In this document: positions 1 through 46,007 of the stretch, piece by piece
Layout of the letters: every line of letters begins with the position of its first letter
How positions within the stretch are numbered: position 1 is the stretch's first letter
NCBI GenBank assembly: GCA_029547205.1
Contig: JAKPPT010000151.1
Span: forward strand, 1-46,007
Direction: 5' to 3'
Length of the DNA stretch: 46,007 nt
From: Spirochaetota bacterium
Lineage (GTDB): Bacteria > Spirochaetota > Spirochaetia > Treponematales > UBA12059
Notes under the pieces: generated by a model
Seen by the model: the letters and a program-made list of their open reading frames with translations, nothing else
Database searches by the model: none
Told to the model about the DNA's origin: nothing
Translations under genes and position numbers: made by a program

Positions 1-90
<90 letters not shown>

Positions 91-234
91 TTTTTTTATT
101 GCAATAAGGTAGAAAGTGAAATGATCTTAAAACGATAATTAAAAATGTTTATGTTGAACTGTTAAAAATTGTTATTTACTAACTATAATTAATAATAGCC
201 ATTTTAACCAATTAAAAAAAATACAATAAAAATT

Positions 235-262
235 TTGACACCCAATTCCTTTATTCTATAAT
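235..262 (+). promoter_or_regulatory. Sigma-70-type promoter of the S51 lipoprotein gene
   Basis: A perfect TTGACA (235-240) and a perfect TATAAT (257-262) are separated by 16 bases in AT-rich DNA. This predicts a start near 269 and a leader of about 40 bases before the ATG at 310. It is the closest match to consensus in the window, so the gene is probably well expressed. Confidence 0.8.
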
Positions 263-309
263 GTGCATAAACATTGCATGTCTATGCAGTGCCATGAATG
301 GAGGTTGGT

Positions 310-1422
310 ATGAAAAGGCTGTCATGTTTAGTATTAGGTATGTGCTGTGTTTTACTCTGTGTGTCTGTGATAAGTTGTGCTCAGCCAGTTTTAGAGCAAC
401 CAGCAATTGCTGATAGTAATGAAGAAGTAACGATGAGAGCCACAGCATCTGAACCTGACCCGGGTTCGGTACCCTCCGGACTCAAAGTCTACGTGACCGG
501 AAATCCAACATGGGTAGTAAAATCTACGAGCAAGGCTCTTATGCTACAGGGTGGTGGGCTTGATTGCGATGATGCGTTTCTCTGGCTCATAAGTAAAGGT
601 GGCGGTGGTGATTTTGTAGTATTGAGAGCTGATGATTCTAATGGATACAATGATTGGATTTATAATACCTTTGGGGGTGTCGATTCTGTTCATACACTCG
701 TTGTTAATAGCAGGACCCTGGCTGATACATTCTACGTCGAGACGGTCATTAAAAACGCTGAGGCAGTTTTTATCGCTGGAGGCGATCAGTACCTGTATTA
801 TTCCTATTGGAAGGGTACAAAGCTAGAAACTGCCTTAAACTATGTAGCGAATACGAAAAAAGTTCCTATTGGCGGCACGAGTGCGGGAATGCATGTGCTT
901 GGCGGATACGATTATATACCGTTCGGAACTGCAGTGATTTCTTCCGAAGCGCTCAAAAACCCATATAACGCTAACATGAACTATATCAAGAACGATTTCT
1001 TGAGTTCCATGATGTATATGCAGAACGTCGTATTGGATACGCATTTTTACGAACGAGATAGGATGGGTCGGTTCATTACTTTTATGGCTCGAGTTATAAA
1101 AGATTATGCTGTTCCTTACTATTCTATAAAAGGTATAGCCTGTGATGAAGAAACTGCAGTTTGTATAGACGAAACTGGAATAGGAAAAGTTTTTGGCTCA
1201 GGTTATGCATTTTTTACTATAGGCAACAAAGCCATAGAGCGATGCGTGTCCGGTAAAACCTTAGACTGGTATGGCAGCAAGCAAGCTGTAAAATGTTGGA
1301 GGATAGAAGGGACAAGCACCGGAAGTAAAACGTTCAATCTTGTTTCGTGGACCACAAGCAGTGTGAGTCCATACTATATCTATGTGGATTATGGAAAGCT
1401 ATATCCGACTAATCCATATTAA
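310..1422 (+). CDS. Exported cyanophycinase-like S51 family lipoprotein
   Basis: This 370-residue protein begins with a lipoprotein signal (basic start, hydrophobic stretch, V-I-S-C lipobox with Cys23). The GGAGG at 300-304 selects the ATG at 310 over the upstream in-frame ATG at 298. The body matches peptidase family S51 (cyanophycinase, alpha-aspartyl dipeptidase): an AGGDQ block, the nucleophile elbow GGTSAG with the presumed catalytic Ser near residue 191, a DTHFYERDRMGR block like the DQHF..RGR.GR of cyanophycinases, and a G-I-A-C-D-E-E-T-A block. It probably cleaves aspartyl peptides or a cyanophycin-like polymer outside the cytoplasm, but the substrate is inferred. It stands alone between the rRNA operon and the convergent trpB2 gene. 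Confidence 0.8.
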   Translation: MKRLSCLVLGMCCVLLCVSVISCAQPVLEQPAIADSNEEVTMRATASEPDPGSVPSGLKVYVTGNPTWVVKSTSKALMLQGGGLDCDDAFLWLISKGGGGDFVVLRADDSNGYNDWIYNTFGGVDSVHTLVVNSRTLADTFYVETVIKNAEAVFIAGGDQYLYYSYWKGTKLETALNYVANTKKVPIGGTSAGMHVLGGYDYIPFGTAVISSEALKNPYNANMNYIKNDFLSSMMYMQNVVLDTHFYERDRMGRFITFMARVIKDYAVPYYSIKGIACDEETAVCIDETGIGKVFGSGYAFFTIGNKAIERCVSGKTLDWYGSKQAVKCWRIEGTSTGSKTFNLVSWTTSSVSPYYIYVDYGKLYPTNPY

Positions 1423-1467
1423 TAAATAAATATAGTTATAAAAAAGTAATAGTAAATAAATAACAGG

Positions 1468-1499
1468 AAGGCTGTCTTTAGATATAAAGACAGCCTTTT
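1468..1499 (+). terminator. Intrinsic terminator after the S51 lipoprotein gene
   Basis: A 13-bp perfect stem (AAGGCTGTCTTTA at 1468-1480 with its complement at 1485-1497) closes a GATA loop and runs into TTTT. It lies 45 bases after the stop codon. The convergent trpB2 gene ends at 1536, so the hairpin may also serve that strand, although the minus-strand U tract is poor. Confidence 0.85.
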
Positions 1500-1535
1500 A
1501 ACTACAGCCAGTTTTATTTCTAGCTGTACTGCTCT

Positions 1536-2789
1536 TCAATGATCGATGTAAGCGTTGAGATCAAAATGGCCATGTCCTGAAAGCGTAAAAATAATTGTTT
1601 TACCATTGTTTTTCTTAGCTTCACTAATTGCACATGCAATGGCATGAGAAGATTCTGGTGCAGGAACAACACCTTCGGTAAGTGCAAAAGTTTTACCTGC
1701 GGTAAGAACATCGTTTTGATTATAAGCAACAGCTTCTATGTAGCCATCATGCAAAAGCTTTGATACAATGGGGCTAGCGCCATGGTACCGCAGTCCGCCT
1801 GCATGAATTGCGGGAGGCATAAAATCTTTTCCAAGTGTATACATCTTCATGAGCGGTGTATACCCGGCAGTATCTCCTGAATCATATCGGTATTCTCCTT
1901 TTGTTAAACTGGGACAACTTTCAGGTTCTACTGCGATGAATTTAATATTTCGCCCTTCAAGCTTATCGGGGAAAAAAGGAAAAATTGTTCCTCCAAAATT
2001 CGAGCCACCTCCATGACACCCGATGATTGTATCAGGAACTATATCAGCCTTTTTGCATTGTGCTTTAAGCTCTAGTCCGATAATCGTTTGGTGCAGGAGT
2101 ACATGATTGAGTACACTGCCCAGTGCGTATTTTGCATGTTTTGTTGTTGTAACTGACTCAATTGCTTCAGAAATTGCGATACCAAGACTCCCTGGATTAT
2201 CAGTACTATATCGTTTCCCGCACTCTGTCAGTGAACTTGGACTTGCTGAAACATCACCGCTGAATAAGTGCATCAGTTTTTTTCTAAAAGGTTTTTGCTC
2301 GTAACTAACGCGAACCATAAATACCTTAACAGCAATACCAAGTTTTTTCCCGGCATATGAGAGTGCGCTGCCCCATTGGCCTGCACCTGTTTCCGTCACG
2401 AGCGTCTTAACACCAGCAAGCTTATTGTAATAGGCCTGAGGTAAAGCTGTATTAACTTTATGACTTCCTGTTGGACTTAAACCCTCATGTTTGTAGTAAA
2501 TTTTGCAATTAGTTTTAAGGTATTCTTCCAGAAAAACAGCTCGTATAAGAGGAGATGGACGATACACAAAGTACTCACGCAAAACAGCTTCTGGAATAGG
2601 GACATAGCGTTCGTGACTCATTTCCTGTTCAAGGAGTGTTTCTGGAAAGATAGCCAGTAGCTTTTCTGGTGCTATTGGTTTCATTGTTGCAGGATCTAAT
2701 GGTGGATCGAGTGGATTGGGAAGATCTGCAAGCACGTTGTAGTAGGCATCTGGCATTTCGTCAGGCTTCAGTGTGATTGTTTCTCGCAT
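1536..2789 (-). CDS. trpB: Tryptophan synthase beta subunit, TrpB2 type
   Basis: This 417-residue PLP enzyme condenses indole with L-serine to give tryptophan. The TrpB2 subtype is recognised by the long N-terminal extension and the wording of its motifs: PLP lysine in GSHKVNTA (Lys111), the catalytic Glu in ETGAGQWG (Glu133), and the cofactor phosphate loop HGGGSNFGG. The start is set by AGGAG eight bases upstream of the ATG. No trpA or other trp gene is visible nearby, so it may use free or salvaged indole rather than channelled indole; that role is inferred. It is preceded by a promoter, a Trp-Trp leader peptide and an attenuator hairpin (2816-2991), so expression probably responds to charged tRNA-Trp. 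Confidence 0.93.
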   Translation of the reverse strand: MRETITLKPDEMPDAYYNVLADLPNPLDPPLDPATMKPIAPEKLLAIFPETLLEQEMSHERYVPIPEAVLREYFVYRPSPLIRAVFLEEYLKTNCKIYYKHEGLSPTGSHKVNTALPQAYYNKLAGVKTLVTETGAGQWGSALSYAGKKLGIAVKVFMVRVSYEQKPFRKKLMHLFSGDVSASPSSLTECGKRYSTDNPGSLGIAISEAIESVTTTKHAKYALGSVLNHVLLHQTIIGLELKAQCKKADIVPDTIIGCHGGGSNFGGTIFPFFPDKLEGRNIKFIAVEPESCPSLTKGEYRYDSGDTAGYTPLMKMYTLGKDFMPPAIHAGGLRYHGASPIVSKLLHDGYIEAVAYNQNDVLTAGKTFALTEGVVPAPESSHAIACAISEAKKNNGKTIIFTLSGHGHFDLNAYIDH

Positions 2790-2815
2790 AGTGTTTCTCC
2801 TTTCATGCTAAGAAA

Positions 2816-2848
2816 TAAAAAAAGCCGGGTATGAAGTTCATACCCGGC
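2816..2848 (-). terminator. Attenuator terminator in the trpB2 leader
   Basis: Read on the minus strand, GCCGGGTATG (2848-2839), loop AACTT and the complement (2833-2824) form a 10-bp GC-rich stem that runs straight into seven T. It lies between the promoter and trpB2, so it would stop transcription before the gene unless an alternative pairing prevents it. The plus strand lacks a U tract on the other side, so the hairpin acts in the direction of trpB2. Confidence 0.88.
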
Positions 2849-2910
2849 AATTGTCCGCTATAAAAATTTAAGCCTAATGCATATCAACATAAGGCGGACA
2901 ATTGCCCGCC
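2846..2910 (-). promoter_or_regulatory. Competing leader pairings (antiterminator) of the trp attenuator
   Basis: On the minus strand GGCAATTGTCCGC (2906-2894) is a perfect 13-base complement of 2858-2846. The last three bases of that second arm are the first three of the terminator stem. A competing local hairpin pairs GGCGG (2910-2906) with CCGCC (2897-2893). This gives the classical arrangement in which segment 2 pairs either with segment 1 or with segment 3. The first arm begins just after the two Trp codons of the leader peptide, where a stalled ribosome would cover segment 1. Confidence 0.72.
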
Positions 2911-2954
2911 AGCCACCATGAGAATTGTGCAAAAAGGCTTAATGCTTGTATCAT
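2874..2954 (-). CDS. trpL: trp leader peptide with tandem Trp codons
   Basis: A 26-codon reading frame runs from ATG at 2954 to TAG at 2874. Codons 13 and 14 are TGG TGG (2918-2913), the only Trp codons in the frame. They sit directly before the segment that can pair either locally or with the antiterminator arm. This is the signature of ribosome-mediated trp attenuation. An in-frame ATG also occurs at 2960, but the predicted transcription start at about 2956 would exclude it and leave only a two-base leader before the ATG at 2954. No Shine-Dalgarno sequence is visible, consistent with near-leaderless translation. The peptide itself is not expected to have a function. Confidence 0.78.
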   Translation of the reverse strand: MIQALSLFAQFSWWLAGNCPPYVDMH

Positions 2955-2962
2955 ATACATCA

Positions 2963-2991
2963 CTTATATAGTGGATTTATCTAATTGTCAA
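2963..2991 (-). promoter_or_regulatory. Promoter of the trpL-trpB2 transcript
   Basis: On the minus strand, TTGACA (2991-2986) and TATAAG (2968-2963) are separated by exactly 17 bases. The predicted start is the A near 2956, two bases before the leader-peptide ATG. Confidence 0.75.
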
Positions 2992-3119
2992 GCATGAAGA
3001 TTTAAGGTTATAACTAGAAATAACAATTGCACTACATTTATCTTGCATTCCGATTATATACTTGATTTCATTCTCAAATATATTTTAAGCTGTAGGTAAT
3101 AGAGGGGATACATAATTAT

Positions 3120-3827
3120 ATGAATAAACGTATTGGAATTATTATTGCTGTCGAAGCCGAAGCTCATGCGATTCTTGCAAGCAATAAATTCGAGTTTGAA
3201 AAACATATGAGCATATGGAAATCAAAGCAATATCCTGTTGATATTATTCTTTCTGGTGTAGGTAAAGTGCTGGCATCATGGGCGCTTATGACCCTGGAGG
3301 CATCGGGATCATATTCCTGGTACTGTTCATTAGGCACTTCGGGTAGTCTGGGAACCGAAGCAATCGGTTCACTGTATTTCTGTACGGAATTTGCAGAATG
3401 GGATATGGATATTCGTCCCCTCGGATTTAAGCGCGGAATCACAGCGTATGAAAATCAGAATAATCCTCTCTATGCAACAATGCATGACACCCTGGCAAAT
3501 AAAATTCAAACTATCTCGGGTGTTAAAAAAAAAGCTCTGGTACTTTCTGGAGATAGCTTTATTGCAGATAATTCACTGAGCAACGAACTAAAGAAAGATT
3601 TTGCACATGATCTTCCTATTTTAGTTGATATGGAAAGTGCAGCGCTTGCAAAAATATGTTCGTTACGTCTCCACAAACCGTATTGTGCATTTCGCTGGAT
3701 AACTGACAATGCCAATAAAGATGCCAGTAACAACTGGCAGGAAAATGTTCAAAGAGCGTCCGAAGATTTTAAAACGTTGCTCGAACACATTGTGCATGCG
3801 ACAGGCAAGGGGCTGATAGACCTGTAG
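3120..3827 (+). CDS. mtnN: 5'-methylthioadenosine/S-adenosylhomocysteine nucleosidase family protein
   Basis: The 235-residue protein belongs to the nucleoside phosphorylase/MTAN (Pfs) superfamily. It has the N-terminal GIIIAVEAE strand with the acidic residue used for water activation, a SGVGK loop, the ribose-binding VDMESAAL motif, and RWITDNAN with the conserved catalytic Asp. The expected reaction is hydrolysis of MTA or SAH to adenine and the thioribose sugar, which feeds methyl recycling and, in some bacteria, autoinducer precursors. It is slightly diverged, so a related nucleosidase role cannot be excluded. An AGAGGGGA Shine-Dalgarno precedes the ATG. The gene converges on rsmE. Confidence 0.82.
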   Translation: MNKRIGIIIAVEAEAHAILASNKFEFEKHMSIWKSKQYPVDIILSGVGKVLASWALMTLEASGSYSWYCSLGTSGSLGTEAIGSLYFCTEFAEWDMDIRPLGFKRGITAYENQNNPLYATMHDTLANKIQTISGVKKKALVLSGDSFIADNSLSNELKKDFAHDLPILVDMESAALAKICSLRLHKPYCAFRWITDNANKDASNNWQENVQRASEDFKTLLEHIVHATGKGLIDL

Positions 3828-3865
3828 CAGTCTGATAGATCTTTAGCAGGCTGATTAAATTAGCA
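3811..3865 (+). repeat. Three degenerate 17-19 base tandem repeats across the mtnN stop codon
   Basis: Three imperfect copies follow each other: GGCTGATAGACCTGTAGCA (3811-3829), a close copy at 3830-3848, and a shorter copy at 3849-3865. The first copy contains the last codons and the TAG stop of mtnN, so slippage here would alter only the tail and the 3' UTR. Confidence 0.6.
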
Positions 3866-3903
3866 GGCCAATTGCGTTATAGTAATATAACAAAAAAAGT
3901 TTT

Positions 3904-4653
3904 TTACAAATATCCGAGTTTTGCAGCAAGTATCGCGAGCGCTACTGTACAGGCGGTTTCTGTTCGCAAGATTCTTGTTCCAAGACCCACTCGCTTAAAG
4001 CCATGCTCTTCAAGCAGTGATACTTCATGCTCAGTCCAACCTCGTTCACTGCCAATTGCGAGTACTATTGGAATGTGGGGATCGATCTCCAGTTTCCCAA
4101 GACTGGTGCAAGCTATACTGCTACCATTGTTTTGATTCTCTGGATGTAATACTATTTTTTGCGCAGCGAAAAATTGTTCTTTTTCATTTGTGAGTGCTTT
4201 TTGCAGAGACCAATATTTCGAGACATGAGGTATACAGGGATTTCCTGCCTGTTCTGCTCCTTCGAACAAATTTTCAACATATTCGTTCTCTTTAAAGAAG
4301 GTGCTTTCTCTGTAGGATTTTTCCCCTAATTCTGTTCCTGTCAGAATAATGCTTGCAATTCCAAGGCTTGTACAGTCTTTGAAGATTCGCTTTGCTTGAA
4401 TAGGTCGTGGAAAACCAAGCAGCAGCGTGAGGGGGAGCGGTGGTACAGGTTCACCATCGGGAATATAGGTAACGGTAACTTCGGAGTCAGTAATGTTCGT
4501 TAGTACAGCATGCCCGATCGATGTATTGATGACACCTGCTTTAAAAGTATCTCCCTGTTTTTTATTGAGAACGGTGAGCACATGCTGGATGCGCCTATCG
4601 GCTCGGGGAATAGGGGATACAAGCTCATGATCATGAAACAGCACAATATTCAT
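3904..4653 (-). CDS. rsmE: 16S rRNA (uracil-1498-N3)-methyltransferase RsmE
   Basis: This 249-residue protein has the N-terminal PUA-like domain and the C-terminal SPOUT knot of RsmE. The diagnostic C-terminal signature is present: LAIGSERGWTEHEV (the usual IGPEGG loop) followed by LGTRILRTETA. It methylates U1498 of 16S rRNA using SAM. The gene follows fabV by 58 bases in the same direction and may be the last gene of that transcript. It has only a weak ribosome binding site. Its stop lies 76 bases from that of the convergent mtnN. Confidence 0.93.
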   Translation of the reverse strand: MNIVLFHDHELVSPIPRADRRIQHVLTVLNKKQGDTFKAGVINTSIGHAVLTNITDSEVTVTYIPDGEPVPPLPLTLLLGFPRPIQAKRIFKDCTSLGIASIILTGTELGEKSYRESTFFKENEYVENLFEGAEQAGNPCIPHVSKYWSLQKALTNEKEQFFAAQKIVLHPENQNNGSSIACTSLGKLEIDPHIPIVLAIGSERGWTEHEVSLLEEHGFKRVGLGTRILRTETACTVALAILAAKLGYL

Positions 4654-4711
4654 ATAAAGCTACTCTTGCAGTATGACGATATGCTAAAACTATAAACTGT
4701 TAGCAGTTCCA

Positions 4712-5908
4712 TCAATCATACTGGACACGAGCATGATAATCGACACCGGGTACATCAAATCCGTTAGCCTGGAGAAAATCAGTTTTAAAGCCCAGAATAT
4801 CTGTTGTGAGCATCAGATTGGCTTCGGTTGCATAGATCATCTGTGTTGCAGTAAGCTTTTGAACGTCATCCCTCATTTCCCAATCATCCATGCGGATTCT
4901 GTTTTCTCCATCGAGAGGAATGTATGGTGCAAGCAGACGATCCCGGTAGAGCCGAATCATCTGATCGGTACAATCTTCATGGAGGTGCATTTCTTTCATG
5001 ATTCGATACAGTGCAGAAATGTAAAGCGGGATTACAGGAATGACGGCACTGGAGCGGGTAACGAGTGCCTTATTGATTGACACATATGCGTGTCCGCCGG
5101 AAGTGCGCAATGATTCATCGATTCTGTGTGCAGTTTCTTCGAGATGCGTTTTAGCTCTCCCTATTGTACCATCACGGTATATTGGCCATGAGTGTTCAGG
5201 ACCGATATAAGAGTATGCGAGTGTTATGCAGTCAGGAGCGAGGACTCCGGCTTCACCGAGCGCTCGTATCCAGAGTTCCCAATCTTCGCCGCCCATTACT
5301 TTAACGGTTGCCTCAATTTCTTCTGTTGTGGCGGGCTGTACCGTCAGCTCATGAAATTCGTAGGTAACAAGATCGATCGTTTTTCCAATAAACGGTTTAC
5401 CAATCGGTTTGATTGCAGACCGGTACATAATGCCGGTTTTAGGATCGGTTCGTACCGGACTTGCAAGGCTATAAATAACTTGATCAAAAACGAGATTATC
5501 GCGTTTTGCAAGTTCGATAACTCGGTTGCGCGTTTCATCAGCAAATGCATCGGCATTGAGTGTTACACTATATAGGCCTTCGGATTTTGCAAGAAAATCA
5601 AATGATCGATTATTGTACCAGCCAGGTGATGCCGGCCGCTTATGTGTAGGTTCATTTTCGAATGATACTCCAACGGTATCAGCACCGCAGCCAAAAGCTG
5701 CAGTCATTCTGCTTGCAAGGCCATACCCCATGGAACAACCGAGAACCAATACGGTTTTAGGAAGTTTTTTTTGCGAGAGTGATGCAGCACCAACCATGGC
5801 ACCTCGTGATGCCATGGTGCGGCGCTTAAATGTTTCCATCATTTTTGCAAGACCGACAGGATGTGCGTTAAGGCAGATATTCCCGCGGATTTGTGGTTTA
5901 ACAAGCAT
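4712..5908 (-). CDS. fabV: Trans-2-enoyl-ACP/CoA reductase FabV
   Basis: A 398-residue single-domain reductase of the FabV/TER family, the type known from Treponema denticola and Vibrio. The Rossmann dinucleotide loop reads GCSMGYG (residues 57-63). The catalytic Y-x8-K motif is complete (Tyr244 to Lys253, Y-RDGTIGRA-K). It reduces trans-2-enoyl thioesters with NAD(P)H, the last step of each fatty-acid elongation cycle. It is the only enoyl reductase in this cluster; no fabI or fabK is visible. The ATG overlaps the fabZ stop (TAATG) and a GGAG lies just upstream, so translation is probably coupled. Confidence 0.96.
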   Translation of the reverse strand: MLVKPQIRGNICLNAHPVGLAKMMETFKRRTMASRGAMVGAASLSQKKLPKTVLVLGCSMGYGLASRMTAAFGCGADTVGVSFENEPTHKRPASPGWYNNRSFDFLAKSEGLYSVTLNADAFADETRNRVIELAKRDNLVFDQVIYSLASPVRTDPKTGIMYRSAIKPIGKPFIGKTIDLVTYEFHELTVQPATTEEIEATVKVMGGEDWELWIRALGEAGVLAPDCITLAYSYIGPEHSWPIYRDGTIGRAKTHLEETAHRIDESLRTSGGHAYVSINKALVTRSSAVIPVIPLYISALYRIMKEMHLHEDCTDQMIRLYRDRLLAPYIPLDGENRIRMDDWEMRDDVQKLTATQMIYATEANLMLTTDILGFKTDFLQANGFDVPGVDYHARVQYD

Positions 5909-6351
5909 TACTGTTCAGCTCCTACAATGCAAGTCCATTCGGCTTCTATAGCTATTTCTCCCTGTACGTATCCAACACCTTTTTGTTTAATAACACGAGG
6001 GCTTGCCCGGAGGTTGGTAATTTCCATTTCAAATACATCTCCTGGCCGAACCTGTCGTTTAAATTTTACATTGTTAACACCAGCAAGAAAAAATGTTCCT
6101 GCAGCAGAAATGCCCATAAGTTTAACACCGACGCCGCCTGCTTGTGCCATGGTTTCAATGAGAATCACGCCAGGAACAATTGGATAGTGGGGGAAATGTC
6201 CCGGAAAGAAAAATTCACTTTCTTTCCATGTTCTCACTCCCCGAATAGTATCAGGACCTGTTATGGTTACCTCATCAACAAAAAGAAAAGGATCCCGGTG
6301 GGGAAGGAATGTTTCAATTTCTTTGCGGCCGGCTTTCTGTCCGATGCTCAT
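5908..6351 (-). CDS. fabZ: 3-hydroxyacyl-ACP dehydratase FabZ
   Basis: A 147-residue hot-dog-fold dehydratase. The family opening PHRDPFLFVDEV, the catalytic His52 in PGHFP and the catalytic Glu66 in LIETMAQAGG are all present, and the length is typical. It removes water from 3-hydroxyacyl-ACP. Its ATG overlaps the fabF stop (ATGA) and its stop overlaps the fabV start by one base, so the three genes are tightly coupled. Confidence 0.95.
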   Translation of the reverse strand: MSIGQKAGRKEIETFLPHRDPFLFVDEVTITGPDTIRGVRTWKESEFFFPGHFPHYPIVPGVILIETMAQAGGVGVKLMGISAAGTFFLAGVNNVKFKRQVRPGDVFEMEITNLRASPRVIKQKGVGYVQGEIAIEAEWTCIVGAEQ

Positions 6352-7589
6352 TCGTACTTCCTCATAACTAAACAGCCATTGTGTCCACCAAAACCAAGTG
6401 AGGCACTTGCTGCAGCGGTAATTGTTCCTTTGATACCTTTATTGGGAACATAATCAAGGTCGCATGCAGGATCGGGTTCATCCAGGTTAATTGTGGGCGG
6501 GAAAAATCCATCTCGTATTGCAAGCACACACACGATTGCCTCTACTGCACCTGCTGCGGCGATGAGGTGTCCGGTCATACTCTTTGTTGATGAAATTTTA
6601 AGCTTATATGCATGGTCGCCAAATGCTTTTTTTACCATCATGGTTTCAGTTGGATCGTTTATCTGGGTACTTGTGCCATGAGCATTGTAGTATTGGATAT
6701 CCTCTGGCTTAAGACCGGCATCCTGGATAGCGAGGCTGATGGCTTTAGCGCCGCCAATACCCTCTGGGTGCGGAGCTGTAAGATGGTAGGCATCAGCTGT
6801 AGCGCCATAACCAGCTAATTCAGCATAAATTTTAGCGCCACGTTTCTTCGCGTGCTCCTCACTTTCAAGAATTAATATTCCTGCTCCTTCTGCCATAACA
6901 AATCCATCACGATTTTTATCAAACGGACGGGAGGCTTTAGTAGGATTGTCATTGTATGCAGTGGAGAGCGCTTTAAGCATGCAGAAGCCGCCCATGCTAA
7001 ACTCGGTTATTGCAGCTTCTGTACCACCGGTAATGACAACATCGGCTCGACCGGAACGAATAAGATCAAGTGCTAGTCCAATAGCATCAGTGCCCGATGA
7101 ACAGGCGGTTGCATTAGTCAGTGCCGGTCCATGAAGCTGTAACTGCATTGCAATGTTACCAGCTGCTTCATTCATGATCATGAGCGGAACAGTCATAGGG
7201 AGCATACGATCTGGACCTGATTCGAGCATTTTCTTATGGCTTTCTTCAAATATTTCAATACCGCCGATACCGTTTCCTAAAATAACCCCGGTTGTATCTG
7301 GATTGAAATCACCATCCTTAAGCCCTGAATCTCTCCATGCCTGGACTGCTGCTGCAACCGCATACTGGGTAAAGAGTGCCATTTTGCGCGCATCCTTTTT
7401 ATCCATGTACTGGGTTGGATCGAAGTTTTTTACTTCGCCAGCAATTTTTGCATCGAGCCGGGATGGATCAAAATGTGTGATACGGTCAATACCGCATTTC
7501 CCTTCCTGAATGTTCTTCCAGAATGTATCAATATCATTGCCAAGTGGGCTGATAACACCCATACCGGTAATAACAACCTTCTTTTTCAT
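6348..7589 (-). CDS. fabF: 3-oxoacyl-ACP synthase II FabF
   Basis: A 413-residue condensing enzyme with the complete Cys-His-His triad: Cys163 in TACSSGTDA, His304 in NAHGTST, and His341 in SMTGHLIAAAG, with the conserved Lys336 before it. It elongates acyl-ACP with malonyl-ACP. The start was set at the ATG at 7589 because GAGGAGG lies six bases upstream; the longer frame would begin at a TTG inside that ribosome binding site. It is separated from fabH by 160 bases that hold an inverted repeat and could carry an internal promoter. Confidence 0.96.
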   Translation of the reverse strand: MKKKVVITGMGVISPLGNDIDTFWKNIQEGKCGIDRITHFDPSRLDAKIAGEVKNFDPTQYMDKKDARKMALFTQYAVAAAVQAWRDSGLKDGDFNPDTTGVILGNGIGGIEIFEESHKKMLESGPDRMLPMTVPLMIMNEAAGNIAMQLQLHGPALTNATACSSGTDAIGLALDLIRSGRADVVITGGTEAAITEFSMGGFCMLKALSTAYNDNPTKASRPFDKNRDGFVMAEGAGILILESEEHAKKRGAKIYAELAGYGATADAYHLTAPHPEGIGGAKAISLAIQDAGLKPEDIQYYNAHGTSTQINDPTETMMVKKAFGDHAYKLKISSTKSMTGHLIAAAGAVEAIVCVLAIRDGFFPPTINLDEPDPACDLDYVPNKGIKGTITAAASASLGFGGHNGCLVMRKYE

Positions 7590-7619
7590 GCATTTCCTCC
7601 TCAAATTGGTGCTTGAGTT

Positions 7620-7657
7620 ATACTGCAGAACCTACTATAGCATATTCTCTGCAGTAT
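7620..7657 (-). promoter_or_regulatory. Inverted repeat around a possible -10 box upstream of fabF
   Basis: ATACTGCAGA (7620-7629) and its exact complement (7648-7657) flank an 18-base spacer. On the minus strand the spacer contains TATAGT, a good -10 box. The arrangement resembles an operator around an internal promoter for fabF-fabZ-fabV. No convincing -35 box is seen, so it could equally be an mRNA hairpin. Confidence 0.45.
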
Positions 7658-7749
7658 CACTACTATACTTTTATATTACAGACTCACTGTTCTGTATGGT
7701 ACTAAAATATACCAGCCGTTTTCTCCTCATAAAAACTGCAAGTGCGAGA

Positions 7750-8730
7750 TCACCATCTAATAATCGTTCCGCCATAGGTGAGTCCTGCGCCAAAACCCAT
7801 CGTCATTACAAGGTCACCCTTTTTCAGCAGACCTTTTTCTGCCATTTCGTTGAAGGCTATCGGAACCGATGCTGCTGAAGTATTTGCATATTCTTCCATA
7901 TTCATATAGAACTTAGTTTCCGGAATACCAAATCGTTTAGCAGCTGCTTGTACAATGCGGGCATTAGCCTGATGTGGGACAATCCATGCAAAATCTTCAA
8001 GATTAAAGCCCGATACCGCTATGAGGTGCTCGATGATGTCAGTAATTGCTTTTACCGCAAACATATAGACATTTTTACCGTTCATTATGACACTTGGGTC
8101 TTTTTCAAACGGATGGCGAACGTATGCGCTGTCTCTGCTCGGCTGTGACAGATAGAGATTGAGAGCACCATCACCTTTAGCCTGTAGCCATGAATGGAGT
8201 ATGCCGTTACCTTCTTCGTCAGAATATTCCAGTACTGCTGCACCAGCACCATCACCAAAGAGCACGCAGGTAGCACGATCATTCCAATCCATAATGCGGG
8301 ACAGAGTTTCTGCACCGATTACGAGTGCACGTTTTCTTCCGAATTTGCCTAACATAGAACCTGCTATATCGATACCATAGATAAAACCTGTACAGCCTGC
8401 TGTTATATCGAATGCAGCTGCATTCGTAAGGCCAAGCTTTGCCTGCACAAGACATGCGGTTGATGGAAACCCAAAATAGTCAGGAGTCGCAGTTGCAACA
8501 ATCAATACATCAATTTCCTCAGGAGCCAGATGTGCGCGTTCAAGCGCCTGTTTACCGGCTTCTGCTGCTAAATCACTTGTAACCTTACCTTCATCAGCAA
8601 AATGTCGGCAGCCGATACCCGTATGTGAACGAATCCATTCATCAGTTGTATCTATTTTTTTTGCTAAATCATCATTGGTGATACGATTAGCAGGAATTGA
8701 TGCACCAGTTGTTTTGATGATAACACCCAT
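7750..8730 (-). CDS. fabH: 3-oxoacyl-ACP synthase III FabH
   Basis: A 326-residue KAS III with the Cys-His-Asn triad: Cys113 in TAGCTGF, His253 in VPHQANARI, and Asn283 in NTSAASVP. It starts fatty-acid synthesis by condensing an acyl-CoA (acetyl or branched) with malonyl-ACP. An AAGGAGG precedes the ATG. It is the first gene of the fab cluster; acpP, fabD and fabG are not in this window. Confidence 0.96.
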   Translation of the reverse strand: MGVIIKTTGASIPANRITNDDLAKKIDTTDEWIRSHTGIGCRHFADEGKVTSDLAAEAGKQALERAHLAPEEIDVLIVATATPDYFGFPSTACLVQAKLGLTNAAAFDITAGCTGFIYGIDIAGSMLGKFGRKRALVIGAETLSRIMDWNDRATCVLFGDGAGAAVLEYSDEEGNGILHSWLQAKGDGALNLYLSQPSRDSAYVRHPFEKDPSVIMNGKNVYMFAVKAITDIIEHLIAVSGFNLEDFAWIVPHQANARIVQAAAKRFGIPETKFYMNMEEYANTSAASVPIAFNEMAEKGLLKKGDLVMTMGFGAGLTYGGTIIRW

Positions 8731-8774
8731 TATTTACCTCCTTGACATAAAAGATTAAATTGTCATTATTGGCT

Positions 8775-8803
8775 ATAATGTTCTAAAACAGGATGGTTGT
8801 CAA
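8775..8803 (-). promoter_or_regulatory. Promoter of the fab cluster
   Basis: On the minus strand TTGACA (8803-8798) is followed after 17 bases by CATTAT (8780-8775). This gives a leader of roughly 40 bases before the fabH ATG at 8730. Confidence 0.6.
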
Positions 8804-8864
8804 GTGCTACCAGCAATGATTGTATTGTATCAGGATGCTTGTGAAGAATCAGGTGTCTCGTTCA

Positions 8865-8911
8865 GTGTCAGGAAAGTTGTGAAAACGATGCAGTAGCAGG
8901 CTTCCTGACAC
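8865..8911 (-). terminator. Inverted repeat downstream of the symporter gene
   Basis: GTGTCAGGAA (8865-8874) and its exact complement (8902-8911) form a 10-bp stem with a 27-base loop, 16 bases after the symporter stop. There is no T run, so it may be a factor-dependent terminator or an mRNA-stabilising hairpin rather than an intrinsic terminator. Confidence 0.4.
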
Positions 8912-8927
8912 ATCGAGAGGACGCGAA

Positions 8928-10262
8928 TTACTTTCTTTCAGGAATAGAAGCAGCTATTAGAGACAGTACTGCTGAAAGTATTACACCAAGGAGCGGAAGC
9001 AGAATTCCTGGTAATGATTCGGTTGGATAAAAACTACCAGTAATGCCAAGCACATAGCCAACTACCATAGCGATCAACGTAAGTGGTTCATTAAGAATTC
9101 GCTTACCTTTGAATAGTAAAGCAATAAACAGTGCTGGAACAACACCTGCTGTATAACCATTATAGGTTTTAATAATGATGGCGATGATATCCGATTTGAA
9201 GAGAGCAATGAGCATCGCAACAAGGCCAATGAGTATGGTAAAAACTCGTATTCCTGTTACCGATTTTCTTTTAATGATATCGTTCTGGAGTGTTCCTGCT
9301 CCGGTTATGAGCACTGTATCAGCGGTTGATAAAATAGCAGCCAGGAGACCAAAGATGAGCAGAATACCGAGGGCTGAAGGCAGTGTGTTTTTTGCAAGAT
9401 AGTTTAATGGATCGAGTTTTTGAAGATCTGGTATTGAAGCTTTAGCCCACAATCCAATGAAGGTTATGACAAAAGCAAAGATGAGCATCCCAGTTCCGGA
9501 AATGAAGGAACTCTTACGCGCATTCTGTGGCGTGTCTGCGGAAAGAATTCGGCTAAACATCATGGGGCAGATAAAGTACGATCCGCCAATCACAATGAGG
9601 TAATGCAGGAAGTGCCAGAACGTAAATTGTGTTGTAAAGAGTGAAATTGCAATGCTGCCTGCTGGCACTGGCTTTGCAGTATATAAAAATATCAGTGTAG
9701 CCATGAGTGCAATGCTCAAAATGCCAAACTGGAAAAGATCTGTTTTGAGGATCGATTTTTGACCACCAATAATGGTATACACAATTAGGAAACTGGCGCT
9801 AATAATAACCCCTGTCTTATAGGTAATACCGGTAATTGTAACTAAAATTTTTGCTACCGCGATAAACTGTCCAGCAGCTATTGCTGTCCAGGTTATGACA
9901 ATAAAGAGTGATGTCAAGAATTGAACTCGTGGTCCCACCAATTTGAGTGCCATATCGGACAATGTCAGCGCTTCGGTTTCTCTGACTTTTTTAGAAAGCA
10001 ATGTACCCTGTGCAAAATGGGCAATGGCTCCTGCAAGGATAAACCATATAGCAGGGAAACCCATCGAATAGGTTTTTCCAGCCTGACCAATAGTCAGTGC
10101 GCCTCCAATTGTCGAAGCAAGCATCGAAGCAACGATGAGTACTTTGTGTTGTTTTCTTCCTGCAATGAGATAGTTTTCGACTGAATTGTTATACTTCCAG
10201 CTTGATACTGCGATAATTACAATAATTATTGCATAGAGTATGAGTAATATAGTACCAGTCAT
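8928..10262 (-). CDS. Sodium:solute symporter family (SSS) transporter
   Basis: A 444-residue, very hydrophobic protein with about 13 transmembrane segments. Family marks include the N-terminal NYLIAGRKQ, the GGQKSILKTDLFQFG loop and AAILSTADT, the region that forms the second sodium site in the LeuT-fold SSS family (PutP, PanF and relatives). It imports a small solute with sodium. The substrate cannot be read from the sequence. A pantothenate-type role is possible given the divergent operon, but this is weak. It has its own promoter. Confidence 0.85.
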   Translation of the reverse strand: MTGTILLILYAIIIVIIAVSSWKYNNSVENYLIAGRKQHKVLIVASMLASTIGGALTIGQAGKTYSMGFPAIWFILAGAIAHFAQGTLLSKKVRETEALTLSDMALKLVGPRVQFLTSLFIVITWTAIAAGQFIAVAKILVTITGITYKTGVIISASFLIVYTIIGGQKSILKTDLFQFGILSIALMATLIFLYTAKPVPAGSIAISLFTTQFTFWHFLHYLIVIGGSYFICPMMFSRILSADTPQNARKSSFISGTGMLIFAFVITFIGLWAKASIPDLQKLDPLNYLAKNTLPSALGILLIFGLLAAILSTADTVLITGAGTLQNDIIKRKSVTGIRVFTILIGLVAMLIALFKSDIIAIIIKTYNGYTAGVVPALFIALLFKGKRILNEPLTLIAMVVGYVLGITGSFYPTESLPGILLPLLGVILSAVLSLIAASIPERK

Positions 10263-10302
10263 ACGAGCTCCTTGTGAATAGTGTATTAAAAAATGTACTA
10301 AT

Positions 10303-10331
10303 ACTATAGCATGGTTCAGGTTGTGTGTCTA
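10303..10331 (-). promoter_or_regulatory. Promoter of the symporter gene
   Basis: On the minus strand TAGACA (10331-10326) and TATAGT (10308-10303) are 17 bases apart. The start would lie near 10296, about 34 bases before the ATG at 10262. Confidence 0.55.
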
Positions 10332-10375
10332 TTGAGTGGTTTTAAGCTGGTGGTGACGGTGGAAGATGCGGTCTC

Positions 10376-10404
10376 TTGACAGAGCATAGCTAATACAGTA
10401 CTTT
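10376..10404 (+). promoter_or_regulatory. Promoter of the ECF transporter operon
   Basis: A perfect TTGACA (10376-10381) and TACTTT (10399-10404) are separated by 17 bases. The predicted leader before the ATG at 10451 is only about 40 bases, which leaves no room for a typical vitamin riboswitch. Confidence 0.6.
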
Positions 10405-10450
10405 CTAAACAAGCCTGCCTGGACTTGTATAAGCCGGGACTGGAAAGTTT

Positions 10451-12031
10451 ATGAAACAAACTATACAAAGCAACACTGTTCTCATTGATATTAAAAAGCT
10501 CAGTTTTGTTTATCCAGAAACTGATGCATATGCGCTTCGCGATGTCTCGCTTGCAATTACACGTGGAGAATACGTAGCCATATGCGGCGCAAATGGTTCG
10601 GGAAAAACTACACTGGGTCGCTGTCTTATTGGACTCTGTAAACCGCCGGTTGGCACCATTACCATAAACGGAACATACGATCCAGCCTCTGAAGAAAATT
10701 TATTTGCGATCCGTACCACGATTGGCATGGTGTTTCAATCCCCACAGGATCAGCTTGTTGCTTCCATTGTAGAAGAAGAAGTCGCATTTGGTCTTGAAAA
10801 CCTTGGTATTCCCGAGGAAATTATGGAATATCGAATTACCAAGGTGCTTGATACACTGGGCCTTGCTGAAGTGAGAAAGCGCCCGTGCCGCTTCCTGTCT
10901 GCAGGGCAGCAGCAGCGGCTTGCAATAGCTTCTGTACTTGCTATGGAACCTGCCTGCATCATATTTGATGAAGCTACAGCTATGATTGATCCATCGGGCA
11001 GGAATAGCATACTTGAAATAATGGATGAACTTAATGCGCAGGGTATTACGATAGTACATATAACACATGACATGCAGGAAGCGGCACGGGCGCGTCGGGT
11101 AATTGTGATGAATAAGGGCAACATGGTGTTTGATGGTTTACCGGACGCACTGTTTGCATTACCACATTTAAAAGAATGGCGCTTGTGTCCGCCATTTAAG
11201 CCTTCGAAAGAGAAAAAACATGCTGTGATAAACAACGATGCTGCAAACAAAAAAATAACTCAAGCACCCGATAATGCTTTTGAGTTTCACGATGTTAGTT
11301 TTAATTATCTAAAACATACTGTGTTTGAAACTAAAGCTCTAGAAAATATTTCCATAACTATACCACGGGGGTCAATTACAGCTTTTGTCGGTGCTACTGG
11401 CTCGGGGAAATCGACAGCACTGCAGCTCATGAACCTCATACTTATACCCGGTAAAGGTTATATCAAAATATTTGAAACTTGTTCGAATGATAAAAAAATA
11501 TCCTTGAGAAAAATCCGCATGCGCTGTCCTCTTGTCATTCAAATTCCTGAACGAGCGCTCTTTGAAAATTTTGCTGGCGACGAAGTTGCCTATGGTCCCA
11601 GGATGCAGGGGTATAAGGGGAAAGCTCTCGTTGAACGCGTAAAATATGCAATGGAAAAAGTAGGACTTCCGTATGAACTCTATCGTGATAGAAACCCTCG
11701 GAAACTGTCGGGCGGTGAACGCAGAAAACTTGCACTTGCTTCAGTGATTGCAATGGATGCTGATGCGTATCTGTTTGACGAACCAACAGCCTCTCTGGAT
11801 CCCTGTTCTGCCATGGAGATAATGAATTTGATTCTTGAATTAGCTGAACAAGGAAAAACGATTGTATTTGCAACGCACAATATGCACTATGCCGATTTTG
11901 CTGACACGGTATTTTGTTTTGATAGAGGCCACGCTACTGAATATTTAAAAGAACAGAAAACGTGTGCTGATTGTGTTACAGCTGGCGTGAATACCCATTC
12001 TGTTGTGGAGTTTTTACATGAAAAGTATTGA
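10451..12031 (+). CDS. ecfA: ECF transporter energizing module: fused double ATPase
   Basis: This 526-residue protein contains two complete ABC ATPase domains, which most ECF systems encode as separate EcfA and EcfA' subunits. Domain 1 has Walker A GANGSGKT (46-53), FQSPQDQ, signature LSAGQQQR (about 150), Walker B IIFDEAT and the switch His in HITHDM. A lysine- and asparagine-rich linker (about 250-275) joins domain 2, with Walker A GATGSGKS (about 314), signature LSGGERR (about 419), Walker B YLFDEPT and ATHNM. Signature 1 has Ala in place of the first Gly. The protein powers vitamin uptake with the EcfT gene that overlaps its 3' end. Confidence 0.9.
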   Translation: MKQTIQSNTVLIDIKKLSFVYPETDAYALRDVSLAITRGEYVAICGANGSGKTTLGRCLIGLCKPPVGTITINGTYDPASEENLFAIRTTIGMVFQSPQDQLVASIVEEEVAFGLENLGIPEEIMEYRITKVLDTLGLAEVRKRPCRFLSAGQQQRLAIASVLAMEPACIIFDEATAMIDPSGRNSILEIMDELNAQGITIVHITHDMQEAARARRVIVMNKGNMVFDGLPDALFALPHLKEWRLCPPFKPSKEKKHAVINNDAANKKITQAPDNAFEFHDVSFNYLKHTVFETKALENISITIPRGSITAFVGATGSGKSTALQLMNLILIPGKGYIKIFETCSNDKKISLRKIRMRCPLVIQIPERALFENFAGDEVAYGPRMQGYKGKALVERVKYAMEKVGLPYELYRDRNPRKLSGGERRKLALASVIAMDADAYLFDEPTASLDPCSAMEIMNLILELAEQGKTIVFATHNMHYADFADTVFCFDRGHATEYLKEQKTCADCVTAGVNTHSVVEFLHEKY

Positions 12032-12863
12032 GTTTTTTAGAAATATTCCTTTTGGACAATATATTGATAATGATACTTTTCTACACAGGCTTTCACCAGC
12101 AGTTAAAATTGTCTGGGTTTTTATGATAATAGTTTTAATTACTGGAATAAATTCTTTAGTTATATTATTATCACTATTAATTATTACGTTTTCTCTGGCT
12201 TTGCTTGCCAGAATTAATCCAAACTTTATTCTCCGTGGTCTGCTCCCAATTTTTGGCATTGTGGTATTTATAATCATACTTCAGTTGTTGTTTTTCAAAC
12301 CAACAGGTGCCGATATCGCAATAATTACTTTAGGAAAATTGGTAATTACAAAAAATCTAATAGTTACATTGGCAGGTATTATTCTTCGGTTTGTTGATTT
12401 TATGACCGTAGTAACATTGTTTACTGCAATAACAACCGAAGCAGATACTGTTCAGGGAATTGAATATTTAATGAAACCATTCAGCAAATATTCTCCCTGG
12501 GTACATGCTTTTGCAATGACAATCAATATAACATTCAGATTTGTACCAATAGTAATAGGCGAGCTTGAGTTAATTGTAAAAGCGCAGGTTAGCAGAGGGA
12601 GTTCATTCAGTGAAAAAAAGTTATTTACCGGTCCAATTAAAGCTATAAAAGATTATTTGCCGCTTATTGTTCCGGTAATAGTGCGATCGCTTGATAAGGC
12701 AATGCTTCTGGGTGATGCAATGGATGCACGGTGTTACCGTTCACAGGGTAGGACGAGATATAGAGCGCTCAAGCATACATATATGGAAAATATTTTATTA
12801 TATCTTGGTTTTGTGTTGCCTGTAGCTGTGCTCGTTGTTAGTTTTGTTAAAAAAATAGCATGA
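12018..12863 (+). CDS. ecfT: ECF transporter transmembrane protein EcfT
   Basis: A 281-residue protein with several membrane segments, matching the T component of energy-coupling factor transporters. The two short cytoplasmic coupling motifs are visible: S-R-G in AQVSRGSSF and A-R-C in MDARCYRSQGR, a variant of the usual A-R-G. These helices dock on the ATPase domains. The start at 12018 lies inside the end of the ATPase gene, with GTGGAG six bases upstream, so the two are translationally coupled. Confidence 0.88.
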   Translation: MKSIEFFRNIPFGQYIDNDTFLHRLSPAVKIVWVFMIIVLITGINSLVILLSLLIITFSLALLARINPNFILRGLLPIFGIVVFIIILQLLFFKPTGADIAIITLGKLVITKNLIVTLAGIILRFVDFMTVVTLFTAITTEADTVQGIEYLMKPFSKYSPWVHAFAMTINITFRFVPIVIGELELIVKAQVSRGSSFSEKKLFTGPIKAIKDYLPLIVPVIVRSLDKAMLLGDAMDARCYRSQGRTRYRALKHTYMENILLYLGFVLPVAVLVVSFVKKIA

Positions 12864-12904
12864 TCCAGCATGATTTTAAGATGGTCATGCTAAATAAATA
12901 TAAA

Positions 12905-12933
12905 AAACAGTATTTATTATAGGAATACTGTTT
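12905..12933 (+). other. Hairpin between ecfT and the S-component gene
   Basis: AAACAGTATT (12905-12914) and its complement (12924-12933) form a 10-bp stem with a 9-base loop, followed by TGATTT. A second, weaker hairpin with AGCATGA arms lies at 12868-12891. They may adjust the ratio of S component to the other subunits by partial termination or processing; this is inference. Confidence 0.4.
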
Positions 12934-12960
12934 GATTTACACCGAAAGGAGAAATTGTTT

Positions 12961-13560
12961 ATGGAAACTAAAATGGTGAGAACAATTGTAATTACAGCAG
13001 TTCTCAGTGCTCTGTCGATTGTTTTTGCAGTTACATCACTGGGGTATATTCCATGGTTTGGCGGCATATCGATAACGATTATGCACATTCCGGTAATTGT
13101 AGCTGCAATTTTAGAAGGACCAATTGCGGGCACCATTGTTGGATTGGTTTTTGGATTAACGAGCCTTTTGAAGGCAGCAAGTGCACCTACCGGTCCTGTC
13201 GATTTATTGTTCGTAAATCCTCTGGTGTCGGTGCTCCCGCGACTCTTTATAGGTGTAGTTGCCTGGCTCATATTTACTGCTTTTAACGGTAAAATAAAGC
13301 CACTTGCTGTTGCATGTTCTGCTTTTTTCGGTACTGCTACCAACACCATTCTCGTGCTTACCATGCTGGGGCTTACTTCTGCAATAAGACTTGCTGAGGT
13401 GATAGGAATCAATGTAAATGCTGTTCCTAAAACGCTTATTGGTATTGCATGGGCGAATGGAGTACCTGAAGCTATTGGATCAATAGTAATAACACTTGCT
13501 GTTGTTTTTGGTTACTGGGGTATTACAAAGGGAAAGGCAAAAATAGCTAAGGAAGAATAA
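12961..13560 (+). CDS. ECF transporter S component, PanT-like
   Basis: A 199-residue membrane protein with about six transmembrane segments. The SITIMHIPVIVAAILEGP stretch in the second segment and the GLVFGLTSLLKAA that follows are typical of ECF substrate-binding components. The link to pantothenate rests on the next gene being coaX-like and on general similarity to PanT; the specificity is inferred. The ATG at 12961 was preferred over the TTG at 12955 because the AAAGGAG is nine bases upstream of the ATG and only three from the TTG. Confidence 0.75.
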   Translation: METKMVRTIVITAVLSALSIVFAVTSLGYIPWFGGISITIMHIPVIVAAILEGPIAGTIVGLVFGLTSLLKAASAPTGPVDLLFVNPLVSVLPRLFIGVVAWLIFTAFNGKIKPLAVACSAFFGTATNTILVLTMLGLTSAIRLAEVIGINVNAVPKTLIGIAWANGVPEAIGSIVITLAVVFGYWGITKGKAKIAKEE

Positions 13561-13561
13561 T

Positions 13562-14323
13562 ATGCTTATCGCCGCTGATATTCGAAACGATGGAGTTACT
13601 ATTGGTTTTCATTCTGGTGCAGGATGGCTCAAGATACTTGAATTGGGAACGAATCATTCAGCGGACGAATATGCATTTTTTATTTCAGGTATGCTGGGCA
13701 CGCAGGCAGGGAAAGATTCTCATGCAATTGTGTCCAGCGTCGTTCCCGCACTTACAGAGCCTGTAACATCAGCAATTGAGTCAGCATTTGGAATTCGAGC
13801 CATGCTTGTTGGACCAGGAATTAAAACAGGTATTAAAATCCGCACCGAATTTCCATCTGAAGTAGGGTCAGACCTTGTTGCTATGGCTGCAGCAGCACAC
13901 GCTCTGGGTAAGACGCCATGTGTTATTATCGATTGCAGAGCCCTACTCACGGTGAGTTTTGTCAATAGAGCAGGGGAATTTCTTGGTACATCGATTTATC
14001 CTGGACCGGAAATGTCAATTCAAGCAATGCGACATCATGCAGTTCAACTGCCTGATGTGCGTCTTGCTGTACCTAAAAGTGCTATTGGCAGGAATACTGT
14101 TCAGTCTATGCAAGCAGGTGTTTATTGGGGATTTTCAGGCGCTGTATCAGCTTTATGCAATGCCATTACTAATGGTTTCCTGCACGATGAAAATGAGCAG
14201 GAACACATAAAGATTATCGCATCGGGCAATCCTAAATACAGGCAATTCTTGCCAGAAAATAGTGAGTTTTGTGGAAGTCTTGCACTTGATGGACTTGCTA
14301 CAATAGCACAACTTAACATCTAG
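13562..14323 (+). CDS. Type III pantothenate kinase (CoaX)-like protein with altered ATP-binding motifs
   Basis: This 253-residue protein aligns by eye with CoaX over its whole length: GPGIKTGIKIRTEFPSEVGSD (about 84-104), GTSIYPGPEMSIQAM, AVPKSAIGRNTVQSMQAGVYWG and a C-terminal SGNP/DGLA block. The presumed catalytic Asp104 is retained in VGSD, but the Arg that normally follows is Leu. The first phosphate loop, normally D-x-G-N-T, reads DIRND (6-10). The second, normally GTA-x-T after an Asp, reads D-CRALLT (124-130). It may therefore be inactive as a kinase and serve as a regulator or binding partner. It starts one base after the S-component stop with AAGGAAG upstream, clearly in the same operon. 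Confidence 0.72.
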   Translation: MLIAADIRNDGVTIGFHSGAGWLKILELGTNHSADEYAFFISGMLGTQAGKDSHAIVSSVVPALTEPVTSAIESAFGIRAMLVGPGIKTGIKIRTEFPSEVGSDLVAMAAAAHALGKTPCVIIDCRALLTVSFVNRAGEFLGTSIYPGPEMSIQAMRHHAVQLPDVRLAVPKSAIGRNTVQSMQAGVYWGFSGAVSALCNAITNGFLHDENEQEHIKIIASGNPKYRQFLPENSEFCGSLALDGLATIAQLNI

Positions 14324-14337
14324 CATAGCGCGTATAA

Positions 14338-14366
14338 TTGACAAAAGTTGTCCTTTCTGGTATAAA
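14338..14366 (+). promoter_or_regulatory. Promoter of tRNA-Met
   Basis: A perfect TTGACA (14338-14343), a 17-base spacer and TATAAA (14361-14366) lie just upstream of the tRNA, predicting a start a few bases before position 14378. Confidence 0.75.
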
Positions 14367-14377
14367 ACAATCCACAT

Positions 14378-14450
14378 GGCGACGTAGCTCAGCAGGCAGA
14401 GCATACGGCTCATATCCGTCAGGTCGAGGGTTCGACCCCCCCCGTCGCCA
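14378..14450 (+). tRNA. tRNA-Met (anticodon CAT), elongator type
   Basis: The 73 bases fold as a cloverleaf: acceptor GGCGACG with CGTCGCC and discriminator A; D arm GCTC/GAGC; anticodon loop CTCATAT with CAT at 14411-14413; T loop TTCGACC. The acceptor matches elongator tRNA-Met rather than initiator, although a lysidine-modified tRNA-Ile (CAT) cannot be excluded by eye. CCA is not encoded beyond the discriminator. Two non-pairs are visible: T-C at the base of the anticodon stem and A-C in the T stem, where a run of eight C occurs. Confidence 0.92.
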
Positions 14451-14454
14451 GATA

Positions 14455-14482
14455 AAGCCGCTCTCTTATGGGGCGGCTTTTT
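14455..14482 (+). terminator. Terminator of tRNA-Met
   Basis: AAGCCGC (14455-14461) pairs with GCGGCTT (14473-14479) around a short loop, and the T run continues to 14482. It begins five bases after the tRNA. Confidence 0.82.
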
Positions 14483-14559
14483 CTTTGGTGCGCTTGTTTA
14501 GGCACTTAATAAGCACCAGCAGGCGCACATCTCGATACAGTATGCAAAAAAGGATAGCA

Positions 14560-14814
14560 ATGGAAGAATCCTGGCTTGAAGCTTTATATATGAGAAATTA
14601 TAATGAAATGGTTGAGTCGTTGCGTCAAAAGTATCCAGATGCAACACAAGAAGCCATACAGGAGCTTACCGGTCTGCTCAATCATTACTATATATTTGAA
14701 GGAAATGATTGGATAGGTCGAGGCGCTGTGCAGGATACTGCAATAGCAGCGACGATTCATGCTCTTGAGGATTTTAAGCGAGAATTAGAAAAACAATTAC
14801 ATAAAAATAAATAG
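14560..14814 (+). CDS. Small protein of unknown function, 84 residues
   Basis: I do not recognise this protein. It is soluble, acidic to neutral and mostly helical, with no signal or membrane segment; it contains LTGLLNHYYIFEGNDWIGRGAV and ends in a lysine-rich tail. The start was placed at the ATG at 14560 because AAAGGAT lies seven bases upstream. The frame stays open further upstream but there it runs through the tRNA and its terminator, which is not coding. An in-frame ATG at 14542 is a less likely start. Confidence 0.6.
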   Translation: MEESWLEALYMRNYNEMVESLRQKYPDATQEAIQELTGLLNHYYIFEGNDWIGRGAVQDTAIAATIHALEDFKRELEKQLHKNK

Positions 14815-14917
14815 AAAAAAGACAGCAGTGCATTGTAATTGCAGTGAAGTGAATTTTGTTTATATGTTGCCAGCGCACAGATTTGTTTGATGACGCTGAA
14901 TCTGGAAAGGAGTACCA

Positions 14918-16045
14918 ATGGCTGTAACGATTACGCAGGTTACTAGCAAAAGCGACCTAAGAAAATTCATTATGTTCCCATTTTCATTGTATAAAGGTAA
15001 TGATTGCTGGGTTCCGCCGCTTTTATTTGATGAGTACAATACGTTACGAAAAGACAAAAACCCAGCATTTGAAAATGCAGAAGCTGAATATTGGCTTGCA
15101 TGGAAAGATGGCAAGATCGTTGGCCGAATTGCTGGTATTATTGTATATAAAGCGATTGAAAAGTGGGGGCATAAAAATGCCCGATTTGGCTGGGTCGATT
15201 TTATTGATGATCGCGAGGTCTCTCAAGCACTTTTTAATACCGTTGAAGCGTGGGCACGCTCTAAGGGTATGGAAGGGATTCAAGGTCCAATGGGGTTTAC
15301 CGACTTAGATAAAGAGGGCATGCTTGTAGAGGGATTTAATGAATTAGGCACACTGCCAATGATTTATAATCATCCATACTACAAAGACCATCTTGAAGCG
15401 CTTGGATATGTAAAAGATGTCGATTGGCTTGAATTTGAGGTAAAAGCCCCAAAAGAAATTCCTGAAAAGGTTAGGCGTGTGAATGAACTGATTCTTAAAC
15501 GCTCAAACCTGCATCTTGCTCAAGCAAAAAGTGCTCGCGAAGTGTCCAAAAAGTATGCTCACCAGATTTTTGATATTATCGATGAAGCATATGCTCATCT
15601 ATATGGAACTGTTCCTCTATCAAAAAAACAGGTAGATGCATACATTAAGCAATATTTAGGCTTCATAAATTTACGATACACCAAAATAATTGTTGATGAA
15701 TCTGATAGAGTCGTCGGTTTTGGTATTGCAATGCCGTCATTGTCTCGTGCTTTACAAAAAGCACAGGGTCGGTTATTCCCATTTGGATGGATTCATATTC
15801 TTAAAGCATTGCAGCATCCAAAAATTGTAGATTTATATCTTGTTGGAGTTAGAAAAGAATATGTTGGTCGCGGTCTCAATGCACTACTTATGGCAGAAAT
15901 CACAAAAAATGCCATTGAAGACGGTGTAGAAAAAGCGGAAACAGCTGGAGAACTTGAAACAAATACTGCTGTGATTTCTATGTGGGATGCTTATGAAAAA
16001 CGTCAGCATAAAAGAAGGAGAGCATATATAAAGAAACTGGTATGA
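14918..16045 (+). CDS. GNAT-fold N-acetyltransferase-like protein (YghO type)
   Basis: A 375-residue protein. The C-terminal part has a GNAT acetyl-CoA loop (VRKEYVGRGLNALLMAEI, about 310-328) after a VDLYLVGV strand, and the N-terminal half looks like a second degenerate GNAT fold, with GIQGPMGFTDLDKEGMLVEGF in the middle. Proteins of this layout are widespread and often annotated as acetyltransferase or YghO-like; the substrate is unknown. A strong AAAGGAG precedes the ATG. The last four bases overlap the next gene (ATGA), so the two are co-translated. Confidence 0.78.
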   Translation: MAVTITQVTSKSDLRKFIMFPFSLYKGNDCWVPPLLFDEYNTLRKDKNPAFENAEAEYWLAWKDGKIVGRIAGIIVYKAIEKWGHKNARFGWVDFIDDREVSQALFNTVEAWARSKGMEGIQGPMGFTDLDKEGMLVEGFNELGTLPMIYNHPYYKDHLEALGYVKDVDWLEFEVKAPKEIPEKVRRVNELILKRSNLHLAQAKSAREVSKKYAHQIFDIIDEAYAHLYGTVPLSKKQVDAYIKQYLGFINLRYTKIIVDESDRVVGFGIAMPSLSRALQKAQGRLFPFGWIHILKALQHPKIVDLYLVGVRKEYVGRGLNALLMAEITKNAIEDGVEKAETAGELETNTAVISMWDAYEKRQHKRRRAYIKKLV

Positions 16046-16755
16046 AAAAAAGAATAACCATTTCTTTAGTTGTAATTTTCTTTTTTTGCATAAGCATCCT
16101 TGCAGAGTCAAAAATTGAAATAAAGTTGGGGGTGACTCCTGGTATGGGAGAGCCAATCCGCAAGCTGTTTGTTGAGCTCTATAGTGAAGCAGGCGTGAAT
16201 GCTGTTATTAAAGAGCTTCCTACTGCCAGACTCATGAATGAATTTGACAAAGGCACAATTGATGCTGTGCTCTTTGCGTCAGATTATGCTATAAAAAAAA
16301 GACACCGAGCGATTACCATAGGATTGGAGGAGGGGAACCCATTATTTACTTTCAAACTTTATGGGTATGTATTATCAACTCGAATAGCTGAATTTAACAA
16401 AGCTATAACATATAAAAATTATGCAATTGCATATATTCAGGGGAACCAGGCACATGAAAATGCAATTACCGAGCTTGGTGCAAAGCCAGTACCTGTTCTA
16501 GATTATGGTAATGCACTCAATATGCTTGTAGCTGGAAGAGTAGACATGATATTTGCAGTTCCTGGTGCGTTAATTGATTATTTTGCACTAACTGGTATTA
16601 ATAGCAAATTAGTAGCGATGACACAAAAACCTCTTGCTGCATTTAACTATTTTCATGTTCTTGATAGACAATATTGGGATTTAGCAAAAAAACTTCAAAT
16701 TGTTTTCAAACATACCGAAGAAAAAATAAAAAAAATATTTAGTGGTTCGCAGTAA
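16042..16755 (+). CDS. Periplasmic solute-binding protein (family 3-like)
   Basis: A 237-residue protein with an N-terminal signal peptide (basic MKKR, hydrophobic core, cleavage near LAES). The rest reads like a small extracellular solute-binding protein: an N-terminal strand and loop around VTPGMGEPIRKL, PTARLMNEFDKGTIDAVLF, a central AYIQGNQAHENAI, and LVAGRVDMIFAVPGAL, where binding proteins carry a helix that reports the bound state. No membrane permease or ATPase is encoded next to it, so it may feed a sensor or an unlinked transporter. It overlaps the GNAT-like gene by four bases. Confidence 0.7.
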   Translation: MKKRITISLVVIFFFCISILAESKIEIKLGVTPGMGEPIRKLFVELYSEAGVNAVIKELPTARLMNEFDKGTIDAVLFASDYAIKKRHRAITIGLEEGNPLFTFKLYGYVLSTRIAEFNKAITYKNYAIAYIQGNQAHENAITELGAKPVPVLDYGNALNMLVAGRVDMIFAVPGALIDYFALTGINSKLVAMTQKPLAAFNYFHVLDRQYWDLAKKLQIVFKHTEEKIKKIFSGSQ

Positions 16756-16764
16756 GTTTCAGTA

Positions 16765-17808
16765 TTAATCAGTGTCTGCGTTATCATCGTATATTTTTTC
16801 GAATTCTTTATGGTGTTTCCTGAATACCAGCACAAGCGAAGGGTCGAAGTGTGTTCCGCTTCCCTGCATAATTAAATCATATGTTTCCTGGTGGTTTTTA
16901 GGTTCTTTATAGGAGCGTTTCATTCGGAGCGCATCGTATACATCTGCAATAGCAACAATGCGTGCAGAGAGTGGAATCATGTCTTTTTCTAGGTTATATG
17001 GATATCCTGTTCCATCCCAGCGTTCATGATGTGACTGTGCAATTTCTTTTGCCATAGGGTTTGGATATGCAGAAAGTATGAACGCACCATTGATGGTGTG
17101 TTCCTTCATGATTTTCCATTCGAAATCGGTTAATGAGCCTTTTTTGTTTAAAATATCATCGGGCGTACCAATTTTTCCTACATCATGCATTGCAGCAAGG
17201 AATCCGATGTTATCAACAAAATCAACATCAACAAGTATATCCAGGTTTTCATCATAGAGGGCTTTTGCAAGCACAGTAGCATAGAGGTTTACCCGTTCAA
17301 TGTGTTTCCCGGTGTCATTATCTTTAAGTTTAGAAGCATCAAGGAGTCCTTTGAACATAACATATACAAATCCTTGCATCTCAACGGTGAAATCATCGAG
17401 AATAACAATCCAGCTTTGTGGTTCTCTTGTTTCTTTAGAAAAAAGATACGGCATAATCTGCATTTTTGTAATACTAGCGTGAATATCGCGTGCTTTATGC
17501 TCAAGCGTTCCAGACCAAGAATAGTTGCGATTTTTATTTTTCATACACCTGTAAATATCAGCTAGTTCTTCAGGTTTTAATATTCGTGAAAAAGTATTTA
17601 AAAAATGTTTTGTTTCCGTGTATTGATATTTAATAAGGAGGTTTTTGTATAATTCATTAAAATATATGTATGTTAAATCTTTTGATATAATAGCGAGCGG
17701 CATAGCAATACTTTTATAGAGCGTTACTAATTGTTCTTTGCATGAATCATCATTTGTGTTGTATGTTTCAGTTTTCTGTTGCATTATTTTTTTGTGCCTC
17801 TTCTGCAT
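16765..17808 (-). CDS. HD-GYP domain protein, probable cyclic di-GMP phosphodiesterase
   Basis: A 347-residue cytoplasmic protein. Residues about 25-140 look like a PAS-type sensor (LAIISKDLTYIYFNELY, then WSGTLEHK and IVILDDF). Residues about 160-340 form an HD-GYP domain: DNDTGKHIERV, the metal-binding HD in MHDVGKIGTPDDI (His208, Asp209), and the complete HHERWDGTGYP (260-270). It should degrade cyclic di-GMP, the messenger read by PilZ proteins such as the one at 19.3 kb. The start overlaps the end of tsaB; the second ATG at 17784 is equally possible and neither has a good ribosome binding site. Confidence 0.88.
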   Translation of the reverse strand: MQKRHKKIMQQKTETYNTNDDSCKEQLVTLYKSIAMPLAIISKDLTYIYFNELYKNLLIKYQYTETKHFLNTFSRILKPEELADIYRCMKNKNRNYSWSGTLEHKARDIHASITKMQIMPYLFSKETREPQSWIVILDDFTVEMQGFVYVMFKGLLDASKLKDNDTGKHIERVNLYATVLAKALYDENLDILVDVDFVDNIGFLAAMHDVGKIGTPDDILNKKGSLTDFEWKIMKEHTINGAFILSAYPNPMAKEIAQSHHERWDGTGYPYNLEKDMIPLSARIVAIADVYDALRMKRSYKEPKNHQETYDLIMQGSGTHFDPSLVLVFRKHHKEFEKIYDDNADTD

Positions 17809-18511
17809 CGCTTAACCGCAGGTAATCTGGTCCTGCTTGTTCATCTGCCGGGCCTTGTTCGTGATATATTTTTTCTGCAAGTATGAGCACGTTATGAACA
17901 GCACTTGTATGGTGATTGGGAGAGACCATATACCCAGGGTAATCTAATACAGCATGTTCTATGAGATCTGCGTCGGGACCGGTAAACAGTACCTGCGATT
18001 CTCCCATTACTTCCTGTAAAACAGCAGAAAGTGGAGCATCGAACGGTCCTTTCATTCTTAGACCATGTTTATAGACAGCAAAATAAAAATGTCCTCGCTT
18101 TGCATCAATGAGTGGTACTACGACCGGGCTAACCTGTTCAAAACCCCATGCATATGCATCGAGTGTCGGGACAAACACATATGGCTTTTGCTTGCTAAAA
18201 GAAAACCCTTTTATAGTAGCAGCAGCAATTCTGAGACCGGTAAACGAACCTGGTCCTCCCGTACAGGCAAAAAGATCGATATCATCGATATCAAGCCCTG
18301 CTTCTTCGAGGCAGTAAGCCACTCCCTGTACTATCCGCTCTGCATGACGATATCCTGCATCAATATGTACCTGGACAACACCTGGTAGAGGGCTATGTCC
18401 TTCCTGTGATGAGTACGGGTGTTTTGGATGCTGAGCACTTTTTTGGTTGGTACCTCTATATACTCCAATGCCAAGTACAGCTGTGGAACAATCAAGTGCT
18501 AAAATGTTCAT
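17768..18511 (-). CDS. tsaB: tRNA threonylcarbamoyladenosine biosynthesis protein TsaB
   Basis: A 247-residue member of the ASKHA family. It begins MNILALDCSTAVLGIGVY and contains the diagnostic GPGSFTGLRIAAATIKGF motif. TsaB is the scaffold that pairs with TsaD and binds TsaE in the complex that makes t6A37 of ANN-decoding tRNAs. The start at 18511 was chosen because it matches the family N-terminus and has AAAGG upstream; it lies inside the last 20 bases of tsaE. Confidence 0.92.
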   Translation of the reverse strand: MNILALDCSTAVLGIGVYRGTNQKSAQHPKHPYSSQEGHSPLPGVVQVHIDAGYRHAERIVQGVAYCLEEAGLDIDDIDLFACTGGPGSFTGLRIAAATIKGFSFSKQKPYVFVPTLDAYAWGFEQVSPVVVPLIDAKRGHFYFAVYKHGLRMKGPFDAPLSAVLQEVMGESQVLFTGPDADLIEHAVLDYPGYMVSPNHHTSAVHNVLILAEKIYHEQGPADEQAGPDYLRLSDAEEAQKNNATEN

Positions 18512-18944
18512 GCAGACACCTTTCGAGTTTTTCATGTTGAATGGTGATAATCCGTTTTTCCATTCCTGAGTGTTCGAGCGTTATGAACACGGTATCAACA
18601 GGCAGGAGTGAAGCAACTTTTTCACTCCATTCAATGACACAGACACCATCAGAATAAATATAGTGAGATGCATCAATAAGTTCAAATTCATCTACTCCGC
18701 CCAGACGATACACATCGATATGGTAGAGTGGCAGTGTTCCGCTATATTCATTCACAATAGTGTATGTAGGGCTCGTTATTGCTGTGTCTATACCGAGCGC
18801 TTGTGCTATCCCTTTTGTTAAGGTAGTTTTTCCTAATCCCAAGCCACCTCGCAAAGCGCAAACCATGCCCGCCCATGCACAGGATCCAATTTTTGCTCCA
18901 ATTACTTCGGTTTCATAGGTCGATGAAGAAAGTATGCGTATCAG
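18492..18944 (-). CDS. tsaE: tRNA threonylcarbamoyladenosine biosynthesis ATPase TsaE, probable CTG start
   Basis: The P-loop GGLGLGKTT, the SPTYTIVNEY block, YHIDVYRL and VCVIEWSEKV identify TsaE, the ATPase that resets the TsaB-TsaD complex. The first in-frame ATG (18866) would leave 124 residues and put the start immediately before the P-loop, cutting off the usual N-terminal region. The frame continues upstream through residues that fit that region (IRILSSSTYETEVIGAKIG) to a CTG at 18944, which overlaps the stop of the preceding gene as CTGA and has GGGAG about seven bases upstream. This gives 150 residues, the usual family length. No ATG, GTG or TTG exists at that position. Confidence 0.85.
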   Translation of the reverse strand: MIRILSSSTYETEVIGAKIGSCAWAGMVCALRGGLGLGKTTLTKGIAQALGIDTAITSPTYTIVNEYSGTLPLYHIDVYRLGGVDEFELIDASHYIYSDGVCVIEWSEKVASLLPVDTVFITLEHSGMEKRIITIQHEKLERCLHEHFST

Positions 18945-19201
18945 GGTAGTGCTCCCTTTTCCATTAGCTTGCGAATATGCTGCTTTACTGCAGAAATGAC
19001 AGGCAGCATGGGATAATCAAGTTCTTCCTGAATATCAATTTTAATTTCTTCTGGTCCCATTGGTTTGTGTTCGATGGTAAATGACAGCGGACTGCTGATT
19101 GTTTGTTGCATAATCTCCATAGTAATGGTTCCAAGATATTCTTTTCGATAATGGAGTGGGCTTTCTTTTTTCTTTAAGTCTGATATATCGATAATTTTCA
19201 T
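18941..19201 (-). CDS. Conserved-looking small protein of unknown function, 86 residues
   Basis: I do not recognise this protein. It is cytoplasmic and begins MKIIDISDLKKKESPLHYRKEYLG, with a central MGPEEIKIDIQEELDYPMLP segment and a basic helical end. It is the first gene of the tsaE-tsaB-HD-GYP operon, and its stop overlaps the proposed tsaE start. Its promoter predicts a transcript starting at the A of its ATG, so it may be translated from a leaderless message; there is no Shine-Dalgarno sequence. Confidence 0.65.
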   Translation of the reverse strand: MKIIDISDLKKKESPLHYRKEYLGTITMEIMQQTISSPLSFTIEHKPMGPEEIKIDIQEELDYPMLPVISAVKQHIRKLMEKGALP

Positions 19202-19207
19202 AGTATA

Positions 19208-19236
19208 ATTGTAGTATTCAAGCTCACAATGGTCAA
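19208..19236 (-). promoter_or_regulatory. Promoter of the tsaE-tsaB operon, leaderless layout
   Basis: On the minus strand TTGACC (19236-19231), a 17-base spacer and TACAAT (19213-19208) are followed by exactly six bases before the ATG at 19201. The expected start is therefore the first base of the start codon. Confidence 0.7.
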
Positions 19237-19279
19237 GAATGTAATTCTAATGTAATCATGCTATCTGAAAAGTGATTTT

Positions 19280-19295
19280 TTGTATACGTATACAA
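19280..19295. promoter_or_regulatory. Perfect 16-base palindrome upstream of the tsa operon promoter
   Basis: TTGTATACGTATACAA reads the same on both strands. It lies about 44 bases upstream of the -35 box of the tsaE-tsaB operon and 16 bases after the PilZ gene stop. It could be a dimeric repressor or activator site; it is too AT-rich and has too short a loop to be a good terminator. Confidence 0.4.
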
Positions 19296-19310
19296 TTCCT
19301 GATAAAATGT

Positions 19311-20411
19311 TTACAGGTATCCATATACCAGTGCGTATATTTCATTGGTAGTTTTTGGATCGATTTTGATAAACTTTGCATGGTATAAAAAGCCATTTTT
19401 AATACGGTTCACGCGAACAATCGAAATATATGCTAACCGTCGTCCCATCCCCGGATTGAATTCAATTTTTATAATATCGCCTGGCATCATGGAAAGTGTG
19501 GAATGAAATGAAACACCACCTGCAGAGATATCAGTTAAAATGCCTGGAAGCGGTGTAGTATCGCTTTGCAGGATCTTTTTTGTGCTATTTCCCGAGCTTA
19601 TGGTTTTTACTACTGTTCTGTACAACGAACATTCCATGCGGACAGTTTTTCTATCATGTTTGCGATAGGGAAGTGCTGTAATGGTATGGGTGTGTTTGAG
19701 CTTAAGCATTGCTGTTGCTTTGCTTTTAATCTTATCCGTAATTTTTGTTTTAAATTGAAAGCCCGCATGATTTCCTGTATAAAAGTAAACAGTAAGTTTG
19801 GTTCCTGAAGGAAATTTTATGAAATCGCCAAACGCATCACGAGGATATTCAACATAGAGCCCATCAGATTCATTTGCCAGGAGAATAGTTGCATAATGAG
19901 CATCACGGTTTGTTACAAGCGAGAGAGGTGTCAGTTTTGGTATTTCATGAGTTGACCGTAAAGTTTTTGATGCGTGCAGTCTAAAACTGTGCGCTTCTCG
20001 AATCATAAAGAGTTTCTTTTTTAATTCTTCCGCTTCCTGTTCAGTTTTCGAGTTTTTCTCTATATAGTGATAGATATCTCTTAAAAATCTATCAAATTTA
20101 TTTTTATCTTTGAGTATGTCCCTGTAGTTATATACCGCAAGCTTTTGTGCATAAAAAGCGAGAAATTCAGATTCAATACCAGAGAAGCCTGAAGATTGTG
20201 CAGAGCGCTGTAGACTCCTCTGGCTGACCTGTTTGGGGGTTAGCGATTTGCTTGTGTTCGATTCCTTTGACTTTTTTATGAGATAGCTAATGAGTGCATA
20301 TACGAGAATAACTGCAAAAAGAACAAGGATGACAATTAATAGCAGACGTACATCACTTGAAGATTCTGCGGTATCTTTCCAGAAATACGTTATTTGAAAA
20401 AGCGGCATCAT
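19311..20411 (-). CDS. Membrane-anchored PilZ domain protein
   Basis: A 366-residue protein with one transmembrane segment near the N-terminus (about 22-45) and a long basic linker. The C-terminal third is a PilZ domain with the cyclic di-GMP signature: an arginine-rich YRKHDRKTVRMEC start and DISAGGVSFHS, the D-x-S-x-x-G motif. The middle resembles the YcgR-N-like region that precedes PilZ in flagellar brakes. It closes the flagellar block after fliD, so it probably tunes motility in response to cyclic di-GMP. The first ATG overlaps the upstream stop (ATGA); a second ATG at 20408 has better spacing from AAGGG. Confidence 0.83.
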   Translation of the reverse strand: MMPLFQITYFWKDTAESSSDVRLLLIVILVLFAVILVYALISYLIKKSKESNTSKSLTPKQVSQRSLQRSAQSSGFSGIESEFLAFYAQKLAVYNYRDILKDKNKFDRFLRDIYHYIEKNSKTEQEAEELKKKLFMIREAHSFRLHASKTLRSTHEIPKLTPLSLVTNRDAHYATILLANESDGLYVEYPRDAFGDFIKFPSGTKLTVYFYTGNHAGFQFKTKITDKIKSKATAMLKLKHTHTITALPYRKHDRKTVRMECSLYRTVVKTISSGNSTKKILQSDTTPLPGILTDISAGGVSFHSTLSMMPGDIIKIEFNPGMGRRLAYISIVRVNRIKNGFLYHAKFIKIDPKTTNEIYALVYGYL

Positions 20412-21265
20412 ATACCCTTATCACTATACATTTTGAAGGATGCAAACAATGCTTCCAATTTAGGCAAGATCTCATATTCTATAAGATCACCGAGAAGCAC
20501 TGTATCTTTATTTTCAAATGCTGCAATAAGCTCATTAAGATTTTTATTAAAGTTTTCAAAAAACACCGAAAGTTTTTCATCATTGATTACGGGCTCGTTA
20601 GCAATGCGCAAGGTAATGAAAAACCCAGGCATAATCCGTATTACTTTATTAATAATTTCTATGAGTAATGTTATGTTGCGTATGGCTTCCTGCTCTTTGC
20701 CTGTTTGCAATAAAACAGATGTGTTAGCCAGATCACTGCGAAGTCGTTCAAAAAGTTGAGCGCCAGCTTGCATTGCTTCCACAGGCTGAATACACTCATC
20801 AAGCCGTTCCTTAAAAAAGAGCGATAATTCTCTACATCGTTTCATTTTTTCTGTAGCTGACAAAGCTTGAGGATTCTGTATCATGCTGCCAATGCTTTCT
20901 AAAAACGAACACTCTTCTGCAGAAAAGAATGATGTAAATGTTTTTGAGAAACCCTCCCATGATGATTGGATCTGTGAAATATCCTCATCACCTTCCAGTA
21001 CAATAAGAATGTTGAGAATCGTACTAATCGCTTTTGCTTTGATATCAGATACAGCTTCGGTTGTTACCGAAAGATTGTCATTCTCTTTGAGAATTTGTTC
21101 TGCATAGGAATCAAAGTTTGTGTGAATTTCGTTATTATTCAAACTAATTCCTGTAATGACAAAATTGATTTTTTCAAGATCTCTGTCAATATTTTGTACA
21201 ACCTGTCGTACTGATTTCCCAATGAAATCAAATTCAACGGGTGTTTCATTGATAAGTATGCTCAT
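20408..21265 (-). CDS. Unknown protein between FliD and the PilZ protein
   Basis: A 285-residue cytoplasmic, strongly helical protein. I do not recognise a family. It starts with a small beta-rich segment (MSILINETPVEFDFIGKSVRQVV) and then consists of helices with leucine and phenylalanine spacing suited to coiled coils or helical bundles, including RIMPGFFITLRIANE. Its position directly after fliD, the usual place of a filament-cap chaperone, suggests a flagellar chaperone or regulator, but there is no sequence proof. AAGGAG lies about nine bases before the ATG. Confidence 0.7.
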   Translation of the reverse strand: MSILINETPVEFDFIGKSVRQVVQNIDRDLEKINFVITGISLNNNEIHTNFDSYAEQILKENDNLSVTTEAVSDIKAKAISTILNILIVLEGDEDISQIQSSWEGFSKTFTSFFSAEECSFLESIGSMIQNPQALSATEKMKRCRELSLFFKERLDECIQPVEAMQAGAQLFERLRSDLANTSVLLQTGKEQEAIRNITLLIEIINKVIRIMPGFFITLRIANEPVINDEKLSVFFENFNKNLNELIAAFENKDTVLLGDLIEYEILPKLEALFASFKMYSDKGI

Positions 21266-21280
21266 ACCTGCTGCTCCTTG

Positions 21281-23284
21281 CTAATTGCCGTTTTGTTTGC
21301 CAAAATTATCCCATGCACCAGATGTCTGCTCAAGTTGTCCGAGCGCTCCTTCCATAAGGCCATATTTGCGCTTGAGTTCTTCTTCTTTTTTTGCAAGCTG
21401 AGCAGTTAAGGTATCGATGAGTTTTTTTTGGTCTGCTATCAATGTGTCAAATGTCTTTAATTTTGTGGAAAAAATCCCACCTGTTTCTACGAAGGGTTTA
21501 ATGAGTGTATCCAGAGCTACTGCAACCCCGCTATCGATAACAAAATCATTATCGGTGTCAAACCCAAAGAGAGCTCTGATTCTTTCAAAATTAGTTTGCA
21601 GCGCATTATCAAGCTTTTTTTCATCGATTTCGAGGTAACCGCGGAGTTTTGCAGCATCATACCCTCCGCCTATTGATGAATTAGTTGAAATTCCGAGCAT
21701 GCTCAAAAGCATAGTTGCATCTTGTGATGGGTAAGCATTCATCATGATATTCTGCATTGATGATCGCAGTTGCGAGAGGGTAATATCCCCCTGAAAAATT
21801 CCAAGCCGCTCTTTATAAGCTTTTTTTTCATCATCTGTTAAATACTGGATTTCATTCAATACAGCTTCATCATTGCGCATGCTGATATTGATTTCTGCCA
21901 TCAGTCGGTTATACGTACCGACAAAATCAATAATAGCATTTTTTACTGCTTCCCTATCCGGTTCAACAGTAAGCTTAACAGGTTTATCGGTAACATCCTG
22001 AATGTTGAGTGTTACACCAGGAATAACATCATCTATTGTATTAGATTCACGAGTAATTTCTATACCGTTATAGACAATAATCGCATCACGGCTCGTGTCT
22101 ACAGGGTTTTTGGGCCGGTAATCCCCTGTTACGGTAGGATCAACAATACGCGCACTGTGTACAATTACATCGCGGTTTGTATTGGGGTTTTTAATGCCAA
22201 TACCAGCAAAGTTTTCTGTGTAAACTGAAAGTGGGATGGTTACTTTTTGCTTACCTGATCCTGCTGGAACAGCAGGCAGTGCTATCTGCTTGCCCGATGC
22301 ATCGAGTGCATAGAGTACTTGATTGTTGTCGACTCGGGGAGGGGGTGGTGCAGGTTGCTGCTGTGGGGGAAGCACAACATCGCTCGGAGCACTCTCGACT
22401 ACTAAACCTTGATACTCTATTGAACCGGTACCTGGAATGCTCGGTCCCAGCGGAATACCCTGCTGAGCCTGCCCGGGGCGCTCAACAAATTCGATTTCCA
22501 CTTCAAGGACAAGGTTTGAGGTAATTACCGGATTGGCAAGACGCAGTGCAGCTTCTCCGCCTGGATTAATGCGGAGGACACCGTCCTGTGTGAGCACTTT
22601 AGATGCATCGAGTACACCTGAAAGCTTTCCAGGTTGCGTTACTGAAAGGGTTTGCTCGGAACTGTTTCCTTTTACAATGAGGCCTGTCTGAAGACCGAGT
22701 GTTTCCGCTGCATTTTTAAACGATAATCGTGATTTTGAACCTGTTTTAAGAGATTCTATTACGAGGATCCGTTCATCTGCAGTAATTGGAACAAGTTGTG
22801 CTTTGAGAAGATCTGCTCCTTTTTTATTGAGTGCATCGACAAAATCTTTGAGACTGCCTCCTTGAAAATTCAATTCTACGGTTTTGTCTCCAACACCAAA
22901 GGTGTAGATGCCTGGGGAGATGGTAAAATCTTTTGATAACCTATCCGACATAAACCGATCGGCTGTAGCAACTTGTTTGATACTAATGAGATGTGTTTCG
23001 TTGAGTGCCTGTCGTGTTGCTGTAGCAGTGAGGGCCTGTTCGTTGCTGGATTTTGCAATGCGTTCATTAAATGGGTTTTGAAATGAGAAAAGATTTCGTG
23101 CTTTTTCGCGTAAATCAATAAATCTGCGGTTTATATCGAGCCAGACGGTTCTCTGAAGCTGGAGCTGCTTTAATCGAGCTTCTGCACGATCCCGAGGGAT
23201 GCGCTCCACCTTCATGAGTTCTTCTATGAGTTTCTGTGTATCATATTTACTGGTTACCCCAGGAATTGAGGTTGTGTCAGGCAT
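21281..23284 (-). CDS. fliD: Flagellar filament capping protein FliD
   Basis: A 667-residue protein, the size of spirochaetal FliD. The N-terminus (IPGVTSKYDTQKLIEELMKVERIPRDR) and the C-terminus (LDTLIKPFVETGGIFSTKLKTFD, then a coiled coil to the end) are typical of hook-associated protein 2. The middle (about 260-430) is enlarged and carries a Gln/Pro-rich linker (PPQQQPAPPPP, about 306-316). FliD caps the growing filament and helps flagellins fold; in spirochaetes the filament is periplasmic. It follows flaG by 154 bases. A hairpin covers its ribosome binding site. Confidence 0.95.
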   Translation of the reverse strand: MPDTTSIPGVTSKYDTQKLIEELMKVERIPRDRAEARLKQLQLQRTVWLDINRRFIDLREKARNLFSFQNPFNERIAKSSNEQALTATATRQALNETHLISIKQVATADRFMSDRLSKDFTISPGIYTFGVGDKTVELNFQGGSLKDFVDALNKKGADLLKAQLVPITADERILVIESLKTGSKSRLSFKNAAETLGLQTGLIVKGNSSEQTLSVTQPGKLSGVLDASKVLTQDGVLRINPGGEAALRLANPVITSNLVLEVEIEFVERPGQAQQGIPLGPSIPGTGSIEYQGLVVESAPSDVVLPPQQQPAPPPPRVDNNQVLYALDASGKQIALPAVPAGSGKQKVTIPLSVYTENFAGIGIKNPNTNRDVIVHSARIVDPTVTGDYRPKNPVDTSRDAIIVYNGIEITRESNTIDDVIPGVTLNIQDVTDKPVKLTVEPDREAVKNAIIDFVGTYNRLMAEINISMRNDEAVLNEIQYLTDDEKKAYKERLGIFQGDITLSQLRSSMQNIMMNAYPSQDATMLLSMLGISTNSSIGGGYDAAKLRGYLEIDEKKLDNALQTNFERIRALFGFDTDNDFVIDSGVAVALDTLIKPFVETGGIFSTKLKTFDTLIADQKKLIDTLTAQLAKKEEELKRKYGLMEGALGQLEQTSGAWDNFGKQNGN

Positions 23285-23293
23285 AAGTTACAG

Positions 23294-23311
23294 GAACCTC
23301 CCTCGCGGTTC
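23294..23311 (-). promoter_or_regulatory. Hairpin over the fliD ribosome binding site
   Basis: On the minus strand GAACC (23311-23307) pairs with GGTTC (23298-23294) around the loop GCGAGGGA. The Shine-Dalgarno GGGAGG lies partly in the loop and partly in the 3' arm, and the loop contains AGGGA, a fit to the A-N-GGA core bound by CsrA. It could limit fliD translation. Confidence 0.4.
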
Positions 23312-23438
23312 TTTATACTTAATACAATGCAGTGTGTCTGAATACTCTATCCGCAATTATAAGTATAGCACCACATTGTTACAGTATCCGCCTCTGGAAG
23401 CAACTTGTGAGCCTGGTTATTCTTTGGTTCAATACTTG

Positions 23439-23765
23439 TTATGCACGCTCATCAAAAAGTATACCCAGCACTTCCCTGATACGTTCGTGAACACGTTGAA
23501 GTTCAGCAGGCGGAATTTCCCTTATTACCTTATCGGTCGAAGTATCAATCACTTTAACCACTGTTTGCTCAATCTTGTCATTGTAGGAAAACGAAAGCCG
23601 CTTGTTAAACGATGCGCTCATAGTAGCAAGTTCTTGAATTACCTGCTGAATATTAGCCTGCTCCTGAATGACCTGTTTGGATTGCTCAGTAGGTTGTACT
23701 GGATTTACTTGAGGAATACTTTGTACGTTTGAACCCGAATGTATGGAAGCAATGTCCATCGACAT
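23439..23765 (-). CDS. flaG: Flagellar protein FlaG
   Basis: A 108-residue protein with the FlaG family C-terminus: FNKRLSFSYNDKI, VVKVIDTSTDKVIREIPPAEL and LGILFDERA. FlaG is a small flagellar protein often encoded between flagellin and fliD and linked to control of filament length; its exact role is unsettled. The start at 23765 follows GGAG by six bases; a second ATG two codons later is also possible. It lies 108 bases downstream of flaB1. Confidence 0.93.
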   Translation of the reverse strand: MSMDIASIHSGSNVQSIPQVNPVQPTEQSKQVIQEQANIQQVIQELATMSASFNKRLSFSYNDKIEQTVVKVIDTSTDKVIREIPPAELQRVHERIREVLGILFDERA

Positions 23766-23784
23766 AGCATGCTCCTTAAAAAGT

Positions 23785-23808
23785 AAAAAGAGGGCGGGGG
23801 CAACCCTC
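23785..23808 (-). terminator. Terminator between flaB1 and flaG
   Basis: On the minus strand GAGGG (23808-23804) pairs with CCCTC (23794-23790) and is followed by five T, ending just before the flaG ribosome binding site. It could make flagellin transcripts much more abundant than flaG-fliD transcripts. Confidence 0.55.
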
Positions 23809-23873
23809 CAATTACTAAAAACTATTCGTCCCGAAAAGACGACGTCCAGGAAGCTCTTCGGGAAGGAACGGAT

Positions 23874-24722
23874 TTATGCTAAAAGCTGCATGACAGATTG
23901 TGTTCTGGTATTTGCCTGAGCAAGCATTGCGCCACCAGCCTGAGACAGGATCTGGTTCTTAACATAGTTAACCATTTCGCTTGCCATATCAGTATCGCGG
24001 ATGCGGCTTTCAGATGCCTGCAGGTTTTCTGCAGCAATAGCGACACCCTTTGCTGCCATTTCAAAGCGATTCTGATATGCACCAAGATCTGCACGCTGTT
24101 TTGAAACAATTTTGAGCGCTGCATCAACCATACCAATTGCACGGTTAGCACTCTCTGGCGTGGAAATTGAAATCATTTCACCACTGCCCTGTGCACCCTG
24201 AAGGCCGAGTGACTGTGCAGTCATTGTGCCAATATAGATTCGCTCGTTCTGATCCATATTTGCACCAACTTGAAGCTGCATGACAGCATTTCCTTCGCGT
24301 GCAAAACGTCCCGTGAGCATATTCATGCCGTTAAACTGAGCATGGCTTGCAATTCGGTTAACTTCATCAACGAGCTGGGAGACTTCTACCTGAATCTGCA
24401 TGCGGTCTTCGGCGGTATAAATACCGTTGGCTGATTGAACTGAAAGCTCTCTCAGACGGTGCAGAATATCCTGAGTTTCCTGCAGGTATCCTTCGGTTGT
24501 TTGAATGAAGTTAACACCGTTCTGGATGTTTTTTTCAGCCTGATTCAAGCCGCGGATCTGGCTGCGGAGTTTTTCTGATACCGCAAGTCCGGAAGCATCA
24601 TCACCAGCACGGTTAATCCGCATACCTGAAGACAGCTTTTCAATGTTTTTGTTGAGCTCCAATTGAGTTACGCCCAGCGATCTGTTGGCATACATTGCGC
24701 TCATGTTGTGATTTATAATCAT
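23874..24722 (-). CDS. flaB: Flagellin, FlaB type (downstream copy)
   Basis: A 282-residue core flagellin. It begins [17 protein letters not shown] and has the conserved [30 protein letters not shown] block and the C-terminal coiled-coil [19 protein letters not shown]. Like all FlaB proteins it lacks the variable outer domains of enteric flagellins, which fits a periplasmic filament. The start at 24722 follows AAGGAGG. The upstream FlaB copy is strongly similar across both ends but differs in the middle ([19 protein letters not shown] here). The leader is about 220 bases and structured. Confidence 0.96.
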
Positions 24723-24744
24723 GTGACCCTCCTTGAATAGCCTA

Positions 24745-24763
24745 TAAAGCGTTCCATGCTTTA
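24745..24763 (-). promoter_or_regulatory. Leader hairpin with AUGGA loop, upstream of flaB1
   Basis: On the minus strand TAAAGC and GCTTTA form a 6-bp stem around the loop ATGGAAC. The element sits nine bases before ATTCAAGGAGG, the ribosome binding site region. The same arrangement recurs before flaB2, so it looks like a translational control element, possibly for CsrA. Confidence 0.55.
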
Positions 24764-24836
24764 CGCCCATTGTGCATGACTGCGGATCCAGGACATTTGT
24801 GATGCCCCCTATCCTGACCGTTCAGTATCCGCACGA

Positions 24837-24904
24837 CGGGAAAGCTCAGCCTTTTGATTTGACTTGCTTTTTTCTAAAAAGCCTAAAAAAGCTTAGCTTT
24901 CCCG
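24837..24904 (-). promoter_or_regulatory. Long stem-loop in the flaB1 leader
   Basis: CGGGAAAGCTcAGC (24837-24850) pairs with 24891-24904 with one mismatch in 14 positions; the loop holds poly-T and poly-A tracts that can pair with each other. The minus-strand 5' arm (from 24904) can alternatively pair with CTCCCG just upstream (about 24914-24920), so two exclusive folds are possible. This occupies most of the leader between the promoter and the flaB1 hairpin. Confidence 0.5.
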
Positions 24905-24952
24905 CCTGCATGCACGGGAGGGTATTTGTCAAAGATCAAACGTTACACTGTA

Positions 24953-24981
24953 ACTATACTGTATTTCTCAGAATGTTGCAA
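24953..24981 (-). promoter_or_regulatory. Sigma-70-like promoter of flaB1
   Basis: On the minus strand TTGCAA (24981-24976), a 17-base spacer and TATAGT (24958-24953) predict a start near 24946. No good flagellar sigma-28 site was found for this copy, unlike flaB2. Confidence 0.5.
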
Positions 24982-24997
24982 GAAAAATTACAGATAA

Positions 24998-25018
24998 GCA
25001 GGCTGCATAGCAGCCTGC
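24998..25018 (-). terminator. Terminator of flaB2
   Basis: On the minus strand GCAGGCTG, loop CTATG and CAGCCTGC form an 8-bp GC-rich stem 11 bases after the flaB2 stop, followed by a T-rich stretch. It separates the two flagellin genes, which each have their own promoter. Confidence 0.75.
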
Positions 25019-25029
25019 TCCCTCGTTGT

Positions 25030-25890
25030 TTACTGCAACAGCTGCAGTACTGTCTGTGTTTTCTGGTTAGCCTGTGCAAGCATAGCAGAAGAAGCCTGAA
25101 CAAGAATTCGATTCTTTGTATACTCTACCATTTCGCTTGCCATATCAGCATCGCGGATGCGGCTTTCTGCTGCCTGCAGATTCTCTGCACCGATATCAAT
25201 GCCTTTAATTGCATGCTCGAGTCTGTTCTGGTATGCACCGAGATCTGCACGTTGCTTATTAATTTTCTTGAGTGATGCATCGAGTACACCAATTGACCGG
25301 TTGGCATTTTCCGGGGTTGAAAGCGACATGATCTCTTCACTTCCTACATTCCGAACGCCAAGAGCTTTTGAGGTCATAGTGCCGATAAATACACGCTCGC
25401 GCTGATCCATGTTAGCACCAATATGGAACCACATCGATGAAGTAATGATGTTGTCTCCATTTTCACGTGCAAAGCGGCCGGTTAAGAGGTTCATGCCGTT
25501 GAACTGAGCATGGCTTGCAATGCGGTCAATTTCATCAACCAGCTGAGAAACTTCAACCTGGATCTGCATGCGGTCTTCATTGGTGTAGATACCGTTCGAT
25601 GCTTGGATCGCAAGCTCGCGAAGACGCTGAAGAATGTCCTGAGATTCCTGCAGATAGCCTTCGGAAGTCTGAATGAGTGAAATACCGTTAGCAGCATTCT
25701 TTGATGCCTGGTTCAAGCCGCGAATCTGAGAACGCATTTTCTCGGATACAGCGAGACCGGAAGCATCATCACCAGCACGGTTGATTCTGAGGCCGGATGA
25801 GAGTTTTTCCATGTTTTTTTCAACATTGAGGTTGTTGATGCCAACATTGCGGTTTGCAAACATGGCACTGAGGTTGTGGTTAATAATCAT
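25030..25890 (-). CDS. flaB: Flagellin, FlaB type (upstream copy)
   Basis: A 286-residue core flagellin, the exact length of many treponemal FlaB proteins. It begins [17 protein letters not shown], with [26 protein letters not shown] and a C-terminal [23 protein letters not shown]. The start at 25890 follows AAGGAGG. Compared with flaB1 it has a short insertion in the middle ([25 protein letters not shown]). It is preceded by a near-perfect sigma-28 promoter and a leader of about 230 bases with several hairpins. Confidence 0.96.
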
Positions 25891-25909
25891 ATATTCCTCC
25901 TTGAATGTA

Positions 25910-25931
25910 CGCAGTTCCTCCATGAACTGCG
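25910..25931 (-). promoter_or_regulatory. Leader hairpin with AUGGA loop, upstream of flaB2
   Basis: An 8-bp perfect stem (arms 25910-25917 and 25924-25931) closes the loop ATGGAG on the minus strand. It lies four bases before ATTCAAGGAGG, which contains the ribosome binding site. The placement and loop match the hairpin before flaB1 although the stem sequences are unrelated, which suggests selection on structure. Confidence 0.62.
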
Positions 25932-26127
25932 GGATTACCAGATAAATAAGCAGGCAGTGTTGTAAACAACACCATTATGAGGCGCAAAGACCTGTTACAG
26001 GGTAACAAATCTCGTTGCCCGAGCTTTTTTATTTAAGTTCGTAACCTCCTTTCCGATACTGATATAAGAAAAGCAAAATTCTGTCTGTTCAGGTTTATCT
26101 CCTGAAAACAGTCTGCTTTACTTATTC
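25932..26127 (-). other. Structured 5' leader of flaB2 without a gene
   Basis: This stretch is transcribed from the sigma-28 promoter but holds no supported gene. Visible elements are a GTGTTG/CAACAC hairpin (25957-25972), a TGTTAC/GTAACA hairpin (about 25993-26007), and an unused strong Shine-Dalgarno AAAGGAGGT near 26043-26051 that contains AAGGA and has no start codon at suitable spacing. A further hairpin with CTGTT/AACAG arms lies at about 26084-26112. Confidence 0.5.
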
Positions 26128-26155
26128 ATATCGGCATGTATCCTTAAAAACTTTA
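26128..26155 (-). promoter_or_regulatory. Flagellar sigma-28 (FliA) promoter of flaB2
   Basis: On the minus strand TAAAGTTT (26155-26148) and GCCGATAT (26135-26128) match the sigma-28 consensus TAAA-N15-GCCGATAA closely, with a spacing of 16. It predicts a start near 26121 and a leader of about 230 bases. Confidence 0.82.
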
Positions 26156-26223
26156 GTACTAAAATTGTCTCTGCAAGCTAATTTTGCTGGCATTTTTTTG
26201 AAACATGATTTACACTGATAACC

Positions 26224-27147
26224 ATGAAAACAGAAGAACTTACCTTTACTGCCTCTGATGGCAAAGCAATTCACGTATATCACTGGGCTCCTACCGGGAA
26301 ACCTACATCGGTGCTGATGATTGCACATGGAATGGCTGAACATGCTGCACGCTATGCACGGCTTGCTGAAGTGTTGACTGCGAGTGGCATTGATGTGTGG
26401 GCAGAAGACCATCGTGGTCATGGAAAAACCGCTCAGGAAGGCGAATTAGGCTGGCTTGCTGATAAAGATGGTTTCCGAAGAGTCATTGAAGATCTCCATG
26501 AACTGTCGCTCTTTATAAAGCAGAAAAATCCAGGATTGCCGCTGTTTTTGTTGGGTCATTCATGGGGTTCGTTTCTCTCACAGGGATACATTGCACTATA
26601 TGGCAATGAACTAAAAGGCTGTATTTTATCCGGTACAGCAGGTAATGGTGGACCAATAGTAGCAGTAGGAAGAATACTAGCTAATCTTGGTTGCTTTTTT
26701 ATTGGGCAAAAAAAGAAAACTCCGCTTATGGATTCTATGAGCTTTGGAGCTTTTAATAAGGAATTTCAGCCTGTAAGAACGAAATTTGACTGGCTGTCAC
26801 GGGATCCTGTGGAAGTAGATAAATATGTGAATGATCCATTCTGTGGTTTTGTTTGTACGTTTGGTTTTTTCAGGGATCTCTTAGGCGGTCTCATGTGGAT
26901 ACATAACCCAAAAACCATGCAAGCGATACCAAAAAATCTACCTATTTATATGTTTGCTGGTTCTAAAGATCCTGTAGGGGGAGCAACAGGTTCCTTTGAT
27001 CAGCTTTACAATGCATATACAGAGCTCAATATTGCCGATGTGACTAAAAAACTGTATCCCGATGCAAGACATGAAACACTTAATGAAACAAATCGAGATG
27101 AAGTAATGCAGGATATTTTGAAGTGGCTTAAGGCGCATGGAGCGTAA
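26224..27147 (+). CDS. Alpha/beta hydrolase, serine aminopeptidase S33 / monoacylglycerol lipase-like
   Basis: A 307-residue cytoplasmic hydrolase. The oxyanion region HGMAEHAARYARLAEVL, the EDHRGHGKT segment, the nucleophile elbow GHSWGS (Ser113), the Asp in GSKDPVGG (about 249) and the His in ARHETLNE (about 283) complete the triad. This pattern is shared by monoacylglycerol lipases and lysophospholipases; the natural substrate is unknown. No Shine-Dalgarno precedes the ATG, and a TACACT box at 26211-26216 would place the transcript start next to the ATG. It is divergent from flaB2. Confidence 0.88.
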   Translation: MKTEELTFTASDGKAIHVYHWAPTGKPTSVLMIAHGMAEHAARYARLAEVLTASGIDVWAEDHRGHGKTAQEGELGWLADKDGFRRVIEDLHELSLFIKQKNPGLPLFLLGHSWGSFLSQGYIALYGNELKGCILSGTAGNGGPIVAVGRILANLGCFFIGQKKKTPLMDSMSFGAFNKEFQPVRTKFDWLSRDPVEVDKYVNDPFCGFVCTFGFFRDLLGGLMWIHNPKTMQAIPKNLPIYMFAGSKDPVGGATGSFDQLYNAYTELNIADVTKKLYPDARHETLNETNRDEVMQDILKWLKAHGA

Positions 27148-27181
27148 ACGTACAGGATATTGTATTGTAATCTGTAGTAAT

Positions 27182-27218
27182 AAACAAAGCCGGAAACAAT
27201 AACTGCCGGCTTTGTTTA
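27182..27218 (+). terminator. Terminator after the alpha/beta hydrolase gene
   Basis: AAACAAAGCCGG (27182-27193) and its complement (27206-27217) form a 12-bp stem around a 12-base loop. The T-rich 3' arm and the following TATTTG complete an intrinsic terminator 34 bases after the stop. Confidence 0.82.
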
Positions 27219-27309
27219 TTTGTCTGGCTTGTAGCCCGAGCTTGTAATTGATAGTATTGTGTTTTATACTCAGGTTGCATTTTATTGTTTAAGAGGTGTA
27301 CATCGGTCT

Positions 27310-28395
27310 GTGTTGGTTCGATATTTAAAAGGTGCGCATAATTCAAGAAAAGCGCTTATATATACAAAACATGAGCATAAAATAGCGCGCACAGTGTTTG
27401 ATACACAAGCTCTCGACATAATTAGAAGGCTCCGCTCAGCTGGATATGAGGCTTATATTGTCGGTGGCGCGATACGTGATGTCATGCTTGGGCGAAAACC
27501 TAAAGATATCGATATAGTAACCAGTGCGCATCCGCAAGAAGTAAGAAAGCTGTTTTTTAAAAGCCGAATTATAGGGAATCGTTTCAAACTTGTACATGTG
27601 TATAGCGGTGCATCATACTATGAGGTTGCCACATTTCGGGCTGAATCGGAAAACAGCAATGAATTTGGAACGCTTGCAGAAGACGTTATGCGGCGTGATT
27701 TTACAATGAATGCACTCTATTATAATCCTTTCAGTGAAGAGTTAATAGATTTTATTCACGGGTTTGATGATATACGAAAAAAAGTTATTAAACCGATTAT
27801 TCCTCTCGAAGTAATTTTTTCAGAAGATCCGGTAAGAATGCTTCGTGCTGTAAAATATGCTGCAGTTTTTAATTTACATATACCTATGCCAATTAAAAAG
27901 ATGATAATTCAGCAAGCATCACTGCTCACTTCAATTTCTGCAAGCAGATTGAGTGAGGAATTCCTGAAAATAATTAAAAGCGGCAGTTCTTATCAATGTT
28001 TTAGTGCTTTTGAAAGCTATCATTTGCTTGAATATTTTGTGCCTTCATTTCATGAAATATTGAATAATTCACAATTTAGCGATGCTTTTACTAATGATTT
28101 AAAAGCACTGGATTCGTATATTCAAAATTCTCAAGATAAGACGCTGGATATTTTATTTCGATATCTGCTCAAGACTGTTATAGAGATATCACTTTCGCGT
28201 TCAGGGCTTGCTTCTACGAGAGAAGTGCACCTACATGTGTATCCTGTTGTACGAGAGTTCTTAAAACCACTTACGCTTCCAAGATTGGGCATTGAAAATG
28301 CAATAAGTTATTATTCTGGGAAACCGGAAAGAGCAATAACAAAAAAGCAGCTTTTAAAAGCAAAACGACCAGTCATGCGCCGCACACCATCTTGA
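27310..28395 (+). CDS. pcnB: Poly(A) polymerase / tRNA nucleotidyltransferase family protein, PcnB-like
   Basis: A class II nucleotidyltransferase of about 361 residues. The head domain has YIVGGAIRDVMLGRKPKDIDIVT, with the GG-x-x-RD flexible loop and the two metal-binding Asp (DID), followed by IGNRFKLVHV, the form typical of bacterial PcnB rather than CCA enzymes, then RRDFTMNALYYN and SEDPVRMLRAVKYA for base and RNA contacts. It should add A residues to RNA 3' ends or repair CCA. The start is uncertain: GTG at 27259, GTG at 27310 and TTG at 27313 are all in frame. 27310 was preferred because the family-like sequence begins there. Confidence 0.83.
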   Translation: MLVRYLKGAHNSRKALIYTKHEHKIARTVFDTQALDIIRRLRSAGYEAYIVGGAIRDVMLGRKPKDIDIVTSAHPQEVRKLFFKSRIIGNRFKLVHVYSGASYYEVATFRAESENSNEFGTLAEDVMRRDFTMNALYYNPFSEELIDFIHGFDDIRKKVIKPIIPLEVIFSEDPVRMLRAVKYAAVFNLHIPMPIKKMIIQQASLLTSISASRLSEEFLKIIKSGSSYQCFSAFESYHLLEYFVPSFHEILNNSQFSDAFTNDLKALDSYIQNSQDKTLDILFRYLLKTVIEISLSRSGLASTREVHLHVYPVVREFLKPLTLPRLGIENAISYYSGKPERAITKKQLLKAKRPVMRRTPS

Positions 28396-28420
28396 CATCA
28401 TTCATAATATAAATAATTAT

Positions 28421-29131
28421 GTGCCTGTGATTCCAGAAAAACTTGAAGAACTTTCGATAGAGGCTCTCTATACGCTGGCTGAAAAAATGGGACTCGGACT
28501 TCCACCCGATCTTGATAAGTTTATTGTTATCGGCGAGATTTTAGATGCGTATCTCGAGGACTCTATGGAGAGGAAAATTGCAACTACTGTGGCAATTCAC
28601 GTTGAAGAAAAAAAGTTTTCCGGTTCAGAGTTGGATGAGATTGAAGCTTCCCTAGTTGCGGCTCCCTCAACAATTGCACGGTATAATGAGACAGTTATCC
28701 ATCTCATTGTAAAGGACTCTGGCTGGGCTTTCGTTTTCTGGGATATCAGTGACGATGATTTTAATAAGTATGGACTGGGAGAACAAATGAACGGGCTTGC
28801 TCTCCATGTTCAAAAAATCGATTTATCAACCAAAAAGGTTCTTACCTCGTTTGATGTTGCTGTTTCTTTGCAAGATAATTCCTGGTATATCAATTTGCCT
28901 GATCCCGATAGTGATTATCGTGTGCAGCTTATGGCTGTCTCAGATGCTGGAAAAGTCGAAATTTGTCATTCTGGCATAGTACATACGCCGCGTGCCTGGT
29001 ATGCTTCAACTGAAGAACTTTTCGAAGCAATACATCCGAAACTGTATGAGCTTTCCGGAGCAGAATCCTTAAATCTTTATATGATGCAGGATTACCATCC
29101 ATCGCGCATCATGCCAAAAATCGATGATTAA
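28421..29131 (+). CDS. DUF4912 domain protein
   Basis: A 236-residue soluble protein. The N-terminal part (LSIEALYTLAEKMGLGLPPDLDK) resembles a small SAP-like or Rho-N-like helical region. The central and C-terminal part matches DUF4912, with VIHLIVKDSGWAFVFWDIS and SWYINLPDPDSDYRVQLM, an Ig-like fold of unknown function often found next to GH57 genes. It uses a GTG start; 28421 and 28427 are both in frame and neither has a Shine-Dalgarno. A TTGACA at 28392-28397 overlapping the pcnB stop and AATTAT at 28415-28420 would start a transcript at about 28427. The GH57 gene follows after 27 bases. Confidence 0.8.
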   Translation: MPVIPEKLEELSIEALYTLAEKMGLGLPPDLDKFIVIGEILDAYLEDSMERKIATTVAIHVEEKKFSGSELDEIEASLVAAPSTIARYNETVIHLIVKDSGWAFVFWDISDDDFNKYGLGEQMNGLALHVQKIDLSTKKVLTSFDVAVSLQDNSWYINLPDPDSDYRVQLMAVSDAGKVEICHSGIVHTPRAWYASTEELFEAIHPKLYELSGAESLNLYMMQDYHPSRIMPKIDD

Positions 29132-29158
29132 CATCTACGTGTAGCTGCAGGAGTTTTT

Positions 29159-30748
29159 ATGATCAACGGAAGTACTGCTATTGTGTTAAATGCGCATTTG
29201 CCTTTTGTACGTCAGCCTGATTACTGCAGTTTCATAGAAGAACGCTGGCTTTTCGAAGCTCTCTCAGAAACATATCTTCCTTTACTACGCATGTTTTCCC
29301 ATCTCGATGCTGATCATGTTCCATGGAAATTAACCATGGCATTCTCTCCAACACTCTTAACCATGTTTTCGGATGAGCTTATTCAATCACGGTATATTGC
29401 ATGGCTTAATAAACAGATAGAACTTGGGAAAAAAGAACAGGAACGAACTCAACATACTACTGAACTGCATAACCTTGCAGTGATGTACACTGAATTGTAT
29501 GAGCGTGCACTCGATGATTTTGCTGTTTTATATGGTAAAAATATCATCTCTGCTTTTGATTATTACTATAAAAAAGGAAGACTCGAACTCATGGTTGGTG
29601 CTGCAACAGGGGCTTTTCTTCCTTTATATAAGCAGTATCAATCAGCTATTAATGCGCAGGTTGAAGCTGCAATACAGGTGTTTCGTTCGGTATTTTCAAT
29701 GATTCCCAATGGATTCTGGGTGCCACATTTAGGATGGTATCCGGAACTTGATAAAGTTCTCTCATCATATAGCTTTGATTATACTATAGTAACTGCACGT
29801 TCGGGTTTAACAGGTAAACCTCCTGCGCGATTTACAACATATATCCCTGGAAAAACAAAACATGGTCTTATTACTTTTTTCCGCGATATTGAAGCAACCG
29901 ATTCTGTCTGGTCTGAAAAGACAGGCTATCCTTCTGATTATGTTTATAGAGATTTCTATAAGGATATAGGGTTTGACCTTCCGCTTGATTATATAGAACC
30001 ATTTATTGATACTAATCAAGTACGAACATTTACAGGATTTAAGTATTATGCAATTACCGGCCAGGATGATGGTGAAAAGCAGATATATGTACCTGAAAAA
30101 GCAAAAGCAAAAGTAATCGAACATGCAGAAAATTTCCTCTATAACCAGAATAGAAAATTGCGCAAGGCATCGGAAATATTGCAAAAGCCTGCACTTATTG
30201 TTGCTCCATTTGATGCAGAATTATTTGGACACTGGTGGTTTGAAGGTATTGATTGGCTGGAAGCTCTCTTTAGATCAGCCCAGACAACTACAGAACTTGG
30301 ATTTGTCAATCTTAATGATGTAATTAAAAAGAAACCGGAGACGCAGGAATGCAATCCAGAATATGCATCCTGGTCTGCAGAAGGTTATGCGGAACCATGG
30401 CTTAATAAAACAAATGATTGGATTTACAGGCATGTCTATAAGCTCATTGAACGAATGGTTGAACTATCAGAACGTTTTCCCGATGAACATGCGCTCCGTG
30501 AACGGGTGCTCAATCAGGCAGCCCGAGAAGTACTCCTTGCCATGGCAGCGGATTGGCCATTTCTCATGTATACCGGGAAATCAGCTTCTTTTGCAAGGAA
30601 GCAAATAGAGGATGCTGTTATGAATTTTTCGCATATTTATGAAATGATTTGTGCTAACACGGTAGGAACGGAGTGGGTTACAAGACTTGAACGGAAAAAT
30701 AATATATTCCCAGAAATAAATTATAGAATTTTTCAGAGGAAACGCTAA
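29159..30748 (+). CDS. GH57 family protein (branching-enzyme-like) with His in place of the nucleophile Glu
   Basis: A 529-residue protein of the GH57/DUF1957 type that includes alpha-1,4-glucan branching enzymes. The N-terminal VLNAHLPFVR carries the family His. The acid/base region is intact (APFDAELFGHWWFEG, Asp352), and the C-terminal helical domain contains MAADWPFLMYTG, typical of this group. The nucleophile region, normally W-x-P-E, reads GFWVPHLGWYP with His190 where characterised enzymes have Glu. It may be a glycan-binding non-enzyme or use another residue. It sits between the DUF4912 gene and a lipoprotein gene that starts on the base after its stop. GGAG is present upstream of the ATG. 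Confidence 0.9.
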   Translation: MINGSTAIVLNAHLPFVRQPDYCSFIEERWLFEALSETYLPLLRMFSHLDADHVPWKLTMAFSPTLLTMFSDELIQSRYIAWLNKQIELGKKEQERTQHTTELHNLAVMYTELYERALDDFAVLYGKNIISAFDYYYKKGRLELMVGAATGAFLPLYKQYQSAINAQVEAAIQVFRSVFSMIPNGFWVPHLGWYPELDKVLSSYSFDYTIVTARSGLTGKPPARFTTYIPGKTKHGLITFFRDIEATDSVWSEKTGYPSDYVYRDFYKDIGFDLPLDYIEPFIDTNQVRTFTGFKYYAITGQDDGEKQIYVPEKAKAKVIEHAENFLYNQNRKLRKASEILQKPALIVAPFDAELFGHWWFEGIDWLEALFRSAQTTTELGFVNLNDVIKKKPETQECNPEYASWSAEGYAEPWLNKTNDWIYRHVYKLIERMVELSERFPDEHALRERVLNQAAREVLLAMAADWPFLMYTGKSASFARKQIEDAVMNFSHIYEMICANTVGTEWVTRLERKNNIFPEINYRIFQRKR

Positions 30749-31297
30749 ATGAAAGTAGCGATGACAAAAAATTTATTTTTCATTTTATTTTGTATTACAG
30801 CTTGTTTTATTAGTGTAACGAGCTGTGCTGGTAAAATGAACAACCAGAACTCAAACAGTGATGTTGGAATGATAAAACCATACCAGAATAACTGGAGTGT
30901 GAGAATTATACTGAATAATCCAGGAACACGTTCAGAAGGACGGACATTTAGTCTCTATTATAAAAAAGTTCTCATTCCATATGTGTTTGAAACTATCTAT
31001 GCTGGAGGCCAGGGGTTTAGATTTAGAAAAAAGATAAACCTCTGGGATAGCGCTGGATATGTTCCTGCTGATGATGTCATGATAGAACTAGCTCAGGAAA
31101 CTATAACAGCTGCTGAACTATCTCAGGGGTGGTATAACTCATCGGCATGGAAAAAGAATACGCCTCCACACTGGTGTCTCGTTACACGCGATGCTATTAG
31201 CGCTGTTGTTGACCCGCTTAAACTAAAGGATTTTATCTCGCAACATCAATGGAAGGAATACTCATTATATAATATTGAGTTACCTGTGCAGCCTTAA
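30749..31297 (+). CDS. Lipoprotein of unknown function
   Basis: A 182-residue predicted lipoprotein: basic start, long hydrophobic core and lipobox V-T-S-C (Cys26). I do not recognise the mature part, which has short beta-like stretches (SVRIILNNPG, FSLYYKKVLIPYVFETIY) and a Trp-rich second half. The ATG follows the GH57 stop directly with GAGGAAA upstream, so it is co-expressed with the GH57 and DUF4912 genes and could be their envelope partner. Confidence 0.72.
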   Translation: MKVAMTKNLFFILFCITACFISVTSCAGKMNNQNSNSDVGMIKPYQNNWSVRIILNNPGTRSEGRTFSLYYKKVLIPYVFETIYAGGQGFRFRKKINLWDSAGYVPADDVMIELAQETITAAELSQGWYNSSAWKKNTPPHWCLVTRDAISAVVDPLKLKDFISQHQWKEYSLYNIELPVQP

Positions 31298-31535
31298 TTT
31301 TCATTTATAGAAAAATTATTTATTTTGTAAAAATATATTTAATTGAAAAAAATTAAATTGCAAAAATGCTTGACAATTATTTTTTTTATTATTTAGCCGC
31401 ATGCAATTTTGAAACTTCCTATGTAAATACTGTAGTGAGAAATGTAAGTATGTTCTTCTCAAGTGCTCACACTTCATAGCGTTAACGACTCATACTGGTA
31501 CATTTTCTCTATATGGTTTATATCGAGAGGTTTGT
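31298..31535 (+). other. AT-rich intergenic region before the export cassette
   Basis: No gene is seen here. A TTTAATT/AATTAAA hairpin (31338-31357) could weakly end the upstream transcript. A perfect TTGACA at 31370-31375 lacks a matching -10 box; a second candidate is TTGAAA near 31409 with TGTAGT 16 bases later. The cassette's first gene has AGAGG upstream of its ATG. Confidence 0.4.
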
Positions 31536-32204
31536 ATGAAAAAAGTGTATTGTATGGTGGGGTTTTTCCTGCTGGTTTCCTGTTCATACAGTAATCAAAA
31601 ACAGCTTGAACAGTATGCAAAAGCGTATGATTCGTACATACATGGCAATTTAGCTGATCCCGTTCTGGAATCATATATACACGATCCCGGCGATTTTGTT
31701 CCTGGTCTCATTCTAAAGGGGAAGGTTTACTTTATAAAAGGAGATTTTTCATCAGCAGAAAAAGCATTTGAAAGAGCATTAGCTTTAAGACCATCTTCAA
31801 TTGAAGGAAAAATATGGTACGCAAGAACATTGTATTATAAAAGTTTTACATATAACGAAAAAAATTTGGAGAAAGTAATAAGTAAAATTCATTCCATTCT
31901 TGTTGATGTTCTCTCTGATAACCCTGATTCTATAAATGCACATGCACTGCTTGCAATGATTGCAAAAGATAAAAAAGAATACGATTTACAAATCGAACAT
32001 CTTACTAGAATTATTCAGTACTCTGATGAGCTTGCATATGCTTTATTGGAACGGGCACGTGCTTTCTGGATTCAAAATAAAATAGAAAGCGCTCAAAAGG
32101 ATTTAACGCTTGCTCTGGCACTTTCACAAAACAACGCAGGCATACAGAGTGCAATAAGAGAAATTCTTTCCAGAATAGAAAAACAGGGGGAAAAGAATGA
32201 ATAA
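31536..32204 (+). CDS. TPR-repeat lipoprotein
   Basis: A 222-residue lipoprotein with lipobox L-V-S-C (Cys16). The mature part is built of tetratricopeptide-like helices: LILKGKVYFIKGDFSSAEKAFERALALRPSS is a clear TPR, followed by weaker repeats around NAHALLAMIAKDKKEYDLQIEHLTRII and ALLERARAFWIQNKIESAQKDLTLALAL. TPR lipoproteins usually organise envelope complexes. It is the first gene of the cassette and overlaps the next by eight bases. Confidence 0.78.
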   Translation: MKKVYCMVGFFLLVSCSYSNQKQLEQYAKAYDSYIHGNLADPVLESYIHDPGDFVPGLILKGKVYFIKGDFSSAEKAFERALALRPSSIEGKIWYARTLYYKSFTYNEKNLEKVISKIHSILVDVLSDNPDSINAHALLAMIAKDKKEYDLQIEHLTRIIQYSDELAYALLERARAFWIQNKIESAQKDLTLALALSQNNAGIQSAIREILSRIEKQGEKNE

Positions 32205-32679
32205 AAAGTTACCTATGCTAATAAGTATTGCCTGTATAATTTGCTCCTGCACAGGAATACCAAATGCTCGTAGTGATTTTACCTGTTCGGAAAAACTCAA
32301 TAAATACTATACGTTTTGTGTTCAAACAGTACACGCTACTGGAGCAAACCTGGATGATTCTTTTCCGGAATATGCAGGAAGAATGTTAGTGATGAGACTC
32401 AGAAAAACGGGGCTAAACGTTATATACAAACAGGAATTATTCCCAACAGATTTTACTTACTATCTTGAGATGAGAGTATATGAACATGAGTTTATGAAAA
32501 ACCTTTCAATAAATTATTCAAGTTACATGGAAGTAAGTATAAAAGATATAACAGGAAAAGAATTGGCAATTGTGTCCTCAAAAGTTGATTCACCTCTAAG
32601 TGCAGCCCATGCTGACTGTCTCAATGCGTTAATTTCAGCATGTGTAAATAGTATAATCAATATGGTGATCAATAAATAG
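32197..32679 (+). CDS. Small lipoprotein of unknown function
   Basis: A 160-residue predicted lipoprotein with lipobox I-C-S-C (Cys18). The mature domain alternates strands and helices (YAGRMLVMRLRKTGLNVIYK, TDFTYYLEMRVYEHEF, YMEVSIKDITGKELAIVSS), a pattern like small periplasmic assembly lipoproteins, but I cannot name a family. It overlaps the TPR gene by eight bases and precedes tolC by nine. Confidence 0.7.
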   Translation: MNKKLPMLISIACIICSCTGIPNARSDFTCSEKLNKYYTFCVQTVHATGANLDDSFPEYAGRMLVMRLRKTGLNVIYKQELFPTDFTYYLEMRVYEHEFMKNLSINYSSYMEVSIKDITGKELAIVSSKVDSPLSAAHADCLNALISACVNSIINMVINK

Positions 32680-32688
32680 TTAGATGTT

Positions 32689-34056
32689 ATGAAATATATC
32701 ATTCTAATTATTTTTTTTATTTTATCGGTATTCTGTATTGCTGAGCCAGTTGTACTTACTGTACAGGAAGCTACGCAGCGGGCTGTACTCTATTCATATG
32801 ATATTCAGGCAGGCTACAGAGATGCTGCTATAACTATGAAAGCGCTTGGGCTAGATATACGGCAATTTTTTCCGGAAATTAATTTTAGTTTTAACAATAA
32901 TGAAAAAATAGAAACAGCTGATATCGATGCAAAAGTAATGACACTGCATATAAATCTTTCACAGCCGCTCTGGGATGGAGGAAGAACGATGCTTGCAATG
33001 CTCAGAAAACAGAGAGAAATAGAACAACTGCTTGATGAGCTTGCAGAAAAAACACTGCATGTTAAAGAAAATGTTATAAAACTGTATTATGATATTTTGA
33101 TTACAAAAAAAGTTTTGCTTGTAAAACAGGAAGCAGTTGCTGTTGGTGAAGAGCAATTAAAGCTATTAGAAGCTGAATTAAAAGCTGGTGTTGCAAAGGA
33201 AATAGATTATAAAAAAGCTCAGTTGCAGGTTAGCTCTCTCAAAATTGATGCAGAAAAAACAGAGCTTGAGCTTAGAGTAAAATATTCAAAGCTTGCCCGT
33301 CTTATTAATGTACATAATGATTTTGTAATTCAGGACATCATAACGAATGCAGTAAAAGGATTATCTGTTAAAGAAAATTATCTATTAGCGCAGGCATTGG
33401 TAAGATCTCCAAAATTGCGCTATCTGGCAAAACAGCAGGATCTATTAATGCGGGAAATTATGTTAAGCAGATTTTCTTTTTTGCCTAGTGTAGCTCTTGT
33501 TGCCAGTTTTGAAACGAGTACTGATACCCTACCATTTTCTGAATATTCCTGGTCGATTGGATTATCGTTTAGTTTTTCAGGAAGTATTTTCAAGGGGAAC
33601 ACATCAGTATTTTATGGGAGAAATTCATCGAATACAGCAGAAATAATTTCACAACGTAGCGATGCACTGCCACTCTCCAACATGGAAGAATTTTTACAAC
33701 ATGAACTATATGAACAAAAGTTAGCACGAATAGTATTCGATATAGAACAGGAAAAAAGAAGCTTAAAAGAAAAATTTGAAGATTTGCTTTTTCTTTACAC
33801 TGCCGCAAAACAGGAACTTGCAATCGCTGAAAAAGACTATGATCTTGCTCTGAAAAACTTGGAACTAACACAGGAAATGAAACGGATTGGTACTGTAACA
33901 AGACTTGATGTTATGACTGCGACATTAGATGTATCACAAAAACATATAGCAGTAATACAGCAGCGAGGACAGCTGATTACTGCGGAAAGAAGTTTAGAGA
34001 GTGCAGCATATCTTGATCCATGGACATTGAGAAATCTATTTAAGGAGGATGAATAG
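32689..34056 (+). CDS. TolC-family outer membrane efflux protein
   Basis: A 455-residue protein with a signal peptide ending near CIAEP. Two OEP repeats are present, each with a long coiled coil; the family marks are SQPLWDGGRTMLAMLRKQREIE in the first half, and KDYDLALKNLELTQEMKRIGTVTRLDVMTATLDVSQ in the second. It should form the outer membrane channel and periplasmic tunnel for the RND permeases downstream. The next gene starts on the last base of its TAG stop. Confidence 0.9.
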   Translation: MKYIILIIFFILSVFCIAEPVVLTVQEATQRAVLYSYDIQAGYRDAAITMKALGLDIRQFFPEINFSFNNNEKIETADIDAKVMTLHINLSQPLWDGGRTMLAMLRKQREIEQLLDELAEKTLHVKENVIKLYYDILITKKVLLVKQEAVAVGEEQLKLLEAELKAGVAKEIDYKKAQLQVSSLKIDAEKTELELRVKYSKLARLINVHNDFVIQDIITNAVKGLSVKENYLLAQALVRSPKLRYLAKQQDLLMREIMLSRFSFLPSVALVASFETSTDTLPFSEYSWSIGLSFSFSGSIFKGNTSVFYGRNSSNTAEIISQRSDALPLSNMEEFLQHELYEQKLARIVFDIEQEKRSLKEKFEDLLFLYTAAKQELAIAEKDYDLALKNLELTQEMKRIGTVTRLDVMTATLDVSQKHIAVIQQRGQLITAERSLESAAYLDPWTLRNLFKEDE

Positions 34057-35402
34057 TGAAAAAAATCTTTTTGTTATCCTGCATTGTTTTGCTATTTTCA
34101 TGCAATGGTAGAAAAGAGACAAATATTCCATCATTTTCTGAAGTGGAATTGGAGCAATGTAAGGATATTGTAATAAATAATACAATAAAAAGTTTTGGCA
34201 CCTTATTGTATGATAAAAAAATTGACATTACTGCTTCTCAGGAGGGTGTTATAGAATATTTTCCCTGGAAAGAAGGTACTGAGCTCAAGGAAAATACAGT
34301 TATTATAAAAATACATAATCCATACATAGAGCTGGCTCTTGAGCGTGCATCACAGAGCATCAGACGGGCTGAAATACATGTAGAAGACGCACAGAATCGA
34401 CTACGGCTTGGAGTACTGGAAGCAGAGGGGCGCATATCGAATTATGAAAAAGCTGGTATGGAATTGGCTCAAGCAGAAAAAGAATATGAAGAAATTGTAA
34501 GAAAAAATACTATAAAAGAAGAACTTTTTGCCGCTGGTGGATTATCTGAAGAAGAGATAAAGGTATCACGTCATGAAAAAGCTTCTGCAGCAGAGAAACT
34601 TGCAATACTCAAAAAAGACTATGAAATTAAAAGTATTGGTTTGCGTGATATCGATATTCAAAATGCAGGTTATGAACTACCTGACACAGCAAATGAACGA
34701 AAAAAAATTCTTATTAATCTATTAACAAAAGAATTAGAGCTTGCACTTAAGCAGGCAGAACAGGCTGTATTAAATGCTCAACTGGAATATAAAACAGCAA
34801 AAGCTGCTTTTGATGAATTAACAATACGTAGCCCATGTAAAGCAATAATAGGTTCTCGTCAAAAAGAAAAAGGTGAGCGAGTCAAATCTGGTGATGTAAT
34901 TCTAACCATTATCAATATCGATGTGCTGTATGCAGTAAGCTCCGTTTCGGAGGAAGATGCCTTACTGTTGCATTCAGGAATGAGTGTTGATGTGTGTGTT
35001 GATTCAGCTTCGCTGACAATCCCGGGGAGAATCGATATTATTGCACCCCTTGCGGACTCAAGAACTGGCTCCTTTGCTATTAAAATTGCGCTTACTCAAT
35101 CGAAAAGCAATGTAAAACCAGGTATGTTTGTCCGGACAATTATATACACGGGGCTTGTAGCAAAGAGAATTTTTGTTAGCGAGTCATCTGTGATTAAGAC
35201 ATCGGATCATGAAGGGTATGTTTTTATACCCGGTGAAAAAACTAAGGATGGTTTGCGAGTTCTTAAAAAAATTGCTGTGAAATTTTCTGAAATTACAAAT
35301 GATGGAATACTAATAAGTAGCGGATTACAGAGCGGTGATTTAATTATAAAAAATCCACAGGAAACATGGAAGGAAGGACAATATGTTGTGGTCAAAAAGT
35401 AA
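34056..35402 (+). CDS. RND efflux membrane fusion protein, lipoprotein type
   Basis: A 448-residue periplasmic adaptor. It starts with GTG overlapping the tolC stop, with AAGGAGG upstream. It has a lipobox L-F-S-C (Cys14), a lipoyl half-domain (SQEGVIEYFPWKEGTELKENTVIIKI), a long helical hairpin (about 90-255), the second lipoyl half (ELTIRSPCKAIIGSRQKEKGERVKSGDVILTI) and a beta-barrel domain (IPGRIDIIAPLADSRTGSFAIKI). It would bridge the permeases and TolC. It overlaps the next gene by 20 bases. Confidence 0.9.
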   Translation: MKKIFLLSCIVLLFSCNGRKETNIPSFSEVELEQCKDIVINNTIKSFGTLLYDKKIDITASQEGVIEYFPWKEGTELKENTVIIKIHNPYIELALERASQSIRRAEIHVEDAQNRLRLGVLEAEGRISNYEKAGMELAQAEKEYEEIVRKNTIKEELFAAGGLSEEEIKVSRHEKASAAEKLAILKKDYEIKSIGLRDIDIQNAGYELPDTANERKKILINLLTKELELALKQAEQAVLNAQLEYKTAKAAFDELTIRSPCKAIIGSRQKEKGERVKSGDVILTIINIDVLYAVSSVSEEDALLLHSGMSVDVCVDSASLTIPGRIDIIAPLADSRTGSFAIKIALTQSKSNVKPGMFVRTIIYTGLVAKRIFVSESSVIKTSDHEGYVFIPGEKTKDGLRVLKKIAVKFSEITNDGILISSGLQSGDLIIKNPQETWKEGQYVVVKK

Positions 35403-36924
35403 AAATTTAACTATTTTACTATGCATTTTATTTCCATTTTTATTTTCATGTGGTATTTTTGATTTCAGACCTGTTATTATTACCACAAGTCTTGATAATG
35501 GAAATACGTTGTTACCAGCGCGGACATCGCCTATCACCATCGTATTCAGCGATGAGCCAGTACATCTCGATGTTGAAAAAGCCCTTGCCATAGAAAACAC
35601 AAAGGGTCCAATAGAAATTGATATTTTCTGGGATGGAAATATCTGCACTATAAAGCCAGCGGAGCCATGGGTTCCTTCGGAACAATATTTTTTTACTCTG
35701 AAGGGCACAATTGCCATGCAGGATGGCAGGAAAACCAAAGCAGCTATCTATAATTCCTTTTTTGCAGTTCGAAATACACGTGCACCATATGTAAAGGAAA
35801 TATATCCTCAAAATGGAGCGATAATCAATACAAGGCCGGAGAGGGTAATACAATTGACATTTTCTGAGCCTATGGATGCTGTGGCTGTCGAACGTGCGCT
35901 TATCTTTGATCCTGTTTTTCCTGCTGTTTTTGAATGGAATAGTGACAATACAGTACTTTTAGTTAAGAGAAAGAATAACGCATTACTATCCCCATGTGCT
36001 CGCTATACATGGAAACTGGATAAAAAAGCCTGCGCTATTGATGGAGCTCCTCTTGAATTGCCACAGATGCAATATTTTTTAACTATGGAGAATGTAGAAC
36101 ATCAGCAGGTTGTAAAAACATTTCCTGCAAACATTGCTGATGGAGCTATACAACTTTTAGACACTTCAAGTTTAACGGATGGATTCCACTATAATTATAG
36201 TATAGTTATTGAATTTAAATATGATATTGATCCTGATAGCCTCCTTGCAAAAAAAATAGTGCTTTTCCCGGGAATAGAGGGTACTGTTGTGCTCATTAAT
36301 CCAAAGCAGCTCTTATTTACACCAGCTACCATTATACCTCCTCAAACAAAATTGATGCTCTATGTTCCATCTACTATTTCAACCACAGATGGACTACCAA
36401 TGCAGCAGGATTATGTTGAATACTTTACCTGTGCAACACCCTGGATGAAGCTTACAGGACTACAGGATCGAATTACAAATCCTGAACATGTATATACCGA
36501 TCCAGATGGAACTGATACTTATATAATAAAAAAAGTGATGGTTACCCAAACGAATCCAGATCCTGACATCACAGGTGCGGGAAATAATATTGTTGAATCA
36601 TATATAGTAATTGTTTTGACCTTTAATGCATCATTTACAACACATGAACAAAAGCTCAAGTTTATTGAGTGTGTTTCGTTTACCAGTCTCAATTCAGGAA
36701 CATTGTCTACTGCATATCGATATGTACTTACCGGAGTTTCCTGGAGTAATAATGATACTACGGTTGCATTAACATACAAGCAGGATATCCTTCAACCTAT
36801 ACCAATTGGAAGTTCTGGAGGAACTGGAAATCTCTATAGGCTTATTATTAAGGGCGGAATTAATGGTATAGAAGCTCAAACATTTCTACGTGATGATATT
36901 GTTTTATATATGGAGGTTCAATAA
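35383..36924 (+). CDS. Lipoprotein with SbsA Ig-like (Big_5) repeats, first copy
   Basis: A 513-residue lipoprotein with lipobox L-F-S-C (Cys23). It contains several Big_5-like Ig repeats, recognised by the pattern I-x-x-T-F-S-E-P-M-D (VIQLTFSEPMDAVAVERALIF) and paired W/Y-x-x-x-KP segments such as GNICTIKPAEPWVPSEQYFFTLKG; a third domain spans about 240-345. The rest (about 350-513) has no obvious motif. Such proteins are extracellular or periplasmic adhesive modules. Its place inside an RND operon is unusual. It overlaps the adaptor gene by 20 bases and the next gene by one (TAATG). Confidence 0.82.
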   Translation: MLWSKSKNLTILLCILFPFLFSCGIFDFRPVIITTSLDNGNTLLPARTSPITIVFSDEPVHLDVEKALAIENTKGPIEIDIFWDGNICTIKPAEPWVPSEQYFFTLKGTIAMQDGRKTKAAIYNSFFAVRNTRAPYVKEIYPQNGAIINTRPERVIQLTFSEPMDAVAVERALIFDPVFPAVFEWNSDNTVLLVKRKNNALLSPCARYTWKLDKKACAIDGAPLELPQMQYFLTMENVEHQQVVKTFPANIADGAIQLLDTSSLTDGFHYNYSIVIEFKYDIDPDSLLAKKIVLFPGIEGTVVLINPKQLLFTPATIIPPQTKLMLYVPSTISTTDGLPMQQDYVEYFTCATPWMKLTGLQDRITNPEHVYTDPDGTDTYIIKKVMVTQTNPDPDITGAGNNIVESYIVIVLTFNASFTTHEQKLKFIECVSFTSLNSGTLSTAYRYVLTGVSWSNNDTTVALTYKQDILQPIPIGSSGGTGNLYRLIIKGGINGIEAQTFLRDDIVLYMEVQ

Positions 36925-38552
36925 TGAAAAATAGTTATATATATTTAAGCTTATTTATTATAATAATGATTCTGGCGAGTTGTAGCATACTGTTTCCTGA
37001 ACCATTTGCAATAAGCGATTGGAAACCAGGTGAAGGGGAAGCCTCACCCGATGCCAGTATCAATATTACGTTTACATCAATTCCTGATAAAGCAAAAACA
37101 GAGAAGGCGTTTTATCTGTTTTGTGATGGTGAGCGTCTTCCTGCACTATTGACCTGGATTGATACAACACTGGAAGTACGTCCCTGTTATCCCTTACAGC
37201 CGGGTCATGAATATGCGGTATTAATAAAAAAGGATGCTGCAAATGTCCGTGGTAAAAATCTTGAAAATGATTTTGTCGGTTTTTTTAGAACAAAAGCAGA
37301 TCGGACGAGGCCATCTGTCCTGGGAACAAATCCTGGTCAGCAATGTGTTGTCGCAGGAGAAACTGCTCCACTGGAAATTCGGTTTTCAAAAGCAATGGAT
37401 GTGCTTTCTGCTGTGGAACACATTACCATACAGCCAGATATACCCGGGTACTGGAACCAGGGTAACACTCCATCGGTTTTAGTTTTTACTCCGCTTGCAC
37501 AGTGGAAACCAGATACTACTTACCACTGCACAATCAAAAAAACAATTAAGGATAGCGAAGGAAATGAAATGGGGTATGAGTACCTGTGGGATTTTAAGAC
37601 AACAGAAGATAGCCTTCCTCCAGTTTTAGTTGCGATTGAAAGAAAAAACAGTAATGGCGTTTCCTTGCTCATGTTTGGAGAAGCAGGACAGAGCACATTT
37701 AATACCGGATGCGGAACAGGAGATAGTTTTATCTTTAAATTCAACAGAGAAGTAAATGTATTTGAAGTTCAAAATTTAATTATGTTTCCTGAGGGAACAA
37801 ACTATCAATGTGTTACAGAAGCACAATGGTCAGATACAATAGAATTTAAGCCTATTAAAAAACCAAAGTGGGGCAGTCAGTATTTTATAACTCTCTATCC
37901 TGGTGTGAGAGATAGAGCTGGTAAAAAAATTCAATGCATGTATCAAACTGCAATCTATGCTAATGGAGCATTTTCAAAACCACCAACATTAAAAGGCATG
38001 CGTATAACAATACAAACAAAAAATAATAGCCTGTTTCCTCCAGTGTTTCCATTGACAACACTATCGTATGTGGTTAGTACAGAAGAACTATTTAAAAAAA
38101 TAAAAATACCAAAAATCGAAGTAATAAATGATGATGGCGATACTGGCGGTGGAGGTATTTTTAATAACCCTCAAAAAACAGGTTCATGTATCATTGAATT
38201 TTACTTTGAAACAGCAGAAGGGGCAGAGTTAAAACCAGGAAGCATTATACCCCGATTTTATTTTGAAAATGCATCAAATTCGCTTGAATTTGCTATTTCT
38301 CAGGTTACACTCACACCACCTCAGACAAATCCTTTTAATCCATTTACTTCATATGCTCCTGTTCCTGAGTGGCAATCGTGTAAAATAATATTTATCTATG
38401 GAACAATCGGTAATACAGGAAAAGCTGGAGTGCTCAAGCTGTACTTTGTTCCTGGAATTGAGGATAGTCTTGGCAATGAAACAACTGAACCTGGAATTAT
38501 AATTGTGACTTACGATGCAGTACCAGACAATAATCAAATAGTATGGGACTAA
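36924..38552 (+). CDS. Lipoprotein with SbsA Ig-like (Big_5) repeats, second copy
   Basis: A 542-residue lipoprotein with lipobox L-A-S-C (Cys20). Three Big_5-like domains can be followed: about 28-127 (ending NDFVGFFRTKAD), about 128-230 (LEIRFSKAMDVLSAVEHITIQP to DFKTTEDS) and about 231-350 (FIFKFNREVNVFEVQNLIMFP). The same layout as its neighbour points to an old duplication, but the sequences have diverged. The start shares one base with the previous stop, and the end overlaps the first permease by ten bases, so both lipoproteins are locked into the permease operon. Confidence 0.82.
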   Translation: MKNSYIYLSLFIIIMILASCSILFPEPFAISDWKPGEGEASPDASINITFTSIPDKAKTEKAFYLFCDGERLPALLTWIDTTLEVRPCYPLQPGHEYAVLIKKDAANVRGKNLENDFVGFFRTKADRTRPSVLGTNPGQQCVVAGETAPLEIRFSKAMDVLSAVEHITIQPDIPGYWNQGNTPSVLVFTPLAQWKPDTTYHCTIKKTIKDSEGNEMGYEYLWDFKTTEDSLPPVLVAIERKNSNGVSLLMFGEAGQSTFNTGCGTGDSFIFKFNREVNVFEVQNLIMFPEGTNYQCVTEAQWSDTIEFKPIKKPKWGSQYFITLYPGVRDRAGKKIQCMYQTAIYANGAFSKPPTLKGMRITIQTKNNSLFPPVFPLTTLSYVVSTEELFKKIKIPKIEVINDDGDTGGGGIFNNPQKTGSCIIEFYFETAEGAELKPGSIIPRFYFENASNSLEFAISQVTLTPPQTNPFNPFTSYAPVPEWQSCKIIFIYGTIGNTGKAGVLKLYFVPGIEDSLGNETTEPGIIIVTYDAVPDNNQIVWD

Positions 38553-41500
38553 TACAGCTTTCGGTGAGGAGACCGGTAAGCGTTTTTGCAATTGTCTGTG
38601 TGATTGTACTTGCAGGAATGCTTGCTGTAACATCAATGCCGCTTACACGGCTTCCTCCTGTTATATTGCCACAGATACTCATAGAAGCAGGCATGCAGGG
38701 AATCCCCGCATCAGAAATCCGCAGTCTTATTGTGCTTCCAATAGAGGAAGCCCTGGCATCACTCAGAGGATTGAGGTCAGTTACCAGTTTAATTCGTGAT
38801 GGTACTGCACTTATCAAGCTTGAGTTTTCCTGGCAGGAGAACATACTGACAGTTCGATCTCGCGTTCGGGAAATACTTGATACCGTATATCCGGTTCTTC
38901 CTCAGGGAGCGCTCCGCCCGAGAATTATTACTGCACCGGATGATGTTCCACTTATAGAGTATGCGGTTATCACTCAGGACAATAACCTCATCGAGACCAG
39001 AAGCATTGCAGAAGAATATTTGCGAAGCGTTCTCCAGAAAGTGAGAGGAGTCAGCCAGATACTTGTTTCGGGTGGCAGAAAACAGGAACTTCAGATAAAC
39101 GTTGATGATAGCAAAGCATTAGTTCGTGGCATGAATATTACTGATATTGCACGAGCCTTTTCAGAGGCACATGCTGATGTACCTTCCGGAGAAATCAGGG
39201 AAGGTGTGCGGGAGCTTGTTGTTTCCGCAAAAGGAAGAGTTCGCTCGATAGATGAAGCTGGTGCAATTATTATCAGCAATGAGCATGGACAGTTTGCCTT
39301 AAAAGAAATTGCTGATATTGTCCTTGCTGAGAAGGAACCGGATAGTATTGTTCTCTATAATGGTAAAGAATGTGTCAGAGTAGCTGTGTACCGACAGAAT
39401 GGGTCTGATCCGGTTTCCGTACACGCATCGGTTACAGATGCAGTTAACAAATTTTTACAAATGCATGAGACTGTTAAAATTATCGAAGTTGGAAATACTG
39501 TAGATGCAGTAAAGGAAAGCCTTACTTCGATTGCTGTTTCCGCTGGTATTGGTGCTGTAGCAGTTATTATCATTTTACTGATTTTGTTTTCTATGCCGGC
39601 AATGGGTTTTATCGCAGCAGTATCCATACCGGTCTCGGTTGCAGGTGGTATTTTAGTTCTTAAACTGGCAGGATGTACACTTAATATACTGAGTATGGGC
39701 GGCATTGCACTGGCAATAGGTATGATAACTGATAATGCAGTTGTGATACTTTCTGCAATTATACAGCAGAAAAAAACGGGTTTTGCTGACATAGCGATAT
39801 CACAGGTAGGAATAGTAAATGCAACAAAAAGCGCTGCAGGAAGTACGTTTGGAAGTACTATTACCACTGTTATAGTATTTTTACCACTTCTGGTTGTACC
39901 GGGTGTGCTTGGTAAATTGTATGGCGACCTTGCACTGGGACTTTCTGGTGCGCTTATGACAGGATGGATTTTTTCAATTACAGCAGTTCCAGCGCTCTGG
40001 TATAGTCTTGTTTCTAAAAAGGTTTTGAATTTAAATAAAACTAATGACAGAAAACAAATAAAGCATAAGCTGGAAACAATGTATGCACGGTATTTAAAAG
40101 TGGTGATGAAAAAGCCATTACGATACGGTTTTGTTTTTTTTATACTATGTTTTGTTGGTATTGGTATTTTCCCTTTTTTGAGAATAGATTTTTTCCCAAA
40201 AGAAAAAAGCTTACGTATGGTAGTTGAAATTGTGCTAGCTCCGCAAACTAAATATGATGTTCTTCTTGAAAAAGCGAAAATAATTTCAAGTGGTTTGCAT
40301 GAACTCACTGAAAATAGAGTGGGTGCATACAGTACCAAACATAATGAAAAAATATTTACAAGCATAAGTTCTCGATCTGGTGCTGAAATTGATGATATGG
40401 AGGCACGAACAAATCCTGCATGGAATTCTTATACAATTATATTTGCATGTACTATCAATAAAAAAATTGATATGCAAAAAGCCTATGCAGTTACCGAAGC
40501 GTATCTTGCAACCGTAGGAGGGATCTCCTATTCGATACATGAACCTGATGATCCTGTAAAAAAGCTCCTTGTATCGCAGTATGCTCAGGGTATAGAGATC
40601 CAGGGAGATAACCCTGACATGACGGAACGGCGTACCAGAGAAATTGTTTCCATGCTAACAAATTGTGGAGTTCCGAACGAAGCTATCGGTATCTATCCGT
40701 CAGAAAAAGCCTGGCAGGCATTATTGTTTCCAGATAGATATAGAATGGCATGGGCAGGCTATTCTTCAAGTAATACTGCGTTTATTTTAAATACTGCGAC
40801 TCAAGGAATCCTTACCGGAACAATAGAACTGGGAGGAAAACTATGCGATATTCGTGTTCAATCAAAAAAAGCATCCACTGGCTTTTCAAAAAACGATATC
40901 GAATCATTTATTTTGATAAAAGAAAATAAAATAATAAAAACATCGCAGCTGGGAAAAATTGAAATACAGCAAAAACCTGCTCTCTATATTCGTTCCAATC
41001 GGTCAGATGTTCAATACATTACACTTAAAAGTAATTTACATAAAGATGTAATGAATAGAGCAATAACGACTATCGCCAGTATTGAAAAAGAACATGCATG
41101 GGTAACAGATCTTGATGCTCACAATAGAAGTGAACTTATCAATACAATGGTCATGCTGCTCCTGTGTGTTGGCATCGTGTTGTACCTTGTGCTTGCAGCT
41201 CAATTTGAGTCTTTTATTTTGCCAATAATTATTCTCTTATCAGTACCATTCGCGCTTGCTGGGGCGGCACCTTTTCTGCTGATTGGTAATTGCGGAATTG
41301 ATACAGGTTCTATTCTGGGCATGGTTGTACTGTTTGGTACAGCGGTCAATAACGCAATTGTACTTTTTGAGATCAGTAAACAAAAATATGAACGTTCCGG
41401 GAATGCTGTTTTTTCAGCATTTAATGGCGCATTAGAACGAATACGAGCAATAACTGGAACAAGTTTAACAACGCTTATTGCTTTAGTACCGTTAATTGTA

Positions 41501-41623
41501 AGCGGTGGCACACAGAAAAGTATGGCACTTGCAGTTCTGGGCGGGCTAACTGTGTCCTCGCTAATTGCGGTTTTTATGTATCCAGTGATTTTTAGAGCAT
41601 TTATAGCAAAGAGGAGTGTATGA
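38543..41623 (+). CDS. RND efflux permease, first subunit
   Basis: A 1026-residue RND protein with the usual two halves, each with one plus five membrane helices and a large periplasmic loop. It opens with IQLSVRRPVSVFAIVCVIVLAG. The proton-relay Asp is present in TM4 (IGMITDNAVV, Asp397), where drug pumps have a DD pair. TM10 reads FGTAVNNAIVLFE, with Asn where AcrB has the essential Lys. It should export a lipid-like or toxic compound with proton motive force through the TolC and adaptor upstream. No Shine-Dalgarno is seen, and its ATG lies inside the preceding lipoprotein gene. Confidence 0.92.
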   Translation: MGLIQLSVRRPVSVFAIVCVIVLAGMLAVTSMPLTRLPPVILPQILIEAGMQGIPASEIRSLIVLPIEEALASLRGLRSVTSLIRDGTALIKLEFSWQENILTVRSRVREILDTVYPVLPQGALRPRIITAPDDVPLIEYAVITQDNNLIETRSIAEEYLRSVLQKVRGVSQILVSGGRKQELQINVDDSKALVRGMNITDIARAFSEAHADVPSGEIREGVRELVVSAKGRVRSIDEAGAIIISNEHGQFALKEIADIVLAEKEPDSIVLYNGKECVRVAVYRQNGSDPVSVHASVTDAVNKFLQMHETVKIIEVGNTVDAVKESLTSIAVSAGIGAVAVIIILLILFSMPAMGFIAAVSIPVSVAGGILVLKLAGCTLNILSMGGIALAIGMITDNAVVILSAIIQQKKTGFADIAISQVGIVNATKSAAGSTFGSTITTVIVFLPLLVVPGVLGKLYGDLALGLSGALMTGWIFSITAVPALWYSLVSKKVLNLNKTNDRKQIKHKLETMYARYLKVVMKKPLRYGFVFFILCFVGIGIFPFLRIDFFPKEKSLRMVVEIVLAPQTKYDVLLEKAKIISSGLHELTENRVGAYSTKHNEKIFTSISSRSGAEIDDMEARTNPAWNSYTIIFACTINKKIDMQKAYAVTEAYLATVGGISYSIHEPDDPVKKLLVSQYAQGIEIQGDNPDMTERRTREIVSMLTNCGVPNEAIGIYPSEKAWQALLFPDRYRMAWAGYSSSNTAFILNTATQGILTGTIELGGKLCDIRVQSKKASTGFSKNDIESFILIKENKIIKTSQLGKIEIQQKPALYIRSNRSDVQYITLKSNLHKDVMNRAITTIASIEKEHAWVTDLDAHNRSELINTMVMLLLCVGIVLYLVLAAQFESFILPIIILLSVPFALAGAAPFLLIGNCGIDTGSILGMVVLFGTAVNNAIVLFEISKQKYERSGNAVFSAFNGALERIRAITGTSLTTLIALVPLIVSGGTQKSMALAVLGGLTVSSLIAVFMYPVIFRAFIAKRSV

Positions 41624-44600
41624 AGCACTGGATAGAAAGAATAGTAAGTGTAACAGCGCTGCTCATTGTAATTACGCTTATTTCTATATTCATAGTTACA
41701 AAAGCACAGTTTAGTACTGGAGAATTAACAAACAATCGTTTAATAGAAGTTACGATAAGGCACTATGGAGTTGACGCACGGGAACTTGAAAGAACAATTG
41801 CAATTCCAGTTGAAAATGCTATTACCGGTATTGAAGGATGTGAGGAAATAATTACATCAATAGAATACAGTACAGTAAGAATATCAATTTTATATGGTGT
41901 AAATCAAAATGATGCTGATATGTATGAAAAATTTAGTGAAGCTGTATACCGGGTTTATGAAACAATGCCAGAATCGGTACAGCGACCAGAATTTGCTCTT
42001 GCCTCGAGTGATGATTTCCCGATTTTTACGGCTGCCATATATCCAGAAAATATCTCCGATGTTTCCTATGTGCTTGAAAAAGAATTAAAACCAGATTTAA
42101 AAAAAATAAATGGTGCTGGCGATGTTGAAATATATGGAATACGAATACCCGAAATTGCAATAGATATAATAGAAGATAAAGTTGCATTAACTCCTCAAAC
42201 GATAATTGGCATTGGTACTGGTATTGCAGAAAATGATATTCTTAAAAGAGCTGGTTACATTACAGAAGGTTCAATTCAAATCCCACTCACAATCGATGGC
42301 AGGTATAAAACGATCAGTGATTTAAAAACTGCGTGGATTTCAGGAATAGATGGCACACCAGTACGTCCTGGTGACTTTGCTGTAATAGCAAAGCAGGAAA
42401 GAAAGCCGGACTCTATTTCAAGAGTAAACGGGAAGCACTGTATGGTGCTTGCTATAAAACGGGCAGGAAATGCGAGCCTCATTGAACTTTCAGCAAGTAT
42501 TAAAGCTGCAATAAAAAAGTGGGAGCAAAAAGGGTTAACCTTTACCATTCTAGCCGATGCTGGAGAAAAAGCCAGGGAATCGCTTTCTGCTATGGTAAAT
42601 TCAGTACTTTCTGGAATGATGCTTGTAGGCTTAGGTGTTTTTTTTATAACACTATATAAGAAAAGTAACCATGTTCTGTTGCTTGCAGTATTAGGAACTG
42701 CTTTTGTTCCGATTGTGATTGTTATTACACTGGCAGTACTTGTACTCTTGAAGTTTTCAATTGATACCTGGGTGCTTGCAGGAATTGTATCGGGGGTTGG
42801 TTGCGCTGTTGATGCGATATTACTATTGCTCGAAGAATCTGCAACAATGAACACGGCAGATGCCGCAGTTATCAGGCTTAAAAAATTGTTTCCACCACTT
42901 GCAGGCGGTGTTTTAACCACGATTATCGCTCTTGCACCGCTTATGGTATATACAGAATTTGGATATGGTATACAGAGAACTGCATGTGCAATTGCTATAG
43001 TAAACCTAATAGCATTGCTTGCAGGCATTCTTTTTATTCCATCATTTTTAGTTGCTATTGCAAATAAAACGATTGAGTATACTTCAGAATGTTATGGGAT
43101 GGGAAAAAGAAAACAGCCATCATGTTTAGAAAAATTAAAAGAGATAAATAATTCATTGAAACATACGTGTAAGAAAATATTGTTTTTTATAGTTACGAGA
43201 CTTATTGTTAATAAAAAAATATTACTCTATGTTGTCATAATCATAGTTGGTACTGCGGTCGTTGCACTTATTTTTATCGAGCGTGATCCTACACTGCCCG
43301 ACTTAGAGGGGACAATTCCCGTTCATGCAGAACTAGCATCGGGAACAGCAATGGACATTGTTGATGAAGTACTTGCCACTGTGAGCGAAAAAATACTCGG
43401 TATTGAAGGTGTTGACTCCGTGCAGAGCACTGCATACCGTGGCTATGGTACTTTGCTTGTTGTGTATGATATGCATCGGTATAAGCGCGATGCAATAATA
43501 CGGGAAATACGATCACTCTCAAATACATCGGTGTTTTTATGGACCGAAATGCACGAGACAAACAAACGAATCTGGCAGGTTTCGATACAGGGTGATGAGA
43601 TTAATCAGTGTGAACTATATGCACGAAAACTTGCCAGTCTCTGCTCTAATCTTTCCTTTGTAAGCGATGTAGTACTCAATTTCAAAGAAGGAGCACCAGA
43701 ACTCATCTATCAGCCTGATAGAGCAAAGATTGCAACATATGGTGAAAGTTTTGTATATCTGGGGGACATCCTACGCTACAGTCTCTACAATCCTGTAGTG
43801 TATAAAAAAATTCAAAACGAACAGGAAATGGATGTTCGTCTTGGAGTATATCGGGCACATGATGCCGAGCGTAGTGATATTTTAGAAACATTAGCTCCAA
43901 ATGGTGAGACTGAGCTCAGGACACTTGGTGTTATTAAAGAAGTTTATGATACCGCAAAAATCTATAGGAATGATAGAAAACGTACAATGACAATATCAAT
44001 TGAAACACCTGTTTTGAGTCCTGCAAAAGTAAGCAAGGCAATACTTGAAACATCCCGTGTGCTGGACATCCCTCAGGGATACAGCGTTCAATTTGATAGA
44101 GATGCGTTGCTAAAAGAATCTAAACTGAAAGAAGGAAGTTATTATTTTATTGCAGCATTTGTCGGCATATTGTTAGTGCTTACGATTCTTGCAAATTCAT
44201 GGAAAGATGCCTGTGTAATAATGCTCGTTATACCGCCTTCACTAGCGGTTCCGGTACTATTCCTGAGCATGTCAGGCTCATCATTAAACCCTGCACTTGT
44301 CTGCTCATTTATAGCTGCTGCGGGTATGGTAGTAAACGCTGGAGTCATCATGCATGAAAGCATTAGCAGTGCTGTCCATACACTCCCTAAAACGTATGCG
44401 AATAAGAATAATGCAGTAAGGAAGTTGTGCTCACTCGCGCTCAAAGAACGCTTCATCACACTGTTTGCTGCTTCACTAACCACCATAGCAGGAACGTTCC
44501 CTATGCTGTTTCTTAAAGGCGAGGTTAACTCGGTATTCCGGTCATTTGCATTTACAAGCGTCTGGGGCGTCGCCTCATCCTGTGTATTTACGATTATGTT

Positions 44601-44673
44601 TTTGCCTATGTTTGCCAACTGCTATACAGGCATAAAAACCAAACATCGAAAGGAGCACGTTATGGATCCATGA
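41620..44673 (+). CDS. RND efflux permease, second subunit
   Basis: A 1017-residue RND protein, clearly diverged from its neighbour. The N-terminus is MKHWIERIVSVTALLIVITL, with less of the usual family opening. TM4 carries GVGCAVDAILLLLEES with one Asp (Asp398) at the same place as in the first permease; TM10 reads AAGMVVNAGVIMHES. Two unlike RND genes in a row resemble heteromeric pumps such as MdtBC, so a mixed trimer is likely. It overlaps the first permease gene by four bases (ATGA) and ends the cassette; no clear terminator follows. Confidence 0.9.
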   Translation: MKHWIERIVSVTALLIVITLISIFIVTKAQFSTGELTNNRLIEVTIRHYGVDARELERTIAIPVENAITGIEGCEEIITSIEYSTVRISILYGVNQNDADMYEKFSEAVYRVYETMPESVQRPEFALASSDDFPIFTAAIYPENISDVSYVLEKELKPDLKKINGAGDVEIYGIRIPEIAIDIIEDKVALTPQTIIGIGTGIAENDILKRAGYITEGSIQIPLTIDGRYKTISDLKTAWISGIDGTPVRPGDFAVIAKQERKPDSISRVNGKHCMVLAIKRAGNASLIELSASIKAAIKKWEQKGLTFTILADAGEKARESLSAMVNSVLSGMMLVGLGVFFITLYKKSNHVLLLAVLGTAFVPIVIVITLAVLVLLKFSIDTWVLAGIVSGVGCAVDAILLLLEESATMNTADAAVIRLKKLFPPLAGGVLTTIIALAPLMVYTEFGYGIQRTACAIAIVNLIALLAGILFIPSFLVAIANKTIEYTSECYGMGKRKQPSCLEKLKEINNSLKHTCKKILFFIVTRLIVNKKILLYVVIIIVGTAVVALIFIERDPTLPDLEGTIPVHAELASGTAMDIVDEVLATVSEKILGIEGVDSVQSTAYRGYGTLLVVYDMHRYKRDAIIREIRSLSNTSVFLWTEMHETNKRIWQVSIQGDEINQCELYARKLASLCSNLSFVSDVVLNFKEGAPELIYQPDRAKIATYGESFVYLGDILRYSLYNPVVYKKIQNEQEMDVRLGVYRAHDAERSDILETLAPNGETELRTLGVIKEVYDTAKIYRNDRKRTMTISIETPVLSPAKVSKAILETSRVLDIPQGYSVQFDRDALLKESKLKEGSYYFIAAFVGILLVLTILANSWKDACVIMLVIPPSLAVPVLFLSMSGSSLNPALVCSFIAAAGMVVNAGVIMHESISSAVHTLPKTYANKNNAVRKLCSLALKERFITLFAASLTTIAGTFPMLFLKGEVNSVFRSFAFTSVWGVASSCVFTIMFLPMFANCYTGIKTKHRKEHVMDP

Positions 44674-44784
44674 GAGAGAAGCAACAGGCTGCACCATCAG
44701 CAATTTACTGTAATCAATCGGCGCAATTATGCAAAGCGCAATAATTATGATTGCAGATATTTAAACCAGGAAAGGAGAAAAACA
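44674..44784 (+). other. Short intergenic region with direct repeats
   Basis: GCGCAATTATG (44721-44731) recurs as GCGCAATAATTATG (44737-44750), partly inverted on itself. No consensus promoter is evident. A strong AAAGGAG precedes the ATG at 44785. Confidence 0.35.
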
Positions 44785-46007
44785 ATGAAATCGATTAAGA
44801 GACAACTTAAACAAGTACTTGCCCTCATAGTGGCATGGAATTGTGTGTTTGGAAATGTGTTTGCCCAACGAATGCCGCTCAGCTTCAAGCAGAGGCAGGC
44901 AGTGATGACCGTAATCGAACGCATCGATGCGGATAGCACGAGTGCCGATGATTGGCTCAAACGGAGCAAAGAGGGGCTTGCAACAATTCGCACTCTCTGG
45001 GAAAGCGCAGCTATTGATCTTGCCGGCCGGGAACTGTTCCTCGCCGGAGTAGAGGAGGAGTTTGAACGAGCATACGCTATGCGCCTCACCGAAGATTTCT
45101 TTGGCACAGATGCGCAAAAAGATCAGGCTGAGCAACAAAGCCTCATAAGCAAAGGTGTATCAAGTACGAGCGGTGCTCTGTCGAACCGTGAACAGGTTTT
45201 AGCAAGACATCCGGAGCTTGCCCGCTATACTGATAGCGCTCGATCGGCCATGCTGTTCATTACGAAGCGTGATACGACGATCGAAACCGCTTTGGTAATT
45301 GAGCGAGCAGAGCGGATCGCAGGTATGAAAGACGAAGCAGTGCTCAACATGGTAACTGGAGTTGAAAGTCAGGAAGCACGCTCAGCATGGCTTTCAGAAA
45401 CAAGCGCAGCAAGCAGCAAAGAGAGCGAGGCGCTCATAGTAGCCTGTGCTGGAGCCGATCAAAGCATGAAAAAAATTATTGAACAGGGGCTTTCGTATTT
45501 AGTAGAGACCGATGCACTGCTCAGTGATACTGCCCGCAGGATGCTTGAACACCGGGCAGATGACAGCGAAGACCCATCCTTCCGTGCAGGCTACTACCAC
45601 GCTGATCTTGCCCCGGACAGTGCGGCGCTTGCACTCTATGCCCGATTCACAGCAGAGAAATCGAGCTGGATAGAAACAGCAAAAGCTGAGCTTGCGTCCC
45701 CAACTGCTGAACGAGGCCTCCTAGCCGAAGACGCCCGGGTACTTGCCCGTAGCTATCAGAGCATACACGTAGCAGAGCGGAGCATGAGCGAAGTTGTAAA
45801 CGATTACCGCGAGACAGTGAGACTCATGGAGCGAGCATCGGCAGACACAGTGGTTCCCGACGAAACCAGCCCTTTACAACTCACCAAACCTGTGGTAGAA
45901 CAAAATAAAATGGAACAAGTTACAGAAAGTACAAAAAGTAAACAAAAGATACCATTACCGGCAGAACTCATCGTGCTCTACATCGAGCAGCCCAAACCAA
46001 AACGCAA
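44785..46007 (+). CDS. Large exported protein of unknown function, 5' part only
   Basis: The frame stays open from ATG 44785 to the end of the window, giving at least 407 residues with no stop. AAAGGAG lies seven bases upstream. It begins with a signal peptide (MKSIKRQLKQ, hydrophobic core, cleavage near NVFA). The mature part is rich in Ala, Glu, Ser and Arg with few aromatic residues, and looks like long helices or coiled coil (for example ARSAWLSETSAASSKESEAL). Near the end comes a Lys/Gln/Thr-rich linker, suggesting another domain beyond. I do not recognise it. The GC content is far higher than in the RND genes just upstream, so it may have a different origin. Confidence 0.8.
   Translation, partial: MKSIKRQLKQVLALIVAWNCVFGNVFAQRMPLSFKQRQAVMTVIERIDADSTSADDWLKRSKEGLATIRTLWESAAIDLAGRELFLAGVEEEFERAYAMRLTEDFFGTDAQKDQAEQQSLISKGVSSTSGALSNREQVLARHPELARYTDSARSAMLFITKRDTTIETALVIERAERIAGMKDEAVLNMVTGVESQEARSAWLSETSAASSKESEALIVACAGADQSMKKIIEQGLSYLVETDALLSDTARRMLEHRADDSEDPSFRAGYYHADLAPDSAALALYARFTAEKSSWIETAKAELASPTAERGLLAEDARVLARSYQSIHVAERSMSEVVNDYRETVRLMERASADTVVPDETSPLQLTKPVVEQNKMEQVTESTKSKQKIPLPAELIVLYIEQPKPKR

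What the first reader, a model, noticed from the sequence alone, without database searches (positions are those of the whole stretch)
31536..44673. RND export cassette with two Ig-like lipoproteins and two unlike permeases
Eight genes overlap or nearly touch: TPR lipoprotein, small lipoprotein, TolC, lipoprotein adaptor, two Big_5 lipoproteins, and two different RND permeases. The Big_5 pair is inserted between adaptor and permeases with overlaps of 20, 1 and 10 bases, so it is part of the same translational unit. Tripartite RND pumps normally need only adaptor, permease and channel. Four extra lipoproteins suggest a larger envelope-spanning machine, perhaps one that hands a hydrophobic or surface product across the wall or anchors the pump around periplasmic flagella. 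I know of no described system with this composition.
Basis: partly seen in the sequence, partly recalled or inferred. Interest (0 to 1): 0.72.

Follow-up and report, generated by a model that had tools for sequence, protein, structure and literature searches.

The report
Spirochaete export cassette for giant toxins
The eight-gene pump cassette is real and conserved across the spirochaetes, and it almost always sits beside a giant secreted protein whose swappable tail is a cell-wall-cutting enzyme with its own protective partner gene, so it looks like a previously undescribed machine for exporting bacterium-against-bacterium toxins, though export itself is inferred and not shown.

Summary
In detail: TPR lipoprotein, small lipoprotein, TolC-like channel, lipoprotein adaptor, two Big_5 lipoproteins and two unlike RND permeases, with the stated overlaps. 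The order is conserved across the order and, with local rearrangements, across Spirochaetota. Next to the cassette lies a giant (about 2,100-5,100 aa) signal-peptide protein with a helical stalk, a conserved pre-toxin region and an exchangeable C-terminal tail. Tails are L,D-transpeptidase-fold, M15, M23, CHAP-like and C39-like, mostly followed by a cognate secreted or lipoprotein gene. One genome carries a displaced (orphan) tail plus partner, 97% identical to a sister species' tail, as in CDI loci. Giant and Big_5 genes co-occur in 79 of 294 order genomes (92 and 90 singly; p=4e-45). In the window this gene (44785->46005) is cut by the contig end and its match is weak. Distant relatives over the TIGR04388 cut-off also sit by such cassettes; one carries pretoxin HINT and CdiA_C. 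Best reading: a polymorphic toxin system with a dedicated RND/TolC/Ig-lipoprotein export apparatus. The toxin system is well supported by sequence; export by the cassette is inferred. I found no published description.

The parts
31536..32204 (+). TPR-repeat lipoprotein
   Evidence: TPR families up to 3e-10, lipobox-like LLVSC; homologue in the same slot in most relatives
32197..32679 (+). small lipoprotein, 160 aa, no known family
   Evidence: no Pfam or NCBIfam hit; lipoproteins of 168-193 aa sit in the same slot in several relatives but sequence similarity to this one is not significant
32689..34056 (+). TolC-type outer-membrane channel
   Evidence: OEP 5e-35, type_I_sec_TolC 1.2e-23
34056..35402 (+). 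periplasmic adaptor (membrane fusion protein) with lipobox-like start, GTG start
   Evidence: RND_mfp 7e-39, over its cut-off
35383..36924 (+). Big_5 (Ig-like) lipoprotein a
   Evidence: Big_5 7e-19, three stretches; in 90 of 294 genomes of the order
36924..38552 (+). Big_5 (Ig-like) lipoprotein b
   Evidence: Big_5 2e-22, three stretches; adjacent to copy a in nearly all genomes
38543..41623 (+). RND permease 1
   Evidence: ACR_tran 2.6e-131; motif Asp D397 and Asn N936 in 17 of 17 homologues
41620..44673 (+). RND permease 2, a distinct conserved subfamily
   Evidence: ACR_tran 3.6e-76; D398 and N906 in 15 of 15 homologues
44785..46005 (+). 5' part of a secreted protein, probably the giant toxin carrier, cut off by the contig end
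   Evidence: same slot as the giant in relatives; 22.1 bits with the giant N-terminal profile against at most 10.7 in 2,000 shuffles, over about 120 residues; pre-toxin region not found in this assembly

Best explanation
The cassette is the dedicated envelope apparatus of a spirochaete-wide polymorphic toxin system. Proposed working: (1) a giant protein with a Sec-type signal peptide is exported to the periplasm and forms a long helical stalk; (2) two proton-driven RND permeases, probably a heteromer, with the lipoprotein adaptor, the TolC-type channel and the Ig/TPR lipoproteins move it from the periplasm to the cell surface, much as the RND-fold SecDF uses the proton motive force to pull polypeptides; (3) the exchangeable C-terminal tail, usually an enzyme of peptidoglycan-cutting type, acts on neighbouring cells; (4) a secreted or lipoprotein partner encoded just downstream neutralises the matching tail in the producer's own periplasm. 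Shown by sequence: conserved cassette, linkage to the giant, tail polymorphism, tail-partner pairing, an orphan tail/partner module, enzyme family of several tails. Inferred: that the cassette moves the giant, that tails kill, that partners are immunity proteins. In the window itself the ninth gene is only partly present.
For: Gene order conserved. Giant next to the cassette: 16 of 28 named loci have RND2 directly upstream, two more have other cassette genes adjacent. Co-occurrence of giant and Big_5a in 79 of 294 genomes, 92 and 90 singly, p 4e-45; 42 of 78 scorable within 25 kb, nearly all others on different contigs; phylum sample 37 in both, p 7e-17. Giant ORFs of 2,000 aa or more in 69 of 79 genomes with Big_5a against 2 of 13 without. 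Tail swap with sharp boundary and orphan tail plus partner module. Tail type predicts the downstream gene: 24 against 0 of 350, 0 of 5,000 permutations. Tail enzymes: M15 over cut-off, C39_2 over cut-off, L,D-transpeptidase fold at Z up to 8.7, M23 below cut-off. TIGR04388 relatives beside cassette genes, with pretoxin HINT and CdiA_C. Both permeases keep the motif Asp. SecDF as an RND precedent for polypeptide movement (PMC8277102).
Against: No experiment shows that the cassette moves the giant. RND pumps are otherwise known for small molecules and metals, and a TolC-type pore is narrow for a 3,000-residue protein unless unfolded (general knowledge). In G009 a giant follows a cassette without RND genes, the RND pair being in a second cassette. 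About a third of the giants in named loci are not next to the cassette. Nine of 38 giants have no same-strand partner gene. Co-occurrence is not corrected for kinship. The window's own giant is truncated and only weakly similar.
Confidence: 0.65

Rival explanations
1. An ordinary heteromeric tripartite efflux pump (MdtBC-like) for drugs, metabolites or a lipid, with extra lipoproteins that stabilise it in the spirochaete envelope; the toxin gene is only a frequent neighbour.
For: The families are those of drug and metal pumps; heteromeric RND pairs exist (MdtBC, PMC8277102); about a third of the giants in named loci are not next to the cassette.
Against: Phylum-wide co-occurrence and linkage in several orientations; long giants are nearly absent where Big_5a is absent; TIGR04388 relatives also sit beside cassette genes.
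Confidence: 0.13
2. The giant is a structural envelope protein whose peptidoglycan-cutting tail remodels the producer's own wall, for example to seat the trans-envelope machine; it is not a weapon.
For: Trans-envelope machines often need local wall opening (general knowledge); most tails are peptidoglycan-type enzymes; nine of 38 giants lack a same-strand partner gene.
Against: A housekeeping enzyme would not be exchanged for unrelated folds between close relatives, would not leave orphan tail/partner modules, and would not be strictly paired with a tail-specific partner gene. A relative carries a CdiA_C tail behind a pretoxin HINT domain.
Confidence: 0.1
3. The toxin system is real, but the giant reaches the surface by another route; the cassette serves it indirectly, for example by exporting a lipid or small molecule needed for display, or by clearing misfolded or incoming toxin.
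For: In G009 a giant sits by a cassette without RND genes; TolC-type pores are narrow (general knowledge); some giants are unlinked.
Against: An energised two-membrane conduit with both motif Asp residues is retained and co-occurs with the giant; G009 holds the RND pair in a second cassette.
Confidence: 0.12

Closest known systems
Polymorphic toxin systems (Zhang et al. 2012, PMC3482391), including CDI CdiA-CT/CdiI modules
   Same: Long conserved carrier, exchangeable C-terminal tail, adjacent partner gene, orphan tail/partner modules
   Different: The held text of the survey has no occurrence of RND or TolC; the carrier belongs to no curated family; most tails are peptidoglycan-type enzymes, whereas nucleases dominate in that survey
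NCBIfam TIGR04388 (Lepto_longest)
   Same: Distant sequence similarity to the giants of six genomes; members over cut-off lie beside the same cassette genes in G331, G431 and G464
   Different: Treponema-side giants do not reach its cut-off; the library held no paper naming it
Tripartite RND pumps, heteromeric MdtBC type
   Same: Adaptor, TolC-type channel and two unlike permeases with conserved motif Asp
   Different: Two Big_5, one TPR and one small lipoprotein in the unit, and a giant protein gene as the conserved neighbour
BesABC of Borrelia burgdorferi (PMC2279261)
   Same: Spirochaete RND tripartite system
   Different: Described as a three-part efflux system with drug and virulence phenotypes; no Big_5 lipoproteins or giant are mentioned in what I read (abstract only)
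SecDF (PMC8277102)
   Same: RND-fold protein that uses the proton motive force on a polypeptide; works-like comparison only
   Different: Inner-membrane helper of SecYEG, no adaptor or outer-membrane channel
Tlde1a, T6SS effector (PMC9638812)
   Same: Antibacterial toxin with an L,D-transpeptidase fold; among the structural matches of the commonest tail type, Z 6.7
   Different: Delivered by T6SS, small, not the tail of a giant carrier

Membership tests
Polymorphic toxin system | conserved N-terminal carrier with a variable C-terminal tail | tested here: met
   about 90% identity over 2,600 aa then about 18% in one pair; 13 tail clusters in 38 giants; tested in relatives, not in the window copy
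Polymorphic toxin system | tail-specific partner (immunity) gene directly downstream | tested here: met
   24 of 24 related downstream pairs have related tails, 0 of 350 with unrelated tails; 29 of 38 giants have such a gene
Polymorphic toxin system | orphan tail/partner modules | tested here: met
   G058 carries G046's tail (348/359) and partner (293/321) behind its own
Polymorphic toxin system | tail is toxic and the partner neutralises it | not testable with these tools
   needs expression in a test host
Polymorphic toxin system | complete carrier, tail and partner in the window's own genome | tested here: inconclusive
   contig ends after 407 aa; weak N-terminal match; pre-toxin region not found in the assembly
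Tripartite RND pump | RND permease, adaptor and outer-membrane channel encoded together | tested here: met
Tripartite RND pump | conserved Asp of the proton relay in the permease | tested here: met
   D397 in 17 of 17 RND1, D398 in 15 of 15 RND2; equivalence to the AcrB residue by motif and position, from general knowledge
Tripartite RND pump | exports drugs or metals | not testable with these tools
   no phenotype data
MdtBC-type heteromeric RND pump | the two permeases form a mixed trimer | not testable with these tools
   adjacency of two distinct conserved subfamilies only
NCBIfam TIGR04388 (Lepto_longest) | score over the curated cut-off | tested here: not met
   Treponema-side giants: none at E<=0.01 in three tested, sub-cut-off in G046 and G058. 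Met only in more distant genomes such as G331, G431, G464, G450 and G368
CDI by two-partner secretion (CdiA/CdiB) | TPS and filamentous-haemagglutinin domains in the carrier | tested here: not met
   no such Pfam family at E<=1 in two full-length giants; a CdiB partner was not searched for
Type I secretion | ABC transporter with adaptor and TolC | tested here: not met
   no ABC transporter among the eight genes; both permeases are RND

The most novel reading that the evidence does not exclude
A new type of bacterial protein secretion: an RND heteromer with adaptor, TolC-type channel and Ig/TPR lipoproteins drives giant Sec-exported toxin carriers from the periplasm to the cell surface for attack on competitors, and is a general antagonism system of the phylum Spirochaetota.
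Probability: 0.5. Interest if true: 0.93.

Novelty: new variant of a known kind. Interest (0 to 1): 0.84.

Why it matters
I found no report of an interbacterial weapon of the spirochaetes' own. A phylum-wide polymorphic toxin family tied to an RND/TolC cassette would be a trafficking route absent from the main survey of such systems, would suggest a function for Big_5 lipoproteins and 'efflux' RND genes annotated in many spirochaetes, and would place the TIGR04388 family in a system. It also warns against calling every RND operon a drug pump. The export claim is directly testable by gene deletion.

Tried and rejected
TIGR04388 membership of the Treponema-side giants: not reached, although distant kinship appeared later. 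Foldseek with the L,D-transpeptidase-type tail gave no match at E<=0.001 before the second look by VIA-align did. Sequence profiles of tail groups against PDB: only weak M23 matches, one unrelated chain for the L,D-transpeptidase group, none for the HGHIG group, so CHAP/NlpC-like and several papain-like labels rest on motifs by eye. Alignment A1 was too divergent for the named scan. Own-genome searches for the missing part of the giant with profile A1, profile A8 and a motif pattern found nothing. The upstream lipoprotein of relatives has no counterpart in the window. Promoter-like and terminator-like sites are no more frequent than in shuffles. Literature searches gave no description of the system. 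I considered a flagellar anchor and a lipid or drug exporter and found no support beyond the generic families.
Full report
Observation. Families: TPR, OEP, RND_mfp, Big_5 twice, ACR_tran twice; the 160-aa second protein has no family. The window is the whole of contig 9 of a 2.65 Mb, 151-contig genome. Only one other full-length RND permease gene was found in that genome (C57). A ninth signal-peptide ORF begins at 44785 and is cut by the contig end after 407 aa.

Conservation of the cassette. Big_5a was found in 21 of 59 relatives and 13 of 32 genera. In the fetched neighbourhoods the order TPR-TolC-adaptor-Big5a-Big5b-RND1-RND2 is repeated in fourteen loci (in three of them the TPR gene was not scored or lies beyond the contig end). 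Three more are cut by contig ends, one (G009:C1) lacks the RND genes, and two closely similar ones from one genus have the Big_5 pair moved in front of TolC. The adaptor/Big5a overlap is exactly 20 nt in eight of 20 of these loci. In other classes of the phylum the same parts recur with local rearrangement. Both permeases keep a motif Asp (D397, D398) and Asn (N936, N906) in every full-length homologue aligned. RND1 and RND2 are separate conserved subfamilies.

The missing ninth gene. Directly after RND2 most relatives encode a giant protein with a signal-peptide-like start. Its first 600 residues are predicted as long helices (mean pLDDT 71, pTM 0.35, so only the helical nature is usable). 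A pre-toxin region of about 950 residues is alignable, with an invariant His-Glu pair. The last 220-399 residues vary: 38 non-redundant giants fall into 13 clusters. Peptidase_M15_4 scores over its cut-off in two tails and Peptidase_C39_2 in one from another class. M23 and CHAP matches are significant or suggestive but below cut-off. The commonest type, with an H...SDGC motif, matches L,D-transpeptidase-fold structures: 24 of the 26 listed entries at Z 8.7-5.6 (the best aligning 121 residues at 3.2 A), with the next row at Z 2.1. Other type names are motif readings by eye.

Why these look like polymorphic toxins. (a) Two giants of one genus are about 90% identical for 2,600 residues and then about 18%. 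(b) One of those two genomes carries, behind its own tail and partner, a detached copy of the other's tail (348 of 359 identical) and partner (293 of 321), starting within the last pre-toxin motif. This is the arrangement known for orphan CDI modules (general knowledge). (c) Genes just behind the giant are related only when the tails are related: 24 of 24, against 0 of 350 pairs with unrelated tails, and 0 of 5,000 label permutations reach this. All 29 such proteins have a hydrophobic N-terminal stretch by a crude count and several a lipobox-like cysteine, as expected for partners of toxins that act in the periplasm. Nine of 38 giants lack such a gene.

Link between cassette and giant. In a named scan of one genome for each of 84,980 species, 36 loci were found, all from spirochaetes. 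Of 28 with upstream DNA, 16 have RND2 directly upstream on the same strand, one has Big5b directly upstream, and one has the cassette divergently next to it. In an even sample of 294 genomes of the order, 92 have the giant, 90 Big_5a and 79 both (Fisher p 4e-45, not corrected for kinship). Of 78 scorable genomes 42 have them within 25 kb; nearly all others are on different contigs. Giant ORFs of 2,000 aa or more occur in 69 of 79 genomes with Big_5a but in 2 of 13 without (the counts were read from the table). In a phylum sample of 296 the giant profile is found in 48, Big_5a in 75 and both in 37. The far loci read in detail were chosen mainly because both lay on one contig, so they show arrangement and not frequency.

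Relation to TIGR04388. This NCBIfam family matches the giants of six genomes weakly. Genes over its cut-off in G331, G431 and G464 lie beside cassette genes. The G431 protein carries a pretoxin HINT domain and a CdiA_C domain, and the G464 protein a pretoxin HINT domain. A large Leptospira protein with a pretoxin HINT domain, LA_3725, has been noted before (PMC4751964). Whether it belongs to this family was not tested.

Mechanism. Established by sequence: the parts, their linkage, the polymorphism and the pairing. Inferred: export of the giant by the cassette, toxicity of the tails, protection by the partners. The closest mechanistic precedent is SecDF, an RND protein that uses the proton motive force to pull polypeptides (PMC8277102). 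Toxins with an L,D-transpeptidase fold are known from T6SS (PMC9638812). The roles of the Ig-like, TPR and small lipoproteins remain open; a periplasmic or surface scaffold is the simplest guess.

The window copy. The ORF at 44785 scores 22.1 bits with an N-terminal profile, against a best of 10.7 in 2,000 shuffles, and it sits in the right slot. The similarity covers about 120 residues, a whole-genome search with profile A8 did not report it, and the pre-toxin region was not found in the assembly. It is probably the start of a divergent giant; this is not proven.

Verdict.

Noticed in passing
L038 and L048 (genome G009): Two cassettes in one genome: one lacks both RND genes and is followed by a giant of more than 3,100 aa, the other has the RND pair and no giant up to the contig end. 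Possibly one RND pair serves both.
   Followed up: partly
L033, L035, L038, L041-L046, L048-L050, L052, directly upstream of the TPR gene: A conserved secreted or lipoprotein gene of 329-471 aa precedes the TPR gene in relatives; the window has no detectable counterpart, only an unrelated 182-aa lipoprotein-like ORF at 30749-31297.
   Followed up: partly
L070 (G058), 12930-15237 of the reverse complement: The orphan tail/partner module is bordered by a repeat of about 268 bp (87% identical to L069 13308-13574, also present behind the module), a possible trace of how the new tail was inserted.
   Followed up: partly
L043 and L061 (genome G002), between RND2 and the giant: An extra 498-aa ORF lies between RND2 and the giant.
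   Followed up: no
pre-toxin region of the giants, alignment A1: Invariant His-Glu pair, HEGTH or HEGDH in some and HEAYRD in most: possibly a metallopeptidase-like processing domain (motif reading only).
   Followed up: no
L191 (G431), 7642-13377, minus strand: TIGR04388 gene with pretoxin HINT and CdiA_C tail near adaptor and RND1 genes.
   Followed up: yes
G031:C1:1211696-1214704; G073, G082, G168 and G188 near the main giant: Further shorter ORFs with the pre-toxin profile close to full giants, or without one in G082: further candidate orphan tail modules.
   Followed up: no
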